A stretch of 64,000 nucleotides of DNA from Aureliella helgolandensis (GTDB lineage: Bacteria; Planctomycetota; Planctomycetia; Pirellulales; Pirellulaceae): positions 1,984,001 through 2,048,000 of the forward strand of contig NZ_CP036298.1 of assembly GCF_007752135.1 (NCBI RefSeq), read 5' to 3'. The position numbers were made by a program, and so were the translations under genes. Each line of letters opens with the position of its first letter. Position 1 is the first letter of the stretch. This document shows positions 1-64,000 of the stretch, one piece after another. The notes beneath the pieces were generated by a model. That model saw only the letters and a program-made list of their open reading frames with translations. It had not been told where the DNA came from and did no database searches.

Positions 1-70
1 GGAGCTAGCCTTCCAGATTTACGCCGAGACTGTTTGGGACATTCCGACGCCGGATTTCATTGGGTCTTAA
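1..70 (+). CDS. C-terminal tail of an upstream gene (partial)
   Basis: Reading from base 2, 22 sense codons run from the window edge to a TAA at 68-70, giving a tail ending in ...WDIPTPDFIGS. The codon choices look protein-like and the other two frames look poorer, so this is probably the 3' end of a gene that starts outside the window. Too little remains to assign a family. It could also be a chance open frame. Confidence 0.35.
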   Translation, partial: ELAFQIYAETVWDIPTPDFIGS

Positions 71-186
71 CCAACGAGGAGTAACGTGGGTGTGCTGGGA
101 CGTCTAAAATAGGCTCTGAATTATGGTCTTGTAGCATCCCAAGGAATGCCTCGTTTCTTGAGCACTCCGCGCAAAGGAAAAACCTC

Positions 187-3100
187 GTGATTTGTCGGCT
201 CTCCGCAATGGCTTGCTGGGGTATGATGGCCCTCTACCTCCTGCCTATGGCTTCCCTGCATTCGCAGCCTCCTTCCTCCCCCCTTCCGGCAACCAATCGG
301 CTCGGTTTGCCTGGCTTGCAGCCCAACGCGACGACTCTGTTGCCGAACGGTTGGTCGCTAAAAGCGCAGGGCGAGCACGTTCCAATGGGGGACTTTCCGG
401 CCATGCTGCGTGTTTCGCCGGATGGCAAGTATGTGGCTGTCTTGCACTGTGGTTACGGCGCTCATGAAATCCGAATTGTGGACTTGGAAACGCAAACGGT
501 CCGCTCTACGACGCAGGTGCCTCAGGCGTTCTACGGATTGGCCTTTTCCAGTGACGGAGCGCAGTTGGCCGTCAGCGGTGGGGAGGACGAATGCGTTTAT
601 GTGTTCCCATTCGCCGAGGGCTTTCTAGCAGCAGGGCGGACCATTCAGGTTGTACCGGCCAAGGAAAAGTTTGTAGTCGCGGGTGTTGAGTGGAGCGTCG
701 ACGATCGAGAACTGGTCGTCTGCGGCCTGCTGGCTAATGAAGTCCGAATCGTTGATGCTGTTTCCGGAGAAACCAAGAGCCGAGTCGACCTAGGGGCAGA
801 AGCGTACCCCTATGCGATTTGTCTCGACGTGGAATCCAAAAGTGCGTTTGTTAGCTTGTGGGGTAGTTCGAGTGTGGCTCACATTGACTTGAATCCAGGC
901 CAAGTCATGCAGCGTTTCGCAACTCAGAGTCACCCAACCGAGATGCGACTGCTTGACAAGGGCGCTCTGCTACTGGTCGCCTGCTCAGACCAAAATAGCA
1001 TTACCGTAATAGATACGCAGAACGGAAAGCAGTTGGAGGTCATCCAAACCGCACTCTTTCCCCATGCCCCCAACGGCAGCACACCGGCTAGCCTTGCCGT
1101 TTCGCCAGACGGGCGGGTTTTGGTCGCAGCGAACTCGGACAACAACAATCTGGCCGTGTTCGACATCAGCCAACGTGGGCAATCCAAGTCCCTTGGGTTT
1201 ATTCCGGTGGGTTGGTACCCAACCTCGGTCCGCTTTTCCCACGACGGACGGACCATTCTTGTCGCCAACGGAAAAGGGCTGACCTCGCGTTCCAATGTCC
1301 ATGGAGCCAATCCAAACATTACGGCAGACAAGACCGTTCGCGAGTATATAGGAGGGTTGCTTCAGGGAACACTTTCGTTCATCCCGTCACCTTCACCAGC
1401 AGAGATGTCCGAAATGACACGTCTGGCGTTTGCTTGTTGTCCCTTAGAGGACGCGAAGGGACGCAATTTTCAAATATCAGAAAATCACCCTATTCCTAGC
1501 AAACCAGGGATGGTTAGTCCCATTGAGCACTGCATCTATGTCATTAAAGAGAATCGGACCTACGATCAGGTCTTGGGAGATATGTCTACTGGAAACGGTG
1601 ATCCGAGCCTATGCATCTTTCCGGAATCTGTCACGCCCAATCATCATGCTCTGGCGCGGCAATATGTTCAATTAGACAATTTTTATGTGGAAAGCGAAGT
1701 GAGTGCTGATGGGCACGAGTGGACCATGGCAGCCTACGCCACCGATTTTGTCGAAAAAACATGGCCAATCAGCTACCGAGGTGGTCGCAAAAAGTTGACT
1801 TACCCCTCGGAAGGAAAGTTCAAAATTGCAGAACCGTCGAGCGGATATCTGTGGGATCGATGTGCCGAACGTGGCGTCGGCTATTTCAGCTTTGGAGAAT
1901 TCGTTGACAACGGGCGGACCCCTGCGGATCCTTGCACCACTAACATCGAAGCTTTGCAAGGGCACTTCGATCCAATGTTTCGATCGTATGACTTGGACTA
2001 TACCGACGTCATGCGGGCTGAGCGGTTTATCGAGCGATGGAAGCAATTCGAGACCGAAGATAATTTACCTGGTCTCATTGTCTTGCGACTGCCGAATGAT
2101 CACACCTACGGAACACGGGTCGGGAAACCTACTCCGACGGCCATGGTCGCCGATAATGATGTCGCTCTTGGTATGATCGTCGAGGCGGTGTCGACGAGTG
2201 AGGCTTGGGCGAAGACTGCTATCTTTGTTGTTCAAGATGACGCACAAAACGGTTCCGACCACGTCGATGCACACCGCACGGTAGCTTTAGCCATCAGTCC
2301 CTATACGCGTGGGAGTGGTTTGGATTCAACCATGTACTCGACCTCGAGCATGTTGCGGACGATGGAGTTGATTCTGGGGCTCGATCCGATGACGCAGTTC
2401 GATGCTGCGGCTACGCCAATGTATGCGGCGTTCCACTCTGAACCGGACTTAACGGCCTACGAAGCGCTGCCTGCGCAAGTTGACTTGGCTGCAACCAATT
2501 TGGCGGATGCATGGGGCGCGAAAGTTTCCGAACAACTCGACCTCAGCACTGAGGACGCCGCCGATGACTTGTTGTTCGGTGACATCGTCTGGCGTAGTGT
2601 GCGAGGTGCCGATTCTCCCATGCCAGCTCCCGTGCGATCTGCATTTGTTTTCTTGAGTGCTGACGACGACGACGACGCCGAGGTTGAGCTTGAAGAGGAA
2701 GAGGAAGAGGAAGAGGAAGAGGAAGAGGAAGGGGAAGGACTGTCGGGCAATGGGGCTGACTTGCAATCCAACGTTCTGGTGATCGCCCACCGAGGGGCGA
2801 GTGGCTATCTGCCTGAACATTCCGAGGGTGCTAAGGTGCTGGCCATCGCTCAAGGAGCGGACGTTGTCGAACAAGATGTGGTATTGACCCGCGACCGAGT
2901 TATGGTCATTAGCCACGACATCACGATGGATGCGACGACCAACGTGGGTGAAATCTATCCGAATCGAGCTCGTGAAGATGGGCATTTCTACTACGCTGAT
3001 TTCGATTGGCCGGAGCTGAGCAACGTTTCCTTGCGTGAACGCACGCTGAAAAGTCGCGGTGGAAGCCTCCGTTTCCCCAATGCGACGGCGAGTCGCATTA

Positions 3101-3708
3101 TGCGTCTAGAGGATGAAATCGCCCTTGTTACAGGGCTCAATCAAACTTTAGGCAAGAGGGTTGGCTTTCACATCGAACTGAAGTCGCCTAGTTGGCACCT
3201 GAAGGAGTTTGGCGCACACATGGCTGACAAACTGATGGAAGTCCTAAATCAGAAAGAGTTGACAGATCTGCGAAATTTGTGCTTCATCCAATGTTTCGAG
3301 CCAGGCGAATTGCAATACTTGCGGGATACCCATCATTGCGAATTCCCACTGGTGCAGCTGCTTGGTGGGCGACCACTTGGGTTGTTGCCCGGAGCCGCAT
3401 CGAGCGCCGATCGAATGGCTACCTTAGAAGCGGAGTTAAGCGAAATCGCTAAATATGCGGATGGAATCGGCCCGTCGATCCCATTGCTCGTCACTCTGGA
3501 AGATGGCAAGGTCAAGTCGAATGGATTTGTCGAGGCAGCGCATGCGGCAGGCTTAGTCGTGCACCCTTACACGGTCCGCAAGGACGGCTTGCCAAGCTGG
3601 TGTGACGATGTCGCCAGCCTGCATGACATGTTGCTCAACGAGCTGAAGGTCGATGGGTTCTTCACCGACTTCCCCGACTTGGGGCGCGCAGCAGTCGATA
3701 GTCAATAG
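187..3708 (+). CDS. Secreted YVTN beta-propeller / phosphoesterase / glycerophosphodiester phosphodiesterase fusion
   Basis: This 1173-residue protein has three modules. After a signal-like hydrophobic stretch (about residues 8-26), residues 55-400 carry YVTN/YncE-type propeller repeats (VSPDGKYVAVL, AVSPDGRVLVAANSD). Residues about 445-790 match the phosphoesterase family that includes phospholipase C (VIKENRTYDQVLGD at the start, VVQDDAQNGSDHVDAHR near the end). An Asp/Glu-rich linker at about 825-855 follows. Residues about 864-1165 form a GDPD domain with the expected HRG, ExD, SHD and IELK active-site motifs. The propeller-phosphoesterase pairing is known as a bifunctional YncE/alkaline-phosphatase-like protein; the added GDPD is unusual. 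Inferred role: extracytoplasmic release of phosphate from phospholipid head groups or glycerophosphodiesters. The start is GTG with AAAGGA about 9 bases upstream; an ATG at 208 is an alternative. Confidence 0.85.
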   Translation: MICRLSAMACWGMMALYLLPMASLHSQPPSSPLPATNRLGLPGLQPNATTLLPNGWSLKAQGEHVPMGDFPAMLRVSPDGKYVAVLHCGYGAHEIRIVDLETQTVRSTTQVPQAFYGLAFSSDGAQLAVSGGEDECVYVFPFAEGFLAAGRTIQVVPAKEKFVVAGVEWSVDDRELVVCGLLANEVRIVDAVSGETKSRVDLGAEAYPYAICLDVESKSAFVSLWGSSSVAHIDLNPGQVMQRFATQSHPTEMRLLDKGALLLVACSDQNSITVIDTQNGKQLEVIQTALFPHAPNGSTPASLAVSPDGRVLVAANSDNNNLAVFDISQRGQSKSLGFIPVGWYPTSVRFSHDGRTILVANGKGLTSRSNVHGANPNITADKTVREYIGGLLQGTLSFIPSPSPAEMSEMTRLAFACCPLEDAKGRNFQISENHPIPSKPGMVSPIEHCIYVIKENRTYDQVLGDMSTGNGDPSLCIFPESVTPNHHALARQYVQLDNFYVESEVSADGHEWTMAAYATDFVEKTWPISYRGGRKKLTYPSEGKFKIAEPSSGYLWDRCAERGVGYFSFGEFVDNGRTPADPCTTNIEALQGHFDPMFRSYDLDYTDVMRAERFIERWKQFETEDNLPGLIVLRLPNDHTYGTRVGKPTPTAMVADNDVALGMIVEAVSTSEAWAKTAIFVVQDDAQNGSDHVDAHRTVALAISPYTRGSGLDSTMYSTSSMLRTMELILGLDPMTQFDAAATPMYAAFHSEPDLTAYEALPAQVDLAATNLADAWGAKVSEQLDLSTEDAADDLLFGDIVWRSVRGADSPMPAPVRSAFVFLSADDDDDAEVELEEEEEEEEEEEEEGEGLSGNGADLQSNVLVIAHRGASGYLPEHSEGAKVLAIAQGADVVEQDVVLTRDRVMVISHDITMDATTNVGEIYPNRAREDGHFYYADFDWPELSNVSLRERTLKSRGGSLRFPNATASRIMRLEDEIALVTGLNQTLGKRVGFHIELKSPSWHLKEFGAHMADKLMEVLNQKELTDLRNLCFIQCFEPGELQYLRDTHHCEFPLVQLLGGRPLGLLPGAASSADRMATLEAELSEIAKYADGIGPSIPLLVTLEDGKVKSNGFVEAAHAAGLVVHPYTVRKDGLPSWCDDVASLHDMLLNELKVDGFFTDFPDLGRAAVDSQ
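2661..2738 (+). repeat. GAC and GAAGAG simple-sequence tracts encoding an acidic linker
   Basis: A run of GAC triplets (2661-2677) and about 6.5 copies of the hexamer GAAGAG (2692-2730) sit in frame inside the fusion gene. They encode Asp and Glu runs joining the phosphoesterase and GDPD modules. Copy-number change in units of six would lengthen or shorten the linker without breaking the frame. Confidence 0.9.
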
Positions 3709-3950
3709 CGTTCATTCGGAGTTTCGCTGGAGCTTGGCGGCAGAAGCGAGACCTGGACCTCTCGTCCATGGTCCGTTTTGCTAGAAAACCGCTGAATGAT
3801 GGGAGCCAGCTATCGTTTGGAATTCAACTTTTTTGTACCACTCGCGCGAATTTTGTAACGAGTGGAAGTCCATTATCAACGTTCTATTGCGGAACAACTC
3901 GAGATTGGATGGGATTGAAACACAATCTTGAGGCCTTGGGAAAAACTAAC

Positions 3951-5684
3951 ATGCCTTTTCAACGAGTAAATGCGATGAGTCTGACAGGTTGGCTTCGATG
4001 CTTGACGATTGCTGGAGGTCTTAGTGCAGCGGGAGATTTACCTGCGTTGCATGCACATGAGCCGCAATTGCGAACGGGAGGGGCCGCGAGTAGTGATCCA
4101 CACGAGCATGCTACCGGGTACGTGTACCACGACCTCAACGGTAACCAAACGCGTGAGGCAGGCGAAGTGGGGTTGGAAGGCATCAAAGTTTCGAACGGTC
4201 GAGACATTGTCACCACTGATGCCGAAGGTCGGTACGAAATTGGCGTGGATGAGGATACAATTGTGTTCGTCATCAAGCCACGTGGCTTCATCTCTCCGCT
4301 TAACGAACTCAACTTGCCGCAGTTCTATTACATCCACAAGCCGGCTGGATCACCTGCAAGTGCGTTTCCTGGTGTATCTCCGACAGGAGCATTACCTGAG
4401 TCGGTTGATTTTGCGCTTCAATCCAACGAAGAACCCTCGCAGTTCAAGGCGTTGTTGTTTGGTGACACGCAGCCACGCAACGTTCAAGAAGTTGAGTACA
4501 TGGCGCATGACATTGTCGAACAGGTGGTGGCTGAGAATGCACACGGTGCCTCGCTAGGTGTGACGCTAGGCGATATCGTTTTCAACGATTTGAGCGTTTT
4601 TGGTCCGCACAATCAAGCAGTTGCCTTAATCGGTATTCCCTGGTTCAACGTGATTGGAAATCACGACATCAATCTAGACGCGGCGGACGACAGGCACTCA
4701 GACGAAACCTTTGAAAGCCATTATGGACCGAGCTACTATTCGTTCGACTATGGGACTGTCCATTTTCTGGCACTCGACGACGTGATGTGGCACGGACCTG
4801 AAGAAGGACGTCGCGGTAATTACACCGGCGGCTTGGGTGAGGCTCAAATGGAGTTCATTCGCAATGATCTGAAGATGATTCCAGAAGATCAATTGGTTGT
4901 TCTGATGATGCATATACCTTTGGTCGACGTCGAGGATCGCCAGGAATTGTACCGTTTGATTGAGCAGCGTCCATTCGCCATGTCCATGTCAGCCCATACC
5001 CACTATCTCAGGCATCGCTTCATTGGCCAGGAAGATGGTTGGATGGGACCAGAGCCGCACCACCATTTGGTAAATGTCACTGTTTGTGGTAGTTGGTGGC
5101 GAGGAACCCCAGACGAACTTGGGATTCCGAATGCAACGATGAGTGATGGGGGGCCGAATGGGTACTCAATTATTTCCTTTGATGGAACGGACTATGATTT
5201 AGAGTTCCGAGCAGCACGGCGTCCAGAAAACCACCAAATGAACATCTATTTGCCGCAGGAAATTGCCACGATAGATGCAATAACTACGGCTGTTGTTGTG
5301 AACGTCTTTAACGGTTCGGAAAAGTCGACTACACGAATGCGAATTCTGCCTGACGGGGAATGGAAACCCATGGAACGTGTCGACGGAGTTGATCCGTTCT
5401 ACACCGACATGAAGAAGCTGGAAGCAGGGCCTTTTCCATTACCTGGTACTCCGCTCCCAGGACCATCCATCACGGATCACCTGTGGCGGGCTTTCCTGCC
5501 AGCAGTTCTGCCAGTAGGCACTCATATGGTGGAAGTCGAAACAACCGACATGGATGGCCATGTCTACACGGATCACGAGAGTCTTCGTGTGGTCGCGCTG
5601 CCTCGTCCAACCACGCCACCGGAAAATGCGGAGCGAACCTCAGCCGGATCTTCTCGGAGTCGTGGCCGTGGCCGTCCTCAGTGA
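3951..5684 (+). CDS. Secreted calcineurin-like metallophosphoesterase with N-terminal SdrD-B-like domain
   Basis: The product is about 577 residues from the chosen ATG. A signal-like segment (LTGWLRCLTIAGGLSAAG) comes first, then a beta-sandwich of the MetallophosN/SdrD-B type (GYVYHDLNGNQTREAGEVGLEGIKV). The calcineurin-like core follows, with GDTQ, GDIVFND, GNHD and the late SAHTHYLRH histidines as metal ligands. The last 150 or so residues fit the MetallophosC extension usual in this family. It lies 240 bases after the phosphoesterase/GDPD gene on the same strand, so both may act on extracytoplasmic phosphoesters. The open frame extends up to 3768, but the first 60 residues look untypical, and ATGs at 3951 or 3975 put the signal peptide at the N terminus. 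The substrate cannot be told from sequence. Confidence 0.85.
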   Translation: MPFQRVNAMSLTGWLRCLTIAGGLSAAGDLPALHAHEPQLRTGGAASSDPHEHATGYVYHDLNGNQTREAGEVGLEGIKVSNGRDIVTTDAEGRYEIGVDEDTIVFVIKPRGFISPLNELNLPQFYYIHKPAGSPASAFPGVSPTGALPESVDFALQSNEEPSQFKALLFGDTQPRNVQEVEYMAHDIVEQVVAENAHGASLGVTLGDIVFNDLSVFGPHNQAVALIGIPWFNVIGNHDINLDAADDRHSDETFESHYGPSYYSFDYGTVHFLALDDVMWHGPEEGRRGNYTGGLGEAQMEFIRNDLKMIPEDQLVVLMMHIPLVDVEDRQELYRLIEQRPFAMSMSAHTHYLRHRFIGQEDGWMGPEPHHHLVNVTVCGSWWRGTPDELGIPNATMSDGGPNGYSIISFDGTDYDLEFRAARRPENHQMNIYLPQEIATIDAITTAVVVNVFNGSEKSTTRMRILPDGEWKPMERVDGVDPFYTDMKKLEAGPFPLPGTPLPGPSITDHLWRAFLPAVLPVGTHMVEVETTDMDGHVYTDHESLRVVALPRPTTPPENAERTSAGSSRSRGRGRPQ

Positions 5685-5862
5685 GAGGCCGAGTGTGCAG
5701 CATCTCCGTTGAATGTTCCTCGCCGCCAACGTCAATGGATACTGCTTGACCGTGTTTAGAATCGTCTACTGAGTCTGTGCAGTCCAACCGTCGTAGTTGT
5801 CTCCCACAGCGAAACATAGCTTTCGCGTGGGCTGGCGGTGGAGTTGATGATCCAGGCGGCGT

Positions 5863-6552
5863 CTAACTGCGTTGGTTCTGGCGAATCGTTTCCACAATCA
5901 ACCCTGGGCTAGATATACGCGATGCGACGATTTCAAGATCGTCCTGCCCTGAGCTTGAAATGCCAATTTGGCCGATGCGCATGAGCCTCTGGAAAAGTGA
6001 TTGATCCAATTGGATATTGCGAACATCGTCGTGCTGAACCTCCGAGGCGTCGCGACTGAGGATTCCTTGCTTGTAAATCGTACGGCTGTCGGTAATCGTA
6101 AGCGTCGTCGAATAGCTGAGCGTGAACCAGTAGAACAGGATGCCGGCCACCGCAATCAACCCCGCTACTGAAATCCAGAGCAGCCAGTCGATCGACGCAA
6201 GTGTGGTTGAGCCGAGCAACTCTGGCTCCCTAGAGGGAGCGTCCCCGGCGAGCGAGCGCCACAGCCCATAGATCGCTGCCACTGTAACCATCAATACAAC
6301 CATGGATCCCAGCGGGCGAGCGCGGAACACAACTGGATGTACGCGAAATAGTGTGCGCTCCTCAGGTTCGGTAGCGATGATTTTCTGAGTTTCGTCCGCT
6401 TCGACTTCGCGAACCGACGTTACCTCTGCAGTTGGGATCTCCATCTCAAACGGCTTTTCGCATTTGGGGCAGATGATCGGTTCTGCGGTGTGAGCGATGG
6501 TCGTTTCAACATCTCGTCCGCAGTAGGGACATTGTGCGGTTAGCAACTGCAT
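5863..6552 (-). CDS. Membrane PH-domain (YdbT-like) protein with N-terminal zinc ribbon
   Basis: The 229-residue protein opens with two CxxC pairs (CPYCGRD, CPKCEKPF) that form a probable zinc ribbon. Two hydrophobic spans follow at about 80-100 and 125-145. After these comes a bacterial PH-like domain of the bPH_2/YdbT type (LTITDSRTIYKQGILSRDASEVQHDDVRNIQLDQS). Family members are membrane-anchored and of unknown biochemical role. It lies 81 bases downstream of the MscS-type channel gene on the same strand, so the two are probably co-transcribed and both act at the membrane. The zinc ribbon is likely to be a protein-contact module. Confidence 0.8.
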   Translation of the reverse strand: MQLLTAQCPYCGRDVETTIAHTAEPIICPKCEKPFEMEIPTAEVTSVREVEADETQKIIATEPEERTLFRVHPVVFRARPLGSMVVLMVTVAAIYGLWRSLAGDAPSREPELLGSTTLASIDWLLWISVAGLIAVAGILFYWFTLSYSTTLTITDSRTIYKQGILSRDASEVQHDDVRNIQLDQSLFQRLMRIGQIGISSSGQDDLEIVASRISSPGLIVETIRQNQRS

Positions 6553-6633
6553 GATTCGTCTTTCTCTGGAAGGGCTAGTATCATTCTGCGCCTCAACGAG
6601 GCAGCACTTAGTCCATGGGTCCTGTGTCGCGTC

Positions 6634-8121
6634 TTACTCACTCACTAAACTCTCAACCTCTGCGCCTGGAAGCCAGGAGTTGTCGGCTTGTCGCTGTAGA
6701 TCTGCGACTTCGCTCTTCATGTCCCCCTCCGCCTCGCTGACAACTGGCTCGTCAGGTTGGTCGCGCGGAGGCAGTGGTTTAGGATTGAACGGGTGGCTAC
6801 TTTCTGTTGTTGAGTGAGTTGAGCTCGGATTCTCAGGCTCGGTGCCACTGCTTGCAATTCCGTTGGGGCTCATTAGCACCGGCACACCCTTGGGGAAGAT
6901 CACTTCCCGCGCTTCATCGGGTAGGGAAATCCCTTCCAACTGGAGTGATTGTTTCACAAGTCGCATGACGGACGAGCGAACAGAAAGCCAATCGTTCTTC
7001 TCACCATCGATCCAGAACAGGACGCGGAGGTTAACGGTAGCAGCAGCTAACGAGTCGATTAATACTTTGGCGGGTGGTTCCTCTAGAATCGATGGATGCT
7101 GCTTGATCTTATCGAGAATGGTTTGTTGAGCTTTGGAGGCCGAATCGTCATAGCCGACTCCGACATCGAAACTCACTCTGCGTGTTGGGTTTGCAGTGAA
7201 ATTGACAATTAACGATTTGTAGACCTGAGAATTTGGAATTTGTATGAGATTTCCATCCAGAGACATCAGCGTGGTGCCACGCGTGGTGACACGGCGCACG
7301 ATTCCCTCGTGCCCGGCAACTTCGATCTGATCGCCGATGCGGAAGGGTTTTTGAATGCTGATGAGGATGCTGGCCAGAAAGTTTTCGGCGATGTCCTGAA
7401 ATGCGATACCAATCACCAGACCGATCAGCCCAGTCCCACCGAGCACGGTGAGCGCCAATTGAGTGAGCCCTGAGATTCGCAGCACGAGATAGATGCCAAA
7501 GATCAATATCGGTAGCATGATTGCTTTCGAGATGACCCACCGCAGCAGCTTGTTAGGAACACTCCCAACCAAAAGACTGCCTGCCGCTAAGCTAGTAAGC
7601 TTGGCAATCAACCAAGCGAGGAGGAGAACGACGAGTCCAAAAATGAGGAGGGGGATTGCCTGAACGGCTGAGGTTTGGAAGTTCCGCAGTTCACCAAAGG
7701 CCGCGCTGAAGTCCCAAATCGATTTTTCGGCAACCGTCATGCGATTTACTACGGCAGCAACGTCTTGTGTATTCCGGGCCAGATCGCCCGCCCACGTCTT
7801 GTAATCGGGTTTTGCCGCCACGCCTGACAGGAACACAACGCCGTTTTCCACCGCCACAGCCGGAGAGCCGAAGTATTGGGTCGAATCGAGGATACTGGTA
7901 AGCCGCAGCGCTATTTCATCGTCACGGGCGATTGGCTTGACATCGACCTTACTGGGGGCTTCAGGGCTCTCCTCCTGGCCCAACGGCGGACTCGCAGCCA
8001 CCTCGCCCGCTGTCTTTTCCTGCGCAAACAAGATAGACGAGGAAATGAAAGCTACCCAAACTAACGTCAAGAACCCAACCAGGGGGCGAAAGAGGCATCG
8101 GTCAGAGAGAGGGAGGCTCAT
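6634..8121 (-). CDS. MscS-family mechanosensitive ion channel with N-terminal BON domain
   Basis: A 495-residue protein with a signal-like N terminus (LVGFLTLVWVAFISSSILFAQ). A BON domain at about 65-125 follows (DEIALRLTSILDSTQYF, VENGVVFLSGVA). Next come about four membrane spans and the MscS core, with the pore-helix-like GLIGLVIGIAFQDIAENFLASI and the beta domain (FRIGDQIEVAGHEGIVRRVTTRGT). The tail is long, low-complexity and Ser/Pro/Glu-rich. Known role of the family: tension-gated osmotic release. BON domains usually bind lipid or peptidoglycan, so this one may anchor the periplasmic side. The frame opens at 8145, but ATG at 8121 has GGAAA just upstream and gives a better signal peptide. 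The PH-domain gene follows in the same direction. Confidence 0.9.
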   Translation of the reverse strand: MSLPLSDRCLFRPLVGFLTLVWVAFISSSILFAQEKTAGEVAASPPLGQEESPEAPSKVDVKPIARDDEIALRLTSILDSTQYFGSPAVAVENGVVFLSGVAAKPDYKTWAGDLARNTQDVAAVVNRMTVAEKSIWDFSAAFGELRNFQTSAVQAIPLLIFGLVVLLLAWLIAKLTSLAAGSLLVGSVPNKLLRWVISKAIMLPILIFGIYLVLRISGLTQLALTVLGGTGLIGLVIGIAFQDIAENFLASILISIQKPFRIGDQIEVAGHEGIVRRVTTRGTTLMSLDGNLIQIPNSQVYKSLIVNFTANPTRRVSFDVGVGYDDSASKAQQTILDKIKQHPSILEEPPAKVLIDSLAAATVNLRVLFWIDGEKNDWLSVRSSVMRLVKQSLQLEGISLPDEAREVIFPKGVPVLMSPNGIASSGTEPENPSSTHSTTESSHPFNPKPLPPRDQPDEPVVSEAEGDMKSEVADLQRQADNSWLPGAEVESLVSE

Positions 8122-8799
8122 AGTTTTCCAGTACTCAGCATTCAACGGTTACCAGTGCTCGATGCGCTTGCACCGAAACTGTTAAGCAAGTTTTATGCCG
8201 TGAGGCTGCAAACCCAAGGGACGCGTCGCGCCGAAGTACGGTGAGAATGCGACAAGCTCGGAGGTCGCGCTTACATGCTTGGTACTTTGTCTGTCCCGGT
8301 GACTTTTGAGAATAGGCCGAGTATGCCGTGACAAGCGTGCATGCTGGGGCCAGCGAGCGAGTCCATCGTTAGTGTCCCAGAGAATTACCTGAATTGCTCC
8401 GAGACGCTTCGTGGAGCGATTTCCAAGGGGGCAAAGCGAGGCCGCTCCACTCTAGCTGGCGGCCAACCAGTCAGACTGGTCGCTGATAGACAACAGGGGG
8501 GGCGGTAGAGGCCGCCCATGACAGGTTCGTCCAGTCCCGATCCCTTGACCAGATAATCCTGCGCAGGGGGGAAGCTGCGCTTACGCGCACCACTCGCAAC
8601 CCACATCGGATGACTGTCGTCCTGAAAGGCCTGCGGCGGGATGTCTTTCACTTCGAGAGAGAACTTGTCTGATTCAGGCGAGATTTTGCAAGCGGCGGAA
8701 CTGAGAGGCTGTTTGCATGTGTTGACCTGTGAGGTTACTGCCGCAATGCCGTGGCTGTCGTGATTACCACGTTTGAATCAGCCGGGTGTCTTTCCAAGT
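8122..8799. other. Intergenic region without a convincing gene
   Basis: About 680 bases between the channel gene and the hydrolase, both on the minus strand. The only longer frame (88 codons, minus strand, 8385-8651) is Arg/Pro-rich with no recognisable domain or ribosome site, and I do not call it. A short hairpin-forming palindrome with ACCAGT/ACTGGT arms lies at 8466-8480. The part next to 8121 presumably carries the channel-gene promoter. Confidence 0.5.
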
Positions 8800-9639
8800 T
8801 CACTTGCCTACTTCGATCACATCGCCGCCTTGGGGCTCTCCTTTGCCATAGCACACCATGTCGAGGAACTCGTTGAAGGCCTCGTAGGTTTCCTGGTCTC
8901 GTGAGGTGGGGCTATAGAGGATACGTTGGGCTGGCACGTGTCCCATAGCATCGACGTACACCATTTTATTCCAGATCTGCTTACTCTTGAGCTTGGCCTG
9001 CATATCATGGCCCTGTTGAGCTGGAGTGGAAGGATGCTCGTCGTCGCCGCCGTACATGATGAAGCCAGGCGCATCATTGGCGGCGACTTGCTGGATGACG
9101 TAAGGGGGCAAGTAGGGAGAATCCCCGAACCAGGCGATAACATTCAGCACCTCGGGTTGGTGCATGGCATCGGAGGGCCAGTTCCATTGTTTGCGATAGG
9201 CGATTTGGGCGCTTAGGTAGCCCCCGGCAGAGGATCCGGTTGAGACGATCTTCTCGGGATCGCCGCCATACTTCTCAGCGTTGGCCTGCATGTAAGCGAC
9301 AGCCATGGCCACATCGATGGTGCAGTCTGCGATGGTGATTGGCGTGCCTTCCTTCCTCAAGCGGTAGTTCGGCGAGACGACGATGCAGCCTTTTTCCCTA
9401 TAGAAATTTTGAATGTTTTTGCTGCAGTAGCTCTTGTTACCGTTCGTGAACCCGCCGCCATGAATCGTGAAAACGATGGGCGCGTTCTTGTAATCTGTGT
9501 TCCAATAGACATCCAGGACATGTCGCTCGTGGGTACCATACGCTACGTCTTTGTCGGACTTGTTTTCCGCCAACCCATGGGTTGCGCAAATCGAGAGTCC
9601 GATTGCAACCACGACGATCTTTGCTTCCCATCCGGTCAT
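8800..9639 (-). CDS. Secreted alpha/beta hydrolase (esterase/lipase, BD-FAE/HSL-like)
   Basis: The 279-residue protein has a cleavable signal (KIVVVAIGLSICATHGLAE). The HGGGF oxyanion-hole motif lies at about 60-64 and the nucleophile elbow GSSAGGY at about 136-142, followed by a late Asp and a His in DAMGHVPAQ. This pattern fits carbohydrate-ester or small-ester hydrolases of the BD-FAE/HSL group. The elbow is GSSAGG rather than the commoner GDSAGG. The start ATG has AAGGA about 6 bases upstream. It stands alone, so the natural substrate is unknown; deacetylation of polysaccharide is a plausible guess. Confidence 0.85.
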   Translation of the reverse strand: MTGWEAKIVVVAIGLSICATHGLAENKSDKDVAYGTHERHVLDVYWNTDYKNAPIVFTIHGGGFTNGNKSYCSKNIQNFYREKGCIVVSPNYRLRKEGTPITIADCTIDVAMAVAYMQANAEKYGGDPEKIVSTGSSAGGYLSAQIAYRKQWNWPSDAMHQPEVLNVIAWFGDSPYLPPYVIQQVAANDAPGFIMYGGDDEHPSTPAQQGHDMQAKLKSKQIWNKMVYVDAMGHVPAQRILYSPTSRDQETYEAFNEFLDMVCYGKGEPQGGDVIEVGK

Positions 9640-10445
9640 GTTTGGTTCCTTACTAATCCTGACAACTGTTAAACCGTTTGAATCGAACAGCAGCCACTCG
9701 CAAAACCCTGATCAGAGTGGATATCGTTGGGTGCGGCAGGTTGCATCTCGATGAATTTTGGGGCAACTGGCATCGTACCAGCACCGACGCTCGCGTGCCA
9801 CGCTATGGGCATGGTGTGCAACTCATCGGATTGGAAAACTCTGGGCCCTAGGAGATATTCGCTGCGGTATTCTCCTCCAATACGGCTGACGAAATAGGCT
9901 TTTTAGGATATTCAGTGGCTGCGTTGGACGCGTGTTGAAATTCCGTTACCCTATAGATGCTGAACGCACGAACGCAAACCGGTAACACGTTGCTCGGACT
10001 CGAGAGCAGTTGGCGAGTGCAGTTGCACTACTTGTCGAGGAACAAAAAGTTGTCGAGGAACAAAAAGGCTTGTCAAGATTTTCTTGCACTTCGCAGGCGT
10101 TCATCTGAAATTCCCGGATTGAGGGATTAGTTGCCGGCGGAATGATCTTGCTCCGGTACGAAGCTTGCTTCACTTAATAGCTATGCAGTTGGAGACCCAA
10201 CTCAGCGCTCGCATTTCATGGACAAAGTGCGAACGTGGCGGAATCAAAATCACCACCTTATCTTGAGTTCAAACGATGAGTGAGTCCGAGCTGATCCCTA
10301 AGCTGTTCAGGAGGTGTGCCTTGCTTCGGAAGTAGGCGACAGCTTCGAGGATCAAACGTATGCCTCGTGTGTTGGCAACGTGGATAAGACCTGTCCGTAG
10401 CACGAGCCGCTGCAATCGCCCTCCAACCCATCAAGGAAAGAGTCT
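9640..10445. other. Intergenic region holding an 18-bp tandem repeat
   Basis: About 800 bases between two divergently transcribed genes. No open frame here looks like a gene. The one obvious structure is a perfect 18-base tandem duplication at 10032-10067. Promoters for both flanking genes must lie here but no clear -35/-10 pair stands out. Confidence 0.5.
10032..10067 (+). repeat. Perfect 18-bp tandem duplication
   Basis: The unit TTGTCGAGGAACAAAAAG occurs twice back to back with no mismatch, and the next bases (GCTTGTCAAG) look like a decayed third start. It lies in non-coding DNA. A slippage duplication is the simplest explanation. Confidence 0.85.
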
Positions 10446-11474
10446 ATGAAAGCCGTGGCACTTACGCACTACCTACCAATCGACGATCCGAACTCGTTAA
10501 TCGACATCGAGCTGAAAAAGCCACATCCAATCGGACGCGATTTGTTGGTCGCGGTCAAAGCGATTGCGGTCAATCCGGTGGACTACAAAGTTAGGGAACC
10601 GAATGACGGGAATAGGAATACTGTCGAAACGCCCCCTAAAGTACTGGGCTGGGACGCGGCGGGAGTTGTCGAAGCAGTGGGCCCAGAGGTTACGTTGTTC
10701 AAGCCAGGGGACGAAGTGTTTTACGCCGGCGATATCACCCGGCAAGGTGCAAATTGTGAATTCCATTTGATTGACGAGCGAATCGTTGGAAGCAAGCCCG
10801 CATCGCAGGGCTTTGCGCAGGCTGCTGCCTTTCCATTGACTTCAATCACGGCCTACGAAGCATTCTTCGAACGGCTTGGCATCGATATTGATGGTGGGAA
10901 CGCAGGCGAAACCATTCTCATTGTTGGCGGGGCTGGAGGTGTTGGCTCCATTGCAATCCAACTCGCCAAGATCGCTGGGTTGACCGTGATCACCACCGCC
11001 TCGCGACCGGAAACTTCTGAGTGGGTAAAGAGGCTCGGTGCCGACCATGTCATCAATCACCGTCAGCCGTTGCGACCGCAGATTGAAAAGATCGGGTTGA
11101 AGTACGTCGACTACATTGCCCTATTCAACGATACCGATGGCCATTGGCCGGCGGCAGTGGATTTAATTCGCCCCCAAGGTCATATCGTCACTATCGTCGA
11201 GAATAACGAGCCGCTTGAGCAGAGCGGAATGAAGTTGAAGGCAGCGACATTTTCGTGGGAGTTTATGTTCACACGTTCGATGTATCAGACCCCTGATATG
11301 ATTGAGCAACATCGCTTGCTGAACCGTATTGCCGCATGGATCGACGCTGGCCGTATTCAAGTTACAGCGAGTGATGTGATGTCGCCGATCAACGCCGCGA
11401 ATCTGCGTGCGGCGCATGCTACCCTGGAAGCCGGTCGATCCATCGGCAAGATTGTAATCGAAGGCTGGCAATAG
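10446..11474 (+). CDS. Zinc-type alcohol dehydrogenase-like NADPH:quinone reductase (MDR superfamily)
   Basis: The 342-residue protein is a medium-chain dehydrogenase/reductase. It has the N-terminal GroES-like fold (KAIAVNPVDYKVRE, VLGWDAAGVVEAVG) and a Rossmann fold with the glycine motif ILIVGGAGGVGSIAIQLAK at about 157-175. The zinc-ligand cysteines of true alcohol dehydrogenases are not evident, so it resembles zinc-free quinone reductases of the adh_fam_1/ZADH group. A good ribosome site (AAGGAAAG) precedes the ATG. The NmrA-like gene follows after 75 bases on the same strand, so the two probably form an operon for quinone or aldehyde detoxification. Confidence 0.88.
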   Translation: MKAVALTHYLPIDDPNSLIDIELKKPHPIGRDLLVAVKAIAVNPVDYKVREPNDGNRNTVETPPKVLGWDAAGVVEAVGPEVTLFKPGDEVFYAGDITRQGANCEFHLIDERIVGSKPASQGFAQAAAFPLTSITAYEAFFERLGIDIDGGNAGETILIVGGAGGVGSIAIQLAKIAGLTVITTASRPETSEWVKRLGADHVINHRQPLRPQIEKIGLKYVDYIALFNDTDGHWPAAVDLIRPQGHIVTIVENNEPLEQSGMKLKAATFSWEFMFTRSMYQTPDMIEQHRLLNRIAAWIDAGRIQVTASDVMSPINAANLRAAHATLEAGRSIGKIVIEGWQ

Positions 11475-11549
11475 AAGTTCCAATAGCCGCCGTGAACGAA
11501 ATTCGGACGATTGGGACGTCCCCACACCTTAGAAAGCAAGAGAGCTTCC

Positions 11550-12413
11550 ATGACGAAAATTGCAGTAACCGCCGCGAGTGGGCAGCTTGGTTCACAAGTC
11601 ATTCAGGCCACCCGAGAGATCGTGGGAAAGGAGAACGTTATCGGGCTTGCGCGGACGCCGAGTAAGGCGGCCGCGCTGGGCGTCGAAGTGCGCCCCGGCA
11701 ACTACGAGGCTTGCAACGAATTGGAAAATTCGCTTGCAAATGTCGATACGGTGCTCCTTGTCTCGGGCATGGATGCGCCTGACAAACGCATTGGTCAACA
11801 CCGCAACGTCATCGAAGCTGCTAAGCAAGCTGGAGTTCGTAGGATTGTTTACACGAGCATCCAGGGGGCTGAAGAGAACACCGCGTTCTCGCCAATCGTA
11901 CGAAGCAATCGTCAAACGGAGGAGGATATTCGTAATAGTGGTCTCCAGTGGACGATTGGTCGCAACGGCATCTATATCGAACCTGATGTCGAGTACATCG
12001 ATACCTATCGACAGCGTGGCGAAATCGCAAATTGTGCGGGCGACGAAAAATGCGGCTATACCACTCGTCACGAGTTGGCCTATGCCTATTCGTGTTTGCT
12101 CACCGATCCAAAACACGATGGCAATACGTACAATCTGCACGGAGAAGCGATCGGGCAACAGCAGTTGGCCGAGTACCTAAACTACGCCTTTGATCTGAAT
12201 TTGAAGTACCGATCGATGTCGGTCGCGGAGTATCGCGAAGAACGAGTCGCCGAGCTTGGCGAGTTTTTGGGAGGTGTGATTGCGGGGATTTACGAAGGAA
12301 TCCGCCAGGGCGCATTGAATAACGAAAGCCACTTTGCTGCCGCGGCGGGACGTGCCCATCAGGGATGGCGCAACTATTTTGATGGGATTCGAGCTGAGGC
12401 AAGATTGAGTTAG
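11550..12413 (+). CDS. NmrA-like NAD(P)H oxidoreductase (QorB/YtfG-like)
   Basis: The 287-residue protein has an atypical short-chain-dehydrogenase Rossmann fold of the NmrA type. The nucleotide motif is TAASGQLGSQVI at the N terminus, followed by VRRIVYTSIQGAE and GLQWTIGRNGIYIE. The best known relatives are E. coli YtfG (quinone oxidoreductase 2) and redox-sensing NmrA proteins. The frame opens at 11511, but ATG 11550 puts the Rossmann strand directly at the N terminus and is preferred. It follows the MDR reductase on the same strand with a short gap, which supports a shared role in quinone reduction. Confidence 0.88.
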   Translation: MTKIAVTAASGQLGSQVIQATREIVGKENVIGLARTPSKAAALGVEVRPGNYEACNELENSLANVDTVLLVSGMDAPDKRIGQHRNVIEAAKQAGVRRIVYTSIQGAEENTAFSPIVRSNRQTEEDIRNSGLQWTIGRNGIYIEPDVEYIDTYRQRGEIANCAGDEKCGYTTRHELAYAYSCLLTDPKHDGNTYNLHGEAIGQQQLAEYLNYAFDLNLKYRSMSVAEYREERVAELGEFLGGVIAGIYEGIRQGALNNESHFAAAAGRAHQGWRNYFDGIRAEARLS

Positions 12414-12884
12414 CATGGGAATGCACCTCGCGCAATTGGTCGAGTACGTGCAGCTGCCAGAAAACCTCGCAAGCAAAGATTCGCTGCAGCCCTTCTGCGG
12501 TCACCCTGAGTGGGGCGTCCTAGCGTATTTAGCGGGTGCCTAGGCTGGCTCGATGGCAACCCGTCTGGACTATTCCCGCTTTCACCGAAGACTGAGGGAT
12601 GCAGAGTAGCTGTGCATTCGGTATTCCGAGCGCGCGCTTCAACCATCGATGCTAGCCAACATGTGCTGAGGAGGCGTCTGGTTTGGGCATCGTTTGTTGA
12701 AATAGTTATCTGCAGCGTGAGCAAGGAAAGGTGATTTGTGCTACGCGGGAATTCGTGGAACTACCTCCACTGCTGCAACTGAAATTACTCATCACCCGAC
12801 AAGCCACGAGCGTGGCTCGCCGTAATCACTTCTCATGCCAGCCCTTCGATCATCTCCCGAGCACGGCGCGTCGCAGTCATCGGC
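12414..12884. other. Intergenic region with one copy of a short dispersed repeat
   Basis: About 470 bases between the convergent NmrA-like and sulfatase genes. I see no gene. A stretch at 12693-12731 resembles 57342-57380 (shared TTGTTGAAAT and GCGTGAGCAAGGAA cores), suggesting a dispersed intergenic element. Confidence 0.5.
12693..12731 (+). repeat. Dispersed short repeat, copy 1
   Basis: The segment shares TTGTTGAAAT and GCGTGAGCAAGGAA with 57342-57380 at the same spacing, with differences between the two cores. Both copies are intergenic. Only two copies are visible in the window. Confidence 0.5.
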
Positions 12885-14681
12885 TCATTCAAGCTGCGTG
12901 ACAGTTACATAGTAGGCACCCAGTTCACCTTCTTGGATCTCGAATACCGGTGCAAGGCGATACGATCCCTGCTTGAGCTCTGTGTCGAAGCTGACCTCTT
13001 CCGCGTTCGCTTCAATGGGCTTCCGTTGGAGATCCTTGCCGTCGATGCGAAGCACCGCGTGGGTTGCTTGGATGGCGTTTCCGGGGGTGGTGCGGAAGGC
13101 CTTGGTAGCTCCAGGAACATTGCTGCCTGCCGGCAGGGAGGCGTTGATTGCGGCTCCCGACTCCACGGGCCATCGGCGGAGTGAAATCTTATACTTGCCA
13201 TCTCGGATCGCCTTCACGGCCCAGTGTCCCTGGTGCGTTAGTTTCGGAGCGTCGGGCTGCTTGCGGTCGGCTGCGCGGATGGAGCCTTGATGCCAGGGAG
13301 GATAGACCTCTTGGATCCAATCGTGTGCGGTGAGGCTGACGACGGGGTGCTGGGGGTGTCCGAGATAGATTTCAGTGGTCTGTGAAAAAGTGGGTTGGAG
13401 TTCGGCCCACCATGTTTCGTAAAACTGTCGCATCTCAGCCACGACTTCAGGATGTGCTTTGGCAATGTTCTTTTTTTGCCCGGGGTCGACGGCGATTTCA
13501 TAGAGCTCTTTGCCATTGATCAGTCGATACTTTTGCGACATAACCGCCGAGCTGCGCCATTTGATCGGATCGCGTACGCGTTGAGAATCACTGATGACAA
13601 ACCGCTCAGGAAATTTCACACTTTTTGCTGGATCTAACAAGTCGGCGATGGAGACACCATCAAACTTCACTTCCTGAGGCTTCCTAACGCCGGTCATTTC
13701 CAGCAACGTCGGAACGATGTCGACAGCGTGCGTCAGCACCGCGACGTCGTGTTGCTGGGTAATGCCACCGGCGGGCCAATGGAGAAAGAATGGGACGCGG
13801 TGCCCTCCGTCGTAAGGGCTGCCCTTGCCGGCTCGCATGCCTGCATTGTAGATTTTGGCGCCACTGGCGGTGCCGTTATCGGTGGTGAAAATGAAGATCG
13901 TATCCTGCTCGATTCCTAGCTCTTCGATTAACTGACGGGTTTTCCCGACGTTGTCGTCGATATTGGTAACCATCCCGTAGAAGGCAGCGATATTGTCGGA
14001 CTGCCCTTTATACATATCCATGTATTCCGGCGGACAGTGCAGTGGCCCGTGAGGGGCATTGGTGGAAATGTAAGCCAAGAACGGCTTCTGCTGCTGCGCG
14101 CACTTGCGGATGAAACTGTTCGCCTGCTCGAAAAAGACGTCGGTGCAAAAGCCCTTCGCAGAAACGATTTGACCATTGTGATAATAGGAACCGTCAAAGT
14201 AGGCGTTGTCCCACAGGTCCGGTGTTTGCCCGATACCGCCACCACCATGCCGGTAGACCTCGGTGAAGCCACGATCCTCGGGACGATACGGATAGTTGTC
14301 ACCAAGATGCCACTTGCCAAACATGCCGGTTGCATAGCCAGCGTCTGCAAACATTTGTCCGACGGTGACTTCATTCTCTCGCAGCATCGATCGCCCCATG
14401 ATGGTGTGCCAGACCCCAGTGCGGTTGGTCCAGTGTCCCGTTAGGAGCGAACAACGTGTGGGGGAACAAGTTGGGGCAACATGGTAATCGCTCAGAGCAG
14501 AGCTTTCCGTTGCCAATTGATCGATGTTTGGCGTTTTGATGATGGGATTTCCCGTACATCCAAGGTCGCCATAACCTTGGTCGTCTGAGATGACGAACAC
14601 TACGTTCGTGGGAGCCGCTGAGACGGGGCCGGAAATGAACAGTCCGACAAGGAGCAAGTAAATGCGAAAGTTAGGTGTCAT
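12885..14681 (-). CDS. Secreted arylsulfatase (type I formylglycine sulfatase)
   Basis: The 598-residue protein has a signal peptide (IYLLLVGLFISGPVSA) and a mature start APTNVVFVISDDQGYGDLG. The sulfatase signature CSPTRCSLLTG at about 76-86 contains the Cys converted to formylglycine (C-x-P-x-R, here with Thr). GKWHLGD, a late IFTTDNG and other metal or sulfate ligands are in place. After the catalytic domain (to about residue 430) a beta-rich C-terminal extension of about 150 residues follows, as in many planctomycete arylsulfatase A-like enzymes. It stands alone on the minus strand. The likely substrate is a sulfated marine polysaccharide or small ester, but sequence does not tell which. 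No formylglycine-generating enzyme is visible in the window. Confidence 0.92.
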   Translation of the reverse strand: MTPNFRIYLLLVGLFISGPVSAAPTNVVFVISDDQGYGDLGCTGNPIIKTPNIDQLATESSALSDYHVAPTCSPTRCSLLTGHWTNRTGVWHTIMGRSMLRENEVTVGQMFADAGYATGMFGKWHLGDNYPYRPEDRGFTEVYRHGGGGIGQTPDLWDNAYFDGSYYHNGQIVSAKGFCTDVFFEQANSFIRKCAQQQKPFLAYISTNAPHGPLHCPPEYMDMYKGQSDNIAAFYGMVTNIDDNVGKTRQLIEELGIEQDTIFIFTTDNGTASGAKIYNAGMRAGKGSPYDGGHRVPFFLHWPAGGITQQHDVAVLTHAVDIVPTLLEMTGVRKPQEVKFDGVSIADLLDPAKSVKFPERFVISDSQRVRDPIKWRSSAVMSQKYRLINGKELYEIAVDPGQKKNIAKAHPEVVAEMRQFYETWWAELQPTFSQTTEIYLGHPQHPVVSLTAHDWIQEVYPPWHQGSIRAADRKQPDAPKLTHQGHWAVKAIRDGKYKISLRRWPVESGAAINASLPAGSNVPGATKAFRTTPGNAIQATHAVLRIDGKDLQRKPIEANAEEVSFDTELKQGSYRLAPVFEIQEGELGAYYVTVTQLE

Positions 14682-15280
14682 GATTTTCGTGACCGGATAG
14701 AGGAGCCGAGAAAAGGTACCAATCGGAATTGGCTATTCGCCTGCGAAAATCGAGCTGTCCTACGGCACTGAATGCCGCATCCGTCGCTACGGTATAGCCA
14801 CAGAAGTGCGACGAACCCTAATTTGCCGTGTTTTGCGAGGCAATAGCTTCAGTATCGTATGATAGCAGAGCTTAGCAAGACTTTTCGCCCAGTCTAAGAA
14901 AACCATCCGCGTTCCCAGCAGCTCCGTCCCCAGGAGGTACGCCGCAGAGAGCCAACTTTGCGTAGCCAGATGCAAGCTGCAGCTCTTGCCCTCGGTGCGG
15001 CTACTGCTCTTCTCCTCGAGCCATCTCCTCGGGCCATCTACTTGGGTGCTATGCTGCCCACCGCCATTGAGCGGCAGCCGAGAAACCGAGTGATTCTCTG
15101 GTGGTGCAGCGAACTACCGGATGGTAGACACGGTTGGAGTAGGCCTACTTTTCATCCAGATTGCTTTTGATTATTCAAGGTTGAATCTGGGCTTGGACTA
15201 GAGAGTGTGTCGAGTCTGAGAGTGATGGCTAGCGAGGCGTGTCGCAACCTCACTCAAAGTTTGGTTCACTTGCGGGCAGC
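14682..15280. other. Intergenic region, nothing recognised
   Basis: About 600 bases between two minus-strand genes. The short frames here have no recognisable domain and no ribosome site. The part next to 14681 should hold the sulfatase promoter and the part next to 15281 the end of the PQQ-propeller transcript. No clear terminator hairpin was seen. Confidence 0.5.
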
Positions 15281-16531
15281 TTATTTCCAAGCAAACGCTT
15301 TGATCGAATCCAAATTGCGGACGTATATTTGCTCACCCACAACGGCAAGGTGTGCCCATGCGTTGTCGCCTACAGTGACTCGATCAAGAAGCTTGAATTC
15401 TTCAGGCGAGGCTTGGATTAAGAGTAAATCGCCCGATTCATCCAGAGCCAAAATCGTGGAGCCGTTGCCAATCATGCTCCAGTACTTGCCAAAAGGAGTG
15501 GTCGTCCACTGTTCGGCCCCGGTGGCGGAGTTGAGACAAACGAATCGCCGATTCTTCAAGTGCAAGTAGATGTAATCCCCGATGACCAATGGGGAAGACA
15601 TATAGCCCTGGGATTTGTGACTCCACGCTTCGGTGACTTTCCAGTCGTTGTCTTGCCTGTCGATGGTAAACATTGTCGAACGACCGCCGTAGCAGCTCGT
15701 GAAGACCGAATTGCCGACAACTGTTGGCGTAAGAATATTCATGCCACGGAATGCGCTGATGTCCTGGGTCCACAAGACGGTACCATCCGAAGGGGAGACG
15801 CCTGCAAGACTGGTGCGTGTTTGCACGATCAATTGCTCGACCTCTGCGATCGTGGCGACTATCGGTGACGAGAAGGCGCTGCCGTACATTCCACCGTCGT
15901 CCTTAAGCCGCTGCCAGACGATCTTGCCAGTCAGCTTGTCCAGTTTGGCCAAACTAGCTCCGGCTTGCACGTAGATGTGGTCTCCGTGCACGAGAGGGGA
16001 TGAGGCAAATCCAAATTGGGGTAAGGGCGAACCTGTATCGGCCACGAAGTCAACTTTCCACAGAATCTCTCCCGAGCTGGCGTCGAGGCAAACCAGCACG
16101 TCTCTGATTCCAGCAACATACAAGCGATCTCCATCCAGAGATGGTGTTGCTCGAATCCAAGAGCCATTGGAAGCAGCAAAGAAGGGAACCTGCATTGAGC
16201 CCTCCCATTGCGTCTCCCAAATCTGCTTCCCAGTCTTAAGGTCCAAAGCTCTCACGACTTCAAATTGCTTGTCTTGGGTCTCCGTGACAAACACGCGATC
16301 CATCGAGATAATTGGCCCTGAGTAGCTCGGCCCGAGAGATTTTGACCACTGTTCGACGAGGTGCTGGTCCTTCAAGGAGGACGGCCAGTCGGCTGCCGAA
16401 ACGAGTCCATTTCGCTGTGGCCCTCTCCATTGCGACCAACTGGAATGCGTTGGCGTATCCCCGAATGCTTGATGTGTCGATAACAGGCTGAAGCAAGCAA
16501 CAAGTAAAGCAGTTGTAGAGCAACGAAACAT
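15281..16531 (-). CDS. Secreted PQQ-like beta-propeller protein (BamB-like)
   Basis: About 416 residues from the preferred ATG. A signal peptide (STTALLVACFSLLSTHQAFG) is followed by the WSQWRGPQRNG opening seen in many planctomycete outer-membrane-biogenesis (BamB-like) PQQ proteins. Repeated blade motifs follow (ALDLKTGKQIWE, CLDASSGEILWKVDF, LTGKIVWQ, LNSATGAEQWTT), consistent with a seven- or eight-bladed propeller. True PQQ-dehydrogenase catalytic residues are not evident, so it is probably a scaffold or binding protein. The frame runs up to 16756 but the first 75 residues are basic and unlike a secreted N terminus, so ATG 16531 is chosen. Confidence 0.88.
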   Translation of the reverse strand: MFRCSTTALLVACFSLLSTHQAFGDTPTHSSWSQWRGPQRNGLVSAADWPSSLKDQHLVEQWSKSLGPSYSGPIISMDRVFVTETQDKQFEVVRALDLKTGKQIWETQWEGSMQVPFFAASNGSWIRATPSLDGDRLYVAGIRDVLVCLDASSGEILWKVDFVADTGSPLPQFGFASSPLVHGDHIYVQAGASLAKLDKLTGKIVWQRLKDDGGMYGSAFSSPIVATIAEVEQLIVQTRTSLAGVSPSDGTVLWTQDISAFRGMNILTPTVVGNSVFTSCYGGRSTMFTIDRQDNDWKVTEAWSHKSQGYMSSPLVIGDYIYLHLKNRRFVCLNSATGAEQWTTTPFGKYWSMIGNGSTILALDESGDLLLIQASPEEFKLLDRVTVGDNAWAHLAVVGEQIYVRNLDSIKAFAWK

Positions 16532-16986
16532 CTGTGGACTCTCAGGGATAAACGGAGCGACATACCTCCCCCACAATAGAGCTGAGGCACTAGTCGCCAA
16601 GTGCCGTTTGGTGGTTTTCCGCGATCTTTCGATAAGTTTGAAAGCGGGTATCTGTAGGTCGAAGGTCTTTTGGTAGCCTGCTGATACCGTGGCACGCGCC
16701 TGCATCGTTCGTGTAAACGGGGCAGGTATGCGAAGAGGACGGCAGAGGATATGCATAAGCCGCTTAAGACGCGGTTCGGACGCCTCAGAATCAGGCGGAA
16801 TCTGTCAGCATGCTGCTTGAAAATAGGATCTGCTGGCGGATTGTTGCTGACGGCAACAGGTTGCCAAGATGACGTCTCGCCTACAGTTCTCTTTCTACGT
16901 TCCACAACCTAGGTGCTGGCACGAAAAAACCCGTCGCATGGGAAGCATGCAACGGGTTTCGGAACTCTGAACTTTCGAGCGGAATT
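16532..16986. other. Spacer between PQQ-propeller and FAS1 genes
   Basis: About 450 bases. Apart from the strong terminator at 16924-16959 belonging to the FAS1 gene, nothing is recognised. The upstream extension of the PQQ-propeller frame covers part of it but is unlikely to be translated. Confidence 0.5.
16924..16959 (-). terminator. Rho-independent terminator of the FAS1 gene
   Basis: On the minus strand a 14-position stem with a single mismatch (AAACCCGT..GCATG against its complement) closes a 5-base loop. Its 3' side runs straight into a T run of six (the A run at 16924-16929 of the plus strand). It lies about 28 bases after the stop of the two-FAS1-domain gene. Confidence 0.85.
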
Positions 16987-18165
16987 CTAGCGAGTGCTCA
17001 CAATGCTGCTGTAGGCTTGGTCAAGACCATTTCGCAATGTCCAGGCGCGGCTCGTTGAGCACGAGGTGTGCTGAGCTTGAGTCATGGCATGCTGCAATTT
17101 GGAAACTACATGAACCGGCAAGCTACGGTCGCCGAGAAGGTTGGTCGTAGTGGTCATGTAGAGCTGTGCACATGCTTCGTGGTGCCCTGCATTGTAGGTC
17201 GAAGAACCCTGTGCAATGGCGTCCACGATTACTTGACTGGCCTTCGTTGCCGACACCTTCTTGGGCTCCGGGGGAAGGATTACAGCATCGATGACGTGAA
17301 TAACACCGTTCGAGGCGTCGATGTCGGTGGCGATCAGGTTGGCATCGTTGACGCGAGCCTTGCCGTCCGTGACGGTAATGGCAACCGTTGCTCCCTGGAG
17401 GGTCTTCGCTACCTTGGCTTCCAGTGCATCTTCAGAGTAAACCCGGCCGGCGACTACATGATACTTGAGAATGCCTGCCAGCTTGTCCTTGTTTTCTGGC
17501 TTCAACAGACTCTCTACGGTCCCGGCTGGCAATTTAGCAAACGCGTCATCAGTCGGTGCAAAGACGGTTAACTCGGTTTCACCAGACAGTGCTTCTACCA
17601 GCCCGGCGGCTTCGGCAGCGGCGAGCAGCGTCTTGAATGTGCCAGCCTTATCAGCCGTCGTCACCAAATTGTCGCTACTCGGAAGAATCACGCTATCGAT
17701 CACGTGAATGATTCCATTGGAACACTCGATTTCCGTCGTGACAACTTTCGCCTTATCGACCGATACAGTGCCATCGGTTACGGCAATATCGATCCGCTGG
17801 CCGTTGAGAGTTTTCGCACCCTTGAGGCCGACGACCTGCTGGGCCGCAACCTTGCCAGCGACAACATGGTAGGTCAACACACCAGCCAGCTGGCTCTTGT
17901 TCTCTGGCTTGAGTAGAGTTTCAACCGTGCCGGCAGGCAGCTTAGCGAACGCGGCATCGGTCGGTGCAAAGACCGTGAAGGGGCCATCTCCCTTGAGGGC
18001 GTCGACTAAGTCAGCAGCTTGCAGAGCCGCAGCGAGCGTCTTAAAGGATCCTGCCGCGACGGCAGTGTCGACAATGTCTTTCTCAGCCGCTCCTGAGATG
18101 GATGAGCTAAGCAGGACTGCGCTGGTGCTCAATGCAGTCAACATGTTCTTCATTAGGCGTTTCAT
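16987..18165 (-). CDS. Secreted protein with two fasciclin (FAS1) domains and a helical C-terminal domain
   Basis: The product is about 392 residues. A signal peptide ([21 protein letters not shown]) precedes two FAS1 domains (about 30-165 and 168-300). Each carries the family motifs: [19 protein letters not shown] then [10 protein letters not shown] in the first, [19 protein letters not shown] then [10 protein letters not shown] in the second, and each ends near [30 protein letters not shown]1 domains mediate adhesion or matrix binding. The last 80 or so residues, after PEPKKVS, are a Cys-containing, probably helical region I do not recognise. ATG 18165 is preferred over 18195 because AGGAAG lies 7 bases upstream. 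Confidence 0.9.
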
Positions 18166-19090
18166 TTTCAGCTTCCTATTGGTAAGAAATCTCACTCAAG
18201 TATGGTTCCGAATCGATCGAGACGTTGGTGGCCACTGCAATCTCTACGCGTACTCTAGAAAGGGGAATCCGGTCGACAAGTGTGAATCGTAAAAGTTCGT
18301 TCGTTCTTTTTCTAAGAAGGTGACGGGCTAGTGAATTGCGGTCGCTCCACAGTGGAGAAATTCAACGCTCGCGATCTTAGAACAATCGGTTGAATGGGTT
18401 ACTAAGGACGCGCCGAACAAAGCCAGCTGCTCACGGGAGCGAAAAAGAAATCCGGAAGCGGCAAGACTCAACGATTCGATCAGTGAGGCGTACGGTGTTC
18501 CACGGGTGAAGCGTGGTGTGTAAAGAATCGATCCACAGCAGCGAATGTAAAACGCTGATAAGATTGGCGAGCTGCCGGGGCCAGTGGGCAACCAGAAATG
18601 CGCCGTTGGGACGAAAGAGAAGTCGCACAGACCAGTGGGGGAATGGGGGGGCAATCAAAGAAACGCTGCCGGACCGCGGTTGAATTTTAGGCCTGGAAAA
18701 AGCCGCTCAACTTCGACTGCCTTCCCGAGAGATTTATCCGGCGATCGGCTCAACTTCCGGGGGGATGACGGAGGTCGTGAGGTGCAACTGGGGCCTGTTG
18801 CGGGATGGGACGCATGGCATTCGCCCAGGCTATCGGCAGGCTACAGAGGCTGCCGCGTCGGTGCGCTGGAAGTGAATCCAGGAGCCTCATATGGTGAAGG
18901 ACAAGAGTCGTTACTCGGCCCGCGTTTCGCTGGACTTGTTGGTTTGCTCGGTCTGGAAAGCTGCGGCTGGTCTCCTATGCCGCTGAAATGAAACATCGGT
19001 GAATCTTGGGGCACTCGGATGATCTGTCAATCCTGTTACTCGAGATGTGGAGCGTGTTGGGAAAGCCTGGGGAGGTCACCGTTGAGTCGA
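18166..19090. other. Long intergenic region without a convincing gene
   Basis: About 925 bases between two minus-strand genes. Short frames exist on both strands (for example 18328-18654 minus and 18584-18991 plus), but they overlap each other, have no domain and no clear ribosome site. The segment next to 18165 must carry the FAS1-gene promoter. A degraded gene cannot be excluded. Confidence 0.45.
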
Positions 19091-20032
19091 CTAGTTGGCA
19101 GAGATTCTGACTTGGTCTAAGTCAAGTTCATTGGCCATGGCTTGCAGTTTGCTAACGGCCCGACCTTCCAGTTGTCGGACGCGTTCTTTGGAGACACCCA
19201 ATTTGTTGGCCAGCTCTTGGAGGCTGCGAACCCGGTGGTGAGAGCCCAATGCGAAGCGACAACGAATAATGAACCGCTCCCTGCGATCAAGTCTTTGCAG
19301 CATTTGCGAGGTGAAGTCGCGTAGAGCCTTCCACAGCTGATCTGATCTGGAGGATGATTGTGTTTCGTCGGTCTGGCCAAAGGCCCATTCATCGGCTCCG
19401 CGAGTCAGGCGGGCTTCTTCTTCCCGAGCGGTCGCCACGAAGCGGTAGGCAGTTCGCGAGATCGAGCGATAGGCGTAGGTACTGAAGCGAAAGCCACGGT
19501 CGAAATCGAATTTCTCAACGGCGTTCATTAGTGTGATCGTGCCTTCACTCAGGATCTCGTCAAAGGATTGCGACGGAGTCACAAATTTCTTGACGATCGA
19601 TATCACCAGACGCATGTTGGCTTTGATAATGTGGTCGCGAACTTGACGCGATTGGCTCAACAGATCCTCGACTGCCTCTAATGCGTGGTGATCCGCGGAG
19701 TGGGGCGGCAGGCGGTCGCGGAGTTCGGAAGCCAGGAACTTCAAATAGTTCATCTGCCGAAACAGGATTTTCTCGTCTTCAGCGGTAAGAAGTTCTGCCT
19801 CACACAGACGTCCCAAGTAGGCCGGCAAGTCTGTCGGTATTCCGTCACCAGCATTGTTTTGGATGCTTAGGCTGGATAGCAGGTTAAGCGTGTGATCTGT
19901 TGAGAAAACAAAGCTTGCGTTGGGCACGTAGTCGATCAGGGGATGATTCTGAGAGGTGGCGGAGGAGGGCGCCAAATCGCCGGAGCTAAGCCCATTCGCT
20001 GGGGGATTCTCTGCAACTACTGAGTTCGACAT
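19091..20032 (-). CDS. Sigma-70 family RNA polymerase sigma factor
   Basis: The 313-residue protein has a poorly conserved N terminus of about 65 residues. A region 1.2-like helix (about 70-100), region 2 (VRDHIIKANMRLVISIVKKF to FSTYAYRSISRTAYR, about 131-197) and region 4 with helix-turn-helix (LQELANKLGVSKERVRQLEGRA, about 271-292) follow. Region 2.4 reads YAYRSISRTAYR where housekeeping factors have a Trp-Trp-containing stretch, so promoter choice is probably specialised. Region 3 is short. The start is ATG 20032, with GAGG 6 bases upstream, rather than 20050. It is transcribed divergently from a CarH/LitR-like regulator, and two copies of a shared direct-repeat motif lie just upstream, so it is likely to be controlled by that regulator. 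Confidence 0.9.
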   Translation of the reverse strand: MSNSVVAENPPANGLSSGDLAPSSATSQNHPLIDYVPNASFVFSTDHTLNLLSSLSIQNNAGDGIPTDLPAYLGRLCEAELLTAEDEKILFRQMNYLKFLASELRDRLPPHSADHHALEAVEDLLSQSRQVRDHIIKANMRLVISIVKKFVTPSQSFDEILSEGTITLMNAVEKFDFDRGFRFSTYAYRSISRTAYRFVATAREEEARLTRGADEWAFGQTDETQSSSRSDQLWKALRDFTSQMLQRLDRRERFIIRCRFALGSHHRVRSLQELANKLGVSKERVRQLEGRAVSKLQAMANELDLDQVRISAN

Positions 20033-20057
20033 TGAATTGTCCTCGAGCAAGATAAAT

Positions 20058-20072
20058 CGTTCAAAACGTTCA
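20058..20072 (+). promoter_or_regulatory. Candidate operator, copy 1
   Basis: CGTTCA-AAA-CGTTCA is a perfect direct repeat of six bases with a 9-base period. It lies 26 bases upstream of the sigma-factor start codon. CarH-type tetramers are known to contact direct repeats rather than a simple palindrome, which fits the neighbouring regulator. The assignment is inference. Confidence 0.55.
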
Positions 20073-20118
20073 CTTCTCTATTTGTATCGTCAATTGGGCG
20101 GCGAAGCAATGGAGGATT

Positions 20119-20133
20119 CGTTCAAAACGTGCA
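20119..20133 (+). promoter_or_regulatory. Candidate operator, copy 2
   Basis: CGTTCA-AAA-CGTGCA matches copy 1 at 14 of 15 positions. It lies 61 bases further upstream of the sigma-factor gene. Confidence 0.55.
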
Positions 20134-20248
20134 TTTTGGGAGAGTTTGTCTGAAGAGCGAAACGATGGATGGTAGGGATTTCAGCTTATTCTTGGCAAAC
20201 TTTGTGATATGCTTAGCGGAGAGCCAGTGTTTGCGCGGATCTCGCTAA

Positions 20249-20263
20249 CATGCAAAACGTTCA
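20249..20263 (+). promoter_or_regulatory. Candidate operator, copy 3
   Basis: CATGCA-AAA-CGTTCA matches copy 1 at 13 of 15 positions. It ends immediately before an in-frame ATG at 20264 and 12 bases before the preferred start of the regulator, consistent with autoregulation. A weaker relative (CATGCA-GAA-CGTGTG) is at 21259-21273 beyond the gene. Confidence 0.5.
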
Positions 20264-20275
20264 ATGGGAGATTTT

Positions 20276-21154
20276 ATGAAAACGCTTGTCACCCCCAAAC
20301 AGGTGGGGCGGTCCCTCGGCGTGAGCGAGTCGTCGGTCAAGCGATGGTGTGATAACGGCGAGATTGCAGCGCAGTACACCGCGGGCGGGCATCGTCGAAT
20401 TGCCATCTCCACCGTGCTGGATTTGGTGCGCGCGGGCAAATACACGCTGGTGGCACCAGACGCATTGGGCTTGCCTGCAACGAGTGGGCGAGGGGCGCAC
20501 GCCACCGCGCATGCTCGCGAAACACTGACCGAGGCACTCCTGGAAGGAAACGCGTCGCGCTGTCGCCAGTTGATTTTCGATTTGTACTTGGCAGAGCAGC
20601 ACTTGAGTGTGATTTGTGATGAAGTCTTGGCACCGGCGTTTGCTGATATCGGCGAAAGGTGGTCGTGTGGCCAAGCCGAGGTCTATCAGGAAAGACGCGG
20701 GTGCGAAATCGTTTTGCACATCATGCATGAGTTGGAAACGCTGTTCCCACCACCGTTGGAAGATAGCTACCTGGCCCTCGGAGGAGCCACTGAAGGAGAT
20801 CAGTATTCCCTCGGTACGAAGATGGCCGAACTCGTCCTACGCGACACCAAGTGGAACGCCATTTCGCTCGGCGACAATCTGCCGTTTAGCACCCTAGAGT
20901 CGGCCATTGCGGACAATCGCCCTAGACTCTTCTGGATTAGTTGTTCTCACATCGCTAATCCCAATCAATTCTTGGCGAGTTACTCTGCACTGTACGAAAG
21001 ATTCCACTCGGAGATTGCGTTTGTGGTAGGGGGACGCGCGCTGACCGATGAACTGCGGCGGAAGATGAAGTTTTCTGCGTACTGCGACAACATGCAGCAT
21101 TTGGAAGGCTTCGCGCGTACCCTCTTGGTAGCACTTGAAAAGAAGTCGCTCTAG
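20276..21154 (+). CDS. CarH/LitR-like MerR-family regulator with degenerate B12-binding domain
   Basis: The 292-residue protein has the CarH layout. An N-terminal MerR/excisionase helix-turn-helix (TPKQVGRSLGVSESSVKRWCDNGEI, GGHRRI) is followed by a four-helix B12-binding cap (about 78-155) and a Rossmann-like B12-binding domain (about 165-290, with VVGGRALTDE). CarH relatives bind adenosylcobalamin and release DNA in light. The key residues differ here: the Wx9EH cap motif is W129-x9-E139-R140, and the cobalt-ligand motif DxHxxG is D175-Q-Y177-S-L-G180. Lower-ligand coordination by His is therefore impossible, and the protein may be cobalamin-independent or use another ligand. GGGAG upstream favours ATG 20276 over 20264. 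It is divergent from a sigma factor and beside lipid-modification genes. Confidence 0.85.
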   Translation: MKTLVTPKQVGRSLGVSESSVKRWCDNGEIAAQYTAGGHRRIAISTVLDLVRAGKYTLVAPDALGLPATSGRGAHATAHARETLTEALLEGNASRCRQLIFDLYLAEQHLSVICDEVLAPAFADIGERWSCGQAEVYQERRGCEIVLHIMHELETLFPPPLEDSYLALGGATEGDQYSLGTKMAELVLRDTKWNAISLGDNLPFSTLESAIADNRPRLFWISCSHIANPNQFLASYSALYERFHSEIAFVVGGRALTDELRRKMKFSAYCDNMQHLEGFARTLLVALEKKSL

Positions 21155-21413
21155 GGAAGCGTGCCAACTGGCCTGCACCATCTATCGGAGGCAGCTCTCG
21201 TCGTCCCAGCGGGCGCGGGCCGCTCGCAGTGGCAGCGGGCAATCAATGATTCCGCTGACATGCAGAACGTGTGCGATTGCTAGACCTGGAACCGCAGGGT
21301 ATTAATTTCCGGTGTGAGGCGAGGCAGGGCCAGCGTTTGCTTGCTTGTTCGGTAAAGGCACACTGAAACTGCAGTTTTCCGGCGAAAAACTGGAGCGGCA
21401 TTACGCCGGCTGA
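21155..21413. other. Spacer between convergent regulator and CFA-synthase genes
   Basis: About 260 bases with no gene. A degenerate copy of the direct-repeat motif (CATGCA-GAA-CGTGTG, 21259-21273) is present, but it lies between two gene ends, so its function is doubtful. Confidence 0.4.
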
Positions 21414-22751
21414 TCACGCCCGCGTCGAGACGTCCAATTTGCAGCCTGGCTTAGACAGCAGCAGTTGAGAAACTCCAATTTTGCGTTCCCGAAAGCCTGC
21501 CTCGCAGTAGCTCAGGTAGTACCGCCAGGTGCGAATGAAGCGTTCGTCAAAACCCAGCGATTGGACTGCTTCGAGATTCTTCTCAAACCGCTCTCGCCAC
21601 ATTTGGAGTGTGTTTGCATAATGACTTCCGATGTCCTCCATGTGCACGAATCGAAAGTCCGTTTTCCGGCCCACACTATTCGCAATGGCTCCCATACTCG
21701 GCAGAAATCCACCCTTGAAAATATAATGTTGAATGAAATCCACCGATCGTCGGTAACGCTCGTAACGGTGGTCCGGAATGGTAATCGCCTGTAGGCACAT
21801 TGCTCCATCTGGGGCGAGCAATTGAGAACATTTCGCAAAGTATTCTGGGAGGTACCGCTCTCCAACTGCCTCGATCATTTCGATGGAGACTAGTTTATTG
21901 AAGGAGCCGCAAAGATCTCGATAGTCTTGATTCAACAGGGTGACTTGGTCGGTAAGACCTTGACTTCGGAATCGATCAGCCGCGTAGGCATGTTGTTGTT
22001 TGGAGATAGTAGTCGTTGTAACTCGACAACCGTACTGCTTGGCAGCGTGTTCCGCGAAGCCGCCCCACCCTGTACCAATCTCCAAGACATGATCCTTGGC
22101 GGAGAGCTGTAGTTTGCGGCAGATGCGATCGTATTTCTCGATCGAAGCCTCTTCCAGGGTTGATTCTGCCCGGTCAAAAAATCCACTAGAGTAGGTCATG
22201 GTAGGGTCGAGCATCAACGCAAAGAACGCATTGCTCAAGTCGTAGTGGGACGAAATATTGCGGCGACTACCACGCCGGGTATTTCGATGCAGCCAATTCG
22301 TAGCAGTGCGAAGGGGGCGCATCAGCATTGCTCCGCCTCGTTCGACACTCGCCAACGCTTCCATATTGCCCGCCAGCACTTGCATCGCTTCGGTGAGGTT
22401 CGGAGAGTCCCAGTCACCACGAATATAGGACTCTGCTGCACCCAGGCTGCCACCCAGGGCTACCTGGCGATAGAAGCTGCTACGATGGACTTGGATCGAA
22501 GCGGACGGGGCAGCTTGGAGGCGGACTCCGAAGCGATTCACGCCGATGGGGTCCTGGATCGTCAGTTGCCCACGTTGAAACTGCTGCAGCTGCCTATGCA
22601 CCAAGTGGCGAGCGAATTGATTGCCTCGACTCTCGAACCAACGGTCGCGCGCTACTGGACTCGGGATTCTTTGGCCGGACGCAAAGGACTCGAGCACTGA
22701 GTGGTTTGAGTTGAACTGCTTCGCTTCTTCGGGTGCGTATGGGAAGGACAT
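21414..22751 (-). CDS. Cyclopropane-fatty-acyl-phospholipid synthase family methyltransferase
   Basis: The product is about 445 residues. The N-terminal domain of the family is present (FYRQVALGGSLGAAESYIRGDWDSPNLTEAMQVL). The SAM-binding motif is VLEIGTGWGGFAEHAA. The catalytic-domain motifs MTYSSGFF, SIEMIEAVGERYLPEYF and FIQHYIFKGGFLPSM match bacterial CFA synthases, where the equivalent is YIFPGG. The expected reaction is methylene or methyl transfer from SAM to an unsaturated acyl chain of a membrane phospholipid. It is the last gene of a five-gene minus-strand operon and its start overlaps the DUF1365 gene by about 100 bases. ATG 22751 is preferred over a TTG at 22763. Confidence 0.9.
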   Translation of the reverse strand: MSFPYAPEEAKQFNSNHSVLESFASGQRIPSPVARDRWFESRGNQFARHLVHRQLQQFQRGQLTIQDPIGVNRFGVRLQAAPSASIQVHRSSFYRQVALGGSLGAAESYIRGDWDSPNLTEAMQVLAGNMEALASVERGGAMLMRPLRTATNWLHRNTRRGSRRNISSHYDLSNAFFALMLDPTMTYSSGFFDRAESTLEEASIEKYDRICRKLQLSAKDHVLEIGTGWGGFAEHAAKQYGCRVTTTTISKQQHAYAADRFRSQGLTDQVTLLNQDYRDLCGSFNKLVSIEMIEAVGERYLPEYFAKCSQLLAPDGAMCLQAITIPDHRYERYRRSVDFIQHYIFKGGFLPSMGAIANSVGRKTDFRFVHMEDIGSHYANTLQMWRERFEKNLEAVQSLGFDERFIRTWRYYLSYCEAGFRERKIGVSQLLLSKPGCKLDVSTRA

Positions 22752-23470
22752 TTTTTCCACCAAAGTTTGAGAGCCTGGAAGTAGATCGCCGCGCAGATTT
22801 TGGCGGTCATCATGGGATAACGCAGGGACATTCGCCTGAGATTCTGGCGATCGAGTGAGCGCCGTTGGAGCGCTAAATCTGCTTCGAATTCGACCGAGGA
22901 GTCCCGAGTGTTGGCCAAGCGAACCTGGAGAGTCGCCTCCGGTTGCGATAATCGCCAGCGGTATTGCATCTCCATGTCCATGAAGGGCGAAACATGGAAA
23001 TCTTTAGGGTGGCTGAAGGTGAGCTCATGGGATTCCTGCAATTGGTTTCCTTTCCAAAGCACGTAGCAATGGCGTTCTTTCCAGGGAGTGTTATTGACTT
23101 CCGCCACGACGGCCTCGACGCGGTTGGCCTCAGCATCAAAACAGTAGTACAAATTCAGCGGACTCATGTAGTAGCCGAAATTACGTAGTTGCGTGAGTAG
23201 ACGAATCGGGCCTGTCGTTTCACAGCCTGTCTGCTCGAGGACTAGGGAACGCACCTCGGTTGCAAGGGGGATGTCCGGCTTGAACAAATGGTCCCCTCGC
23301 AGGAACGATCGGACCGAGGTGGCACGATTGCCCAGCAGCGCCCTGCTACCGAGCATGGCGGGAATTTCATCCAAATCCAGGTAGACCATATAGAGTCGGT
23401 ACTGAAATTGATGATTTAGAGGCACATGGCGGCGGTGGCTGACCGTCCCCTCGTAGATGCAGCTATGCAT
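22652..23470 (-). CDS. DUF1365 family protein
   Basis: The 272-residue protein opens with the family's typical HSCIYEGTVSHRRHVPLNHQF and contains LYMVYLDLDEIP, NFGYYMSPLNLYYCFD and HVSPFMDMEMQYRW, all hallmark stretches of DUF1365 (COG3496). Its biochemical role is not established. In many proteobacteria it always sits beside the FAD amine-oxidase-like and CFA-synthase genes in singlet-oxygen or light-induced clusters, as here. Its start overlaps the end of the amine-oxidase-like gene by 55 bases and its end overlaps the CFA gene, so translation is probably coupled. The C-terminal 30 or so residues past HTHPKK are Ser/Thr-rich and look like an overlap-driven extension. Confidence 0.9.
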   Translation of the reverse strand: MHSCIYEGTVSHRRHVPLNHQFQYRLYMVYLDLDEIPAMLGSRALLGNRATSVRSFLRGDHLFKPDIPLATEVRSLVLEQTGCETTGPIRLLTQLRNFGYYMSPLNLYYCFDAEANRVEAVVAEVNNTPWKERHCYVLWKGNQLQESHELTFSHPKDFHVSPFMDMEMQYRWRLSQPEATLQVRLANTRDSSVEFEADLALQRRSLDRQNLRRMSLRYPMMTAKICAAIYFQALKLWWKKCPSHTHPKKRSSSTQTTQCSSPLRPAKESRVQ

Positions 23471-24723
23471 GATTCAAGATTGAGTCCAAAGTTTTTAGTA
23501 ACCTCCAGCGCACTGTTGACACCATCTTCGTGAAAACCGTAGCCCCAATAGGCGCCGCAGAAATGAGTTTGATTCCTACCGTTGATCTCGTGCAACCTAC
23601 GCTGCGCGGCAATTGCGGCTACGCAATAGGCCGGGTGTTGATAATGGAAACTTCGAATCACGCTCCCGGCGGCTATGTCAACCGATGGGTTCAGCGTCAA
23701 CAAAATTGGAGTCGGCGAATGGTGGTTCTGTAGCCGGCTGAGATCGTAGGTCACCGAAGCGTTTTGGTTGTCATCCTCCGAAATGCGATAATTCCAACTC
23801 GCCCAAGCACGGCGTGTGCTTGGCAACACTCGCGTATCCGTGTGCAGCACGGCGGTGTTGGCGTGGTAGGGGATCGCACCGAGCACCTCGCGTTCGGCCG
23901 GAGTGGGAGCCGCGAGCATTCTGAGGGCTTGGTCCGAATGAGTCGCGAATACCACTTGGTCGAACACCTCCAGTCTTCCACCTACCGATTTTACCGCGAC
24001 TTCCTCCCCTGAGCGAATTACCGTGTCCACAGGCGAATTCAACTTAACCCGATCCGCGATGGGCTTGAGCAGGGCATCGACATATTCCCGAGCTCCGCCA
24101 CGAATTGTTCGCCATTGCGGACGATCACGAAGTTGCATGAGCCCGTGATTGGCAAAAAATCCAACCAGGAAACTTGCCGGGAAATCCAGGATCGACTGGG
24201 GAGTGCTCGACCAGATGGCTGCGGCCATCGGAACCAAGTACTGCCTAAGAAAGGTTTCTCCAACACCGCACGCAGTGAGAAATTCGCCCACGCTCTGCTC
24301 GTCCTGAGGTAGTGCATTCTGTGCCGCCGACATGCCGGCTCGATTAAAACGCACGATGTCTCGCAGCATCCGCAGAAAGCTAGGACTGAGGAGGTTTGCT
24401 CTCTGGGCGAAGATTCCGTTAAGGGAACTCCCTTGATACTCCACACCGCTGCTATCGCATCGCACGCTAAAGCTCATGTCGCTCGGTTGAGAAGCAACGT
24501 CTAAAATTTCCAACAAACGGCAGAAATTGGGGTACGTTTTCCGGTTGAACACCATGAAACCAGTGTCGACTGGATAGGGTACGCCTTCCAGTTCAACGTC
24601 CACGGTGTTGGCATGACCGCCTGCGTAGTGACTGGCTTCGAATACCGTTATAGAATGCTGCGTGGAAAGAATTCTGGCAACGAGACACCCTGAAATTCCA
24701 CTACCAATGACTGCGATACGCAT
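23416..24723 (-). CDS. FAD-dependent amine-oxidase-like oxidoreductase (COG2907)
   Basis: The 435-residue protein begins with the FAD dinucleotide-binding motif MRIAVIGSGISGCLVARIL and the acidic end of the second strand (VFEAS). GGHANTVDVELEGVPYPVDTGFMVFN follows, characteristic of the COG2907 amine-oxidase-like group. These enzymes accompany CFA-like methyltransferases in bacterial lipid-modification clusters, and a flavin desaturase of methylated fatty acids is one reported type of activity in furan-fatty-acid synthesis; the exact reaction here is inference. ATG 24723 has AGGGAG upstream and follows the desaturase stop by a single base (TAAG-ATG), so tight coupling is expected. An upstream in-frame start at 24753 would overlap the desaturase gene. 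Confidence 0.88.
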   Translation of the reverse strand: MRIAVIGSGISGCLVARILSTQHSITVFEASHYAGGHANTVDVELEGVPYPVDTGFMVFNRKTYPNFCRLLEILDVASQPSDMSFSVRCDSSGVEYQGSSLNGIFAQRANLLSPSFLRMLRDIVRFNRAGMSAAQNALPQDEQSVGEFLTACGVGETFLRQYLVPMAAAIWSSTPQSILDFPASFLVGFFANHGLMQLRDRPQWRTIRGGAREYVDALLKPIADRVKLNSPVDTVIRSGEEVAVKSVGGRLEVFDQVVFATHSDQALRMLAAPTPAEREVLGAIPYHANTAVLHTDTRVLPSTRRAWASWNYRISEDDNQNASVTYDLSRLQNHHSPTPILLTLNPSVDIAAGSVIRSFHYQHPAYCVAAIAAQRRLHEINGRNQTHFCGAYWGYGFHEDGVNSALEVTKNFGLNLESCIAASTRGRSATAAMCL

Positions 24724-24724
24724 C

Positions 24725-25603
24725 TTAGGCTCCCTGGCTTGAGGAATCGACAAGATTGCGCTTTAGGATGTGGTTGGGGACCGGCTTGAGGTCCCAGACC
24801 AGGCCCAGCCATGACATCACGACGAGTAAATAGTAGGACACGTCGATCTCCCACCAGAGGAAGCCTTGCCGAGCAGATGTTGGGAAATGGTGATGATTGT
24901 TGTGCCAGCCTTCCCCGAAGGTGAACAGAGCCAGCCACAGGTTGTTCCGACTGTCATCCCCTGTCGCATAGCGGCGCGTTCCGTAGGTGTGGGCAAGCGA
25001 ATTGATGCCGAACGTCACATGGTAAAGAGCGACGGTTGAGACTACGAAACCCCAGACCAACATTTGAACGCCACTCGTTCCCGATTGTGGTGAAACCATG
25101 CGGACGAACTCTCCCAATCCATACATGCTGAATGCAAGGAGGACCGGCGCGAAGAAATCGAACCGCTCAAGAAACCGCAGCTCTGGAAACTTCAGCCAGT
25201 CCTTGACTACGCGGTGGTTGGTCTCATATCCCTCGTCGGTCATGAACCACAACATGTGACTCCAGATGAAGCCCTGCTGCGAAGGCGAATGAATATCGTT
25301 GGGGTTGTCTGAGGCGCGGTGATGATGGCGGTGGTGCGCTGCCCACCAGATGGGGCCACGCTGAGCTGCGCTGTTCCCCAACAGGGCTCCCATGAACTGT
25401 ACTGCCCGAGACGTCTTAAAGGCCCGATGGGAGAAATAGCGGTGGTAAAAGGCGGTCAAGCCAAAAACTCGCGCAAAGTAGACGAACGCAGCCACTGCAA
25501 TTGCAATCCAACTCCAGCCCACCACAAAAACCATGAGGCAGGCAGCGTGAAGCAAGAAGAAGGGGGCAACCCGGAACCATTGAACTTGACCGGTGGACGT
25601 CAT
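24725..25603 (-). CDS. Membrane acyl-CoA/acyl-lipid desaturase (delta-9 type)
   Basis: The 292-residue integral membrane enzyme has the three di-iron histidine boxes: YHRYFSHRAF near 52-61, AAHHRHHHRASD near 88-99, and GWHNNHHHFPTSARQG near 228-243. Hydrophobic hairpins lie between them, the usual fatty acid desaturase layout. The expected reaction is O2-dependent introduction of a double bond in an acyl chain, providing the alkene that CFA-type methyltransferases use. It sits between the DUF1295 gene (118-base gap) and the FAD oxidoreductase gene (1-base gap) on the minus strand, so it belongs to the lipid operon. Confidence 0.92.
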   Translation of the reverse strand: MTSTGQVQWFRVAPFFLLHAACLMVFVVGWSWIAIAVAAFVYFARVFGLTAFYHRYFSHRAFKTSRAVQFMGALLGNSAAQRGPIWWAAHHRHHHRASDNPNDIHSPSQQGFIWSHMLWFMTDEGYETNHRVVKDWLKFPELRFLERFDFFAPVLLAFSMYGLGEFVRMVSPQSGTSGVQMLVWGFVVSTVALYHVTFGINSLAHTYGTRRYATGDDSRNNLWLALFTFGEGWHNNHHHFPTSARQGFLWWEIDVSYYLLVVMSWLGLVWDLKPVPNHILKRNLVDSSSQGA

Positions 25604-25721
25604 GAGTGAGCCGTTGTGGACGAGGGGGACCGATACGCCAGCGAGGAATCTCTACCAGTGCTCTAGAGAGCCTCGGCGAATCGTCAAGTGACCGATCTTC
25701 AAAAAAGAGCATGCACTCGGC

Positions 25722-26564
25722 TTAGAAGTTCTGTTTCGGCGGGAGCGGTAGGAATGCGCTGGTACTCTTCAGGTACTGCTCGTAGCCGTCGATGCGACTG
25801 CGGAGCGAGTTTTCCAATAGCCGAACACCGGAAACTCGGATGAGCAGGAAGGACATCAGCAGAGGGCCAATTGCAGTCCACCACCAGTTGACTGAATCTG
25901 CAGCAACGAGGTAAAAGCCCCACCAAATCAAGAAATCTCCGAAATAGTTGGGGTGCCGCGTATACCGCCACAGTCCTTGATTCATGACTTTGCCACGATT
26001 GGAGTTCTGTGCTTTGAAGCGGGCCATTTGGTAGTCGCCGATGGATTCGAAAGCCAGGCCGAAGAACCAAACCGCGATCCCCAGCCAGGAAACAGCGTTC
26101 AGCTCGCCAGCTTGGCGGATTCCCACTTGCAATGGCAGGGAGATGATTGCCGTCAAAAGTCCTTGCAAGCCGAATACGGTAAATAAACTGACTATGGGGA
26201 ACCGCGGTCCATGCTTTTCCCGCATGGCCGCGTAGCGATAGTCCTCGGGTTTTCCCACATTGCGCCAAGCCAAATAGCCAGACAATCGCATGCCCCAAAT
26301 CGACACCAAGAGTGTCAGCAGGATGGGTTTGGTCATCCATTCTCCACTCAGGACCAGCGATAGCCAGGCGACGATTACGAAGCCCAGGCCCCAGAAAATG
26401 TCGATGATACTTGCATTTTTTAAGCCTAGGCTGATCAACCAGAGCAACAGCAAAGCTGCAGCCAGCGCGGCTAGATTGCAGATAAAGAGTAGTCCAAGGC
26501 TCATAAGACTCATTCCGAATGCGAATATGGTGAACGTCTGAAGGGGTTGACTCGACTCTATCAT
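25722..26564 (-). CDS. DUF1295 / steroid-reductase-like membrane protein
   Basis: From the chosen ATG the product is about 280 residues with about six membrane spans. It ends in the DUF1295 signature NQGLWRYTRHPNYFGDFLIWWGFYLVAA. The family is related to steroid 5-alpha-reductases and isoprenylcysteine methyltransferases, so reduction of a lipid double bond or lipid methylation is possible. DUF1295 genes recur in CFA/DUF1365 clusters. The frame extends to 26888, but the first 108 residues are hydrophilic, contain no membrane spans and would overlap the divergent methyltransferase gene, so ATG 26564 (or 26513) is chosen. It is the first gene of the minus-strand lipid operon. Confidence 0.85.
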   Translation of the reverse strand: MIESSQPLQTFTIFAFGMSLMSLGLLFICNLAALAAALLLLWLISLGLKNASIIDIFWGLGFVIVAWLSLVLSGEWMTKPILLTLLVSIWGMRLSGYLAWRNVGKPEDYRYAAMREKHGPRFPIVSLFTVFGLQGLLTAIISLPLQVGIRQAGELNAVSWLGIAVWFFGLAFESIGDYQMARFKAQNSNRGKVMNQGLWRYTRHPNYFGDFLIWWGFYLVAADSVNWWWTAIGPLLMSFLLIRVSGVRLLENSLRSRIDGYEQYLKSTSAFLPLPPKQNF

Positions 26565-26786
26565 CGTAGCTGGCAGGGAACCCTTGGGTTTCCAACTCAA
26601 TTGAAGCAACAAGCCTCGCGGCTCCGGGATGTCGTGTGGGCTGGCTTGGGCGTAGGCCCCCACCCGGCCACCAAACGCCAAGTCACGGCCCTTGGGCCAG
26701 GGCGGAGTGCTTTTCCGCCAATTGAACAGTTGCTTTCCTTGAAACAGTCCGTTTCGTCGGAGCTCTTTACCAGGAATCAGAAAATT
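26565..26786. promoter_or_regulatory. Divergent promoter region for the lipid operon and second methyltransferase gene
   Basis: A 222-base spacer separates the DUF1295 and methyltransferase starts. It does not contain a clear copy of the CRTKCA-N3-CGTKCA motif seen upstream of the regulator. Promoters recognised by the neighbouring sigma factor may lie here, but its consensus is unknown. Confidence 0.4.
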
Positions 26787-27857
26787 ATGCTCAACGCGAT
26801 CGACCTTGCAGAATCTGGTGTGGCACCCGACTGGCTGATACGGATCGGAATTCGACGCTTGTTGTCCAAGCGGATTCAAGGCTCGCATTCAGTGGACGTA
26901 GCAGCGTTTGCGCGAGAGATTGGCAGTGGGCCCTTGGCACTAGAGTCTCAGGCGGCCAATGAACAGCACTACGAAGTACCAGCCCAATTTTTCGAGTCCT
27001 GCCTCGGGCGGCGTATGAAGTACAGTGCCTGTCTATTTCCACATGCCTCAACGTCGCTAGTTGAAGCAGAGGAGGAAATGCTGCGGCTGACCTGTGAGCG
27101 GGCTGAGATCTCCGATGGGATGCGCGTGCTTGAGCTGGGCTGCGGCTGGGGCTCCTTGACCCTGTGGATTGCTGAACATTTTCCCAACTGTACGATCACG
27201 GCACTCACTAATTCAAACAGCCAACGAGAGTTCATCGAACAAACCGCTCGACAGAGGAAATTCGTGAATGTTCGCGTCATTACGGCTAATATGACGGAGT
27301 TCTCTGCCGACGAAAAGTTTGACAGGATCGTATCCGTTGAAATGTTCGAACACATGCGTAACTACAAGCTGTTGTTCTCACGCCTTGCGGGTTGGCTCGC
27401 CCCTCAGGGCAAAGCTTTCGTTCATGTTTTCTGCCACCGCAGTACCCCCTATCTGTTTGAAACCGAGGGCGCGGACAATTGGATGGGGCGTAACTTTTTC
27501 ACTGGAGGCATGATGCCATCGGTAGATTTGTTTAGCCACTTTGACGATTGTTTGGGCATCGAAAAACAGTGGACGGTGAATGGCCTGCACTATTGGCGAA
27601 CTTGTGAGGAATGGCTTCGAAATCTCGACTCCAACCGGTCGCGTGCCCTTGAAAGTTTGAGTAAAAACGTAGGGATAGGTAACGCAGAGAAGGCCTTGCA
27701 GCGATGGAGGATGTTTTTCATGGCATGCGCAGAGCTATTCCGCTACCGCGACGGCATGGAATGGTTTGTCGCCCATTACCTGTTTACCCCGCAAGAGTCC
27801 GGTAGTCCGCAGGCTCACCGCGGTGAGCCTGCATTGGTCCAAGAAGGCGGAGTGTGA
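26787..27857 (+). CDS. CFA-like SAM-dependent methyltransferase (second copy, diverged subfamily)
   Basis: The product is about 356 residues. It lacks the N-terminal domain of CFA synthase and instead opens with a short helical region (LNAIDLAESGVAPDWLIRIGIRRLL). The catalytic domain has NEQHYEVPAQFFESCLGRRMKYSACLF, the SAM motif VLELGCGWGSLTLW, SVEMFEHMRNYKLLF and NFFTGGMMPSVDLF. The last motif is the FFTGG variant found in coclaurine-N-methyltransferase-like relatives rather than the YIFPGG of true CFA synthases. A fatty-acid C-methyltransferase is therefore likely. ATG 26787 has AGGA about 11 bases upstream; the longer frame from 26547 would overlap DUF1295. It is divergent from the lipid operon. 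Confidence 0.88.
   Translation: MLNAIDLAESGVAPDWLIRIGIRRLLSKRIQGSHSVDVAAFAREIGSGPLALESQAANEQHYEVPAQFFESCLGRRMKYSACLFPHASTSLVEAEEEMLRLTCERAEISDGMRVLELGCGWGSLTLWIAEHFPNCTITALTNSNSQREFIEQTARQRKFVNVRVITANMTEFSADEKFDRIVSVEMFEHMRNYKLLFSRLAGWLAPQGKAFVHVFCHRSTPYLFETEGADNWMGRNFFTGGMMPSVDLFSHFDDCLGIEKQWTVNGLHYWRTCEEWLRNLDSNRSRALESLSKNVGIGNAEKALQRWRMFFMACAELFRYRDGMEWFVAHYLFTPQESGSPQAHRGEPALVQEGGV
27810..27831. repeat. Perfect 22-bp palindrome at the end of the second methyltransferase gene
   Basis: Two 11-base arms (CAGGCTCACCG and its exact complement) meet with no spacer, 24 bases before the stop codon. It could fold as a hairpin in the transcript or be a protein-binding or recombination site. No T run follows, so it is not a classic terminator. 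Confidence 0.7.
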
Positions 27858-28033
27858 GTTTCCTCGGAAAGCTCGCGTTTGTGTGATTGCCGTCGGTCAC
27901 GTGGCGCCTACACTGCCGAGGACAATGAGGTGAGTACGTGGCATCTCGAGAGCCACTGTTGTTAACTTATTCCAATACCGCGAATCCATCTTGTGAATCG
28001 CATTGGCATGATCCCTTCAGGAAGTAGAACGCG

Positions 28034-28891
28034 ATGCCTACCGAGCAACACGATCCACGAAATCGGCTTCACTGTATGGAAGTCCAAGGCGGACACGGTA
28101 CGGACTCCCAATTTTTTAGGCGCCCCGGTCTCGATGTGTGGATTTGGAATCAATCTCGGCAGGACGCCAAGGTGGAAGGCGGTGACATCCACTACGTCTC
28201 CTCTTGCGCCTCGGGACGAATTACCAGAATGCTGATGGCTGATGTTGGAGGTGTCAACAACCATTTCGCCGACGTTGCCTGTCGCTTGCGAGACGTGATG
28301 GTGCGGAACATCAACGCGATCGCTCAATCCTCGGCGGTTCGACAGATGACAGCCCAGCTGGACTCAACTTCTCAACAGGGAGGCTTCGCCTCGGTACTTC
28401 TTAGTACGTTCTTCGCACCGACTCGGTCGTGGACCGTTTGCAATGCAGGCCATCCACCACCGTTGCTTTACCAATCGGTTAAGGGGGAGTGGGCAGCGCT
28501 CAAACCGCTGTCTAGTGAACTCCCACCAGCCGCAGATTACGCTGGCAATGTCGATGTTTCCGAATACCAGAATTTTAAGCTCAGGCTAGACGCTGGCGAT
28601 ATGTTCTTCTGCTACAGCAACTCCCTAACGGAGTGTCGTCAAAGCAACGGGAGAATGATGGGAGTTGAAGGGATTCGCAGCCTCGTGCAGAGATTGTCCG
28701 AGTCGTCCAACCCGGAACTCGCGCTCAACGAATTGATCCTTACGATTCGAGACGCTCATCAAGACAATTTGTGCACGCAGGATGCAACAGTCATGCTCAG
28801 CAGAGTGACTCCTACACGCGTTTCACTGCGAGACAATTTTCTGGCGCCATTCCGCTTTATTCGAGGTGCCAACGACCGAACGTCCTTGTAG
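28034..28891 (+). CDS. SpoIIE/RsbU-type PP2C serine phosphatase
   Basis: The 285-residue protein is almost entirely a PP2C-SpoIIE domain. The metal-binding Asp residues appear in GGDIHYVSS and MLMADVGGV. SWTVCNAGHPPPLLY, DAGDMFFCYSNSLTECR and the closing TQDATVML are all family signatures. The usual D-x-S/M-G-K/H-G stretch is altered to DVGGVN. No sensor domain is fused, so regulation must come from partners. RsbU-type phosphatases act in partner switching on anti-sigma antagonists, and the nearby sigma factor makes such a link attractive, but no anti-sigma or STAS gene is visible here. An AGGAAG about 10 bases upstream supports ATG 28034. Confidence 0.82.
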   Translation: MPTEQHDPRNRLHCMEVQGGHGTDSQFFRRPGLDVWIWNQSRQDAKVEGGDIHYVSSCASGRITRMLMADVGGVNNHFADVACRLRDVMVRNINAIAQSSAVRQMTAQLDSTSQQGGFASVLLSTFFAPTRSWTVCNAGHPPPLLYQSVKGEWAALKPLSSELPPAADYAGNVDVSEYQNFKLRLDAGDMFFCYSNSLTECRQSNGRMMGVEGIRSLVQRLSESSNPELALNELILTIRDAHQDNLCTQDATVMLSRVTPTRVSLRDNFLAPFRFIRGANDRTSL

Positions 28892-29252
28892 CTCTCGCCT
28901 TGATTAACTGGGGAGCACAGCCGTTTCGCAATTGCCAAGCAATCCCGAACGCTGAACGCCGCACCGGATGCTAAGGGGAGATGCGAAGCGTAAGTTTCAT
29001 TGAAGCCAACTGGACACCGGCTTGCCAAATTTCCAGTTCGTGTTGCGAACCGCACGCATGCAACGCCTGTCGGCTGCCGTACGTCGGGCGACAGTCCCGT
29101 GCGGAAAATCCGTCAGAGGAAGGAAGTGTTTCGGGCACTTCTAAAACGGGTCGACTCACGTGCTGGTCACGTGGGCTGGCAGGAGAAGATCGCTGCAGCG
29201 TTTTTACTTTTTCTCAATTCTCACAGCCAATTAGCATGGGGAGCTCAGCACT
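28892..29252. other. Intergenic region, nothing recognised
   Basis: About 360 bases between two plus-strand genes. Short frames on both strands look like chance. The promoter of the SDR gene may lie here, but no clear elements were found. Confidence 0.45.
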
Positions 29253-29957
29253 GTGCGCCAAAAGACATACGTCATCGTGGGTGGAAGTCACGGCATCGGC
29301 TGGGGACTCGTCAAACGTCTGGTTTCTAGTGGAGCTGCCGTTACCATAATATCTCGAACCATCGGGGAACTCTCTAGCCTACCGGGGATCAACCACTTAC
29401 CGCTGGACGTCACGCAGGCAGAGATCGATTCGGACCAGCTGCCGGCATGTATCGACGGTTTGGTCTATTGTCCCGGCTCGATGAATTTTGCATCTATCCG
29501 AGCTCTAAAGCCGCAATCGCTGGCAGACGATTTTGAGTTGAATGTAGTGGGCGCGGTGAAGAGTTTGCAGGCTTCGTTACCAGCCATGAAAGCGGCCGGT
29601 ACGTCGTCGATGATTCTGTTTAGTTCGGTGGCAGCAGGTCAAGGCCTACCGCTGCATGCAGCGGTGGCTGCCTCCAAAGGAGCTGTCGAAGGTCTGACGC
29701 GTTCGCTCGCGGCTGAACTGGCGCCGGAGATTCGCGTTAACTGCATTGCGCCCTCGCTAACAGACACTCCGCTGGCAGAACGTTTGCTGTCGAATGAGCA
29801 GAAACGCGGAGCGATGGCCGAACGCCATCCCCTGAAACGGATCGGAACAGTTGACGACGTTGCTGCGGTAGCGGAATTCTTGTTATCGGACAACGCCGCT
29901 TGGATCACAGGGCAAGTGATGAACGTCGACGGTGGTATGTCCACGGTCCGCTGCTAA
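29253..29957 (+). CDS. Short-chain dehydrogenase/reductase-like protein lacking the catalytic tyrosine
   Basis: The 234-residue classical SDR fold has the cofactor motif IVGGSHGIGWGL and a DVTQ stretch, the active-site serine in LFSSVAAG, and PxxTDTPL after the last strand. The YxxxK catalytic motif reads V-A-A-S-K in HAAVAASKGAVEG, so Lys is kept but the tyrosine is replaced by valine. Classical hydride-transfer chemistry is therefore doubtful. SDRs of this kind occur next to CFA/DUF1365/amine-oxidase genes in other bacteria, which suggests a role in the same lipid pathway. The start is GTG with GGGGAG about 9 bases upstream. A probable terminator follows at 30046-30080. Confidence 0.85.
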   Translation: MRQKTYVIVGGSHGIGWGLVKRLVSSGAAVTIISRTIGELSSLPGINHLPLDVTQAEIDSDQLPACIDGLVYCPGSMNFASIRALKPQSLADDFELNVVGAVKSLQASLPAMKAAGTSSMILFSSVAAGQGLPLHAAVAASKGAVEGLTRSLAAELAPEIRVNCIAPSLTDTPLAERLLSNEQKRGAMAERHPLKRIGTVDDVAAVAEFLLSDNAAWITGQVMNVDGGMSTVRC

Positions 29958-30045
29958 AGCTCACCGGATTTCTCCTCGGCACTGCTTGCGGCGGCCACTT
30001 GAGATGCCGCGATGACTTGCCCAAACTTCCGTCGTTTCCCCCGCC

Positions 30046-30080
30046 CCCTGCCCTGCAAGTTCAGCTGGGCAGGGTTTAGT
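30046..30080 (+). terminator. Probable terminator after the SDR gene
   Basis: An 8-bp perfect stem (CCCTGCCC/GGGCAGGG, 30046-30053 and 30067-30074) with a 13-base loop is followed by TTTAGTT on the plus strand. It lies about 90 bases past the SDR stop and 40 bases before the end of the convergent carB gene. The T tract is weak. Confidence 0.5.
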
Positions 30081-30120
30081 TAAGTCAGGTTGTCTGGCTA
30101 GGCCGCTCGCTGGCGGTCAT

Positions 30121-33100
30121 TCAGGAGTCCTGGAAACGCTCTTGGAGTGACAGCACCGACAGCTCTTCGGTTCGCAATGCTTCCATCGCCATGATGGCAG
30201 CCGTGGCGGCAGCCATGGTGGTGATACAGGGCACACCATTCTGAACTGCCGCAGCCCGAATACGGCCCTCGTCGGTGCGCGCTCCCTTGCCATTAGGAGT
30301 GTTGATGATCAACGAAACCTCTTCGTTCTTGAGATAGTCGATTAGGTTGGGAGATCCCTCAGCCACCTTTTTCACGCGTGTGACTGGAATCCCAGCATCT
30401 TCAATGATCTTGGCGGTCCCGGGAGTGGCCAGTAGCGGAAAGCCCAATTCGTGCAAGCGTTTGACCAAGTCAGGAATGCCGCTCTTGTGGCGCGAATTGA
30501 CCGAGATGAAGATGTTTCCGCTCTGGGGCAGCACGACCCCAGCCGCCAGTTGGCTTTTCGCAAAGGCAATCGAAAATTCTGGGCTAATGCCCATGACCTC
30601 TCCGGTGCTCCGCATTTCAGGCCCGAGGACGATATCGACGCCTGCAAATTTGCGGAAGGGGAAGACACTCTCCTTGATTGAGACATGTCGGGGAATGGGC
30701 TCCTCGAGGAGACCCAGTTCTGCGAGCGTCTTGCCCGCCATGATTTTAGCGGCCAAATTGGCAACGGGGACGCCTGTTGCTTTGGCAACAAATGGGACGG
30801 TACGGCTCGCTCTTGGATTCACTTCGATGACATAAACGTTCATCTTGCCATCTTCGGATTTGACGGCGTATTGCACGTTCATCAACCCGACGACTCGAAG
30901 TCGTTTGGCCATGGCCCATGTTGCTTCGCGAATCTCTTGGATGACTTCCGCCGACAAGCTGTAGGGAGGAAGTACGCAAGCCGAGTCACCGGAGTGGACA
31001 CCGGCCTCTTCAATATGCTCCATGATACCGGTCACGACAACATGTTCACCATCACAGAGCGCGTCGACGTCGACTTCGATGGCGTCCTCGAGGAATTTGT
31101 CGATCAACACCGGTTGGCCTTCGGCCACGATGAAGGCCTCAGCAACATACCGCTCGAATTGCGCATTGTCGTAGCAGATCTCCATCGCTCTACCGCCGAG
31201 TACGAAACTCGGGCGAACCAAGGCGGGATAGCCCACCTTCTTGGCTTCGGCGCGCGCCTGTTCCATAGTGCGAGCGATGGCGTTGGGAGGCTGTTTGAGG
31301 CCAAGGGTCTGCAAGAGCTTTTGGAATTTTTCACGATCTTCCGCCGCTTCGATCGTATCGACCGATGTGCCAATAATGGGGACATTGGCCGTTGCCAAAG
31401 CCCGTGCAAGATTGAGGGGAGTCTGTCCACCAAACTGAACAATGACTCCATCTGGCTGGATGCGGTCGCAAATGTTGAGCACGTCTTCGGCGGTCAACGG
31501 TTCAAAGAACAGGATGTCGCTGGTGTCGTAGTCGGTGCTGACCGTTTCTGGGTTGCTATTGACCATGACCGATTCAATACCCATCTCGCGCAAGGCGAAA
31601 CTGGCATGGCAGCAGCAGTAATCAAACTCGATTCCCTGACCAATACGATTGGGGCCTCCCCCTAAGATCATGATGCGCTTGGTGTCTGGATTCTTGGTGG
31701 GTGATTCGTCTTCGAGTTCATAGGTGCTGTAGTAGTAGGGCGTGTAAGCCTCGAATTCGGCGGCACACGTATCCACAGACTTGTAGGTAGCCACAACTCC
31801 GTGTGATTTTCGCCACGCTCGCACCTCAAGTTCATCGCTTACCAACAGATTCGCCAGCTGGCGGTCGGAGAAGCCGCTCTGTTTGGCAGCTCGCATTTCC
31901 TCAGCCGATAATTTGTCGAGTGAGCCGATTGAGCGGAGGCGTTCCTCGAGTTCCACCAACTCGGCCAGGTGGTCCAAGAACCAAGGATCGATGAAGGTAA
32001 TGCGGTGAATCTCGTCTACCGACATGCCGAATTTGAGGGCATAGCGGAGATACCACACGCGGTCGGGATTGGGACGCGCCAACTTGCTTCGGATTTCATC
32101 CTCATCGGGCTGCAGTTCCGTTCCCCACAGATCCTTGCTGTCGCATCCCCAACCGAACGCTCCGACTTCGAGTCCTCGGAGCGCCTTTTGAAACGATTCC
32201 TTGAAGGTGCGACCAATGGCCATCGTTTCCCCCACGCTTTTCATTTGCGTGGTCAGGGTCGTGTCGGCCTCGGGAAATTTTTCGAACGCGAAGCGAGGAA
32301 TCTTGGTGACCACATAGTCAATCGTCGGTTCAAAGCAGGCTTTGGTCTTCTGCGTAATGTCATTCGGGAGCTCCCAGAGGCGATAGCCAATAGCCAGCTT
32401 GGCTGCGATTTTGGCGATGGGAAATCCGGTCGCTTTACTCGCAAGTGCACTGGAGCGACTCACGCGGGGATTCATTTCGATCACGATCATACGACCGGTC
32501 GACGGCTCAATGGCAAATTGGATATTGGAGCCACCCGTTTCCACGCCAATCTCGCGAATGACGGCCAAGGAGGCGTCGCGCATTCGCTGGTATTCCTTGT
32601 CGCTCAATGTCTGAGCGGGAGCCACCGTGATGGAATCCCCCGTGTGGACTCCCATGGGATCGAAGTTCTCGATCGCGCAAATGATGACGACGTTGTCGTC
32701 TCGGTCGCGCATGACCTCCATCTCATACTCTTTCCAACCGATGATTGACTCTTCGATTAGAACCTCATGGACCGGGGATTGCACCAGTCCATTGCGGACG
32801 AGGGCATCGAAATCATTGCGGTTGTAGGCGATCGCCGAACCGCTCCCGCCCATGGTGAAACTTGGGCGAACCACGCAGGGCAAGCCGACGCGTTTGAGGG
32901 TCTCGCGCGCCTCTTCCAAGGTCGTTACGACGTCGCCATCGCACACATCCAGCCCGATCTTTTCCATGGCCTCCTTGAACTGATCGCGTTCCTCCGCCTT
33001 CGCGATCACCTCCGGATTGGCACCAATCATCTCCACGGAGTACTTTTCGAGGACGCCGTTGGCCGCCAGGTCCATGGCCACATTCAAACCGGTCTGCCCA

Positions 33101-33372
33101 CCCAGGGTTGGCAGCAATGCATCGGGACGCTCCCGCTCGATGATCTTGGCGACAACCTCCCAAGTTAACGGTTCAATGTAGGTCCGCTCCGCAGTACTGG
33201 GGTCGGTCATGATCGTTGCTGGGTTGCTATTCACCAAGACAACTTCGTAGCCCTCCTCGCGCAATGCCTTGCAGGCCTGCGTGCCGGAATAGTCAAACTC
33301 GCAAGCTTGCCCAATCACAATAGGGCCCGAGCCGATGATCATGATCTTCTTGATGTCAGTTCGCCGTGGCAC
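30121..33372 (-). CDS. carB: Carbamoyl-phosphate synthase large subunit
   Basis: The 1083-residue protein is close to the usual 1070-1080. It has two homologous ATP-grasp halves, each starting with the [26 protein letters not shown] nucleotide-fold motif (about residues 13 and 565). Family stretches such as [48 protein letters not shown] and [20 protein letters not shown] are intact. The last 140 or so residues form the MGS-like allosteric domain ([39 protein letters not shown]). Role: ammonia- and bicarbonate-dependent synthesis of carbamoyl phosphate for arginine and pyrimidines, with glutamine hydrolysis by CarA. carA is not adjacent. This gene is a good housekeeping anchor. Confidence 0.98.
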
Positions 33373-33854
33373 TGCGTCTCACTCTCAATTTAGCGTACTG
33401 CAAGTCTTGATTGGTGCTGAGCGACGTTTCAGCTGTATCTCAACAGCCCGAACGTCCAAGGCTCTACGCCCAAACTTGCATGATGGAATTTAGACTTTCG
33501 CAAGACTCTACCCGCAGACCAGTTGTCTGTTGCCTATGTTTCGAAAGCCAACAGTGCAAACCTACTACCCCACCGGGACTAGGGCCGCTGAGTAAAATTT
33601 CCCAAGAATATCATGCATTTCGCACTATTGCCAAGGGGCTAACCCGTAGGGCATCGGCTGGCTTGGAACCAATTGGAGACTCCTCAATTTCCGCTTCAGG
33701 AGCCATGGAAGTGCAGAATCCCAACATTTCCCCCATTATTCAGCGTTTGGTGACCGAGCAACAACCTTAGCATAGGTAGATTTTGACTCTAGCTCGTCAA
33801 AGACAGAATTCGATAGAAAGTCGGGTTGGACTTTTTTTTGAAAGATTGGGTGCC
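33373..33854. other. Spacer between divergent carB and Nudix genes
   Basis: About 480 bases. A 119-codon frame (33411-33770, plus) has no domain and poor composition and is not called. The region should carry promoters for carB and for the Nudix gene. No clear elements were seen. Confidence 0.45.
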
Positions 33855-34394
33855 ATGGATCCTAGCGAAGACGAAGAATTGGCATGGCAAGGGGCGCACT
33901 TGCATGTAAACCGTCGTGGAGCGTGGGAATTCGTGTCCCGCAACTCAAGACGTTCCGCGGTTGGCATTGTGGCAGTGCACGAAGATTTGCGAGTTGTCTT
34001 GGTGGAGCAGTTTCGTCCTCCCGTCGGTCGCCGTTTAATTGAGCTACCCGCCGGCTTGGCTGGGGATATCGTGGGGGCGGAAAACGAGGACTTGATTGTC
34101 GCCGCCAAGCGGGAGCTCGTCGAAGAAACCGGCTACGTAGCCGCCGAGTGGAGGCTGCTGGTGCACGGCTACTCTTCGCCAGGCCTGACGGACGAATCGA
34201 TTACGCTCTTCTTAGCCCAGGGGCTCGAGCGAATTTCTCAAGGTGGAGGCGTGGAGGGGGAATCGATTCAGATTCACGAAATCCCCATGGACCATATCCT
34301 CACCTGGCTTCGCGAACGCAAGCAATCAACGGACTTGAAATTGCTGGCCGCCCTGTTTGCCGCTCGGGAGGCGATTGAGCAGCCCCGGTCTTAG
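33855..34394 (+). CDS. Nudix hydrolase (ADP-ribose pyrophosphatase-like)
   Basis: About 179 residues from ATG 33855. The Nudix box is clear in its second half (E-x7-RELVEETGY at about 77-93). The ELPAGL stretch typical of ADP-ribose pyrophosphatases precedes it and a GYSSPGLTDESITLFLA motif follows, as in the NudF/ADPRase group. The spacing between the box glycine and the first Glu is two residues longer than the consensus. Expected reaction: hydrolysis of ADP-ribose or a related nucleoside diphosphate sugar. A TTG start at 33783 would add 24 residues; the ATG is preferred because family members start near the first strand. Confidence 0.88.
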   Translation: MDPSEDEELAWQGAHLHVNRRGAWEFVSRNSRRSAVGIVAVHEDLRVVLVEQFRPPVGRRLIELPAGLAGDIVGAENEDLIVAAKRELVEETGYVAAEWRLLVHGYSSPGLTDESITLFLAQGLERISQGGGVEGESIQIHEIPMDHILTWLRERKQSTDLKLLAALFAAREAIEQPRS

Positions 34395-34407
34395 CGGCCA
34401 ACCCCCT

Positions 34408-34443
34408 TTTCACGCTACTGGGTTCTTTCACGCTACTGGGTTC
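34408..34443 (+). repeat. Perfect 18-bp tandem duplication
   Basis: The unit TTTCACGCTACTGGGTTC is present twice in tandem without mismatch, 13 bases after the Nudix stop codon. It has the same unit length as the duplication at 10032-10067 but an unrelated sequence. Confidence 0.85.
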
Positions 34444-34608
34444 GAGGTGCCTAGCGGCTGAGTTCCGCACCATCTCAGGTTGCCTGCCTGGCGTTGGAGG
34501 GGGAAGCCCGCCACAGGCCCCGCGGGACTCTGCTAGCGAGTCCTCGCTTTCAGCAGTTGCAGTGATGGGAAGCAGTCGCAGTGGCGACCTCATCCCGGCT
34601 ACCGACCG

Positions 34609-36168
34609 CTATCGTTCGAGCGCATCGGGATCGATCGGTTCCCCTTCCCAAACCGCAGTCTTGCCATCCCACGTCAGGACGCGGTGCGCGCTACCTGGTG
34701 CCAAGGGGCGATCAATTTGCGGCAACCATTTTGCTAAATCGGCCTTCACCTCCCGAAATTCGGTATGACTGGCCAAGTTGTCCCACTCATTGGGATCCTC
34801 TTGCATGTCATACAGCTCCTCGCTTCCATCGGCATAACGAATGAATCGCCAGCGATCGGTGCGGATGGCATGGTTGCCCTGATTGTGTGAAGTGATTGCT
34901 GGCCACTGACGCGGGGCATTGGCCCTCTCTAGTTGCGGACGCAGCGTGTGCCCCTCCAGGCCCGTTCGCGCGGGCAAGTCGCAGAGGTCCACCAACGTGG
35001 GGTAGATATCTAATAACTCCGCAGGTTGCGAGCTTCGTGCACCCGCCGGCAGGTTGGGGCCGGCGATGATCATGGGAACGCGCGTCGAGCGGTCCCACAG
35101 CGTGTTCTTTCCCGAAATCTCTTTCTCGCCCAGGTGGTAACCATGGTCCGACCAAAGCACGACAACGGTATTTTGATCTAGACCTTGAGCCTTCAACTCA
35201 GCCAAGACGCGGCCGACCATGCCGTCCACGAAACTGGTGGATGCAAGGTAGGCCCTCACCAAAGATCGGTCTTCCCCAGCTTGCTCCAACCAGCTCAGGC
35301 GTGGTTCGGGAAGTTGCCAATGTAGATACCAAGAAAATAGAGGGGTGTCATCGCGATCACCCCGCAGAATCGGTGGCATCAGTAGCGATTCTTCTGGGTA
35401 GAGATCAAACCATTTCTGAGGAGCGAAACAGGGGACATGAGGGCGGCGAAAGCCGCAGAAAAGCATGAAGGGCTGGCTCGATTCCTCTTGGGCCAGAGCA
35501 TCCAACTGTTCGCAGGCCCAGGTGGCTACTTTGTAGTCATCTTGCTGCGAATCATGCTCTGGAAAAACTCCCCAGTCCATCAGCGGATGCCCTCCCTGCA
35601 TATTGATGATCTTCTTTGCAGGCTTGGGATTTCCACCACTACCGTGGTAACCCCACACGTCAAACTCGACCCCCGTCTCCCGCTGGTCTCGCGGTGGGTA
35701 AGCATCGTGGTAGGTCTTCCCACCGGTGATCGTGCGGTAGCCATGTTGTTGAAAGTACTGCGGGAGCGTCACCCAATCCTTAAATTCAGGAAGTGTGCGG
35801 AACCAGGGGGACAACCCGTACACGCCGGTCGTCGTTGGCCTCAACCCTGTCATGACACTGGTGCGAGAGGGATTGCACAGTGGAGATTGGCAATGCGCGT
35901 TGGTGAACACCGTCCCTCTGGCAGCCAACGCGTCCATATTGGGCGTTTGAACTTGGGGATGTCCGCCTAAGCAACCAACCCAATCGTTCAGGTCATCGAT
36001 TGAAATGACTAGTACGTTGGGTTTAGCAGCCACCGCTTCAGGGGATGCGGACGACTGGGGTTCAACTGCTGCGAGAGTGGAACAACCAAAAGCGAGCATT
36101 CCAGCAATTACGAAACAGTGGAACGGCCTGCCGATCGCCGAGTTGTTCGATGGGGAATCGGTAAACAC
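34609..36168 (-). CDS. Secreted iduronate-2-sulfatase-like sulfatase
   Basis: The product is about 519 residues. A signal-like segment (FHCFVIAGMLAFGCSTLAA) precedes KPNVLVISIDDLNDWVGCLGG, the metal-binding start of the fold. The formylglycine signature is CNPSRTSVMTG (C-x-P-S-R). GGKTYH, WSDHGYHLGEK and the C-terminal YDMQEDPNEWDNLA match iduronate-2-sulfatase-like enzymes common in planctomycetes. Likely role: desulfation of uronic-acid-containing or other sulfated polysaccharides outside the cytoplasm. The frame extends to a GTG at 36285; a GTG at 36168 gives a shorter and more typical signal peptide, so the exact start is uncertain. Confidence 0.9.
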   Translation of the reverse strand: MFTDSPSNNSAIGRPFHCFVIAGMLAFGCSTLAAVEPQSSASPEAVAAKPNVLVISIDDLNDWVGCLGGHPQVQTPNMDALAARGTVFTNAHCQSPLCNPSRTSVMTGLRPTTTGVYGLSPWFRTLPEFKDWVTLPQYFQQHGYRTITGGKTYHDAYPPRDQRETGVEFDVWGYHGSGGNPKPAKKIINMQGGHPLMDWGVFPEHDSQQDDYKVATWACEQLDALAQEESSQPFMLFCGFRRPHVPCFAPQKWFDLYPEESLLMPPILRGDRDDTPLFSWYLHWQLPEPRLSWLEQAGEDRSLVRAYLASTSFVDGMVGRVLAELKAQGLDQNTVVVLWSDHGYHLGEKEISGKNTLWDRSTRVPMIIAGPNLPAGARSSQPAELLDIYPTLVDLCDLPARTGLEGHTLRPQLERANAPRQWPAITSHNQGNHAIRTDRWRFIRYADGSEELYDMQEDPNEWDNLASHTEFREVKADLAKWLPQIDRPLAPGSAHRVLTWDGKTAVWEGEPIDPDALER

Positions 36169-36788
36169 AGTGAAAACTCTCTGCAAAGTGAACAAGGTTG
36201 GATGAAAATCGTGAGATCCTAGCACGGACGCTGAAATGCACGTGAGGCTGCAGGAATCCACTGCGCCAACCCCTCCTGCAGACACGCTTCTTCTGGCTTT
36301 AGAGCCTCCTGGCGTTTGAGGCTGGAGACTGTGGCGGCATTGGGCGGTTGGAAAAACGGCAGTCGATTTGCGCCCCTATCATAACCTATCTGCCAGGGGC
36401 GTCGGTGCAATCTGAAGAATCGTTGCGACCGAGCTAAACTTCTTGGTCGCGGTTGTCGATCCAACCCTAAGAAGCGCCTTACGGATTATCATCCGCTGAG
36501 TCGAGGTTCCTGGAGTCGCATTGCCCCATGCGCAGCCGGAATTCGGCCAGCGGACCAACTCCGGAAAATTGGACATCGGTTGAATCCGGCAACACATTGG
36601 CATCGCTCGTCAATGTGGAAGTCTGTTGGGTTCTAGGTTTGGGTGCTACCGTTTCGTCCTCTTCGATGGCGGTTCCAGTGGATAACGGTTCAGTAGGCTT
36701 GAACCGGATGCGCGTCGTCACTACCGGAAGGGCGTTGCGCGATGAAGAATCGCGTCGCTGATCTACGTCCTTATCCTATCGCGAACGT
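36169..36788. other. Divergent spacer with a possible small gene
   Basis: About 620 bases between the sulfatase and the TPR gene. The first 117 bases may instead be the N-terminal extension of the sulfatase. A possible 80-codon gene on the minus strand (36479-36721) is listed separately. Nothing else is recognised. Confidence 0.45.
36479..36721 (-). CDS. Possible small hypothetical protein
   Basis: An 80-codon frame starts with GTG and has reasonable codon choices throughout. The predicted product is hydrophilic, Thr/Asp/Glu-rich and without membrane segments or known motifs. No good ribosome site is seen, and a competing frame on the other strand covers the same stretch. It may be a small planctomycete-specific protein or chance. 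Confidence 0.3.
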   Translation of the reverse strand: MTTRIRFKPTEPLSTGTAIEEDETVAPKPRTQQTSTLTSDANVLPDSTDVQFSGVGPLAEFRLRMGQCDSRNLDSADDNP

Positions 36789-39700
36789 GTGGAGCCGTCC
36801 TTGAAGTTCAACACGCCAGCGGATTCTTTTTGCACTCCAACAGTAGTCAAACGAGCCGCAATCTGTTTGCTAGTTGTTCTTGCTGTGGGGCTGCTTGTGC
36901 ATCAGGTATGGCGTCGTGAGCATGCTTCGATCGCGGCAGCGCCCTTCGTTGTGTCGCCTAGCGAGTCGTCCGCGACTGACCTCCAACTCGCTCCATTCGG
37001 TGTACCTCAAGCGGCTAGCCTAGATCGCCCTGGACTCGAACATCGGGGAACGCCGCTGGTTGCGCAGCCGCTGCTCGTCTACTCGATTGCGAGCCTGACG
37101 CCACCGCCAGCCAATCTGTCTGTAACTCCTCCACCCACCACCGGTCCCTTTCGAATTGCATCCTACAGCTCCCCGGGAGAATTCGGGGCGAACGCGACGG
37201 AGTCCGAGCTGGTGGAAGCCGCTGAGATCGTTCTGACACCGCCGAGCAATTCACTGCAGCGCGCAGGGCCGCTAGCTGACAATTTTCCGCCCAATGGCGG
37301 CATTGCGCAGCGCCCGAGAACAACCGGCATAAGCCCCTGGATATCCGAATCGCGAGCCCAGGACATTCCCTCGGCGAGTGAGTCCAAGGGGAGGGCTGAG
37401 CCAAGGCCGCCGCATTCCCGAGAAGTCTTGCCAGGTTCAAGTCGGAGTGCAACTGAGGCAGTTGCGTCTCCCAGGCTCTATCCCGAGCAGTCCAGCGCGG
37501 CGGACCAACTCTCCAATGCCGTTCTCCCGAAACCTGAAAATCCGGCGAGCTCTCTTCGTCGCGATGTGCTCGTCGAGTCGGCTCGGAATGCGGTCGCCCT
37601 GCAGGACCTTGAATTGGCCTCTCAACGTTTCGAAAATCTGCTGATTGAGTTTCCCGCATTTGAAGAGGCGCGATCGGAATACGTTGGGATCCTTAGCCAG
37701 CGTGGGCTTTGGGCGGACGCGCAGGTCCAGCTCGAGCAACTCTTGGAGATGCACCCTTCCGAGGTTGCTTACTATTCACGCTACGCCGACTTGTTGATTC
37801 AGCAGGGGAAATTTGTCTCGGCTGAAGGCACCCTGAAGCGTATGCTGGAAGAGCAACCGGGTGAACCCGAAGCCTACATTGTGCTGGGCCGGTTGCTCGT
37901 ATGGCAAGGTAAGACCGCCGAGGCGGCCAAGTTGTACGACACGCATTTGAAGAGCGCCGGCAATCTGCCGCCTGCTCTGGAAGCGAAACTCGCTAGATTC
38001 TTGATGGAGATCAATCGTCCTCAACAGGCAATCGCCATTATTTCACGGTTGCTTGAGATGCAATCGGATGATCCTGAGCTTACGCTTGATCTCCTACTTG
38101 CGCATGCGCGCCTCGGCCATGAGGCTCTTGTATTCGACCTGCTTGGCACCATCGCAGAATATCCCGGCGTACAACCCTCCCAGCGGATTGCCTTGGCGGA
38201 CACGCTGTACCGTGAGGCTTACTACCGTCCCGCACTCATGCTCTTTGAACAGGCGTTGGCACACTCCCCAGGGGACATCAATACGCAGTGCAAGCTCATT
38301 CGCACGCACGTCAGGCTGTACAACATGCCCGCCGCCGCAGCCACATTGGCGGGGCTTGCCGAGCGGCAGACGGATGTGCTGGTCCGACTCGAATTGGCCA
38401 ATTATAAGACCGCCGTTGGTGAACTGGCGGAAGCCTACGCGATCTATCAGTCGCTTCTGCTAGAGAACCCGCAGCAGGTCGAGGCGCTCAAAGGACTCGG
38501 GACACTGCTGCATGCCATTTCCGATTTTAGACGGGCCGAGACGGTTTACCGTCGCGCCCTGGAAAATGCCCCAAATGATCCCCAGTTGAAGCAACAGCTC
38601 GCAGAGACTCTGCTTAAGCAACGCAGGCTTAATTCGGCCATCGACGTCCTCGATTCCTCTGTTGGCGCCGCCAATGCGGTGGGCGTTGTCGCATCCGATC
38701 CAGGCGCCATTGCGGATATGCTCGTTCGAGGCCAAGAGTATTCTGCTGCGGAAGCATTATGTTTGGAAGAGCTGCATGTTGTCCATTCAGCTAGCACTCG
38801 ACTGTCCCTGCGGACTTCTCTGGGGTGGGCACAATTTAGATTGGGACGTCCCAGTGAAGCGTTGGAGACCTTCAATCAGACCCGCCTTGAGAATGCCACC
38901 AATTCTCCGAGGCTGAGGTACGGCATCTATTGCTGCCAGAGAGAGCTTGGACAGTCTGCTGCGGCGGAGGCTGAGCTGAGCGAAGAGCTGAGTCTCTTCT
39001 ATCCTAGTACGTACAATCGCGTGGTCTTGGCAGATCTGGCCTTGCAAGACTGCAACTGCGCGCTTGCCGCAAGGTTGTTGGGCCAAGCCCTGGCCTTTGA
39101 GCCTGACAACCATTACTTGCTGATTCGACTTGGCGAAGCGGAAGCGATGTGTGACGCCTGTGCAAATCAGTGCGAGGACGAGGCGCATTTTGAGCAAGCA
39201 CTCGCCCTGTCCCCGAGCAATACGCGTGCTCGACTGGGGTTGGCACGCGGGGCGGCACGTGGTCATGCTTACGCCAGCAGTATTGAACTGTATCGACAAA
39301 TTCTGGTCGCTTTGCCGATGTACCCTCTCGCAGCGATGGAGCAGGCTCGAGTCTGGTACGCATGGAAGGGAGTCGACCGAGCAAATCAAGCCTACTGGCA
39401 GGCAGAGGAGGTTCTCCAGTCCCAGCCACGTTTTACACAGGATGCCAACCTCAACGCTAGAAATCTCCAGGCGCTTGAGGACGACAACGCACAAGCCAAT
39501 CGTAGCCTGCAAGCGGTGGTCGAAGAGCGTTCGGGCAAATACTGGAAAAACTGGAAGCCGAGATCCTCGTTGTGCCACTTTCGTAATTTGATCGAAATCG
39601 ATCCCACCAATGAAGAGGCCTATTTCGATTTGGCGCAAGTCTTGTCCGAACTAGGGATGACCCATCAGGCCATCGACCAATACAACCAACTATTAGCCAT

Positions 39701-40670
39701 TAATCCCTGCCATCGCGAAGCCGCCATCGCGCGTCGTCGCAAACAGCTTGAGCTGCGTCCTCAGCTTCGGAACCGGTTCGAATTTGAGCATCGGACTGGC
39801 CGTGATGGCTTGTCCAGTATTACCTCCTTGCGTCTAGAGAGCTTGGCTGTCATGCCGGTGGGGGATCAGCAAGACTATTTGACGATTGGTTACGCGCACC
39901 GATTTCTAAGACCGCATCGCGGAACCGATGCAGATGGCAATGTCGCGATTCTAGGAATACATTCCCAACCCCTAGAGCAGCTCACTTTGTTCGCCGTCAC
40001 TGAGGTCGAGGAGTACGACTACGGATTCTCGACTCGACCGACATTTCGCACCGGCGCATATTGGCGGACCTCTGCAGACGTGCTCTTGGGGATTGATGGC
40101 TTCTTGGACAATGTCGCCGAGAATGGCGAGTCGATACGCCAGGATATCTATCGTGGCGGGTTTGATCTAAGCCTGGCAACGTACCTCAATTGGAGATGGC
40201 AGGTAGATGGCAGGTATCGCTATGCAGCCTACTCGGACCACAACTCTCTGCATGAATTATCGATCCACAATAACTATTCACTGGCAGTAGGTCGCCGTCC
40301 CTTGACGGCCAAACTGGACTTCAACTTGCTGAGCTATGCCAACGCCACCGAATTCGGACCAACACCGGGAGTCTTGCAAGATACCATTCATCCCTACTTT
40401 AGTCCCAGCGGCTATGTATTCTTAACGGCGGGGATGGAAAAGCGGTTCTGGTTGAGTCAGCATACGTTCGACGGGGCAAATCAACACTGGTTCTCCATGT
40501 GTGGGGGAGCCCGTGTCGATTCCGAGAGCGTGGGATTTGGTCTGTTCGAGCTGCGAGGGCATCGAGACATCCGCGACTGGCTCAGCGCTGACGTCTCTAC
40601 CGCTGGGATCTTTTCGAGCGTCTACGAATCGGTCGGAGTCCAAGGTTTCTTGACAATCCGCATGCCATAG
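36789..40670 (+). CDS. TPR-repeat protein with C-terminal outer-membrane beta-barrel-like domain (BcsC-like)
   Basis: The 1293-residue protein has an N-terminal membrane anchor or signal (AAICLLVVLAVGLLVHQVW) and a Pro/Ser-rich linker to about residue 250. A long series of tetratricopeptide repeats follows to about 990 (for example AEGTLKRMLEEQPGEPEAYIVLGRLLVWQGK, EAYFDLAQVLSELGMTHQAIDQYNQLL). The last 300 or so residues are rich in alternating aromatic/polar strands and resemble an outer-membrane barrel. This order is that of BcsC/AlgK-AlgE-type exopolysaccharide exporters. It converges on the BcsA-like gene, their stops being 53 bases apart, and a GH5 gene follows, which supports a cellulose-like export role. 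The start is GTG 36789; a TTG at 36801 with GGAG upstream is an alternative. Confidence 0.8.
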   Translation: MEPSLKFNTPADSFCTPTVVKRAAICLLVVLAVGLLVHQVWRREHASIAAAPFVVSPSESSATDLQLAPFGVPQAASLDRPGLEHRGTPLVAQPLLVYSIASLTPPPANLSVTPPPTTGPFRIASYSSPGEFGANATESELVEAAEIVLTPPSNSLQRAGPLADNFPPNGGIAQRPRTTGISPWISESRAQDIPSASESKGRAEPRPPHSREVLPGSSRSATEAVASPRLYPEQSSAADQLSNAVLPKPENPASSLRRDVLVESARNAVALQDLELASQRFENLLIEFPAFEEARSEYVGILSQRGLWADAQVQLEQLLEMHPSEVAYYSRYADLLIQQGKFVSAEGTLKRMLEEQPGEPEAYIVLGRLLVWQGKTAEAAKLYDTHLKSAGNLPPALEAKLARFLMEINRPQQAIAIISRLLEMQSDDPELTLDLLLAHARLGHEALVFDLLGTIAEYPGVQPSQRIALADTLYREAYYRPALMLFEQALAHSPGDINTQCKLIRTHVRLYNMPAAAATLAGLAERQTDVLVRLELANYKTAVGELAEAYAIYQSLLLENPQQVEALKGLGTLLHAISDFRRAETVYRRALENAPNDPQLKQQLAETLLKQRRLNSAIDVLDSSVGAANAVGVVASDPGAIADMLVRGQEYSAAEALCLEELHVVHSASTRLSLRTSLGWAQFRLGRPSEALETFNQTRLENATNSPRLRYGIYCCQRELGQSAAAEAELSEELSLFYPSTYNRVVLADLALQDCNCALAARLLGQALAFEPDNHYLLIRLGEAEAMCDACANQCEDEAHFEQALALSPSNTRARLGLARGAARGHAYASSIELYRQILVALPMYPLAAMEQARVWYAWKGVDRANQAYWQAEEVLQSQPRFTQDANLNARNLQALEDDNAQANRSLQAVVEERSGKYWKNWKPRSSLCHFRNLIEIDPTNEEAYFDLAQVLSELGMTHQAIDQYNQLLAINPCHREAAIARRRKQLELRPQLRNRFEFEHRTGRDGLSSITSLRLESLAVMPVGDQQDYLTIGYAHRFLRPHRGTDADGNVAILGIHSQPLEQLTLFAVTEVEEYDYGFSTRPTFRTGAYWRTSADVLLGIDGFLDNVAENGESIRQDIYRGGFDLSLATYLNWRWQVDGRYRYAAYSDHNSLHELSIHNNYSLAVGRRPLTAKLDFNLLSYANATEFGPTPGVLQDTIHPYFSPSGYVFLTAGMEKRFWLSQHTFDGANQHWFSMCGGARVDSESVGFGLFELRGHRDIRDWLSADVSTAGIFSSVYESVGVQGFLTIRMP

Positions 40671-40722
40671 CAGCAAGTGTCTGCCTTACAGCAGCCCCTG
40701 GGCTGGTACCAGTCAGATTCCG

Positions 40723-43700
40723 CTATTGAGCCCGCTCGAAACCTGGCGCGGGAGTCGTGACATACCGTAGAGCTGGGGCAGCTTCGACGCCCGAGGTAGC
40801 GGACACCAGCATCTCCAGATGCTGATCTGCCAACTCGAACTGTCCAGAGGCCTTCAGTAAGTTGACCAGTTGCAGACGCAATTTGATGCGGTCCGGTTGC
40901 CGTTCGACGAGACTGGTCAACAGCGGCATGAGCAGCTGTGGTTGCCCAAGTTGGGAAAGCACATTGACCAGTGTCTCCGTCATCATCTCGTTGTTGGGGG
41001 TTGCGACAACTTCTCCCGCGATAAACTTCACCAAGTCGATCTGCTGCTCCGTAAAGCCGCTGCCAACCAGCTGCATCGATTGGGCGAAGGCGAGTTGGTA
41101 GTCGAGGCGGTGGGGGACTTTGGCGAGCAGCTGCTCCCAGGCGTCCAAAGCGCGTTTTCCATCGCCGCTCCACAGGAACGCAAAGGCGATGTTTTCTAGA
41201 GCTTGATGGTTGGTAGCGTCTTGGCGGAGCACTTCCTGGAAGGTTGAAATCGCGAGGGGGTAGTCTTTCCCCCACATCGCATTCTCAGCCAAGGCGACTT
41301 GAGTTTCAATGCCACCCTCGTGACTCGCTAAAATTTGCTCATAGGCTGCCACTGCATTCGGGAATTCGCCGAGAGAAGAGTAGATCGTTCCCAGCATCCG
41401 TAGCTCTTCAAGCTCTGGATGTGGATTCTGCGCGAGCAGGTCAATGGCTTGTGCTGGTCGATCCCCTTCGACGAGTAGCCCCGCATATTCCCGCCGCAAG
41501 GCTGAGTTCTTCGTCAGCACTGTGCGATCGATCTGATCGAGCAGTGCAATGGCCGCCGTAGTATTGTTGAGATTGGCTTGATTCCTGGCCGCCGAGAGCA
41601 AGAGGTCTTGCCGGTGTTCTCGATTTTTGGGTGCATCCAAGACGGGCATCATCAAATTGTAGATTCGCTCTGCTTCCGCGTAGCGTCGCACGTTATCGAG
41701 CGTTTGGGCACGGCAAAGTCGAGCCGAAAACGTTTCTACCTCGCGCTGAAGCAAGAGCTCGTCCAACTTTGCTAAGCCCTCTTTGTCCTTGAGTTGCCAC
41801 AGAATCCCGTGCAGCTCCACAATCCGCGCCTCATCGGCTGCGGGGTCGTTGACTAAATCATTGACCATTTGTGCTAGTTTGTCGCGCATTCCGGGCGACA
41901 CTTGGGTCGAGTGGCTTGCGCGTGAGATGAGCAACGCGTCTCGATGCCAAGAGAGGGTAAAGACGATTGCCAATATGGCGGCAGCCAACGACGTAAGCCC
42001 GGTTAGAATCGCTGGTCGCGCATTCGGCAATCGCTTTTCAGGGGGCCTCAGGGTTACGACCTGAGCAATAGCATTCTGTTTGCTAGCGGTGCACAGGGAG
42101 AGGAGCAGGCTGCGCGATTCAGCCACAAATTTCCCAAACTGCAACTCTGGAAATTCAAGTGCGGTGGCACCCAGGCACACTTGCTTAATTCCCGTCACCG
42201 TCGCCGTGCTGGTGACGACTCCAAGCGGGGTAATGAGTTCCAGATTCAATTCCTGGCCGACGGCGGGACTGCGGTCAATTAAAAACATGCAGCCATTGGG
42301 GGACAAGCCTTCGGTGACCGTCGAAATTCTTTCCCCGTCGGGGAGCTGCAACACCAAAGGCAGATTGACTCGCTGTTCGGCAAAGGTGCTGTTGACCAAA
42401 ACTCGCTCGATCGAGTCGGTGGACTTGTGGCGTTTGCGAGCTTCGAATTGATCATACATGCGAGCGGTTGCATAATCGGAGCAGAGTCGCCACACGGAAG
42501 CTAGGCAAGCAGAACTGGGTTCGATGAATTGCAATCCGTATCGCCAGCTTTGGACATTTCCATCGCGACGCGAAACCGACTTGATCATTTGCGATTTGTA
42601 ATGAATCTTGCCACGACAGTGCGCGGCGACCCCCATCGCTGATATGACGACCTCGACCTCGTGTTCATTCGGGATGACTTCGAAGGCATGGAAGCCTAAG
42701 CCTTGCTCGTTAAGGTCGCAACTCACACCGTGGCCGGTATGGGAACCCCCCTCTTCATCGACATAGGTGTACTCAACGTTGACTGCGCAAGGGTGGCGCC
42801 AGGCCCGTCCAACTTCATCCATCATTCTTAGCGCACGACGGATGACTTGCCATGCAAACCAGGATTGGATCAGGAGCAAAATGGAGCCAACGATCAAACC
42901 GTTGAGATCATGGCTTAGCCCCACGCTGTACATGGTGGAAGCCCAAGCGATCGACAGCGCGCTGCCAGCGATGTACAGACACTGAGGTAGAATGAATTTG
43001 CGAATACGGTTGGTTTGCCGCCCACGCTTGCTGGTTACCACAAACGTGGTTTTCTTGCGTTTGAAAATAGCTCGATAGGTCGAGACAATCTGGGTCCAGA
43101 AGGACGCCATATGCGTCAGCTCGGTTCCCATCAAGTGGCCGTGACCGTTGCCGGTAATCTTGACCGCCGTCCAAATGGTCATCATGTAGACTACAGTGAT
43201 GATTCCCAGGGTCCAACTTAACTCCGCCACGGGCGGCACGCCCGTGAGCAGCATCAGCATGGGGGCGATATACAGCTGCAGTTTCTGAATGCCTGTGGTC
43301 CAGCTCAGCATCGAACCGACGTACCCCAATCGCTGCGCCAATGTCAGGCCCGGCATGGTAATGGGATTGTCGTAGGCAAATACGCCCAGGTTGCCTTCGC
43401 CCCAACGCAGTCGTTGAGTGTTGAAGGTGGTCACATCGGTGGCTGCTTGGCCACTGACCATCCGTTCATTGACAAAGAGAGACTTCCATCCGCGGGCGTG
43501 CATTCGCAAGCCCGTGTGCATATCCTCGGTAATGGTTTCAGTGGCAACTAGGCCAACGTCTTCCAGCGCAGAACGGCGGAACATGGCGGCGCTACCACAA
43601 AAGGAAACAGCATTCCAATAGTTCTTGCCGGGTTGAATGACGTTGTAAAACAGCTCGCCTTCTTCCCAGTACTGCTGTTTTTTGTAATCCAGAATTCCAT

Positions 43701-44301
43701 GAAAGTTGTCGAAGTTGTAGAACGAGTGGGGCGTTTGCACGAACCCCATTTTGTCGTCGGAAAAATAGCCCAACAACCGGGTAATAAAGTCTCGACGCGA
43801 CACGTGGTCAGCATCGAAGATGACGACAAACTCACCATGGGTAATTTCCATGGCATGATTGAGATTGCCCGCTTTGGCGTGCAAATTCGTTTCGCGATTG
43901 ATATAGAGGGCGCCCAACTCCATGGCTAAGGCGGCGACTTCTGCCCGGTTCCCATCATCCAAGACGTATGTCTTGTGGGGATAGTCGAGTGATATTGCGG
44001 CTGAGATGGTCCCCCGCAATAGCTCTGGATCCTCGTTGTAGGTTGGAATAAAGACATCCACCGATCGATCGTCCAGAGGTGGCACTGCTTCGGGTTCCAC
44101 GATTTCCCAGATTTGGAAAAAATAGAGGAACATCAATCCGCATCCGTAAATCTCCGCTAGGTAAAGCGAGATCGAAGCGAAGGAAGCATACCATCCATCG
44201 AGATTGAGCGTGAAGGCGCGGTAACTGATGTAGATAAACGTGGCAATGACCGCCAGGATCATCGACGCGTGTCGCACTCTTGAACTGTGGGTATTCAACA
44301 T
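40723..44301 (-). CDS. BcsA-like cellulose/exopolysaccharide synthase fused to two PilZ domains and a TPR domain
   Basis: The 1192-residue protein starts with membrane spans and a GT2 domain carrying the processive-synthase motifs: PTYNED (86-91), DDG (115-117), DAD (163-165), TED (258-260) and QRLRW (296-300). More spans follow to about 485. A PilZ-like domain lies at about 500-595; its second motif reads DLNEQG instead of D/NxSxxG. A second PilZ-like domain at about 640-720 has GLSPNG. A further membrane span at about 765-784 leads to about 380 residues of TPR repeats, placed on the far side of the membrane. Known role of BcsA: c-di-GMP-activated polymerisation of UDP-glucose with co-secretion. 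The TPR extension is not part of ordinary BcsA. No bcsB is visible. Confidence 0.88.
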   Translation of the reverse strand: MLNTHSSRVRHASMILAVIATFIYISYRAFTLNLDGWYASFASISLYLAEIYGCGLMFLYFFQIWEIVEPEAVPPLDDRSVDVFIPTYNEDPELLRGTISAAISLDYPHKTYVLDDGNRAEVAALAMELGALYINRETNLHAKAGNLNHAMEITHGEFVVIFDADHVSRRDFITRLLGYFSDDKMGFVQTPHSFYNFDNFHGILDYKKQQYWEEGELFYNVIQPGKNYWNAVSFCGSAAMFRRSALEDVGLVATETITEDMHTGLRMHARGWKSLFVNERMVSGQAATDVTTFNTQRLRWGEGNLGVFAYDNPITMPGLTLAQRLGYVGSMLSWTTGIQKLQLYIAPMLMLLTGVPPVAELSWTLGIITVVYMMTIWTAVKITGNGHGHLMGTELTHMASFWTQIVSTYRAIFKRKKTTFVVTSKRGRQTNRIRKFILPQCLYIAGSALSIAWASTMYSVGLSHDLNGLIVGSILLLIQSWFAWQVIRRALRMMDEVGRAWRHPCAVNVEYTYVDEEGGSHTGHGVSCDLNEQGLGFHAFEVIPNEHEVEVVISAMGVAAHCRGKIHYKSQMIKSVSRRDGNVQSWRYGLQFIEPSSACLASVWRLCSDYATARMYDQFEARKRHKSTDSIERVLVNSTFAEQRVNLPLVLQLPDGERISTVTEGLSPNGCMFLIDRSPAVGQELNLELITPLGVVTSTATVTGIKQVCLGATALEFPELQFGKFVAESRSLLLSLCTASKQNAIAQVVTLRPPEKRLPNARPAILTGLTSLAAAILAIVFTLSWHRDALLISRASHSTQVSPGMRDKLAQMVNDLVNDPAADEARIVELHGILWQLKDKEGLAKLDELLLQREVETFSARLCRAQTLDNVRRYAEAERIYNLMMPVLDAPKNREHRQDLLLSAARNQANLNNTTAAIALLDQIDRTVLTKNSALRREYAGLLVEGDRPAQAIDLLAQNPHPELEELRMLGTIYSSLGEFPNAVAAYEQILASHEGGIETQVALAENAMWGKDYPLAISTFQEVLRQDATNHQALENIAFAFLWSGDGKRALDAWEQLLAKVPHRLDYQLAFAQSMQLVGSGFTEQQIDLVKFIAGEVVATPNNEMMTETLVNVLSQLGQPQLLMPLLTSLVERQPDRIKLRLQLVNLLKASGQFELADQHLEMLVSATSGVEAAPALRYVTTPAPGFERAQ

Positions 44302-44372
44302 AATAAGATCAATTCAGTGGTCGAGTGAGGCGCAGGGGACGAGAGCAGAAAGCCGTGTCTGTCTCAAGCTGG

Positions 44373-45524
44373 CTACTGAAACTGAATCAGCGTTTTTAGG
44401 GTGGCTGGATCATCGTGTGGGTGAGCGCCAGGGTGTACCGATAGCGGATAGTCCCCCCACCATTGCCCAGCCGCCCAATAGCAACTGGCCAGATTCTGAT
44501 GGCGCAGTTCATGCAGGAAATCCTCCAACAAGGCATTCCATCTAGGATCGTTGTTGGGCACGCCAAATTCTCCGATGAATCCGACCACTTGGTTCTTTCT
44601 GCACCAATCTGCAAACGGCTTGATCCGGTTCGCCGGTCTTTGTTTGAGTGCAGGGTCGAGTCGTTGCTCGTAGCTATAGCTGAATTTATATTTGCCACTC
44701 GCATCCAAATCGAAATAACAGTGCGCTTCATAGGCGGTTCGCTGGGCTGGGTCACGAATCCAGGCGGTATCTCCATTCACCTCAGCAAAGCGTTCGGCGG
44801 AAGACCATTCGTCTCCAGCAACCAAAATCCAATTCTCAAGATCCACCGTGCGAATGCCGTCCACGACCTTTTGAGAAATCCGCTGCCAGCTGGAATCGTC
44901 CATGTCATGCGGTTCATTCATGATTCCATAAGCCAACAAACCGGGATGGTTGCGGTACCTCCGAGCCAAGAATTGCCAGAAATTGGCCAAATCCTCCGAG
45001 GTGACGGGGCGGTTTCCCTCCCAGCGTTGGTCGATTCTCAACGACTGCACACGCGACCCGGTCGCCCAGGCGTAGCGCGCGTAGTTGTGCAAATCGATAA
45101 TTACCTTCCCCTGGTGCTTGGCGATCAATTCCAAGGTTTGATCGAGCTGCTTCAGCTCCTGAGGATCCAAGGCTTTGCCGAGCTTGGGCTGCAACCTTTC
45201 CCACCGAATGGGAAGCCGAAACGTCCGTATTCCGCGTGCAGCTAGGCCCTCAACGGATTCCGCAGAGGGGTAGACATAGTCTCGCCCAACGCGGCCGGGA
45301 TGTAGATTGCTAAAACCGTCTGCCTCGACACCAAATTCGGCGCCAGCCAGGGAAACACCGACGCCTTGAAAGAGCGCGGAGGTCGGTGGATTGGAGGCTG
45401 TCCAACGAGCACTCGAGGTTTGAGCCAACGCAGCGTGCGGACATATCCCTTGGACCAACAGTAGCAAACCTACTGCCAAGCCTGGGGAGACAGTGGGAAT
45501 ATAGGGCTTGGTGCGATTGCGCAT
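44373..45524 (-). CDS. Secreted GH5-family endoglucanase
   Basis: The 383-residue protein has a signal peptide (GLAVGLLLLVQGICPHAALAQ). The GH5 fold shows the acid/base Glu in YGIMNEPHDM (about 203-212), the nucleophile Glu in VGFIGEFGVPNND (about 325-337), IRTFRLPIRWERLQP early, and AYEAHCYFD. Expected activity: endo-beta-1,4-glucanase. Cellulose synthesis loci commonly carry a cellulase (BcsZ, GH8, or a GH5 substitute) needed for proper polymer release. It lies 71 bases upstream of the BcsA-like gene on the same strand, so co-transcription is likely. GGAA lies a few bases before the ATG. Confidence 0.9.
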   Translation of the reverse strand: MRNRTKPYIPTVSPGLAVGLLLLVQGICPHAALAQTSSARWTASNPPTSALFQGVGVSLAGAEFGVEADGFSNLHPGRVGRDYVYPSAESVEGLAARGIRTFRLPIRWERLQPKLGKALDPQELKQLDQTLELIAKHQGKVIIDLHNYARYAWATGSRVQSLRIDQRWEGNRPVTSEDLANFWQFLARRYRNHPGLLAYGIMNEPHDMDDSSWQRISQKVVDGIRTVDLENWILVAGDEWSSAERFAEVNGDTAWIRDPAQRTAYEAHCYFDLDASGKYKFSYSYEQRLDPALKQRPANRIKPFADWCRKNQVVGFIGEFGVPNNDPRWNALLEDFLHELRHQNLASCYWAAGQWWGDYPLSVHPGAHPHDDPATLKTLIQFQ

Positions 45525-45771
45525 GGTTCCAACGTATCAATCAATGACTTAAGAAAAAGTCACCGAGCTACGAAATGGAAACGGACCGGTTGGCTTGGCA
45601 ATTCAGTGACACGTAAAGGTACGAGCGCTTTTAGCATTCGGCGTATGTCCCCTCCTATTTTTCTCCTAATCGCTGTAGCTTTTTGTTCCAGATGCACTGG
45701 GACGTCCCCTAATTCACAAGCATTCCTCCTACTGCCCCTTTAGAAACGCGTCTGGGATTTCTCCAATCGGC

Positions 45772-46089
45772 TCACTCCTGCGATTCGCGAAGCTTTTGCA
45801 CTTCCTCTTCGTAAGCCTCCACCGCGGCTTGATATTTGCCCAAGATGGATTGCCAAACCCCTGCCCACTGATTCTCCAAACCCAATTCTTGCAGTCGGGC
45901 GACCACAATTACAATCACCCCTGCGATGGTGATTAGGGAGGTTTCGTAGGCCAGCCCCCAAGCGGCTAACCCTCCCCCGACGAGCAGGTACGAGAATGCA
46001 TACAGCCGCGAATTGCGAATCGCTGCCTTAGATTTCATGTAGCTTACTAGATAGTTTTCTTCGTCACTGAATTTCGGGCGTGCAGTCAT
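45772..46089 (-). CDS. Small membrane protein of unknown function
   Basis: The 105-residue protein has a charged N terminus, two hydrophobic spans (about 30-46 and 51-64: YAFSYLLVGGGLAAWGLAY, LITIAGVIVIVVA) and an acidic amphipathic C-terminal helix rich in Glu and Gln that may form a coiled coil. An AGGTG a few bases before the ATG supports translation. I do not recognise the family. The neighbours (GH5 glucanase and a sulfatase) give no clear functional hint. Confidence 0.65.
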   Translation of the reverse strand: MTARPKFSDEENYLVSYMKSKAAIRNSRLYAFSYLLVGGGLAAWGLAYETSLITIAGVIVIVVARLQELGLENQWAGVWQSILGKYQAAVEAYEEEVQKLRESQE

Positions 46090-46247
46090 CGGGACACCTA
46101 GTCGGTGGTCTTCTATGGGGGATCGCTATCTCAAGTTGATGAGGTGCGGTGTGCGGAAGTGATTGCGGCACCGCTTCTTCGAAAGCCAGTCGTTGAGGCT
46201 ACAACGCTCCATGAAAAACTCGGGCAGCTGAGCTCAGCGACAGGCTG

Positions 46248-47750
46248 CTAGCGTTGGAGCAACTCAAGGTCCGACAGCATTTTCGGATGGCGCAAATGGG
46301 AATCTTGATGTGCAGGGCCATAGGCGGCCATGGCCTGCGCCAGCCGCATGCGAACGTCGCGATGCTGCGGGGAGTCGAGGAAGTTCGTCAGTTCATCGGG
46401 GTCTTGCTCTAAATCAAACAACCAGGGGTCATCTTGAGGGGACAGCACCAGCTTATAGCGGTCGGTAACCACTGCAACCCAGCCGGGAGCGACTCCAGCG
46501 CGACGGAGGATGACGTAATCGGACGGCTGGGGCGTGTTGTTGGTGGTGGAGGCGGTAAAGAGAGGGGAGAGGTCGCGGCCTTCCACGCCATCTAACTCAG
46601 CCTCTGCTGCATGCGTCCCCAGCAAACGCAAAATGGTTGGAGTGAAATCGATCCCCGCCATGGCAGCATCCAAAACCGTCCCCGGCTGAATCTTCCCTGG
46701 GGCCGCAATGAGGAACGGAACGCGCGCCGATGCTTCGTAGGGATTCCCCTTGTTGTCGCGGTGGTGTTCACCGCAGAGATCACCATGGTCACTGGTGAAG
46801 ACCACCACCGTGTTTTCTAGCATTCCCTCTGTTTCTAAGGCAGCAAGCAGGCGGCCGACGTTGTCATCAATGCATTTCACCATCCCGAAATAGAGAGCCA
46901 TTTGATCAGCATTGAATTGCTTGGATGGTGGGCCTACATAGGCGGGTGTTTGGTCTTTGGATTGATCGAAGGTCGCTGGAGGCGAAAATGCTGACGCCTG
47001 GAACATCTGGTCGTAGGGGGCGCGAACCCGATTGGGACCATGGGGATCCGGAATGCTCAACATATAGCAAAATGGTTGATCACGACTCGCCCGAATAAAT
47101 TCTAGCGCGCGGTCGGTCAACCAGTCGGTGGTGAAGGTTGTCGCATCAGCCCCTCGAACTCCATAGTCCGGCTGCCCCGCCGCGTTCTGAGAAGCGACTC
47201 GCGGTCCATCCTCGGTCAACTCGAGCGTTTTCCAGTGCCCGCGATTGAACATGTAACGGTTATCGGTAAATCCAAACTGCCGGTCGGGCTCCCATTGAGG
47301 CTTGCCAGGGCCGTCTAAGTGCCATTTCCCTGCAAACCCAGTTCGATAACCGACCTGACGCAAGCGTTCAGCCACGGTGATGATGTCATCGTTCAGCGGT
47401 AAATCGTTGGAGGGGGAACCGGTGTTTTGCGGATAACGCCCGGTGAGCAAGGCGGCTCGGGAGGGGGTGCAAACCGGCGAAGTTGCATAGTAACTTGTGC
47501 ACAGCGCGCCCCGTTTGGCCAGAGAGTCGATATGCGGGGTCTCCACAATGGCCTCTTTGCCCCACACAAAGGCCTGCTCGGGAGGCAATAGGTTGCGATA
47601 ACATCCTAAGGTGCGAAAGTTGTGCTCGTCGGTCTGAATAATCAACAGGTTGGGGTGCCGTTGCGCAGCTTGCCCAGCCATACTTCCATACATTCCCAGA
47701 AACAGCGAGATCATCATGACTTTCAGCACAAGAGCACTTCTAGAACACAT
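46248..47750 (-). CDS. Secreted sulfatase (choline-sulfatase-like group)
   Basis: About 500 residues from ATG 47750. The signal peptide ALVLKVMMISLFLGMYGSMAGQA precedes HPNLLIIQTDEHNFRTLGCY. The formylglycine motif is CTPSRAALLTGRYPQNTG, followed by GFAGKWHLDG, VVFTSDHGDLCGEH and FDLEQDPDELTNF near the end, all typical of type I sulfatases. It is the third sulfatase of the window and differs from the other two in active-site flanks, so a different sulfate ester is probably used. The frame extends upstream to 47945, with another ATG at 47807; 47750 gives the cleanest signal peptide and has AGGA 11 bases upstream. Confidence 0.9.
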   Translation of the reverse strand: MCSRSALVLKVMMISLFLGMYGSMAGQAAQRHPNLLIIQTDEHNFRTLGCYRNLLPPEQAFVWGKEAIVETPHIDSLAKRGALCTSYYATSPVCTPSRAALLTGRYPQNTGSPSNDLPLNDDIITVAERLRQVGYRTGFAGKWHLDGPGKPQWEPDRQFGFTDNRYMFNRGHWKTLELTEDGPRVASQNAAGQPDYGVRGADATTFTTDWLTDRALEFIRASRDQPFCYMLSIPDPHGPNRVRAPYDQMFQASAFSPPATFDQSKDQTPAYVGPPSKQFNADQMALYFGMVKCIDDNVGRLLAALETEGMLENTVVVFTSDHGDLCGEHHRDNKGNPYEASARVPFLIAAPGKIQPGTVLDAAMAGIDFTPTILRLLGTHAAEAELDGVEGRDLSPLFTASTTNNTPQPSDYVILRRAGVAPGWVAVVTDRYKLVLSPQDDPWLFDLEQDPDELTNFLDSPQHRDVRMRLAQAMAAYGPAHQDSHLRHPKMLSDLELLQR

Positions 47751-48073
47751 CGCTGAAGGATTCCTAAGCTGAAGAGATCGAATTGCCGCTTGTCGTGGAG
47801 TTGCCATCGCCAAGCTGCGAGGCTGCAAGAAGGACGTAGTATAGCACTCCCCGATCCACGAATCGTATTGATTTCCGCAGCATGCGTGGCTAGTACTCTC
47901 AGAACAAGCTAAAATGAAGTTGGGGGAAACCACGTCACCTTCCACTTCAGCCTGCTACCGCTTTCAGGTGCCCACACGCCCGGGGGGCGATCGCCATTGG
48001 CTATGGATCCGTTCGCAAAAAGACGCAATAAGCACTACGGACAAAGCCATTCATCTAATCTTTGGAATCTTGA
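47751..48073. other. Divergent spacer between sulfatase and squalene-cyclase-repeat genes
   Basis: About 320 bases. It may include the first codons of the sulfatase if an upstream start is used. No other gene or clear promoter elements were recognised. Confidence 0.45.
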
Positions 48074-49840
48074 GTGACCAGGCAAGCACACTCTAGCGAC
48101 AGTAAACTTCCCCCAGGTGCCCCTGTCGGCAGTGAAGTGGAGCCTCCTGTATTGCCTCCTCTCCCTAGTCCACCGATGGGTGCCCCGCGGGGAGCGACGC
48201 CTGCTGTGCCGCCCGCAACACCTCCTCCCCCCCCGCTTTCAGGCCGGCCACAACGCGGCCCAGGGACGGTCCCATCGCATCCCAGTTTGCCGCCGCCGGC
48301 AGCGCCCCAGGCACTTGTTCCCCAACTGCGGACTCCGGCCAAGGCGCAGGCTCGAGGCGTGCTAGCCCCGAAAGTGCAGCTCCAGCGCTCCGGCCGTGCG
48401 GGAGTTGCGGGGAAGCATCTGGTTTCTGAAGTTCGCATTCAGCGGCAGCATGAAGCAGCGGAGAAAACGGCACAGCTTCGTCGCACTCCTTCCTGGCTAT
48501 TCAGTTTTGTATTTCATTTGGTCTTGCTCCTGATTCTTGCCGTCATTCCGATTGCCGATCTTACGCGCGGCCCGCTGACCCTGTTTTTTGGGCAACCCTC
48601 TTCCTCGGGTGATGGAGAATTCGAATTGCTGGGGATCGAATCCTCCCTGGAAACCGAGTTGGAGAACACGGAGTCACAAAATCTAGAATCGCTGTCTAAC
48701 ACCAGTCCGTTGCAGCAAGTCAATTTGCCCAAGATGCTCGACTTGCCTGCGGTCGAACCCCTACTGTCGCCGTCGACTTCCGTTAGTATTCCAATTGGGA
48801 TTCAAGACGGGTTGACCGGACGAACTGGAGCACTGAAGCAAGCTTTACTGGATCGTTTCGGAGGCAGCGCTGAAACCGAGCAGGCGGTTGAAATGGGCTT
48901 GGCTTGGTTGGTTCAGCAGCAAAATAGCAATGGTTCGTGGAGCTTGGTTGGACCGTATAGCAGAGGTGGTGCTAATGAGAATATCACCGCAGCGACCGCC
49001 ATGGCCGTCAATGCCTTCCTGGGAGCAGGGCATACGCCGATTGCAGGCAAGTACCAACAGGAGGTAAAGCTGGCCATTAACTTCCTAGTGCAACGCCAGG
49101 ATAAAGATGGGTTTTTTGCCGATCGCGAACCGTCGCGGCAGCAAATGTACGCGCAGGCCATCGCTTCGATCAGTATTATCGAAGCGTACGGAATGACGGG
49201 CGATTCCAAGCTTAAAATGGCAGCGCTCAAAGCGGTCAAGTACGCAGAGTGGTCCAAAAGCGACCTACACGGTTGGCGTTACGAGCCGCGCGAAGATGCC
49301 GATTTGTCCGTCACGGGCTGGTATGTCATGGCCCTGGAAACCGCCCGTATGGCAGGCTTGGGAGTCGATGAAAAACAGCTCGCCAAAACCTCAAAATTCC
49401 TCGACCAAGTCTCCTCCAAAGAACTATCGCAATACGCGTACACCGATTTTCAACCACCCAGTTTGAGCATGACGGCTGAAGGATTGCTGTGCCGTATTTT
49501 CCTTGGCTGGCCTCAATCCCATCCCGCTTTGATTGCCGGAATCCAGGATGTGTTGCTACCAGCGGCTCCAAGCCTGGATTCGCAGGAGCAGAGCGTCTAC
49601 TTCTGGTATTACGCAACGCAAGTCATGCACCATTTTGGCGGACCGGCCTGGGACAAATGGAATACGGCGATGAAGAAAGTCTTGCCGGCGTTGCAGGAAA
49701 AGGAAGGGGACGAGCGAGGGAGTTGGAGTTCGCAGCGCGATAGCTACGGTGCAGCCGGTGGCCGGCTCTACACCACTTGCTTAAACCTCTATTGTCTGGA
49801 GGTCTACTACCGGCACTTGGCCATCTACCACACCGACTAG
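48074..49840 (+). CDS. Proline-rich membrane protein with prenyltransferase/squalene-oxidase-type repeats
   Basis: The 588-residue protein has a Pro-rich cytoplasmic N terminus (about 1-90) and a single membrane span (SFVFHLVLLLILAVIPIADL, about 142-162). After an acidic linker, an alpha/alpha-barrel-like region from about 265 shows repeats of the squalene-cyclase/prenyltransferase-beta type (AVEMGLAWLVQQQNSNGSWS, AINFLVQRQDKDGFFAD, LSVTGWYVMALETARMAGL). The DxDD catalytic motif of true cyclases is not visible, so a binding or scaffold role is more likely than cyclisation. Similar proteins are abundant in planctomycetes. The start is GTG. Its 3' end overlaps the convergent monooxygenase gene by 60 bases. 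Confidence 0.82.
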   Translation: MTRQAHSSDSKLPPGAPVGSEVEPPVLPPLPSPPMGAPRGATPAVPPATPPPPPLSGRPQRGPGTVPSHPSLPPPAAPQALVPQLRTPAKAQARGVLAPKVQLQRSGRAGVAGKHLVSEVRIQRQHEAAEKTAQLRRTPSWLFSFVFHLVLLLILAVIPIADLTRGPLTLFFGQPSSSGDGEFELLGIESSLETELENTESQNLESLSNTSPLQQVNLPKMLDLPAVEPLLSPSTSVSIPIGIQDGLTGRTGALKQALLDRFGGSAETEQAVEMGLAWLVQQQNSNGSWSLVGPYSRGGANENITAATAMAVNAFLGAGHTPIAGKYQQEVKLAINFLVQRQDKDGFFADREPSRQQMYAQAIASISIIEAYGMTGDSKLKMAALKAVKYAEWSKSDLHGWRYEPREDADLSVTGWYVMALETARMAGLGVDEKQLAKTSKFLDQVSSKELSQYAYTDFQPPSLSMTAEGLLCRIFLGWPQSHPALIAGIQDVLLPAAPSLDSQEQSVYFWYYATQVMHHFGGPAWDKWNTAMKKVLPALQEKEGDERGSWSSQRDSYGAAGGRLYTTCLNLYCLEVYYRHLAIYHTD

Positions 49841-51409
49841 CCCTGGTGGTCTAGCAACTGGTGCTCTAGCAACGTGTGGCTGCTTAGATACCACATCTGG
49901 AGCTCTGGAAAAGACGCGGAATTCTGACAAATCCGGAGTCTTCATCTCGTGCTGATACCGTTCGAATGTCCAGGGCCACATCGGTGGTAAACCCTTCGAA
50001 TTTAGATACCAGCTCTTGCACCCTGAAACCCATACGGTTTTCTTGGCTGCCTGATGCATCTTGTCAAGCAATTGCATCGTCACCGTCGGCTTGGGCGTCA
50101 CGCAATCGAATTCCCCAGCTCTCATCTTCTCAATCAATTGCATCAGGTAGTTCGTTTGTACTTCCGCGACCGAGATGGCCGAGTAGTTTCCGATCGGACT
50201 GTAGGGGCCGAACACCGTGAAGAAATTAGGGAAGCCTGGGATAGCCACCGAGCGATGGGCGTAGGCGTCCTCCTTCCAAGCTTCGTCTAGCTTGAGGCCA
50301 TTTTCTCCAGTGACGCGAATGGGACGCATGTAGTTATGGGCTTGAAAACCGGTGGCGTACACCAGCACATCTACCGGATGATGCTTGCCATCGGTTGTTA
50401 CGACGCCATCGGAAACAATCCGGTCGATCCCCTCGGTAACCAGCGAAACGTTAGGGCGCTGCAGCGCCTGATAGAATCCTTTCCCGAAAATCAAACGCTT
50501 GCAACCGGCTTTGAAATCGGGGCGAAGTCGCTTCCTCAATTCCGGATCTTTGACTTTCTTGTTCAAATGGTATTCGCACTGCCACTGAATCATCTTCAGC
50601 AACATTTGATTGCCAATCACGGCGCGATTGAACGTCCACTGAAAGAGCTTGCTGTAGCTGTACCGTAGCCAGTTGGCGTAGGCGGGCCACTTTCTCAGCC
50701 GGCTTTTCTGCGGGTTGCCATACCTTTTGTTGGGCATGGGGAAGATCCACTGCGGAGTCCGCTGAAAGAGACTCAGCTGCTTCGTCGAATCGGCAATGGC
50801 CGGCACAATTTGTACTGCGGTCGAACCGGTCCCGATAATGGCCACACGCTTGTCCTGGAGCGGCACGGAGTGATCCCAGCGAGCCGTGTGAAAACGGACG
50901 CCCTGGAAGTCGTCCATCCCCGGAATGTCGGGCATTTTGGGATGGTGCAATATACCGCAAGCGGACACGACCACATCGGCCGAATGAATTGCCCCGTCTT
51001 GGGTTCGTACGTTCCAGCGATCAGCTTCGAAAGTCGCCGAATCAACGACCGTTGAGAATCGAATGTAGGGAGCGAGTTGGTACTTAGCACAAACTCTCTC
51101 CAGATAGTCTTGGATTTCCCCTCCCGAAGCGAAACGCTGGCTGTATTCCGGGTTGGGTTCGAAAGAATAGGTATACATGTGCGCCGGCACATCGCACTTG
51201 AGGCCCGGATAAGTGTTCTCGCGCCACGTGCCACCAATCTTCTCTGCTTTTTCCAGAATGGTAAAGCTGCGTATACCCGCTTTGAGCAAGCGAATTCCCA
51301 TCAACAGGCCTGACATGCCGCCACCAATGATGAGAATGCGCGGTGATCGCTCGGCTTGCCCGCCCGAGGACAAAGGTGCGGAACTGACATCGGAAAGGGA
51401 GGTTTGCAT
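49781..51409 (-). CDS. Flavin monooxygenase, Baeyer-Villiger type
   Basis: The 542-residue protein has the FAD motif ILIIGGGMSGLLMGIRLL, KIGGTWRENTYPGLKCDVPAHMYTYSF, the BVMO fingerprint FQGVRFHTARW (FxGxxxHxxxW, about 170-180) and the NADPH-binding motif VAIIGTGSTAVQIVP. Late LVYATGFQAHNYM and GNYSAISVAEVQTNYLM are also typical. Expected reaction: NADPH- and O2-dependent oxygenation of a ketone to an ester or lactone; the substrate is unknown. It is alone on the minus strand, and its end overlaps the end of the squalene-cyclase-repeat gene tail to tail. Confidence 0.9.
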   Translation of the reverse strand: MQTSLSDVSSAPLSSGGQAERSPRILIIGGGMSGLLMGIRLLKAGIRSFTILEKAEKIGGTWRENTYPGLKCDVPAHMYTYSFEPNPEYSQRFASGGEIQDYLERVCAKYQLAPYIRFSTVVDSATFEADRWNVRTQDGAIHSADVVVSACGILHHPKMPDIPGMDDFQGVRFHTARWDHSVPLQDKRVAIIGTGSTAVQIVPAIADSTKQLSLFQRTPQWIFPMPNKRYGNPQKSRLRKWPAYANWLRYSYSKLFQWTFNRAVIGNQMLLKMIQWQCEYHLNKKVKDPELRKRLRPDFKAGCKRLIFGKGFYQALQRPNVSLVTEGIDRIVSDGVVTTDGKHHPVDVLVYATGFQAHNYMRPIRVTGENGLKLDEAWKEDAYAHRSVAIPGFPNFFTVFGPYSPIGNYSAISVAEVQTNYLMQLIEKMRAGEFDCVTPKPTVTMQLLDKMHQAAKKTVWVSGCKSWYLNSKGLPPMWPWTFERYQHEMKTPDLSEFRVFSRAPDVVSKQPHVARAPVARPPGLVGVVDGQVPVVDLQTIEV

Positions 51410-52101
51410 ACCTAATTCGACCCAATTGCATAGTTGTTGGGGACAGGTCCAAGGCCTCTCGCTCTGTCTAATTAGCCACTTTTTCAGCGGCGACGGAGGA
51501 GCTAGCTACCCGACCTGTGAACGAGCAGCAGTCGCTTTTGCCTGGCGCGCGTGGTGAGGACGGCTTGTCGGCAGTCCTCCATGCTCAGGTGCTTAACTCG
51601 CTGGATAGCAAAACCTCTCCCTGGACGTCAAGATTAAGCCTGCTACACGCCGCAACGCATGGGGCGTCAGTTCGCGACAACCCGCTATTTCGACGGCTTT
51701 ATCTACGCCTGACGTGCCTTACTTTTTCGCAATTCTCCCGGCAGCTGAGTGCGTTGTGACCGTCTCAGATCGGCGCACCTGAGCCGTCTCCTGGAAATCG
51801 CTACGTTTCCTCAATTGTTCCTCCCAGTAGCCGGCCATACCACCTCGTTCAATGCAGTCATTAATTGAACTATGCGAGCGCTGATTTTTGCCAGCATTGA
51901 CCGCCCCCCCCACCGCTGGCTGAAGACTCGCTAATTCGGTACCGGCTCAGGTGAAGCATTTGTAACGGATTTCCGGTTGCCGACAGTAATCTGAGCGTTA
52001 GCATGCGGTTAAGGTGCGAAAGCGCTGCGTTCTAGCCTCCATGAATTCCTGTTCTGTTTTCTTATCGCATATTTTCTTCAGTTAGGGAAAAGGTGTCACG
52101 T
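51410..52101. other. Intergenic region upstream of the DUF1559 gene
   Basis: About 690 bases between divergent genes. Short frames on both strands (such as 51517-51759) look like chance. The ribosome site AGGTG for the DUF1559 gene is at 52091-52095. No other element is recognised. Confidence 0.45.
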
Positions 52102-53220
52102 ATGTCCAATTCGTATTCTCAAAGACGAGAAGCATTCACGCTCGTCGAATTGTTAGTTGTGATTGCCATCATTGGCATCCTGGTTGGTCTATTGTTACCC
52201 GCAGTGCAAGCGGCCCGAGAAGCGGCACGGCGCATGCAGTGTTCCAATAATCTCAAGCAGTATGGCCTGGCAATTCACAACTATTCCGATGTTTATAACG
52301 CCATTGCCCCACGCCGTGGTGGAACGACTGGCGATATCAACGCTGACCCGAATCGGCAGTTCGCCAACTACTATCGCAAGAGCCCGTTCGTGCCGCTCAT
52401 GCCGTTCATTGAGCAGAGCGCTCGATTCAATCAAATTGCGGCTGGTGGTTTTTCTGACGATGGAAGCCGTGTCATCGGTCCCGATGGCCCTGCCGGCTGG
52501 TATGCCGGCACAATTGGCACCACCGCCTACAAGCCGTGGTACCAACGAGATCCGAATGCCATCTGCCCTTCGGACACCCCTCCGGCGCAAAGCGCCTCCG
52601 GTAACAACAGCTATGCGTTTAGCCTGGGGGATACGATGATTAATCACAACAGTAACACCGTCAATATGCGTGGACCGTTTGGCGCCCCGTTGGCTGTCAA
52701 GAAGTTTGGAAGCATTTCAGACGGCTTGAGCAACACGGTGGCCATGAGCGAAAGAATCTACAGCGGGAATTTTGGTCTGCGGTCCACCGGTACCGATGAC
52801 ATCCGCAAGGGAACCGCAGTACTGGCCGACGTAAATACCAATCCAGGTGCCTGTCTATCGACTGCATTGGGACGGTACTACTCGCCATCGATCCAGGTCA
52901 AAGGTCGCTTCGGAGCACTTTGGACGGACGGTCAAGCGGAGCGGGTTGGTTTCACTACGATCCTGGGCCCTAACAAACCTTCCTGCGTGAACGACGCCAA
53001 TGCAAACGCCGATTCCAATGGTGGAATCCTCAGTGCTAGCAGCAACCACACCGGTGGTGTGAACGCTAGCTTCATGGACGGTTCGATTCACTTTATCTCG
53101 GACAGCATTGACACGGGGAACACAGCGATGCCGCCGGTCACCTCGGGACCAAGTCCCTACGGTGCATGGGGTGCGCTGGGAACTATCGACGGTGGTGAGG
53201 TTTCCACTTCGATTGACTAA
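52102..53220 (+). CDS. DUF1559 protein with prepilin-type N-terminal cleavage/methylation site
   Basis: The 372-residue protein begins with a type IV prepilin leader: a short basic stretch, then [43 protein letters not shown] and a C-terminal H-x9-DG motif ([14 protein letters not shown]) follow. This combination defines the planctomycete DUF1559 family, present in dozens of copies per genome and presumed to form cell-surface pseudopili or fibres. AGGTG six bases upstream selects ATG 52102 over GTG 52093. A strong hairpin terminator follows at 53239-53276, and a small lipoprotein gene follows, a usual pairing. Confidence 0.95.
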
Positions 53221-53238
53221 AAATTAGAATGGATCCTC

Positions 53239-53276
53239 AGGCAGCCTGCTCTAACTGAGCAGGCTGCCTATCTTTA
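53239..53276 (+). terminator. Hairpin terminator after the DUF1559 gene
   Basis: A perfect 13-bp stem (AGGCAGCCTGCTC, 53239-53251, with its complement at 53257-53269) closes a 5-base loop and is followed by ATCTTTA. It lies 18 bases after the stop codon. The T tract is short, so it may attenuate rather than fully stop transcription into the lipoprotein gene. Confidence 0.75.
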
Positions 53277-53334
53277 CGTACAAGCCCGACTGCAACACAG
53301 AACGTTATAAAACTTTAGGAAGCGGACGAATCGC

Positions 53335-53799
53335 ATGAGATGCATGATTGCCGGAGTATTGATAGCGAGTTGCCTAGGCGGATTGGTGGGCTGTGCTCCA
53401 TCGGATGATCGTCCAGCGCGAGCGCCGGTGAATGTGAAAGTCACCTACGATGGAAAGCCAGTCGAAGGAGCCGTGGTCACCTTCATGATTGCTGGCACCC
53501 CACCACCTGCCTTCGGTCGCACCGATACGCAGGGTTCTACTCAGTTGACCACATTTGAGAGTGGCGACGGAGCGATGCTGGGAACTCATACCATCACGAT
53601 CACCAAGCAAGAGTTCGACGGAGTGGTCAAGGACGAAGGTTCGGTCGATGGCGACGACTACAAGCCATCGATTGGTTTCACTCCGCCACCTAAAGTCAAG
53701 CACACGCTGCCCAAGAAGTATGCGTTGCCTGGAACGTCCGGCCTGACCGCCGAAGTTGTCAGTGGCGACAACGAGTTCACCTTCGATCTCGTCAAGTAG
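53335..53799 (+). CDS. Small secreted lipoprotein with carboxypeptidase-regulatory-like fold
   Basis: The 154-residue protein has a lipoprotein signal with lipobox LVGC (CLGGLVGCAPS). A beta-sandwich domain follows (VNVKVTYDGKPVEGAVVTFMI, GRTDTQGSTQLTTF, GTHTITITKQEF) of the transthyretin/carboxypeptidase-regulatory type. Proteins of this kind regularly follow DUF1559 genes in planctomycetes, and the pair is presumably co-expressed and surface-located. Its biochemical role is unknown. Confidence 0.85.
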   Translation: MRCMIAGVLIASCLGGLVGCAPSDDRPARAPVNVKVTYDGKPVEGAVVTFMIAGTPPPAFGRTDTQGSTQLTTFESGDGAMLGTHTITITKQEFDGVVKDEGSVDGDDYKPSIGFTPPPKVKHTLPKKYALPGTSGLTAEVVSGDNEFTFDLVK

Positions 53800-53859
53800 T
53801 AAGAGTTCGGTACAATGGTGGTTCGTCTACGTTGAATCACCTCTCGCCACCGATCGTTC

Positions 53860-55710
53860 ATGAAATATCGCAGTACCCGGCAGCTAGTCGATGATTTGCA
53901 ACGCCATCGGCGGCTGCTCATTGTGGAAGAGGAAGTTGACCCGCACTTAGAGTTGGCTGAGATTCACCGTCGAGTCTACCGCTCCGGTGGACCCGCCATC
54001 CTATTCAACAACGTGCGGAATTGCCGCTTCCCGGTCGCTTCCAACCTTTTCGGTACACTAGACCAGGCGAGATTTCTCTTTCGCCATACCCTTCAATCCG
54101 TGCGGCAAGCGGTGCGTTGGAAAGTAGATCCCAGCGAAGCACTCAAAAACCCTTGGGAACTTTGGCGTGCGCCGCTCGTAGGCTGGAATATGCGGCCAAG
54201 AAGCGTCCGAAACGCCGCGGTCATGCAGAATGCCTGCAAGCTCTCCGAACTACCGCACGTAACGTGCTGGCCCGAGGACGGAGGTGCCTTTGTCACGCTC
54301 CCGCAGGTGATGAGCCAATCCGTTTCTCACCCGTCGTTTTCAGGTCTCAATCTGGGAATGTATCGTGTCCAGCTCAATGGCAATGATTACGTGCCAGAGC
54401 AAGAATGCGGCTTGCACTATCAGATTCATCGAGGCATTGGTGTGCATCACAGTCAGGCCATCGAACGCGGGCAACCGTTGCCGGTCAATATTACCGTCGG
54501 GGGCAGCCCTGCCATGACGCTGAGCGCCGTGATGCCTCTTCCGGAAGGCATGAGTGAACTGATGTTTGCCGGCGCTCTAGCCGGCTACCGTATTCCACTC
54601 TGCAGACACTCTGTCGGAACGGGATCAGGCATGGCACCTCTCTATGCAGATGCAGATTTCGCAATCACGGGGCAGATCATGCCGTCCGGTTTGAAGCCGG
54701 AGGGGCCGTTCGGAGATCACTTGGGCTATTATGCCAAAGTTCATGATTTCCCCGTGCTTCAGATCCAGCACGTCTACCATCGCACCGGAGCGGTCTGGCC
54801 GATGACCGTCGTAGGACGCCCACCCCAAGAAGACACCACCTTTGGGCAGTTGATCCATGAGCTGACGGGCCCCGTGATCCCCAGCGTCCTGCCGGGAGTC
54901 AAGCAAGTCAACGCAGTCGACGCCGCTGGGGTCCATCCGCTTCTGTTAGCCGTAGGGAGTGAGCGCTACACGCCGTACCTGAAACAATCGCGGCCTCAGG
55001 AGCTGCTGACACAGGCCTCCGCCATTTTGGGACAAGGGCAGTTGTCGCTTGCCAAATACCTGTGGATTATCGATGGCAACGACCCGGCCACGCCGTCCGC
55101 AGAGGATATTCAAGCCTTCTTGGAGCATGCCCTGCGACGCGTTGATTGGCGCCGCGATTTGCATTTCCATACCTGCACAACCATCGACACACTCGACTAC
55201 ACCGGAGATGGGCTGAACCAAGGTTCGAAACTGGTGATCGCTAGCTCTGGACCTCCGCTTCGTGAGCTGCCCACTCAGATTGCCAGCGATTGCAATCTTC
55301 CAAGTTCATGGCGCGCCGCGCAAGTCGCTCTTCCTGGAGTGCTGGTGGTTGAGGCCTCTTCCTACCGTTCGCGGCACAGCCAAAGTGCGTTGCAGGCCGA
55401 ATGTGACCAAGTTTCGATCACCGATCCGCTCAACGCGTTTCCCTTGATCGTGGTGGTCGATGATAGCCGCTTTGCGGCCCGCAATCTCAATAATTTTTTG
55501 TGGACCACATTCACGAGAAGCAATCCAGCTGTAGACGTGTACGGTGTCGGCGCTAGCCAAGTGGACAAGCACTTTGGCTGCGAGGGCAGCTTAATCATCG
55601 ACGCGCGTTCCAAGCCGCACCATGCATCGGGCTTGATCGAAGATCCTGAGACTCTTTCCAAAGTTGACGCGCGCGCTGCCCGGGGTGGCGAGCTGGCCAA
55701 GTATCTGTAG
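53860..55710 (+). CDS. UbiD-family decarboxylase
   Basis: The 616-residue protein matches the UbiD/Fdc1 family, which uses prenylated FMN. Visible motifs are ECGLHYQIHRGIGVHH (cofactor region), VGTGSGMAPLYADADFAI and EGPFGDHLGYYAKVHDFP, the last carrying the catalytic acidic residues (Asp where some members have Glu). Expected activity: reversible decarboxylation of an unsaturated or aromatic acid, for example in quinone biosynthesis. It is longer than E. coli UbiD (about 497), as are many family paralogues with a C-terminal extension. No ubiX partner is seen nearby. It stands 60 bases after the lipoprotein gene, but the two are probably functionally unrelated. Confidence 0.9.
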   Translation: MKYRSTRQLVDDLQRHRRLLIVEEEVDPHLELAEIHRRVYRSGGPAILFNNVRNCRFPVASNLFGTLDQARFLFRHTLQSVRQAVRWKVDPSEALKNPWELWRAPLVGWNMRPRSVRNAAVMQNACKLSELPHVTCWPEDGGAFVTLPQVMSQSVSHPSFSGLNLGMYRVQLNGNDYVPEQECGLHYQIHRGIGVHHSQAIERGQPLPVNITVGGSPAMTLSAVMPLPEGMSELMFAGALAGYRIPLCRHSVGTGSGMAPLYADADFAITGQIMPSGLKPEGPFGDHLGYYAKVHDFPVLQIQHVYHRTGAVWPMTVVGRPPQEDTTFGQLIHELTGPVIPSVLPGVKQVNAVDAAGVHPLLLAVGSERYTPYLKQSRPQELLTQASAILGQGQLSLAKYLWIIDGNDPATPSAEDIQAFLEHALRRVDWRRDLHFHTCTTIDTLDYTGDGLNQGSKLVIASSGPPLRELPTQIASDCNLPSSWRAAQVALPGVLVVEASSYRSRHSQSALQAECDQVSITDPLNAFPLIVVVDDSRFAARNLNNFLWTTFTRSNPAVDVYGVGASQVDKHFGCEGSLIIDARSKPHHASGLIEDPETLSKVDARAARGGELAKYL

Positions 55711-55844
55711 GTGGCGCGGGCAGCTCAGCCAATCGCTCAAGACCATCGGCCGCCCGGCGATGAAGCTACGTCACGTCGCAGCCCAGGCCGTAGGACGTTT
55801 CCCGATATCTCAACAACAACTCTTGTTGGCTACAAAAATATTGC

Positions 55845-55886
55845 TTGACTCGCACTCGGCCGCGGTGTACCATCGCATTAGTACAC
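55845..55886 (+). promoter_or_regulatory. Promoter and inverted-repeat operator of the GntR/ABC operon
   Basis: TTGACT (55845-55850) and TACCAT (55868-55873) are spaced by 17 bases, a good housekeeping-type promoter. An inverted repeat, GTGTAC (55865-55870) and GTACAC (55881-55886) with a 10-base spacer, overlaps the -10 and the likely transcription start. YtrA-type GntR regulators are known to bind similar GTGTA...TACAC sites, so this fits autorepression by the gene that follows. Assignment by inspection only. Confidence 0.65.
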
Positions 55887-55909
55887 ACGAACGCAGGAGG
55901 GCTACGGCC

Positions 55910-56308
55910 GTGCAGCTTCAAATCGATCCGAACGATGGAATCCCCATCTACGAACAACTCATTCGGCAAGTCAAGTATGCCGTGGCGGAAGGGGTGCTTG
56001 TCCCGGGACAAGTCATTCCCAGTGTCCGCGAGATGGCCAAGTTGATTGCGGTGAACCCCAACACCGTGCAGCGAGCGTATCTCCAGCTTCAAGATGAAAC
56101 CGTCCTGGAGGCACTTCGCGGCCGAGGAATGGCGGTCTGCCAGAACGCCAGATTGCGATGTGTCTCCGACCGTCAGCAGATGGTGGCCGAACGGATGGAT
56201 GCCGTGGTGGACGAAGGGGTGCGGAGTGGACTGGCCGCCGATCCCTTGCGAGAGATGTTCGAAAACTCACTGAGAAACGCAACCCAAAAATCTGAGGGGC
56301 AATCATGA
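55910..56308 (+). CDS. GntR-family transcriptional regulator, YtrA subfamily
   Basis: The 132-residue protein has the winged-helix GntR domain (IPIYEQLIRQVKYAVAEGVLVPGQVIPSVREMAKLIAVNPNTVQRAYLQLQ) and only a short C-terminal helix of about 50 residues, the mark of the YtrA subfamily, which regulates ABC transporter operons. The start is GTG 55910, with GCAGGAGG at 55893-55900; the longer frame from 55664 would overlap the UbiD gene and is not used. Its stop overlaps the ATG of the ABC ATPase (ATGA), so the two are coupled. An inverted repeat over the -10 region suggests autorepression. Confidence 0.93.
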   Translation: MQLQIDPNDGIPIYEQLIRQVKYAVAEGVLVPGQVIPSVREMAKLIAVNPNTVQRAYLQLQDETVLEALRGRGMAVCQNARLRCVSDRQQMVAERMDAVVDEGVRSGLAADPLREMFENSLRNATQKSEGQS

Positions 56309-57288
56309 ATCAGGCAATCACGATTGACGGTGTTACCAAGCGATTTGGGCGCAACGCGGTTCTGAACGATGTCTCCTTGGAGGTTCCCACGGGGGTGGTG
56401 TTCGCCCTGCTCGGTGAAAACGGAGCAGGTAAGAGTACCCTCATTCGCGGCATGTTGGGCTATCACGCATTCGATCACGGCAAGGTTTCCGTCTGCGGAG
56501 TCAATCCCGCGGCCGATCCGCTATCGGTTCGACGTTTAGTAGGCTACGTATCCGATGCCCCAGGATTGTACGAATGGATGACCGTCGCCCAGACCGGTTG
56601 GTATGCTGCGGGATTTTATCCGCCTGGCTTTCTCCGCGCCTATGACACGTTGACTGCAGATTTCCAGTTGCCGCAGTCGGCCAAAATCCGCGATTTGTCG
56701 AAGGGGATGCGGGCCAAAGTGGCGTTGTCGCTGGCCATGGCCTTCGACCCACAACTGCTGATCCTCGACGAGCCCACTTCCGGACTCGACCCGCTCGTTC
56801 GCCGATCCTTCTTGGAAAGTATGATTGACCGCGCTGCGGCTGGACAGACCGTGTTCCTGAGCTCGCATCAAATCAACGAGGTGGAACGCGTGGCCGATTG
56901 GGTGGCCATCCTGCACCATGGCAAGCTCCAAGTCGTTGCGTCACTCGATGAACTGAAGGAAAGCGTCACGCACCTCAGTTTTTCCGTCCGCGACTCCTTG
57001 CTGGCCTTACCTCCGTCCGTTGATCAACTGGAGTTCATTTCACAGTCGTTGCGCGGTCGTTCCTATTCCATTTTGGCTCGCGGTTGTACTCCTGCGGTGC
57101 TCGAAGCCCTGCGACATGACGAGAATCTATTTGATATCAAAGCGGTGCGTCCGAGTTTAGAAGAATTGTATATCGGTTACATGGCACCTCCGGCAGACAC
57201 GCCGCCGAGTGCTTATAGCCGAGAAAGTCTTCACTACCGCCCCCGCCGAGATGCGACAGCAACGCAAGAGTCCGCAGAGCGTCACTAA
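56305..57288 (+). CDS. ABC transporter ATP-binding protein
   Basis: The 327-residue protein has Walker A GENGAGKST (about 38-46), a signature motif in degenerate form (DLSKGMRAKVALSLA), Walker B LLILDEPTSGLDPL and the H-loop LSSHQ, all in order. This is the CcmA/drug- or lipid-exporter type with a C-terminal dimerisation-like extension. It works with the permease encoded by the next gene. The substrate is unknown. In YtrA-type operons the transporter is often induced by cell-envelope stress, which is inference here. Confidence 0.95.
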   Translation: MNQAITIDGVTKRFGRNAVLNDVSLEVPTGVVFALLGENGAGKSTLIRGMLGYHAFDHGKVSVCGVNPAADPLSVRRLVGYVSDAPGLYEWMTVAQTGWYAAGFYPPGFLRAYDTLTADFQLPQSAKIRDLSKGMRAKVALSLAMAFDPQLLILDEPTSGLDPLVRRSFLESMIDRAAAGQTVFLSSHQINEVERVADWVAILHHGKLQVVASLDELKESVTHLSFSVRDSLLALPPSVDQLEFISQSLRGRSYSILARGCTPAVLEALRHDENLFDIKAVRPSLEELYIGYMAPPADTPPSAYSRESLHYRPRRDATATQESAERH

Positions 57289-57657
57289 ACTTCACCCTTC
57301 CGCCGGATGGAGGGGCGGAATGGTAACCCACAGCCTGGCGACTTGTTGAAATCGTAACCCGCTGCGTGAGCAAGGAAGAGTGGTCGCCGCTATAGGTGGA
57401 TTGAGGTGCTGCCTTCGCGGTAGAACTGAAAAAGCTCGTCGATTGACAAGCCGTTGAGCAAGGTAGGGAACGGTACCGCTGCAGGGGGCTGGTAGGTAGC
57501 TCCCCAGCAAAACAAAGGACCCCATGAAATCATCCTTCCGCTTGCGGGAGGGGCGGCCAATCAGGGCTCCCCGGGCGGCATGCTACGAATAAGAGAATTC
57601 CACCTGCGACATCAATTTGAAACTCCTCGTCCAACTCATTGACTTGGTGAATGAACC
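57289..57657. other. Spacer inside the ABC operon with a hairpin and a dispersed repeat
   Basis: About 370 bases separate the ATPase and permease genes, unusually long for such an operon. A short hairpin (TTCCGCC with GGCGGAA) lies at about 57299-57320. At 57342-57380 is the second copy of the dispersed repeat also found at 12693. No gene is seen. Confidence 0.5.
57342..57380 (+). repeat. Dispersed short repeat, copy 2
   Basis: It shares TTGTTGAAAT and GCGTGAGCAAGGAA with 12693-12731 at the same spacing. It lies inside the ABC operon spacer. Confidence 0.5.
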
Positions 57658-60198
57658 ATGAACATAGCTAATCCAACTATACTTGAGATCGTTGCTCGTC
57701 CGCGTCCCTCTGCAACCAGCGCCTTGTTATGGAAAGATGTCCAACAGGTTCGCGACTTGACGGTGGCCACTATAGCGGGCCTTTGTGGATTGCAGCTGGT
57801 CTTGGCCGCAGCCGGATTATGGTTGGTTCCCATCCATGAGCGCCAGGGGTTTTTGGGAGGAACTTTTTCCTTTCCTGCGCTCGGACCTTTCCTAGCGGCG
57901 CTCGGATGCATCGGCATGCTGCTGGGGCATGAACGGCAATCGCGATCTTGGAACTGGTCGAGTAGCTTGCCCATTTCCTGGTCGGCCAGTTTGGCAAGTA
58001 AGTTGCTAGTGACCTTGACGGTTTGCCTCCTGATTCTACTCGCGTTGAGCATTGTGCCGGCGAGTCTCTTGGCGACCGGCGCGATTGAAGTCCAGCTTCA
58101 AGCGGCACCCGACTCGCTGCAGATCTATTCGGCAATTTACGCCGGTGGTTTGGCTTTGCTAGTCTTCTTCGAATTTCTTTTTACCTGCTGTGCAACCGTC
58201 CTGTTCTTTCAAAACACGCTTACGGGACTTGTCGTGGGAGCGATTGCTGTAACTTCTACGCACGTCGGTTTGCTAGGGGCCTCGGAGATATTTAAGTTGC
58301 GTTCAATGGACTCCTTGGTTAGTCAGGGCTGGTACAACTATTTTCTGGCTGCCGCCATTGCGGTGTTCGCTGGCATGGCGACACTCCTACTCTACCGTTG
58401 GCGCTGGACGACCGGGCAAACGTGGTCCTTTAGCTTCGGCAACACTGTGCAAGACGAGAGGGAGGCGGGAGCGTTTTTCATACGCACCCAAGCCTTTGCT
58501 CCCACACTTCGCCGCTCACTGTTGGTGCATGCACTGTTCAATTCGTTCTACTTGCGAATTTTCATTTTGCTCGGAGCTTTGCTGTTGAGCCTGCTGGCGA
58601 ATGCAAATTCAGACTCGACCGACTTGGGGGTCATTGCGATCCTGACCATCGGGCTGCTCGGTGTCACCACTTTCGAAGGAGATCAAACGCTGGAGCGGTA
58701 TCGCTTTCTGGCAGATCGAGGCATTTCACCACGTAAACTCGTTTCCAGCCGCTTGCTAGTCAGCGGAGGGATCGCACTTGTCGTTTTACTCACACTCTTC
58801 GTTTTCTTTCGGATTGGGTCAGCAAAGAGCAATGTGCCCGTCCTTGTTTTCTTAGTCCCCTGCTGGATCGCATTCGGAGTAGCCGCACTGACCTCACTTT
58901 GTGTCCGGCAGACCATCGTGGCGATTACGTTGTGCGCTGTGATGCTTGGCTTGGGAGCTGTAGTTACAACAACGATTATCCAAGTGGACGGGCCCACCAG
59001 TCTGTTCCTTCTCTCCCGCCAGTTGGTTGCGCCAGCGATGCTTGGGGGGGCACTGTGTGGATGCATTCCGATCATCGGAATCTACTGGCTGGCTAGGCGT
59101 TGGCTCACCAGCGACGGCGCGCGACTGACTCAACACTATTGGTGGTTAGCCGGTATTGCGGTGTTGGCTCCCATCTGCTTGGCTTGTTGCTTTTCCTTCC
59201 TGGGGGTTCGAAATGCGCCCTGGGCAGGAATGTCGGACGCAGAGTATGCGCAGTATCAAGCAAGGTTGGCCCAACGCCCCGATTTAGAGCTGGCTCCACC
59301 CGTCTTCGATAATCGGCTGAGGATCCGCTCGTATTCTCCAGCGGCAAGTGAGATTCATTGGCTCGCCTCGTCGTTTCGGCAGAACTCAGGGGCGCCCCGC
59401 ATCCAGAATGAGCTGCACTCGTGGCTCGACCAAACCAGCCGCTATCTCACCCAAGATGGAACGCAACCATTAGCCACGGGGCTCGCAGAGCTCGCAACTA
59501 GTTTAGAGGATCTGGAAAAGCGTCTAGAAACGCCTACCAAACCCCAATCATCGCAATTATGGTCCAGCTCGAAGCTGGATGAGCTGAATGCGCTGCTGGA
59601 AACGACTGCCGTTCTTGGCAAATGGGCATGTGTGCGCGGCGACACCGAATTGGCCTACAGAGCTTGGGAGGACAACCTGCACCTTCAACGCTATGCAAGC
59701 CAGAATTTAGCAGTGGCCACCGCCAGCGGCCGCGCAACTTCGATGGAAATTCTGGCAACTCTTTCGGATACTGAGATTGAAACGTTGGGTGGTCCGGACG
59801 TCTTCGCAGCGCTCATTCCTCCAGAGTCTAACGAACGCGATGCGGCCATTGAAACACTGCGTCTAGGCGCCGAAGCTCAAAGGAGAATTTTGCGGCGAAC
59901 CCCTCCGCTGGGAGCACCCACGCCGCACGACCGCGCGGAGGCTGAGCAGCCCTCACTGCCAATCCAATTGAGTGGGCTTGCCCCACGCCCTCTCTCCAGT
60001 TATTTCCCACCACTGCGTTGGCACGCAGAGCGGCAACTAGCTCAATTGGTTGCCGATCAACTCGAAACAGTGCGAATGCAGATTCCCGATTATTTGACGC
60101 ACGCAAGTCGCAGTCCTCTGGTGCTTAAGCTCTACAATCTGAAGCAAGCCCAGGAGCATTCGGATATGCCTATCCAGTCTGAGCTACCTGCCGAATAG
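57658..60198 (+). CDS. ABC transporter permease with large C-terminal region
   Basis: The 846-residue protein has about twelve membrane spans in the first 520 residues (for example LVLAAAGLWLVP, LIAILTIGLLGVTTF, LVVLLTLFVFF). A hydrophilic region of about 320 residues follows. The fold resembles ABC-2 type or YtrC/YtrD-like permeases. The C-terminal part has no signature I recognise. It is the likely membrane partner of the upstream ATPase, though a 370-base spacer separates them. The 3' end overlaps the convergent aminotransferase gene by 29 bases. Confidence 0.85.
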   Translation: MNIANPTILEIVARPRPSATSALLWKDVQQVRDLTVATIAGLCGLQLVLAAAGLWLVPIHERQGFLGGTFSFPALGPFLAALGCIGMLLGHERQSRSWNWSSSLPISWSASLASKLLVTLTVCLLILLALSIVPASLLATGAIEVQLQAAPDSLQIYSAIYAGGLALLVFFEFLFTCCATVLFFQNTLTGLVVGAIAVTSTHVGLLGASEIFKLRSMDSLVSQGWYNYFLAAAIAVFAGMATLLLYRWRWTTGQTWSFSFGNTVQDEREAGAFFIRTQAFAPTLRRSLLVHALFNSFYLRIFILLGALLLSLLANANSDSTDLGVIAILTIGLLGVTTFEGDQTLERYRFLADRGISPRKLVSSRLLVSGGIALVVLLTLFVFFRIGSAKSNVPVLVFLVPCWIAFGVAALTSLCVRQTIVAITLCAVMLGLGAVVTTTIIQVDGPTSLFLLSRQLVAPAMLGGALCGCIPIIGIYWLARRWLTSDGARLTQHYWWLAGIAVLAPICLACCFSFLGVRNAPWAGMSDAEYAQYQARLAQRPDLELAPPVFDNRLRIRSYSPAASEIHWLASSFRQNSGAPRIQNELHSWLDQTSRYLTQDGTQPLATGLAELATSLEDLEKRLETPTKPQSSQLWSSSKLDELNALLETTAVLGKWACVRGDTELAYRAWEDNLHLQRYASQNLAVATASGRATSMEILATLSDTEIETLGGPDVFAALIPPESNERDAAIETLRLGAEAQRRILRRTPPLGAPTPHDRAEAEQPSLPIQLSGLAPRPLSSYFPPLRWHAERQLAQLVADQLETVRMQIPDYLTHASRSPLVLKLYNLKQAQEHSDMPIQSELPAE

Positions 60199-61465
60199 CC
60201 GCTGCTAGTCGTTCAATCCCCAGGCGGATTCCCGCCGGATTTTGCACTCCGAAACTTAGGCGAATCGTGTTGAGAGCGATCGGTTCCCCTTCGGTGGGGT
60301 AGCAATAATATCCAGGCACATACAAGACGCCTTGCTCCATGGCGCACCGCCACAGTGGGCTGCCCTCGGAGGCATCGATATGCTCTGGCAAGGTGAGCCA
60401 CACATACAATCCTCCCGCTGGCTTGTGCCAAACGACATCCGGCGTTTCCCCCAGTTCGGCGTCGAGCGCGTCGAGCATGGCGTCGAGTTTGACCCGATAG
60501 CCTGCGCGAATGACTGGCAGGTGCGAGTCGATTTCTCCAGAGGTGAGCACATCATTCATCAGGACTTGAGCGAAGTGGGGCGAGCCAAAGTCGATGTTGG
60601 ACTTCATTTCCAGCAGCGTTGGCGCAAGCGATTCGGGCACGACGCCCCAGCCCACGCGAATGCCCGGTGAGTAGGACTTAGAGAACGTGCCGGCCTCGAT
60701 CACAAACTCACTAGCATCGTCGGCTAGGGCTAACAGAGGGGGCAGGTCCTCGCCCTCATAGCGGAGTTCTTGGTAGGCGCAGTCGGATAACAGGTGGATG
60801 GGCCCCTGCTCGGCTCTCCAGCGACGCACTACTTCCAACAGCTGCTCACGGCGCTCGAGCGACAGGGTGCTACCAGCCGGATTGTCAAAATCGGTTACGG
60901 TGTAAATCAGTTTCACGCGATGGGCGTCTCCGGCAGCAGCAATTCTCTGCAGTTGCTCCTGCAGTGCATCGATACTCATTCCGAATTCATCGGAAGAGAC
61001 ACCTACAATTCTGGCATCGACGCCCTTGAGCGTGCCCATGAAGACAAAGTAGGTTGGAGCAGCTGCAAGGACGATATCGCCTGGATCGAGCAGGGCTTCT
61101 GCGACCAAGTGCAGGAATTGATTGCTGCCAGCGGTGACGATCATGCGTTCCGGATCGGGGCGGCCGGCTGGGAATCTACGGTAGTTCCATTCCGCTATAT
61201 TGGCGCGCAGAATACCGCTGCCTGCCGTCATGTCGTATTGCAGCGCTTTGCGAAGAAGCTCGGGTTGATCGGCCAATCGACGCAGGGCTGCGGCGGTCGT
61301 CTCGCATGGCAGCGTATCGTTGTCCACGAAGCCAGCAGCCAAAGAAACGAGATTGGGGTGCTTCAGTGCCAACGCCATGAGCCGCCCAATGGGCTGGCCA
61401 CTCGACATGCCTGCCCGACGACTTAACGTTGATGTACGATTCGGTTCAGAAACGGTATGTCCCAT
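60170..61465 (-). CDS. PLP-dependent aminotransferase (class I/II, LysN/2-aminoadipate type)
   Basis: The product is about 431 residues. It has LVSLAAGFVDNDTLPCE, the substrate-binding QYDMTAGSGILRANIAEW, the cofactor region VTAGSNQFLHLVAEALLDPGD and IYTVTDFDNPAGSTLS. The PLP-binding lysine is in GTFSKSYSPGIRVGW (about residue 266), and VWLTLPEH follows. The layout fits the MocR-like aminotransferase domain standing alone, as in 2-aminoadipate or aromatic aminotransferases. No helix-turn-helix domain is fused. The frame extends to 61519; ATG 61465 is the better start, with 61408 as another possibility. Confidence 0.9.
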   Translation of the reverse strand: MGHTVSEPNRTSTLSRRAGMSSGQPIGRLMALALKHPNLVSLAAGFVDNDTLPCETTAAALRRLADQPELLRKALQYDMTAGSGILRANIAEWNYRRFPAGRPDPERMIVTAGSNQFLHLVAEALLDPGDIVLAAAPTYFVFMGTLKGVDARIVGVSSDEFGMSIDALQEQLQRIAAAGDAHRVKLIYTVTDFDNPAGSTLSLERREQLLEVVRRWRAEQGPIHLLSDCAYQELRYEGEDLPPLLALADDASEFVIEAGTFSKSYSPGIRVGWGVVPESLAPTLLEMKSNIDFGSPHFAQVLMNDVLTSGEIDSHLPVIRAGYRVKLDAMLDALDAELGETPDVVWHKPAGGLYVWLTLPEHIDASEGSPLWRCAMEQGVLYVPGYYCYPTEGEPIALNTIRLSFGVQNPAGIRLGIERLAAAIRQVAQTG

Positions 61466-62111
61466 CTCAAACTTGTCCAATGCATGAAATTTCGCGCTCA
61501 GTATTTTGGAGGCACTCAAGGAAAAAATGTGTCCGCCACTTATTTACCTGTACAGCCCTCCCCGTTCGCCGACCAACTATCTCGGTGCCCGTCGCGTCCC
61601 TCCGGTCAGCTAGAAGGTGCAACACAACTCTGTCTGAGCGGGCATGAATAATCCAGGCTAGTGCTTTGTCCACATGTGAGTTTAGGGTTGCCCAGGAAAA
61701 GGTGTCCGACACCAAAAGTGCGAAGCACCCGAAGGGCCGTTGCGGCTTTGGGTGTCGGACACCTTTTCCCAATGCATGCCGTATCCCAAATGCTAAGTTG
61801 GCCAAAGCACTAGTGCGACACGCGGGATGCCGCTGGGGTTCAAGCCCTTCGCATTAGAATCCTTGCGTCGAGACTGGAATAGCGGTGCGGCTGGTTAAAT
61901 CCCCAGTGGCGGAATGATCTTGGAGGCAACCAAGGCAATTTACGCAGTCAGCGACCTACTTTGGGGAGAGTCACGGTAGGTACCGACAGCGTGCGATAGG
62001 CCGACAGCGGGGGGCTCCATGCCTCCCTGCCCCATTTCTAGTCAATTCTGGCTACAATGGGGCTGACTCGCAAAACCAACTACTCAAATCATCTTTTCTG
62101 ACTGAAATGGA
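61466..62111. other. Spacer containing MITE-like element copy 1
   Basis: About 645 bases between the aminotransferase and ricT genes. The element at 61658-61813 accounts for a quarter of it. No other gene was recognised. Confidence 0.5.
61658..61813 (+). repeat. MITE/REP-like element, copy 1
   Basis: The 156-base element has perfect 11-base terminal inverted repeats (CTAGTGCTTTG and CAAAGCACTAG) and inner palindromes GGTGTCCGACACC and GGTGTCGGACACC around a core of about 45 bases. Its central portion is nearly identical to the reverse complement of the copy at 63413-63547. It encodes nothing, so it would need a transposase in trans. Confidence 0.75.
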
Positions 62112-63002
62112 ATGGCAAGTTACGTAGTACGCTGTGGCACGATGCGCACATTGCACGTAATGCAGGCTCGGCTGTCCTATGCGCGAGGCATGCGAGTCAT
62201 TGCGCGCACCGCCCGCGGGTTAGAGGCTGGCGAAGTACTGAGCGAGGCGGATGAGCGGGTCTTGAAGCAAATGGATAGTCCTCCTGGAGGCACGATTCAA
62301 CGCGAGATGACGGAAGAGGACGAAAGTGAGCTGGCGCATCTCGCTGCCAAGAGTGTCGAAGAGGCGGACAAGTGCTTTGAGGCCATCCAAGCACTTGAGC
62401 TTCCCATGGATTTGGTCGACATTGAACGGATTTTTGGTGGTGAACGCATGGTGATCTACTACCTTTCCGAAAGTCGAGTCGATTTTCGGGAGCTGGTCAA
62501 ACGCTTGGCAAATGAGTTTCAAACTCGCGTCGAGATGCGACAAATTGGGGTTCGCGACGAAGCCAAATTACTAGCCGACTATGGCGACTGCGGAAAGCCG
62601 GTGTGCTGCAATACGCACTTGATGAAAATGCCCCCAGTCTCTATGAAGATGGCCAAGCTACAGAAGGCGACGTTGGATCCCAACAAGATCTCGGGGCGAT
62701 GCGGAAGACTCAAATGCTGCTTGCGATACGAGTATGATATTTACGAAGAACACCGAAAAATGCTCCCCAAGATCGGGGTGGACGTGGTGACGGCCAATGG
62801 GCGAGGAAGGGTTTTGAATCAGGAGCTCCTGTCAAGACAATTGCTGGTTCAAATGGAAGACAACCGACGCTTGATGGTCCATGCCGACGATGTTCTCTCG
62901 GTAATCAAACGACCCAAAACAGGCAGCTCCTCTAGCTCCGTAAATCCCCAAGTCGAGCTTCAAGAAAAAAATAAAGACCGCCATTCAGCGGATAACGAAT
63001 AA
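62112..63002 (+). CDS. ricT: RicT/YaaT-like PSP1-domain protein
   Basis: The 296-residue protein has the PSP1 domain (VVRCGTMRTLHVMQAR, DIERIFGGERMVIYYLSESRVDFRELVKRLANEF). Its conserved cysteines occur in DYGDCGKPVCCNTHL and GRCGRLKCCLRYEYD (about 158-210). In Bacillus, YaaT/RicT is part of the Ric (Y) complex with two [4Fe-4S] clusters and affects RNase Y activity and phosphorelay. These Cys motifs are the sequence basis for the call. The C terminus is a variable, charged tail. It lies 15 bases before the Minf_1886 gene, so the pair is probably one operon. Confidence 0.9.
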   Translation: MASYVVRCGTMRTLHVMQARLSYARGMRVIARTARGLEAGEVLSEADERVLKQMDSPPGGTIQREMTEEDESELAHLAAKSVEEADKCFEAIQALELPMDLVDIERIFGGERMVIYYLSESRVDFRELVKRLANEFQTRVEMRQIGVRDEAKLLADYGDCGKPVCCNTHLMKMPPVSMKMAKLQKATLDPNKISGRCGRLKCCLRYEYDIYEEHRKMLPKIGVDVVTANGRGRVLNQELLSRQLLVQMEDNRRLMVHADDVLSVIKRPKTGSSSSSVNPQVELQEKNKDRHSADNE

Positions 63003-63017
63003 GCGAGTGAGCCAAGC

Positions 63018-63416
63018 GTGACTGAAAAAATCCACCCAATCGTCGAACTACTCCAACAAGATCAACGCTTTCATATCGAGGCCTACCAATTTGTCCGCGA
63101 GGCACTCTCCTATGCGCAAGAAATCCTAAAAATGCCGACGGCCGGAGAGGAGGGCGAGCACCATTTGACCGGCCAACAGTTGTGCGAAGCAATTCGTCAG
63201 TATTGTGTCGAACAGTATGGGTTCATGGCAAAAACGGTTCTCAATAGCTGGGGCGTGCACTCGACCAGCGATTTTGGTGAGATCGTATACAATCTGATCC
63301 GTATCAAGCACATGAAAAAATCGGATTCCGATCGACGCGAGGACTTCAACGACGTCTACGATTTTGCGGGCGCCTTTGAACCGATTTTCGAATTGGCCGG
63401 TAAAGACGAAGACTAG
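63018..63416 (+). CDS. Minf_1886 family protein
   Basis: The 132-residue protein is typical of the Minf_1886 family (TIGR04138). It shows HIEAYQFVREALSYAQEIL, LCEAIRQYCVEQYGFMAKTVLNSWGV and FGEIVYNLIRIKHMKKSDSDRREDFNDVYDF. The family occurs mainly in Planctomycetes, Verrucomicrobia and relatives, and its function is unknown. The start is GTG, 15 bases after ricT. The TAG stop codon falls inside the first bases of the MITE-like element at 63413, so an insertion may have changed the original C terminus. Confidence 0.9.
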   Translation: MTEKIHPIVELLQQDQRFHIEAYQFVREALSYAQEILKMPTAGEEGEHHLTGQQLCEAIRQYCVEQYGFMAKTVLNSWGVHSTSDFGEIVYNLIRIKHMKKSDSDRREDFNDVYDFAGAFEPIFELAGKDED

Positions 63417-63547
63417 TGCATTGTCAAAGCTTAATTTTCGGGTTGCCCGGGAAAAGGTGTCCGACACCAAAAGCCGGAACGGCCCTTCGGGTGCTTTGCA
63501 CTTTTGGTGTCGGACACGAATGGCACTTAATCGGCCTAAGGTACTGG
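63413..63547 (-). repeat. MITE/REP-like element, copy 2 (inverted relative to copy 1)
   Basis: The reverse complement of this segment matches copy 1 closely over the roughly 60-base core between its GGTGTCCGACACC-type palindromes, and more weakly toward the ends. It begins with CTAGTGCATTG, whose TAG is the stop codon of the Minf_1886 gene. Copies 1 and 2 bracket ricT and the Minf_1886 gene in opposite orientations. Confidence 0.7.
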
Positions 63548-63577
63548 TGCTTCTAGAGTTAAGTTCGATTGACAGCA

Positions 63578-63645
63578 GGGGGCTTCACTTGCGATGAGTT
63601 TGGGTAATCTTACCTCCCGAACACACCAAGCAAGGAAGCCCCCGT
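63578..63645 (+). promoter_or_regulatory. Inverted repeat that can mask the transposase ribosome site
   Basis: GGGGGCTTCACTTGC (63578-63592) can pair with GCAAGGAAGCCCCC (63632-63645), which contains the ribosome site AAGGAA and ends directly before the GTG start. Such stems are known in insertion sequences to prevent translation of read-through transcripts. Seen by inspection; folding not computed. Confidence 0.6.
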
Positions 63646-64000
63646 GTGCCATCATCCGTTTGATTCGTTCCGCTGTCGAGTCCAACATGCGCGCCAACAC
63701 GGCGATCTTTACTTCGCCGCCTTGATCTCCAAAGAGACTATCGCGTCAGTCTTTGGCAATGCAAGTGCCATTCTCGATTCGGCCAGAGTTTACAACACAT
63801 CGGTCACGCTGTGGGTCTTCCTCTCGCAAGTCATGAGCATCCACCACGGCTGCGTCTCTGCGGTCGCCAAGCTGATCACCCATCGAGTCGCCAACAACCA
63901 AACTGCTTGCTCTGCCGAAACCGGTGCTTACTGCATTGCTCGAGACAAAATCGACGAGCAATCCATGCAACGTCTTGTGACGGCCAGCGGACTTGCGATT
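63646..64000 (+). CDS. IS4-family transposase, N-terminal part (cut by window end)
   Basis: A frame open for 118 codons to the window edge starts with GTG after AAGGAAG. It includes FDSFRCRVQHARQHGDLYF, VTLWVFLSQVMS, SAVAKLITHRVANN and SAETGAYCIARDKI, matching the N-terminal region of planctomycete IS4-type DDE transposases. The catalytic Asp/Glu residues lie beyond the window, so activity cannot be judged. No frameshift is seen in the visible part. Confidence 0.8.

Follow-up and report, generated by a model that had tools for sequence, protein, structure and literature searches.

CtMerR of Chloracidobacterium thermophilum (8jbs/8jbt) and the CarH/LitR proteins are the described systems closest to the regulator reported here. 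CtMerR joins a helix-turn-helix (HTH) domain to a B12 domain composed of a four-helix part and a Rossmann part, and it binds AdoCbl via His204; its light signature is GxxW, EH, GxxH, and GxxxP, of which the Trp, Glu, and Pro contact the adenosyl group, and two Gly contact the corrin (PMC11796333). Class I CarH/LitR, represented by T. thermophilus CarH (5c8d/e/f), has a MerR-type HTH and both His residues; the published CarH motif reads D/ExHx2G/P-x41-SxT/V-x22-27-GG (PMC9304148). Other relatives depart from this scheme: (i) class II LitR (PplR and PmlR2) is a B12-free regulator encoded beside light-inducible photolyase, FAD oxidoreductase, and furan fatty acid synthase genes and has the four-helix part only (PMC9758184); (ii) CarA of Myxococcus xanthus, a CarH relative with a B12-free action in photo-oxidative control, retains the His motif and EH and is described as lacking the Trp (PMC9304148); and (iii) AppA SCHIC and R. 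rubrum HP1 are B12-fold regulators with the standard cobalt His lost or moved, which act as anti-repressors via PpsR-type partners (PMC9144470, PMC10734443), HP1 being a reduced form that its paper holds unlikely to bind cobalamin or haem (PMC10734443). On the DNA-binding side, BldC, described as having no effector-binding domain, binds head-to-tail with each protomer on one 9-bp direct repeat, and its consensus is AATTxxxx(C) (PMC5859096).

Domain organization of the regulator

The window, a stretch of 64,000 nucleotides from Aureliella helgolandensis, encodes a B12-fold regulator (P0001). An earlier note on this DNA had read its two sensor motifs as W129-x9-E139-R140 and D175-Q-Y177-S-L-G180, and this reading proved correct in coordinates, start, stop, and numbering. 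The gene and its parts are as follows.

20276..21154, + strand: B12-fold regulator, 292 aa, with Tyr177 and Arg140 replacing both His (ORF, alignment)
20288..20434, + strand: N-terminal HTH_17/BldC-like DNA-binding domain, residues 5-53 (Pfam HTH_17, 2.5e-7)
20516..20734, + strand: four-helix B12-binding_2 domain, residues 81-153 (PF02607, 3.1e-9, 37.3 bits, cut-off 23)
20660..20695, + strand: Wx9EH-equivalent motif, W129-x9-E139-R140 (sequence, alignment)
20777..21127, + strand: B12-binding Rossmann domain, approximately residues 168-284 (PF02310 below cut-off; model compared with 8jbs and 5c8d/e/f)
20798..20815, + strand: DxHxxG/P-equivalent motif, D175-Q-Y177-S-L-G180 (sequence, conservation)

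The PF02310 match reached 25.9 bits, below the Pfam cut-off of 32.1 (9.5e-6 over residues 168-257); the Rossmann domain contains S222-x-S224 and G252-G253, and Cys270 lies close to its end. In Pfam, the HTH matches HTH_17 and not MerR; among the regulator and 7 close-relative loci, HTH_17 matches 8/8 and PF00376 (MerR) 6/8. With the NCBIfam CarH model NF052513 (cut-off 400), the regulator scores 39.3 bits and T. thermophilus CarH 493.8 bits; with the NCBIfam BldC model NF033787 (cut-off 77), the regulator scores 31.9 bits. It thus combines a CarH-type sensor with a BldC-like DNA-binding domain and falls short of the threshold in both curated models. The “full CarH layout” attributed to it earlier holds only for the sensor half, which matches CtMerR and CarH; the DNA-binding half is BldC-like.

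The best Foldseek match of an AlphaFold model made with 8 input sequences, those of the regulator and the 7 close-relative loci (best mean pLDDT 87.6, worst of five 62.1; range 62-88) was the CtMerR B12 domain 8jbs (TM 0.84-0.86 by target length, 2.1 Å), followed by T. thermophilus CarH (5c8d/e/f) and photocobilins. A profile of the 8 sequences searched against the PDB found 8jbs at 1.3e-39 and also matched the HTH structures 6ama and 6amk, which we take to be BldC structures. CtMerR is thus nearest to the regulator in the PDB by both sequence and fold. It has the same domain order and a similar HTH (“VSESSVKRW”), but it has EH and GDLH where the regulator has ER and GDQY (PMC11796333); of the CtMerR light signature, the regulator keeps GxxW and GxxxP and has ER and GxxY at the other two places. 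At positions 131 and 143, CtMerR carries Arg and Ser, respectively, and the stretch compared stops short of 270.

T. thermophilus CarH (P0002, locus L188), used as the reference, came at E = 1 from a plasmid search at E up to 5; the plasmid search at 1e-8 gave one match. The aligned pairs of the regulator and CarH are W129/W131, V136/V138, E139/E141, R140/H142, D175/E175, Y177/H177, and G180/G180, so the two proteins have the cap Trp and Glu in common in addition to the sensor fold. The spacing D175-x-Y177-x2-G180-x41-S222-x-S224-x27-GG252-253 equals that of the published motif exactly, with the SxT/V and GG features of class I CarH represented by S222-x-S224 at x41 and G252-G253 at x27. There are two departures: (i) Tyr for His and (ii) Ser224 for T/V, Ser224 also being the commonest residue in His177 rows (24/39). 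Gly180, considered as a further oddity, was dropped because the consensus permits G or P at this sixth position (PMC9304148); among 99 order-level proteins (defined below) the residue at 180 is Gly in 17, Pro in 58, and Ala in 23.

The other systems differ from the regulator in distinct ways. Unlike class II LitR, the regulator retains the Rossmann domain and its motifs (PMC9758184); it retains the Trp but lacks both His, the reverse of what is described for CarA (PMC9304148); and SCHIC and HP1 stand apart by their anti-repressor action (PMC9144470, PMC10734443). MliR of Bizionia was considered as a relative and set aside, since a term search of its paper gave no CarH or cobalamin and gave LitR in the reference list only.

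Conservation and phylogeny of Tyr177 and Arg140

Two samples were used. In the order-level (Pirellulales) sample, 84 of the 147 genomes near the source genome have a match at 1e-10; five genes were left out (in G012, G021:C774, G110:C17, and G014:C135, and the second of G025), and the matches together with the 7 close-relative loci, all of them planctomycetes and found in a contig scan, gave 99 distinct proteins. The same scan showed that Adhaeretor mobilis, a cultivable planctomycete, carries this regulator at 65% identity. Tyr177 is present in 88 of these (otherwise Ser in 3, Ala in 3, His in 3, Phe in 1, and Glu in 1) and Arg140 in 85 (otherwise His in 13 and Phe in 1), and E139 (98/99), W129 (96/99), and D175 (94/99) are kept, which bears out the earlier remark that the changes are not random decay. 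In the phylum sample, 121/393 genomes match, and the part used (60 regions plus the loci returned) gave 164 distinct proteins, 140 with Tyr177. They comprise 110 of the Arg140/Tyr177 type, 28 of the His140/Tyr177 type, and 26 others, two of which have Tyr177. The counts in both samples indicate that Tyr177 occurs across the phylum, with Arg140 confined to a subgroup. To the earlier question of whether planctomycete orthologues conserve both residues, the answer is that Tyr177 marks a phylum-spread clade and Arg140 a large subgroup of it; orthologues keeping His177, taken there as the sign of a one-off Tyr, occur as exceptions only (3/99: L115, L116, and L117). The combination of Arg140 with His177 was found in 0/198 aligned rows. 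Arg140, Tyr177, Cys131, Cys143, and Cys270 occur all together in 76/164 proteins, the Cys trio accompanying Arg140.

Both key His are absent from the regulator, as they might be in a one-off or decaying CarH of a single strain. This explanation was rejected, given the Tyr177 counts of 88/99 and 140/164 and the conservation of the repeat and the gene order described below.

As a control, T. thermophilus CarH was searched in the 393 phylum genomes, of which 118 match at 1e-8, some of the matches being Tyr proteins. Among the best 30 loci, L221 is the Tyr gene of L170, and the other 29 all have His177, with EH in 28/29 and a MerR-type HTH (W-E-x-R) in the aligned stretch in 25/29; as the best matches to CarH, these loci are bound to favour His. 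His-type CarH is therefore also present in Planctomycetota.

A tree was calculated by a quick method from 130 rows with the trait columns removed; L186, L189, and L191 were dropped, and 45 of the 110 Arg140/Tyr177 rows were taken (the regulator and 44 chosen at random). Support is below 80 at 62 of the 127 inner branches. A Tyr-rich clade of 95 rows (SH-aLRT 94) has CtMerR as its sister (joint SH-aLRT 95) and includes 3 His177 rows (L115, L156, and L158). The tree implies 4 changes between Tyr and His at 177 (16 when all other residues are scored as a third state) and 5 between Arg and His at 140.

Some loci carry further variants. Three proteins with Arg140 and Ser or Ala at 177 (L065:4992-5873, L068:4902-5876, and L077:4872-5858) make up a separate branch near the root of the clade, at its base. 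L148:4950-6951 carries a tandem regulator pair, the second copy of which has DR and SxD at the motifs and is perhaps a duplicated partner with an altered sensor. The relatives at L181:4797-5792 and L183:4827-5861 have no cap Trp, have LH/ExD at the motifs, and share a long branch.

Among the matches listed in the open-licence literature, none concerns a planctomycete clade marked by these Tyr, Arg, and Cys residues or a CarH relative with Tyr in place of this His, and none concerns such light regulation in Planctomycetota. The finding is real and clade-wide. It is a variant within the CarH/CtMerR kind and not a categorically new system; the earlier suggestion of an undescribed regulator class, made for the case that the feature was clade-wide, was too broad, since the B12-independent class II LitR, CarA, and HP1 are known.

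The sensor pocket and its candidate ligands

The pocket positions are close to invariant in the 110 Arg140/Tyr177 proteins: G126 (110), W129 (109), E139 (110), D175 (109), G199 (110), P203 (110), S222 (106), S224 (105), G252 (110), and G253 (110), with V136 (73/110) and G174 (90/110) less fixed. The mean over eleven motif positions including V136 is 0.96, compared with 0.55 for random sets from positions 79-284, and 0/20,000 sets scored as high; the positions were chosen as known motif positions and are largely Gly and Pro, the conservation of which may reflect the fold only. The near-invariant motif is the main reason for considering a ligand to be still bound, and a ligand most likely still occupies the old B12 pocket of the regulator. 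That ligand would probably be a corrinoid, held base-off without a His ligand. When side chains are placed in the pocket by alignment with CtMerR and CarH, Tyr177 (with Asp175) would lie beneath the metal, Arg140 and Cys143 would lie on the adenosyl side, and the Trp129, Glu139, and Pro203 contacts would be retained.

The PF01923 adenosyltransferase is present in 55 of 60 genomes, the source genome included, and together with the conserved pocket this makes B12 binding without His possible. The source genome has one further B12-binding_2 protein, in a 1297-aa frame, which by length and motif is probably methionine synthase; searches there found no PF02572, no methylmalonyl-CoA mutase, and no T. 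thermophilus CarH match at 1e-8. G090, which has an Arg140/Tyr177 regulator (L022) and no PF01923 or PF02572 match, was considered as a case against AdoCbl and rejected: it carries methylmalonyl-CoA mutase and is therefore uninformative on this point. No corrinoid protein is known to us in which Tyr is the cobalt ligand. Mmp10 was considered as a precedent and dropped because its paper places Leu322 there. The non-His cases described are Cys in HgcA (where it is thought to be so), Arg in QueG (blocking), and Leu in Mmp10 (PMC13331322).

If the pocket instead held another tetrapyrrole, such as heme with Tyr as its ligand or a bilin, the CarH-type frame would serve to sense heme or a bilin. Tyr is a usual ligand of Fe(III)-heme, and SOUL heme-binding genes lie near 5/28 His140/Tyr177 and 3/110 Arg140/Tyr177 loci. 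AppA SCHIC is a heme-binding B12 fold, but its cap Trp is changed to Leu and its His has moved by two residues (PMC9144470), whereas Trp129, Glu139, and Pro203 are near invariant here and their CtMerR counterparts touch the adenosyl group (PMC11796333). We regard a heme or bilin sensor as improbable.

The Cys residues bear on a different explanation, in which the B12 fold is ligand-free and either is read by a partner protein, as in CarS on CarA or an illuminated short LOV protein on class II LitR, or works through its own Cys131, Cys143, and Cys270 as a thiol redox or singlet-oxygen switch. These residues are Cys in 85, 98, and 100 of the 110 Arg140/Tyr177 proteins, respectively, and other residues are commonest elsewhere: His (12), Thr (22), and Gly (13; Cys in 6) in the 28 His140/Tyr177 proteins, and Asp (13/39), Ser (25/39), and Ala (10/38) in the His177 group. 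DCC1-like thiol-disulfide and AhpC/TSA-type neighbour clusters occur at 6 loci each. Precedents are class II LitR, which acts without B12 via a LOV partner (PMC9758184), and HP1, which is described as having no cobalamin motif and responds to redox state (PMC10734443). The near-invariant corrinoid motifs argue against an empty fold and set these proteins apart from class II LitR, which retains the four-helix part only (PMC9758184), and no LOV-type photoreceptor or CarS-like partner was found among the 15 tool-named clusters of the 33 neighbour clusters with at least 6 loci. A ligand-free sensor seems to us possible but rather unlikely, and a pocket that probably holds a corrinoid is the reading followed below.

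Operator-like repeats and the divergent sigma gene

The upstream regions of the regulator genes have a common direct repeat, CGTTCA-NNN-CGTTCA. In the window, the intergenic region that separates the regulator from a divergent sigma-70 gene has three such sites within 206 bp. The sites and the neighbouring genes are as follows.

20058..20072, + strand: operator-like site 1, CGTTCAAAACGTTCA, 9-bp direct repeat, exact; 25 bp before the sigma ATG (20032)
20119..20133, + strand: operator-like site 2, CGTTCAAAACGTGCA, 9-bp direct repeat, 1 mismatch
20249..20263, + strand: operator-like site 3, CATGCAAAACGTTCA, 9-bp direct repeat, 2 mismatches; 12 bp before the regulator ATG
16987..18195, − strand: fasciclin-domain protein (Pfam, cluster 8)
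19091..20032, − strand: divergent sigma-70 family factor, regions 2 and 4, with an in-frame TTG start also at 20050 (Pfam/NCBIfam)
21414..22763, − strand: cyclopropane-fatty-acid-synthase (CFA)-like methyltransferase (Pfam, cluster 2)
22652..23470, − strand: DUF1365 protein (Pfam, cluster 3)
23416..24753, − strand: FAD-dependent amine-oxidase-type protein (Pfam, cluster 4)
24725..25603, − strand: fatty acid desaturase (Pfam)
25722..26603, − strand: DUF1295 protein, start uncertain (Pfam, cluster 10)
26547..27857, + strand: second CFA-synthase-like methyltransferase, start uncertain (Pfam, cluster 2)

At no more than 1 mismatch, the repeat is present in 61/110 promoter regions of the Arg140/Tyr177 group, compared with 3/110 gene bodies and 0/110 shuffles, and is missing from the other 49/110 promoter regions; for the His140/Tyr177 group the figures are 12/28 regions, 0/28 gene bodies, and 0/28 shuffles. 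Half-site pairs have the 9-bp spacing in 85 cases and every other spacing in at most 9, and 9 bp is the spacing used by BldC. For a tighter pattern, 89 sites fall in the 82.8 kb near the regulator start, compared with 8 in the remaining 1.40 Mb; 87 of the 89 share the orientation of the regulator, and 68/138 loci have one. Site 1 (20058-20072) is the sole exact match to the tighter pattern in the source genome, and the window has no site for this pattern outside the intergenic region. The regulator resembles BldC in HTH type and in the repeat length of its predicted sites, which differ from the BldC consensus (PMC5859096).

Counts within the window are close to chance: AACGTNCA occurs 9 times (7.3 expected) and KCAAAACGTKCA 3 times (1.4 expected, with 20/100 shuffles reaching 3). 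The loose pattern, at up to 2 mismatches, has 15 places in the window, those with 1 mismatch lying also at 5299 and 52394. The case for operators therefore rests on the cross-genome comparison and on the three sites within 206 bp. A genome-wide regulon defined by the repeat was rejected: at up to 2 mismatches, the source genome has 54 sites compared with 70 for a control pattern, and the three other 1-mismatch sites are inside long ORFs. Because there is no genome-wide excess, we claim direct targets only within the intergenic region, where the divergent sigma-70 gene is the likely direct target of the regulator.

ORFs lying within 7 kb of the 164 regulators, or up to the end of a locus where that came sooner, were clustered. 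The sigma-70 cluster is present at 69/164 loci, and 64 of its 70 members are divergent upstream. At the 110 Arg140/Tyr177 loci, the neighbours are sigma (60), CFA synthase (33), epimerase/DUF1731 (33), which is presumably of the TIGR01777 type, DUF1365 (31), amine oxidase (30), PQQ-like (26), DUF1295 (20), fasciclin (16), two photolyase types (8 and 6), and DUF2867 epimerase (6); the gene of T. thermophilus CarH likewise adjoins a photolyase gene. A gene of photo-oxidative type (a set without sigma and PQQ-like) occurs at 75/110 of these loci, a raw count with no random-locus baseline. Sigma (5/28) and the photo-oxidative set (10/28) are rarer at the His140/Tyr177 loci, also as raw counts. A parallel for the pairing with a sigma gene is LitR-LitS of Streptomyces. 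Similar gene types accompany the light-inducible class II LitR in Pseudomonas (PMC9758184).

Other genes were also observed around these loci. A SpoIIE-type phosphatase gene lies at 28034-28891 of the window, near the CFA cluster, and such a gene is near the regulator in 7 loci including the window. Sulfatase-like genes lie at 34609-36285 and 46248-47945 (Pfam) and at 12885-14681 (by inspection of the sequence). On plasmid pTH2c of Rhizobium sp. TH2, an ORF missing from the incomplete gene table of the plasmid (L189:3938-4777) encodes a similar HTH with an EH/ERH (His-type) B12 domain and adjoins a fasciclin gene, as in the window.

In the model that we prefer, the BldC-like HTH would bind the 9-bp direct repeats as head-to-tail subunits, with its DNA binding governed by the CarH/CtMerR-type B12-fold domain. 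The regulator would sit on the three intergenic sites, repressing both its own gene and the divergent sigma-70 gene, until it is released by light or a photo-oxidative signal; the freed sigma factor would then switch on protective genes such as those for CFA synthase, DUF1365, amine oxidase, and desaturase. Control of the CFA cluster would go via sigma, given that the window sites of the tighter motif are confined to the intergenic region. Such an autoregulated sigma-factor switch, with a pocket that probably holds a corrinoid without His, is our leading explanation, put forward at a little less than an even chance. The broader proposal is more tentative: throughout the phylum, these proteins may be planctomycete sensors of light or photo-oxidative stress that hold a corrinoid or another tetrapyrrole, with Tyr on the lower side, Arg and Cys on the adenosyl side, and a photochemistry of the metal centre that is not known from any CarH, acting through BldC-type repeats on a dedicated sigma factor.

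CarH, in which the cobalt is held by His, serves as the model for B12 photoreceptors and as a tool in optogenetics. In the relative described here, which is spread over a phylum, a near-fixed Tyr replaces that His while the remaining pocket motif is conserved. Either cobalamin can act as a sensor without the His, or the pocket is filled by a new ligand or is empty, and the conserved repeat together with the sigma gene offers a ready read-out for distinguishing these alternatives.
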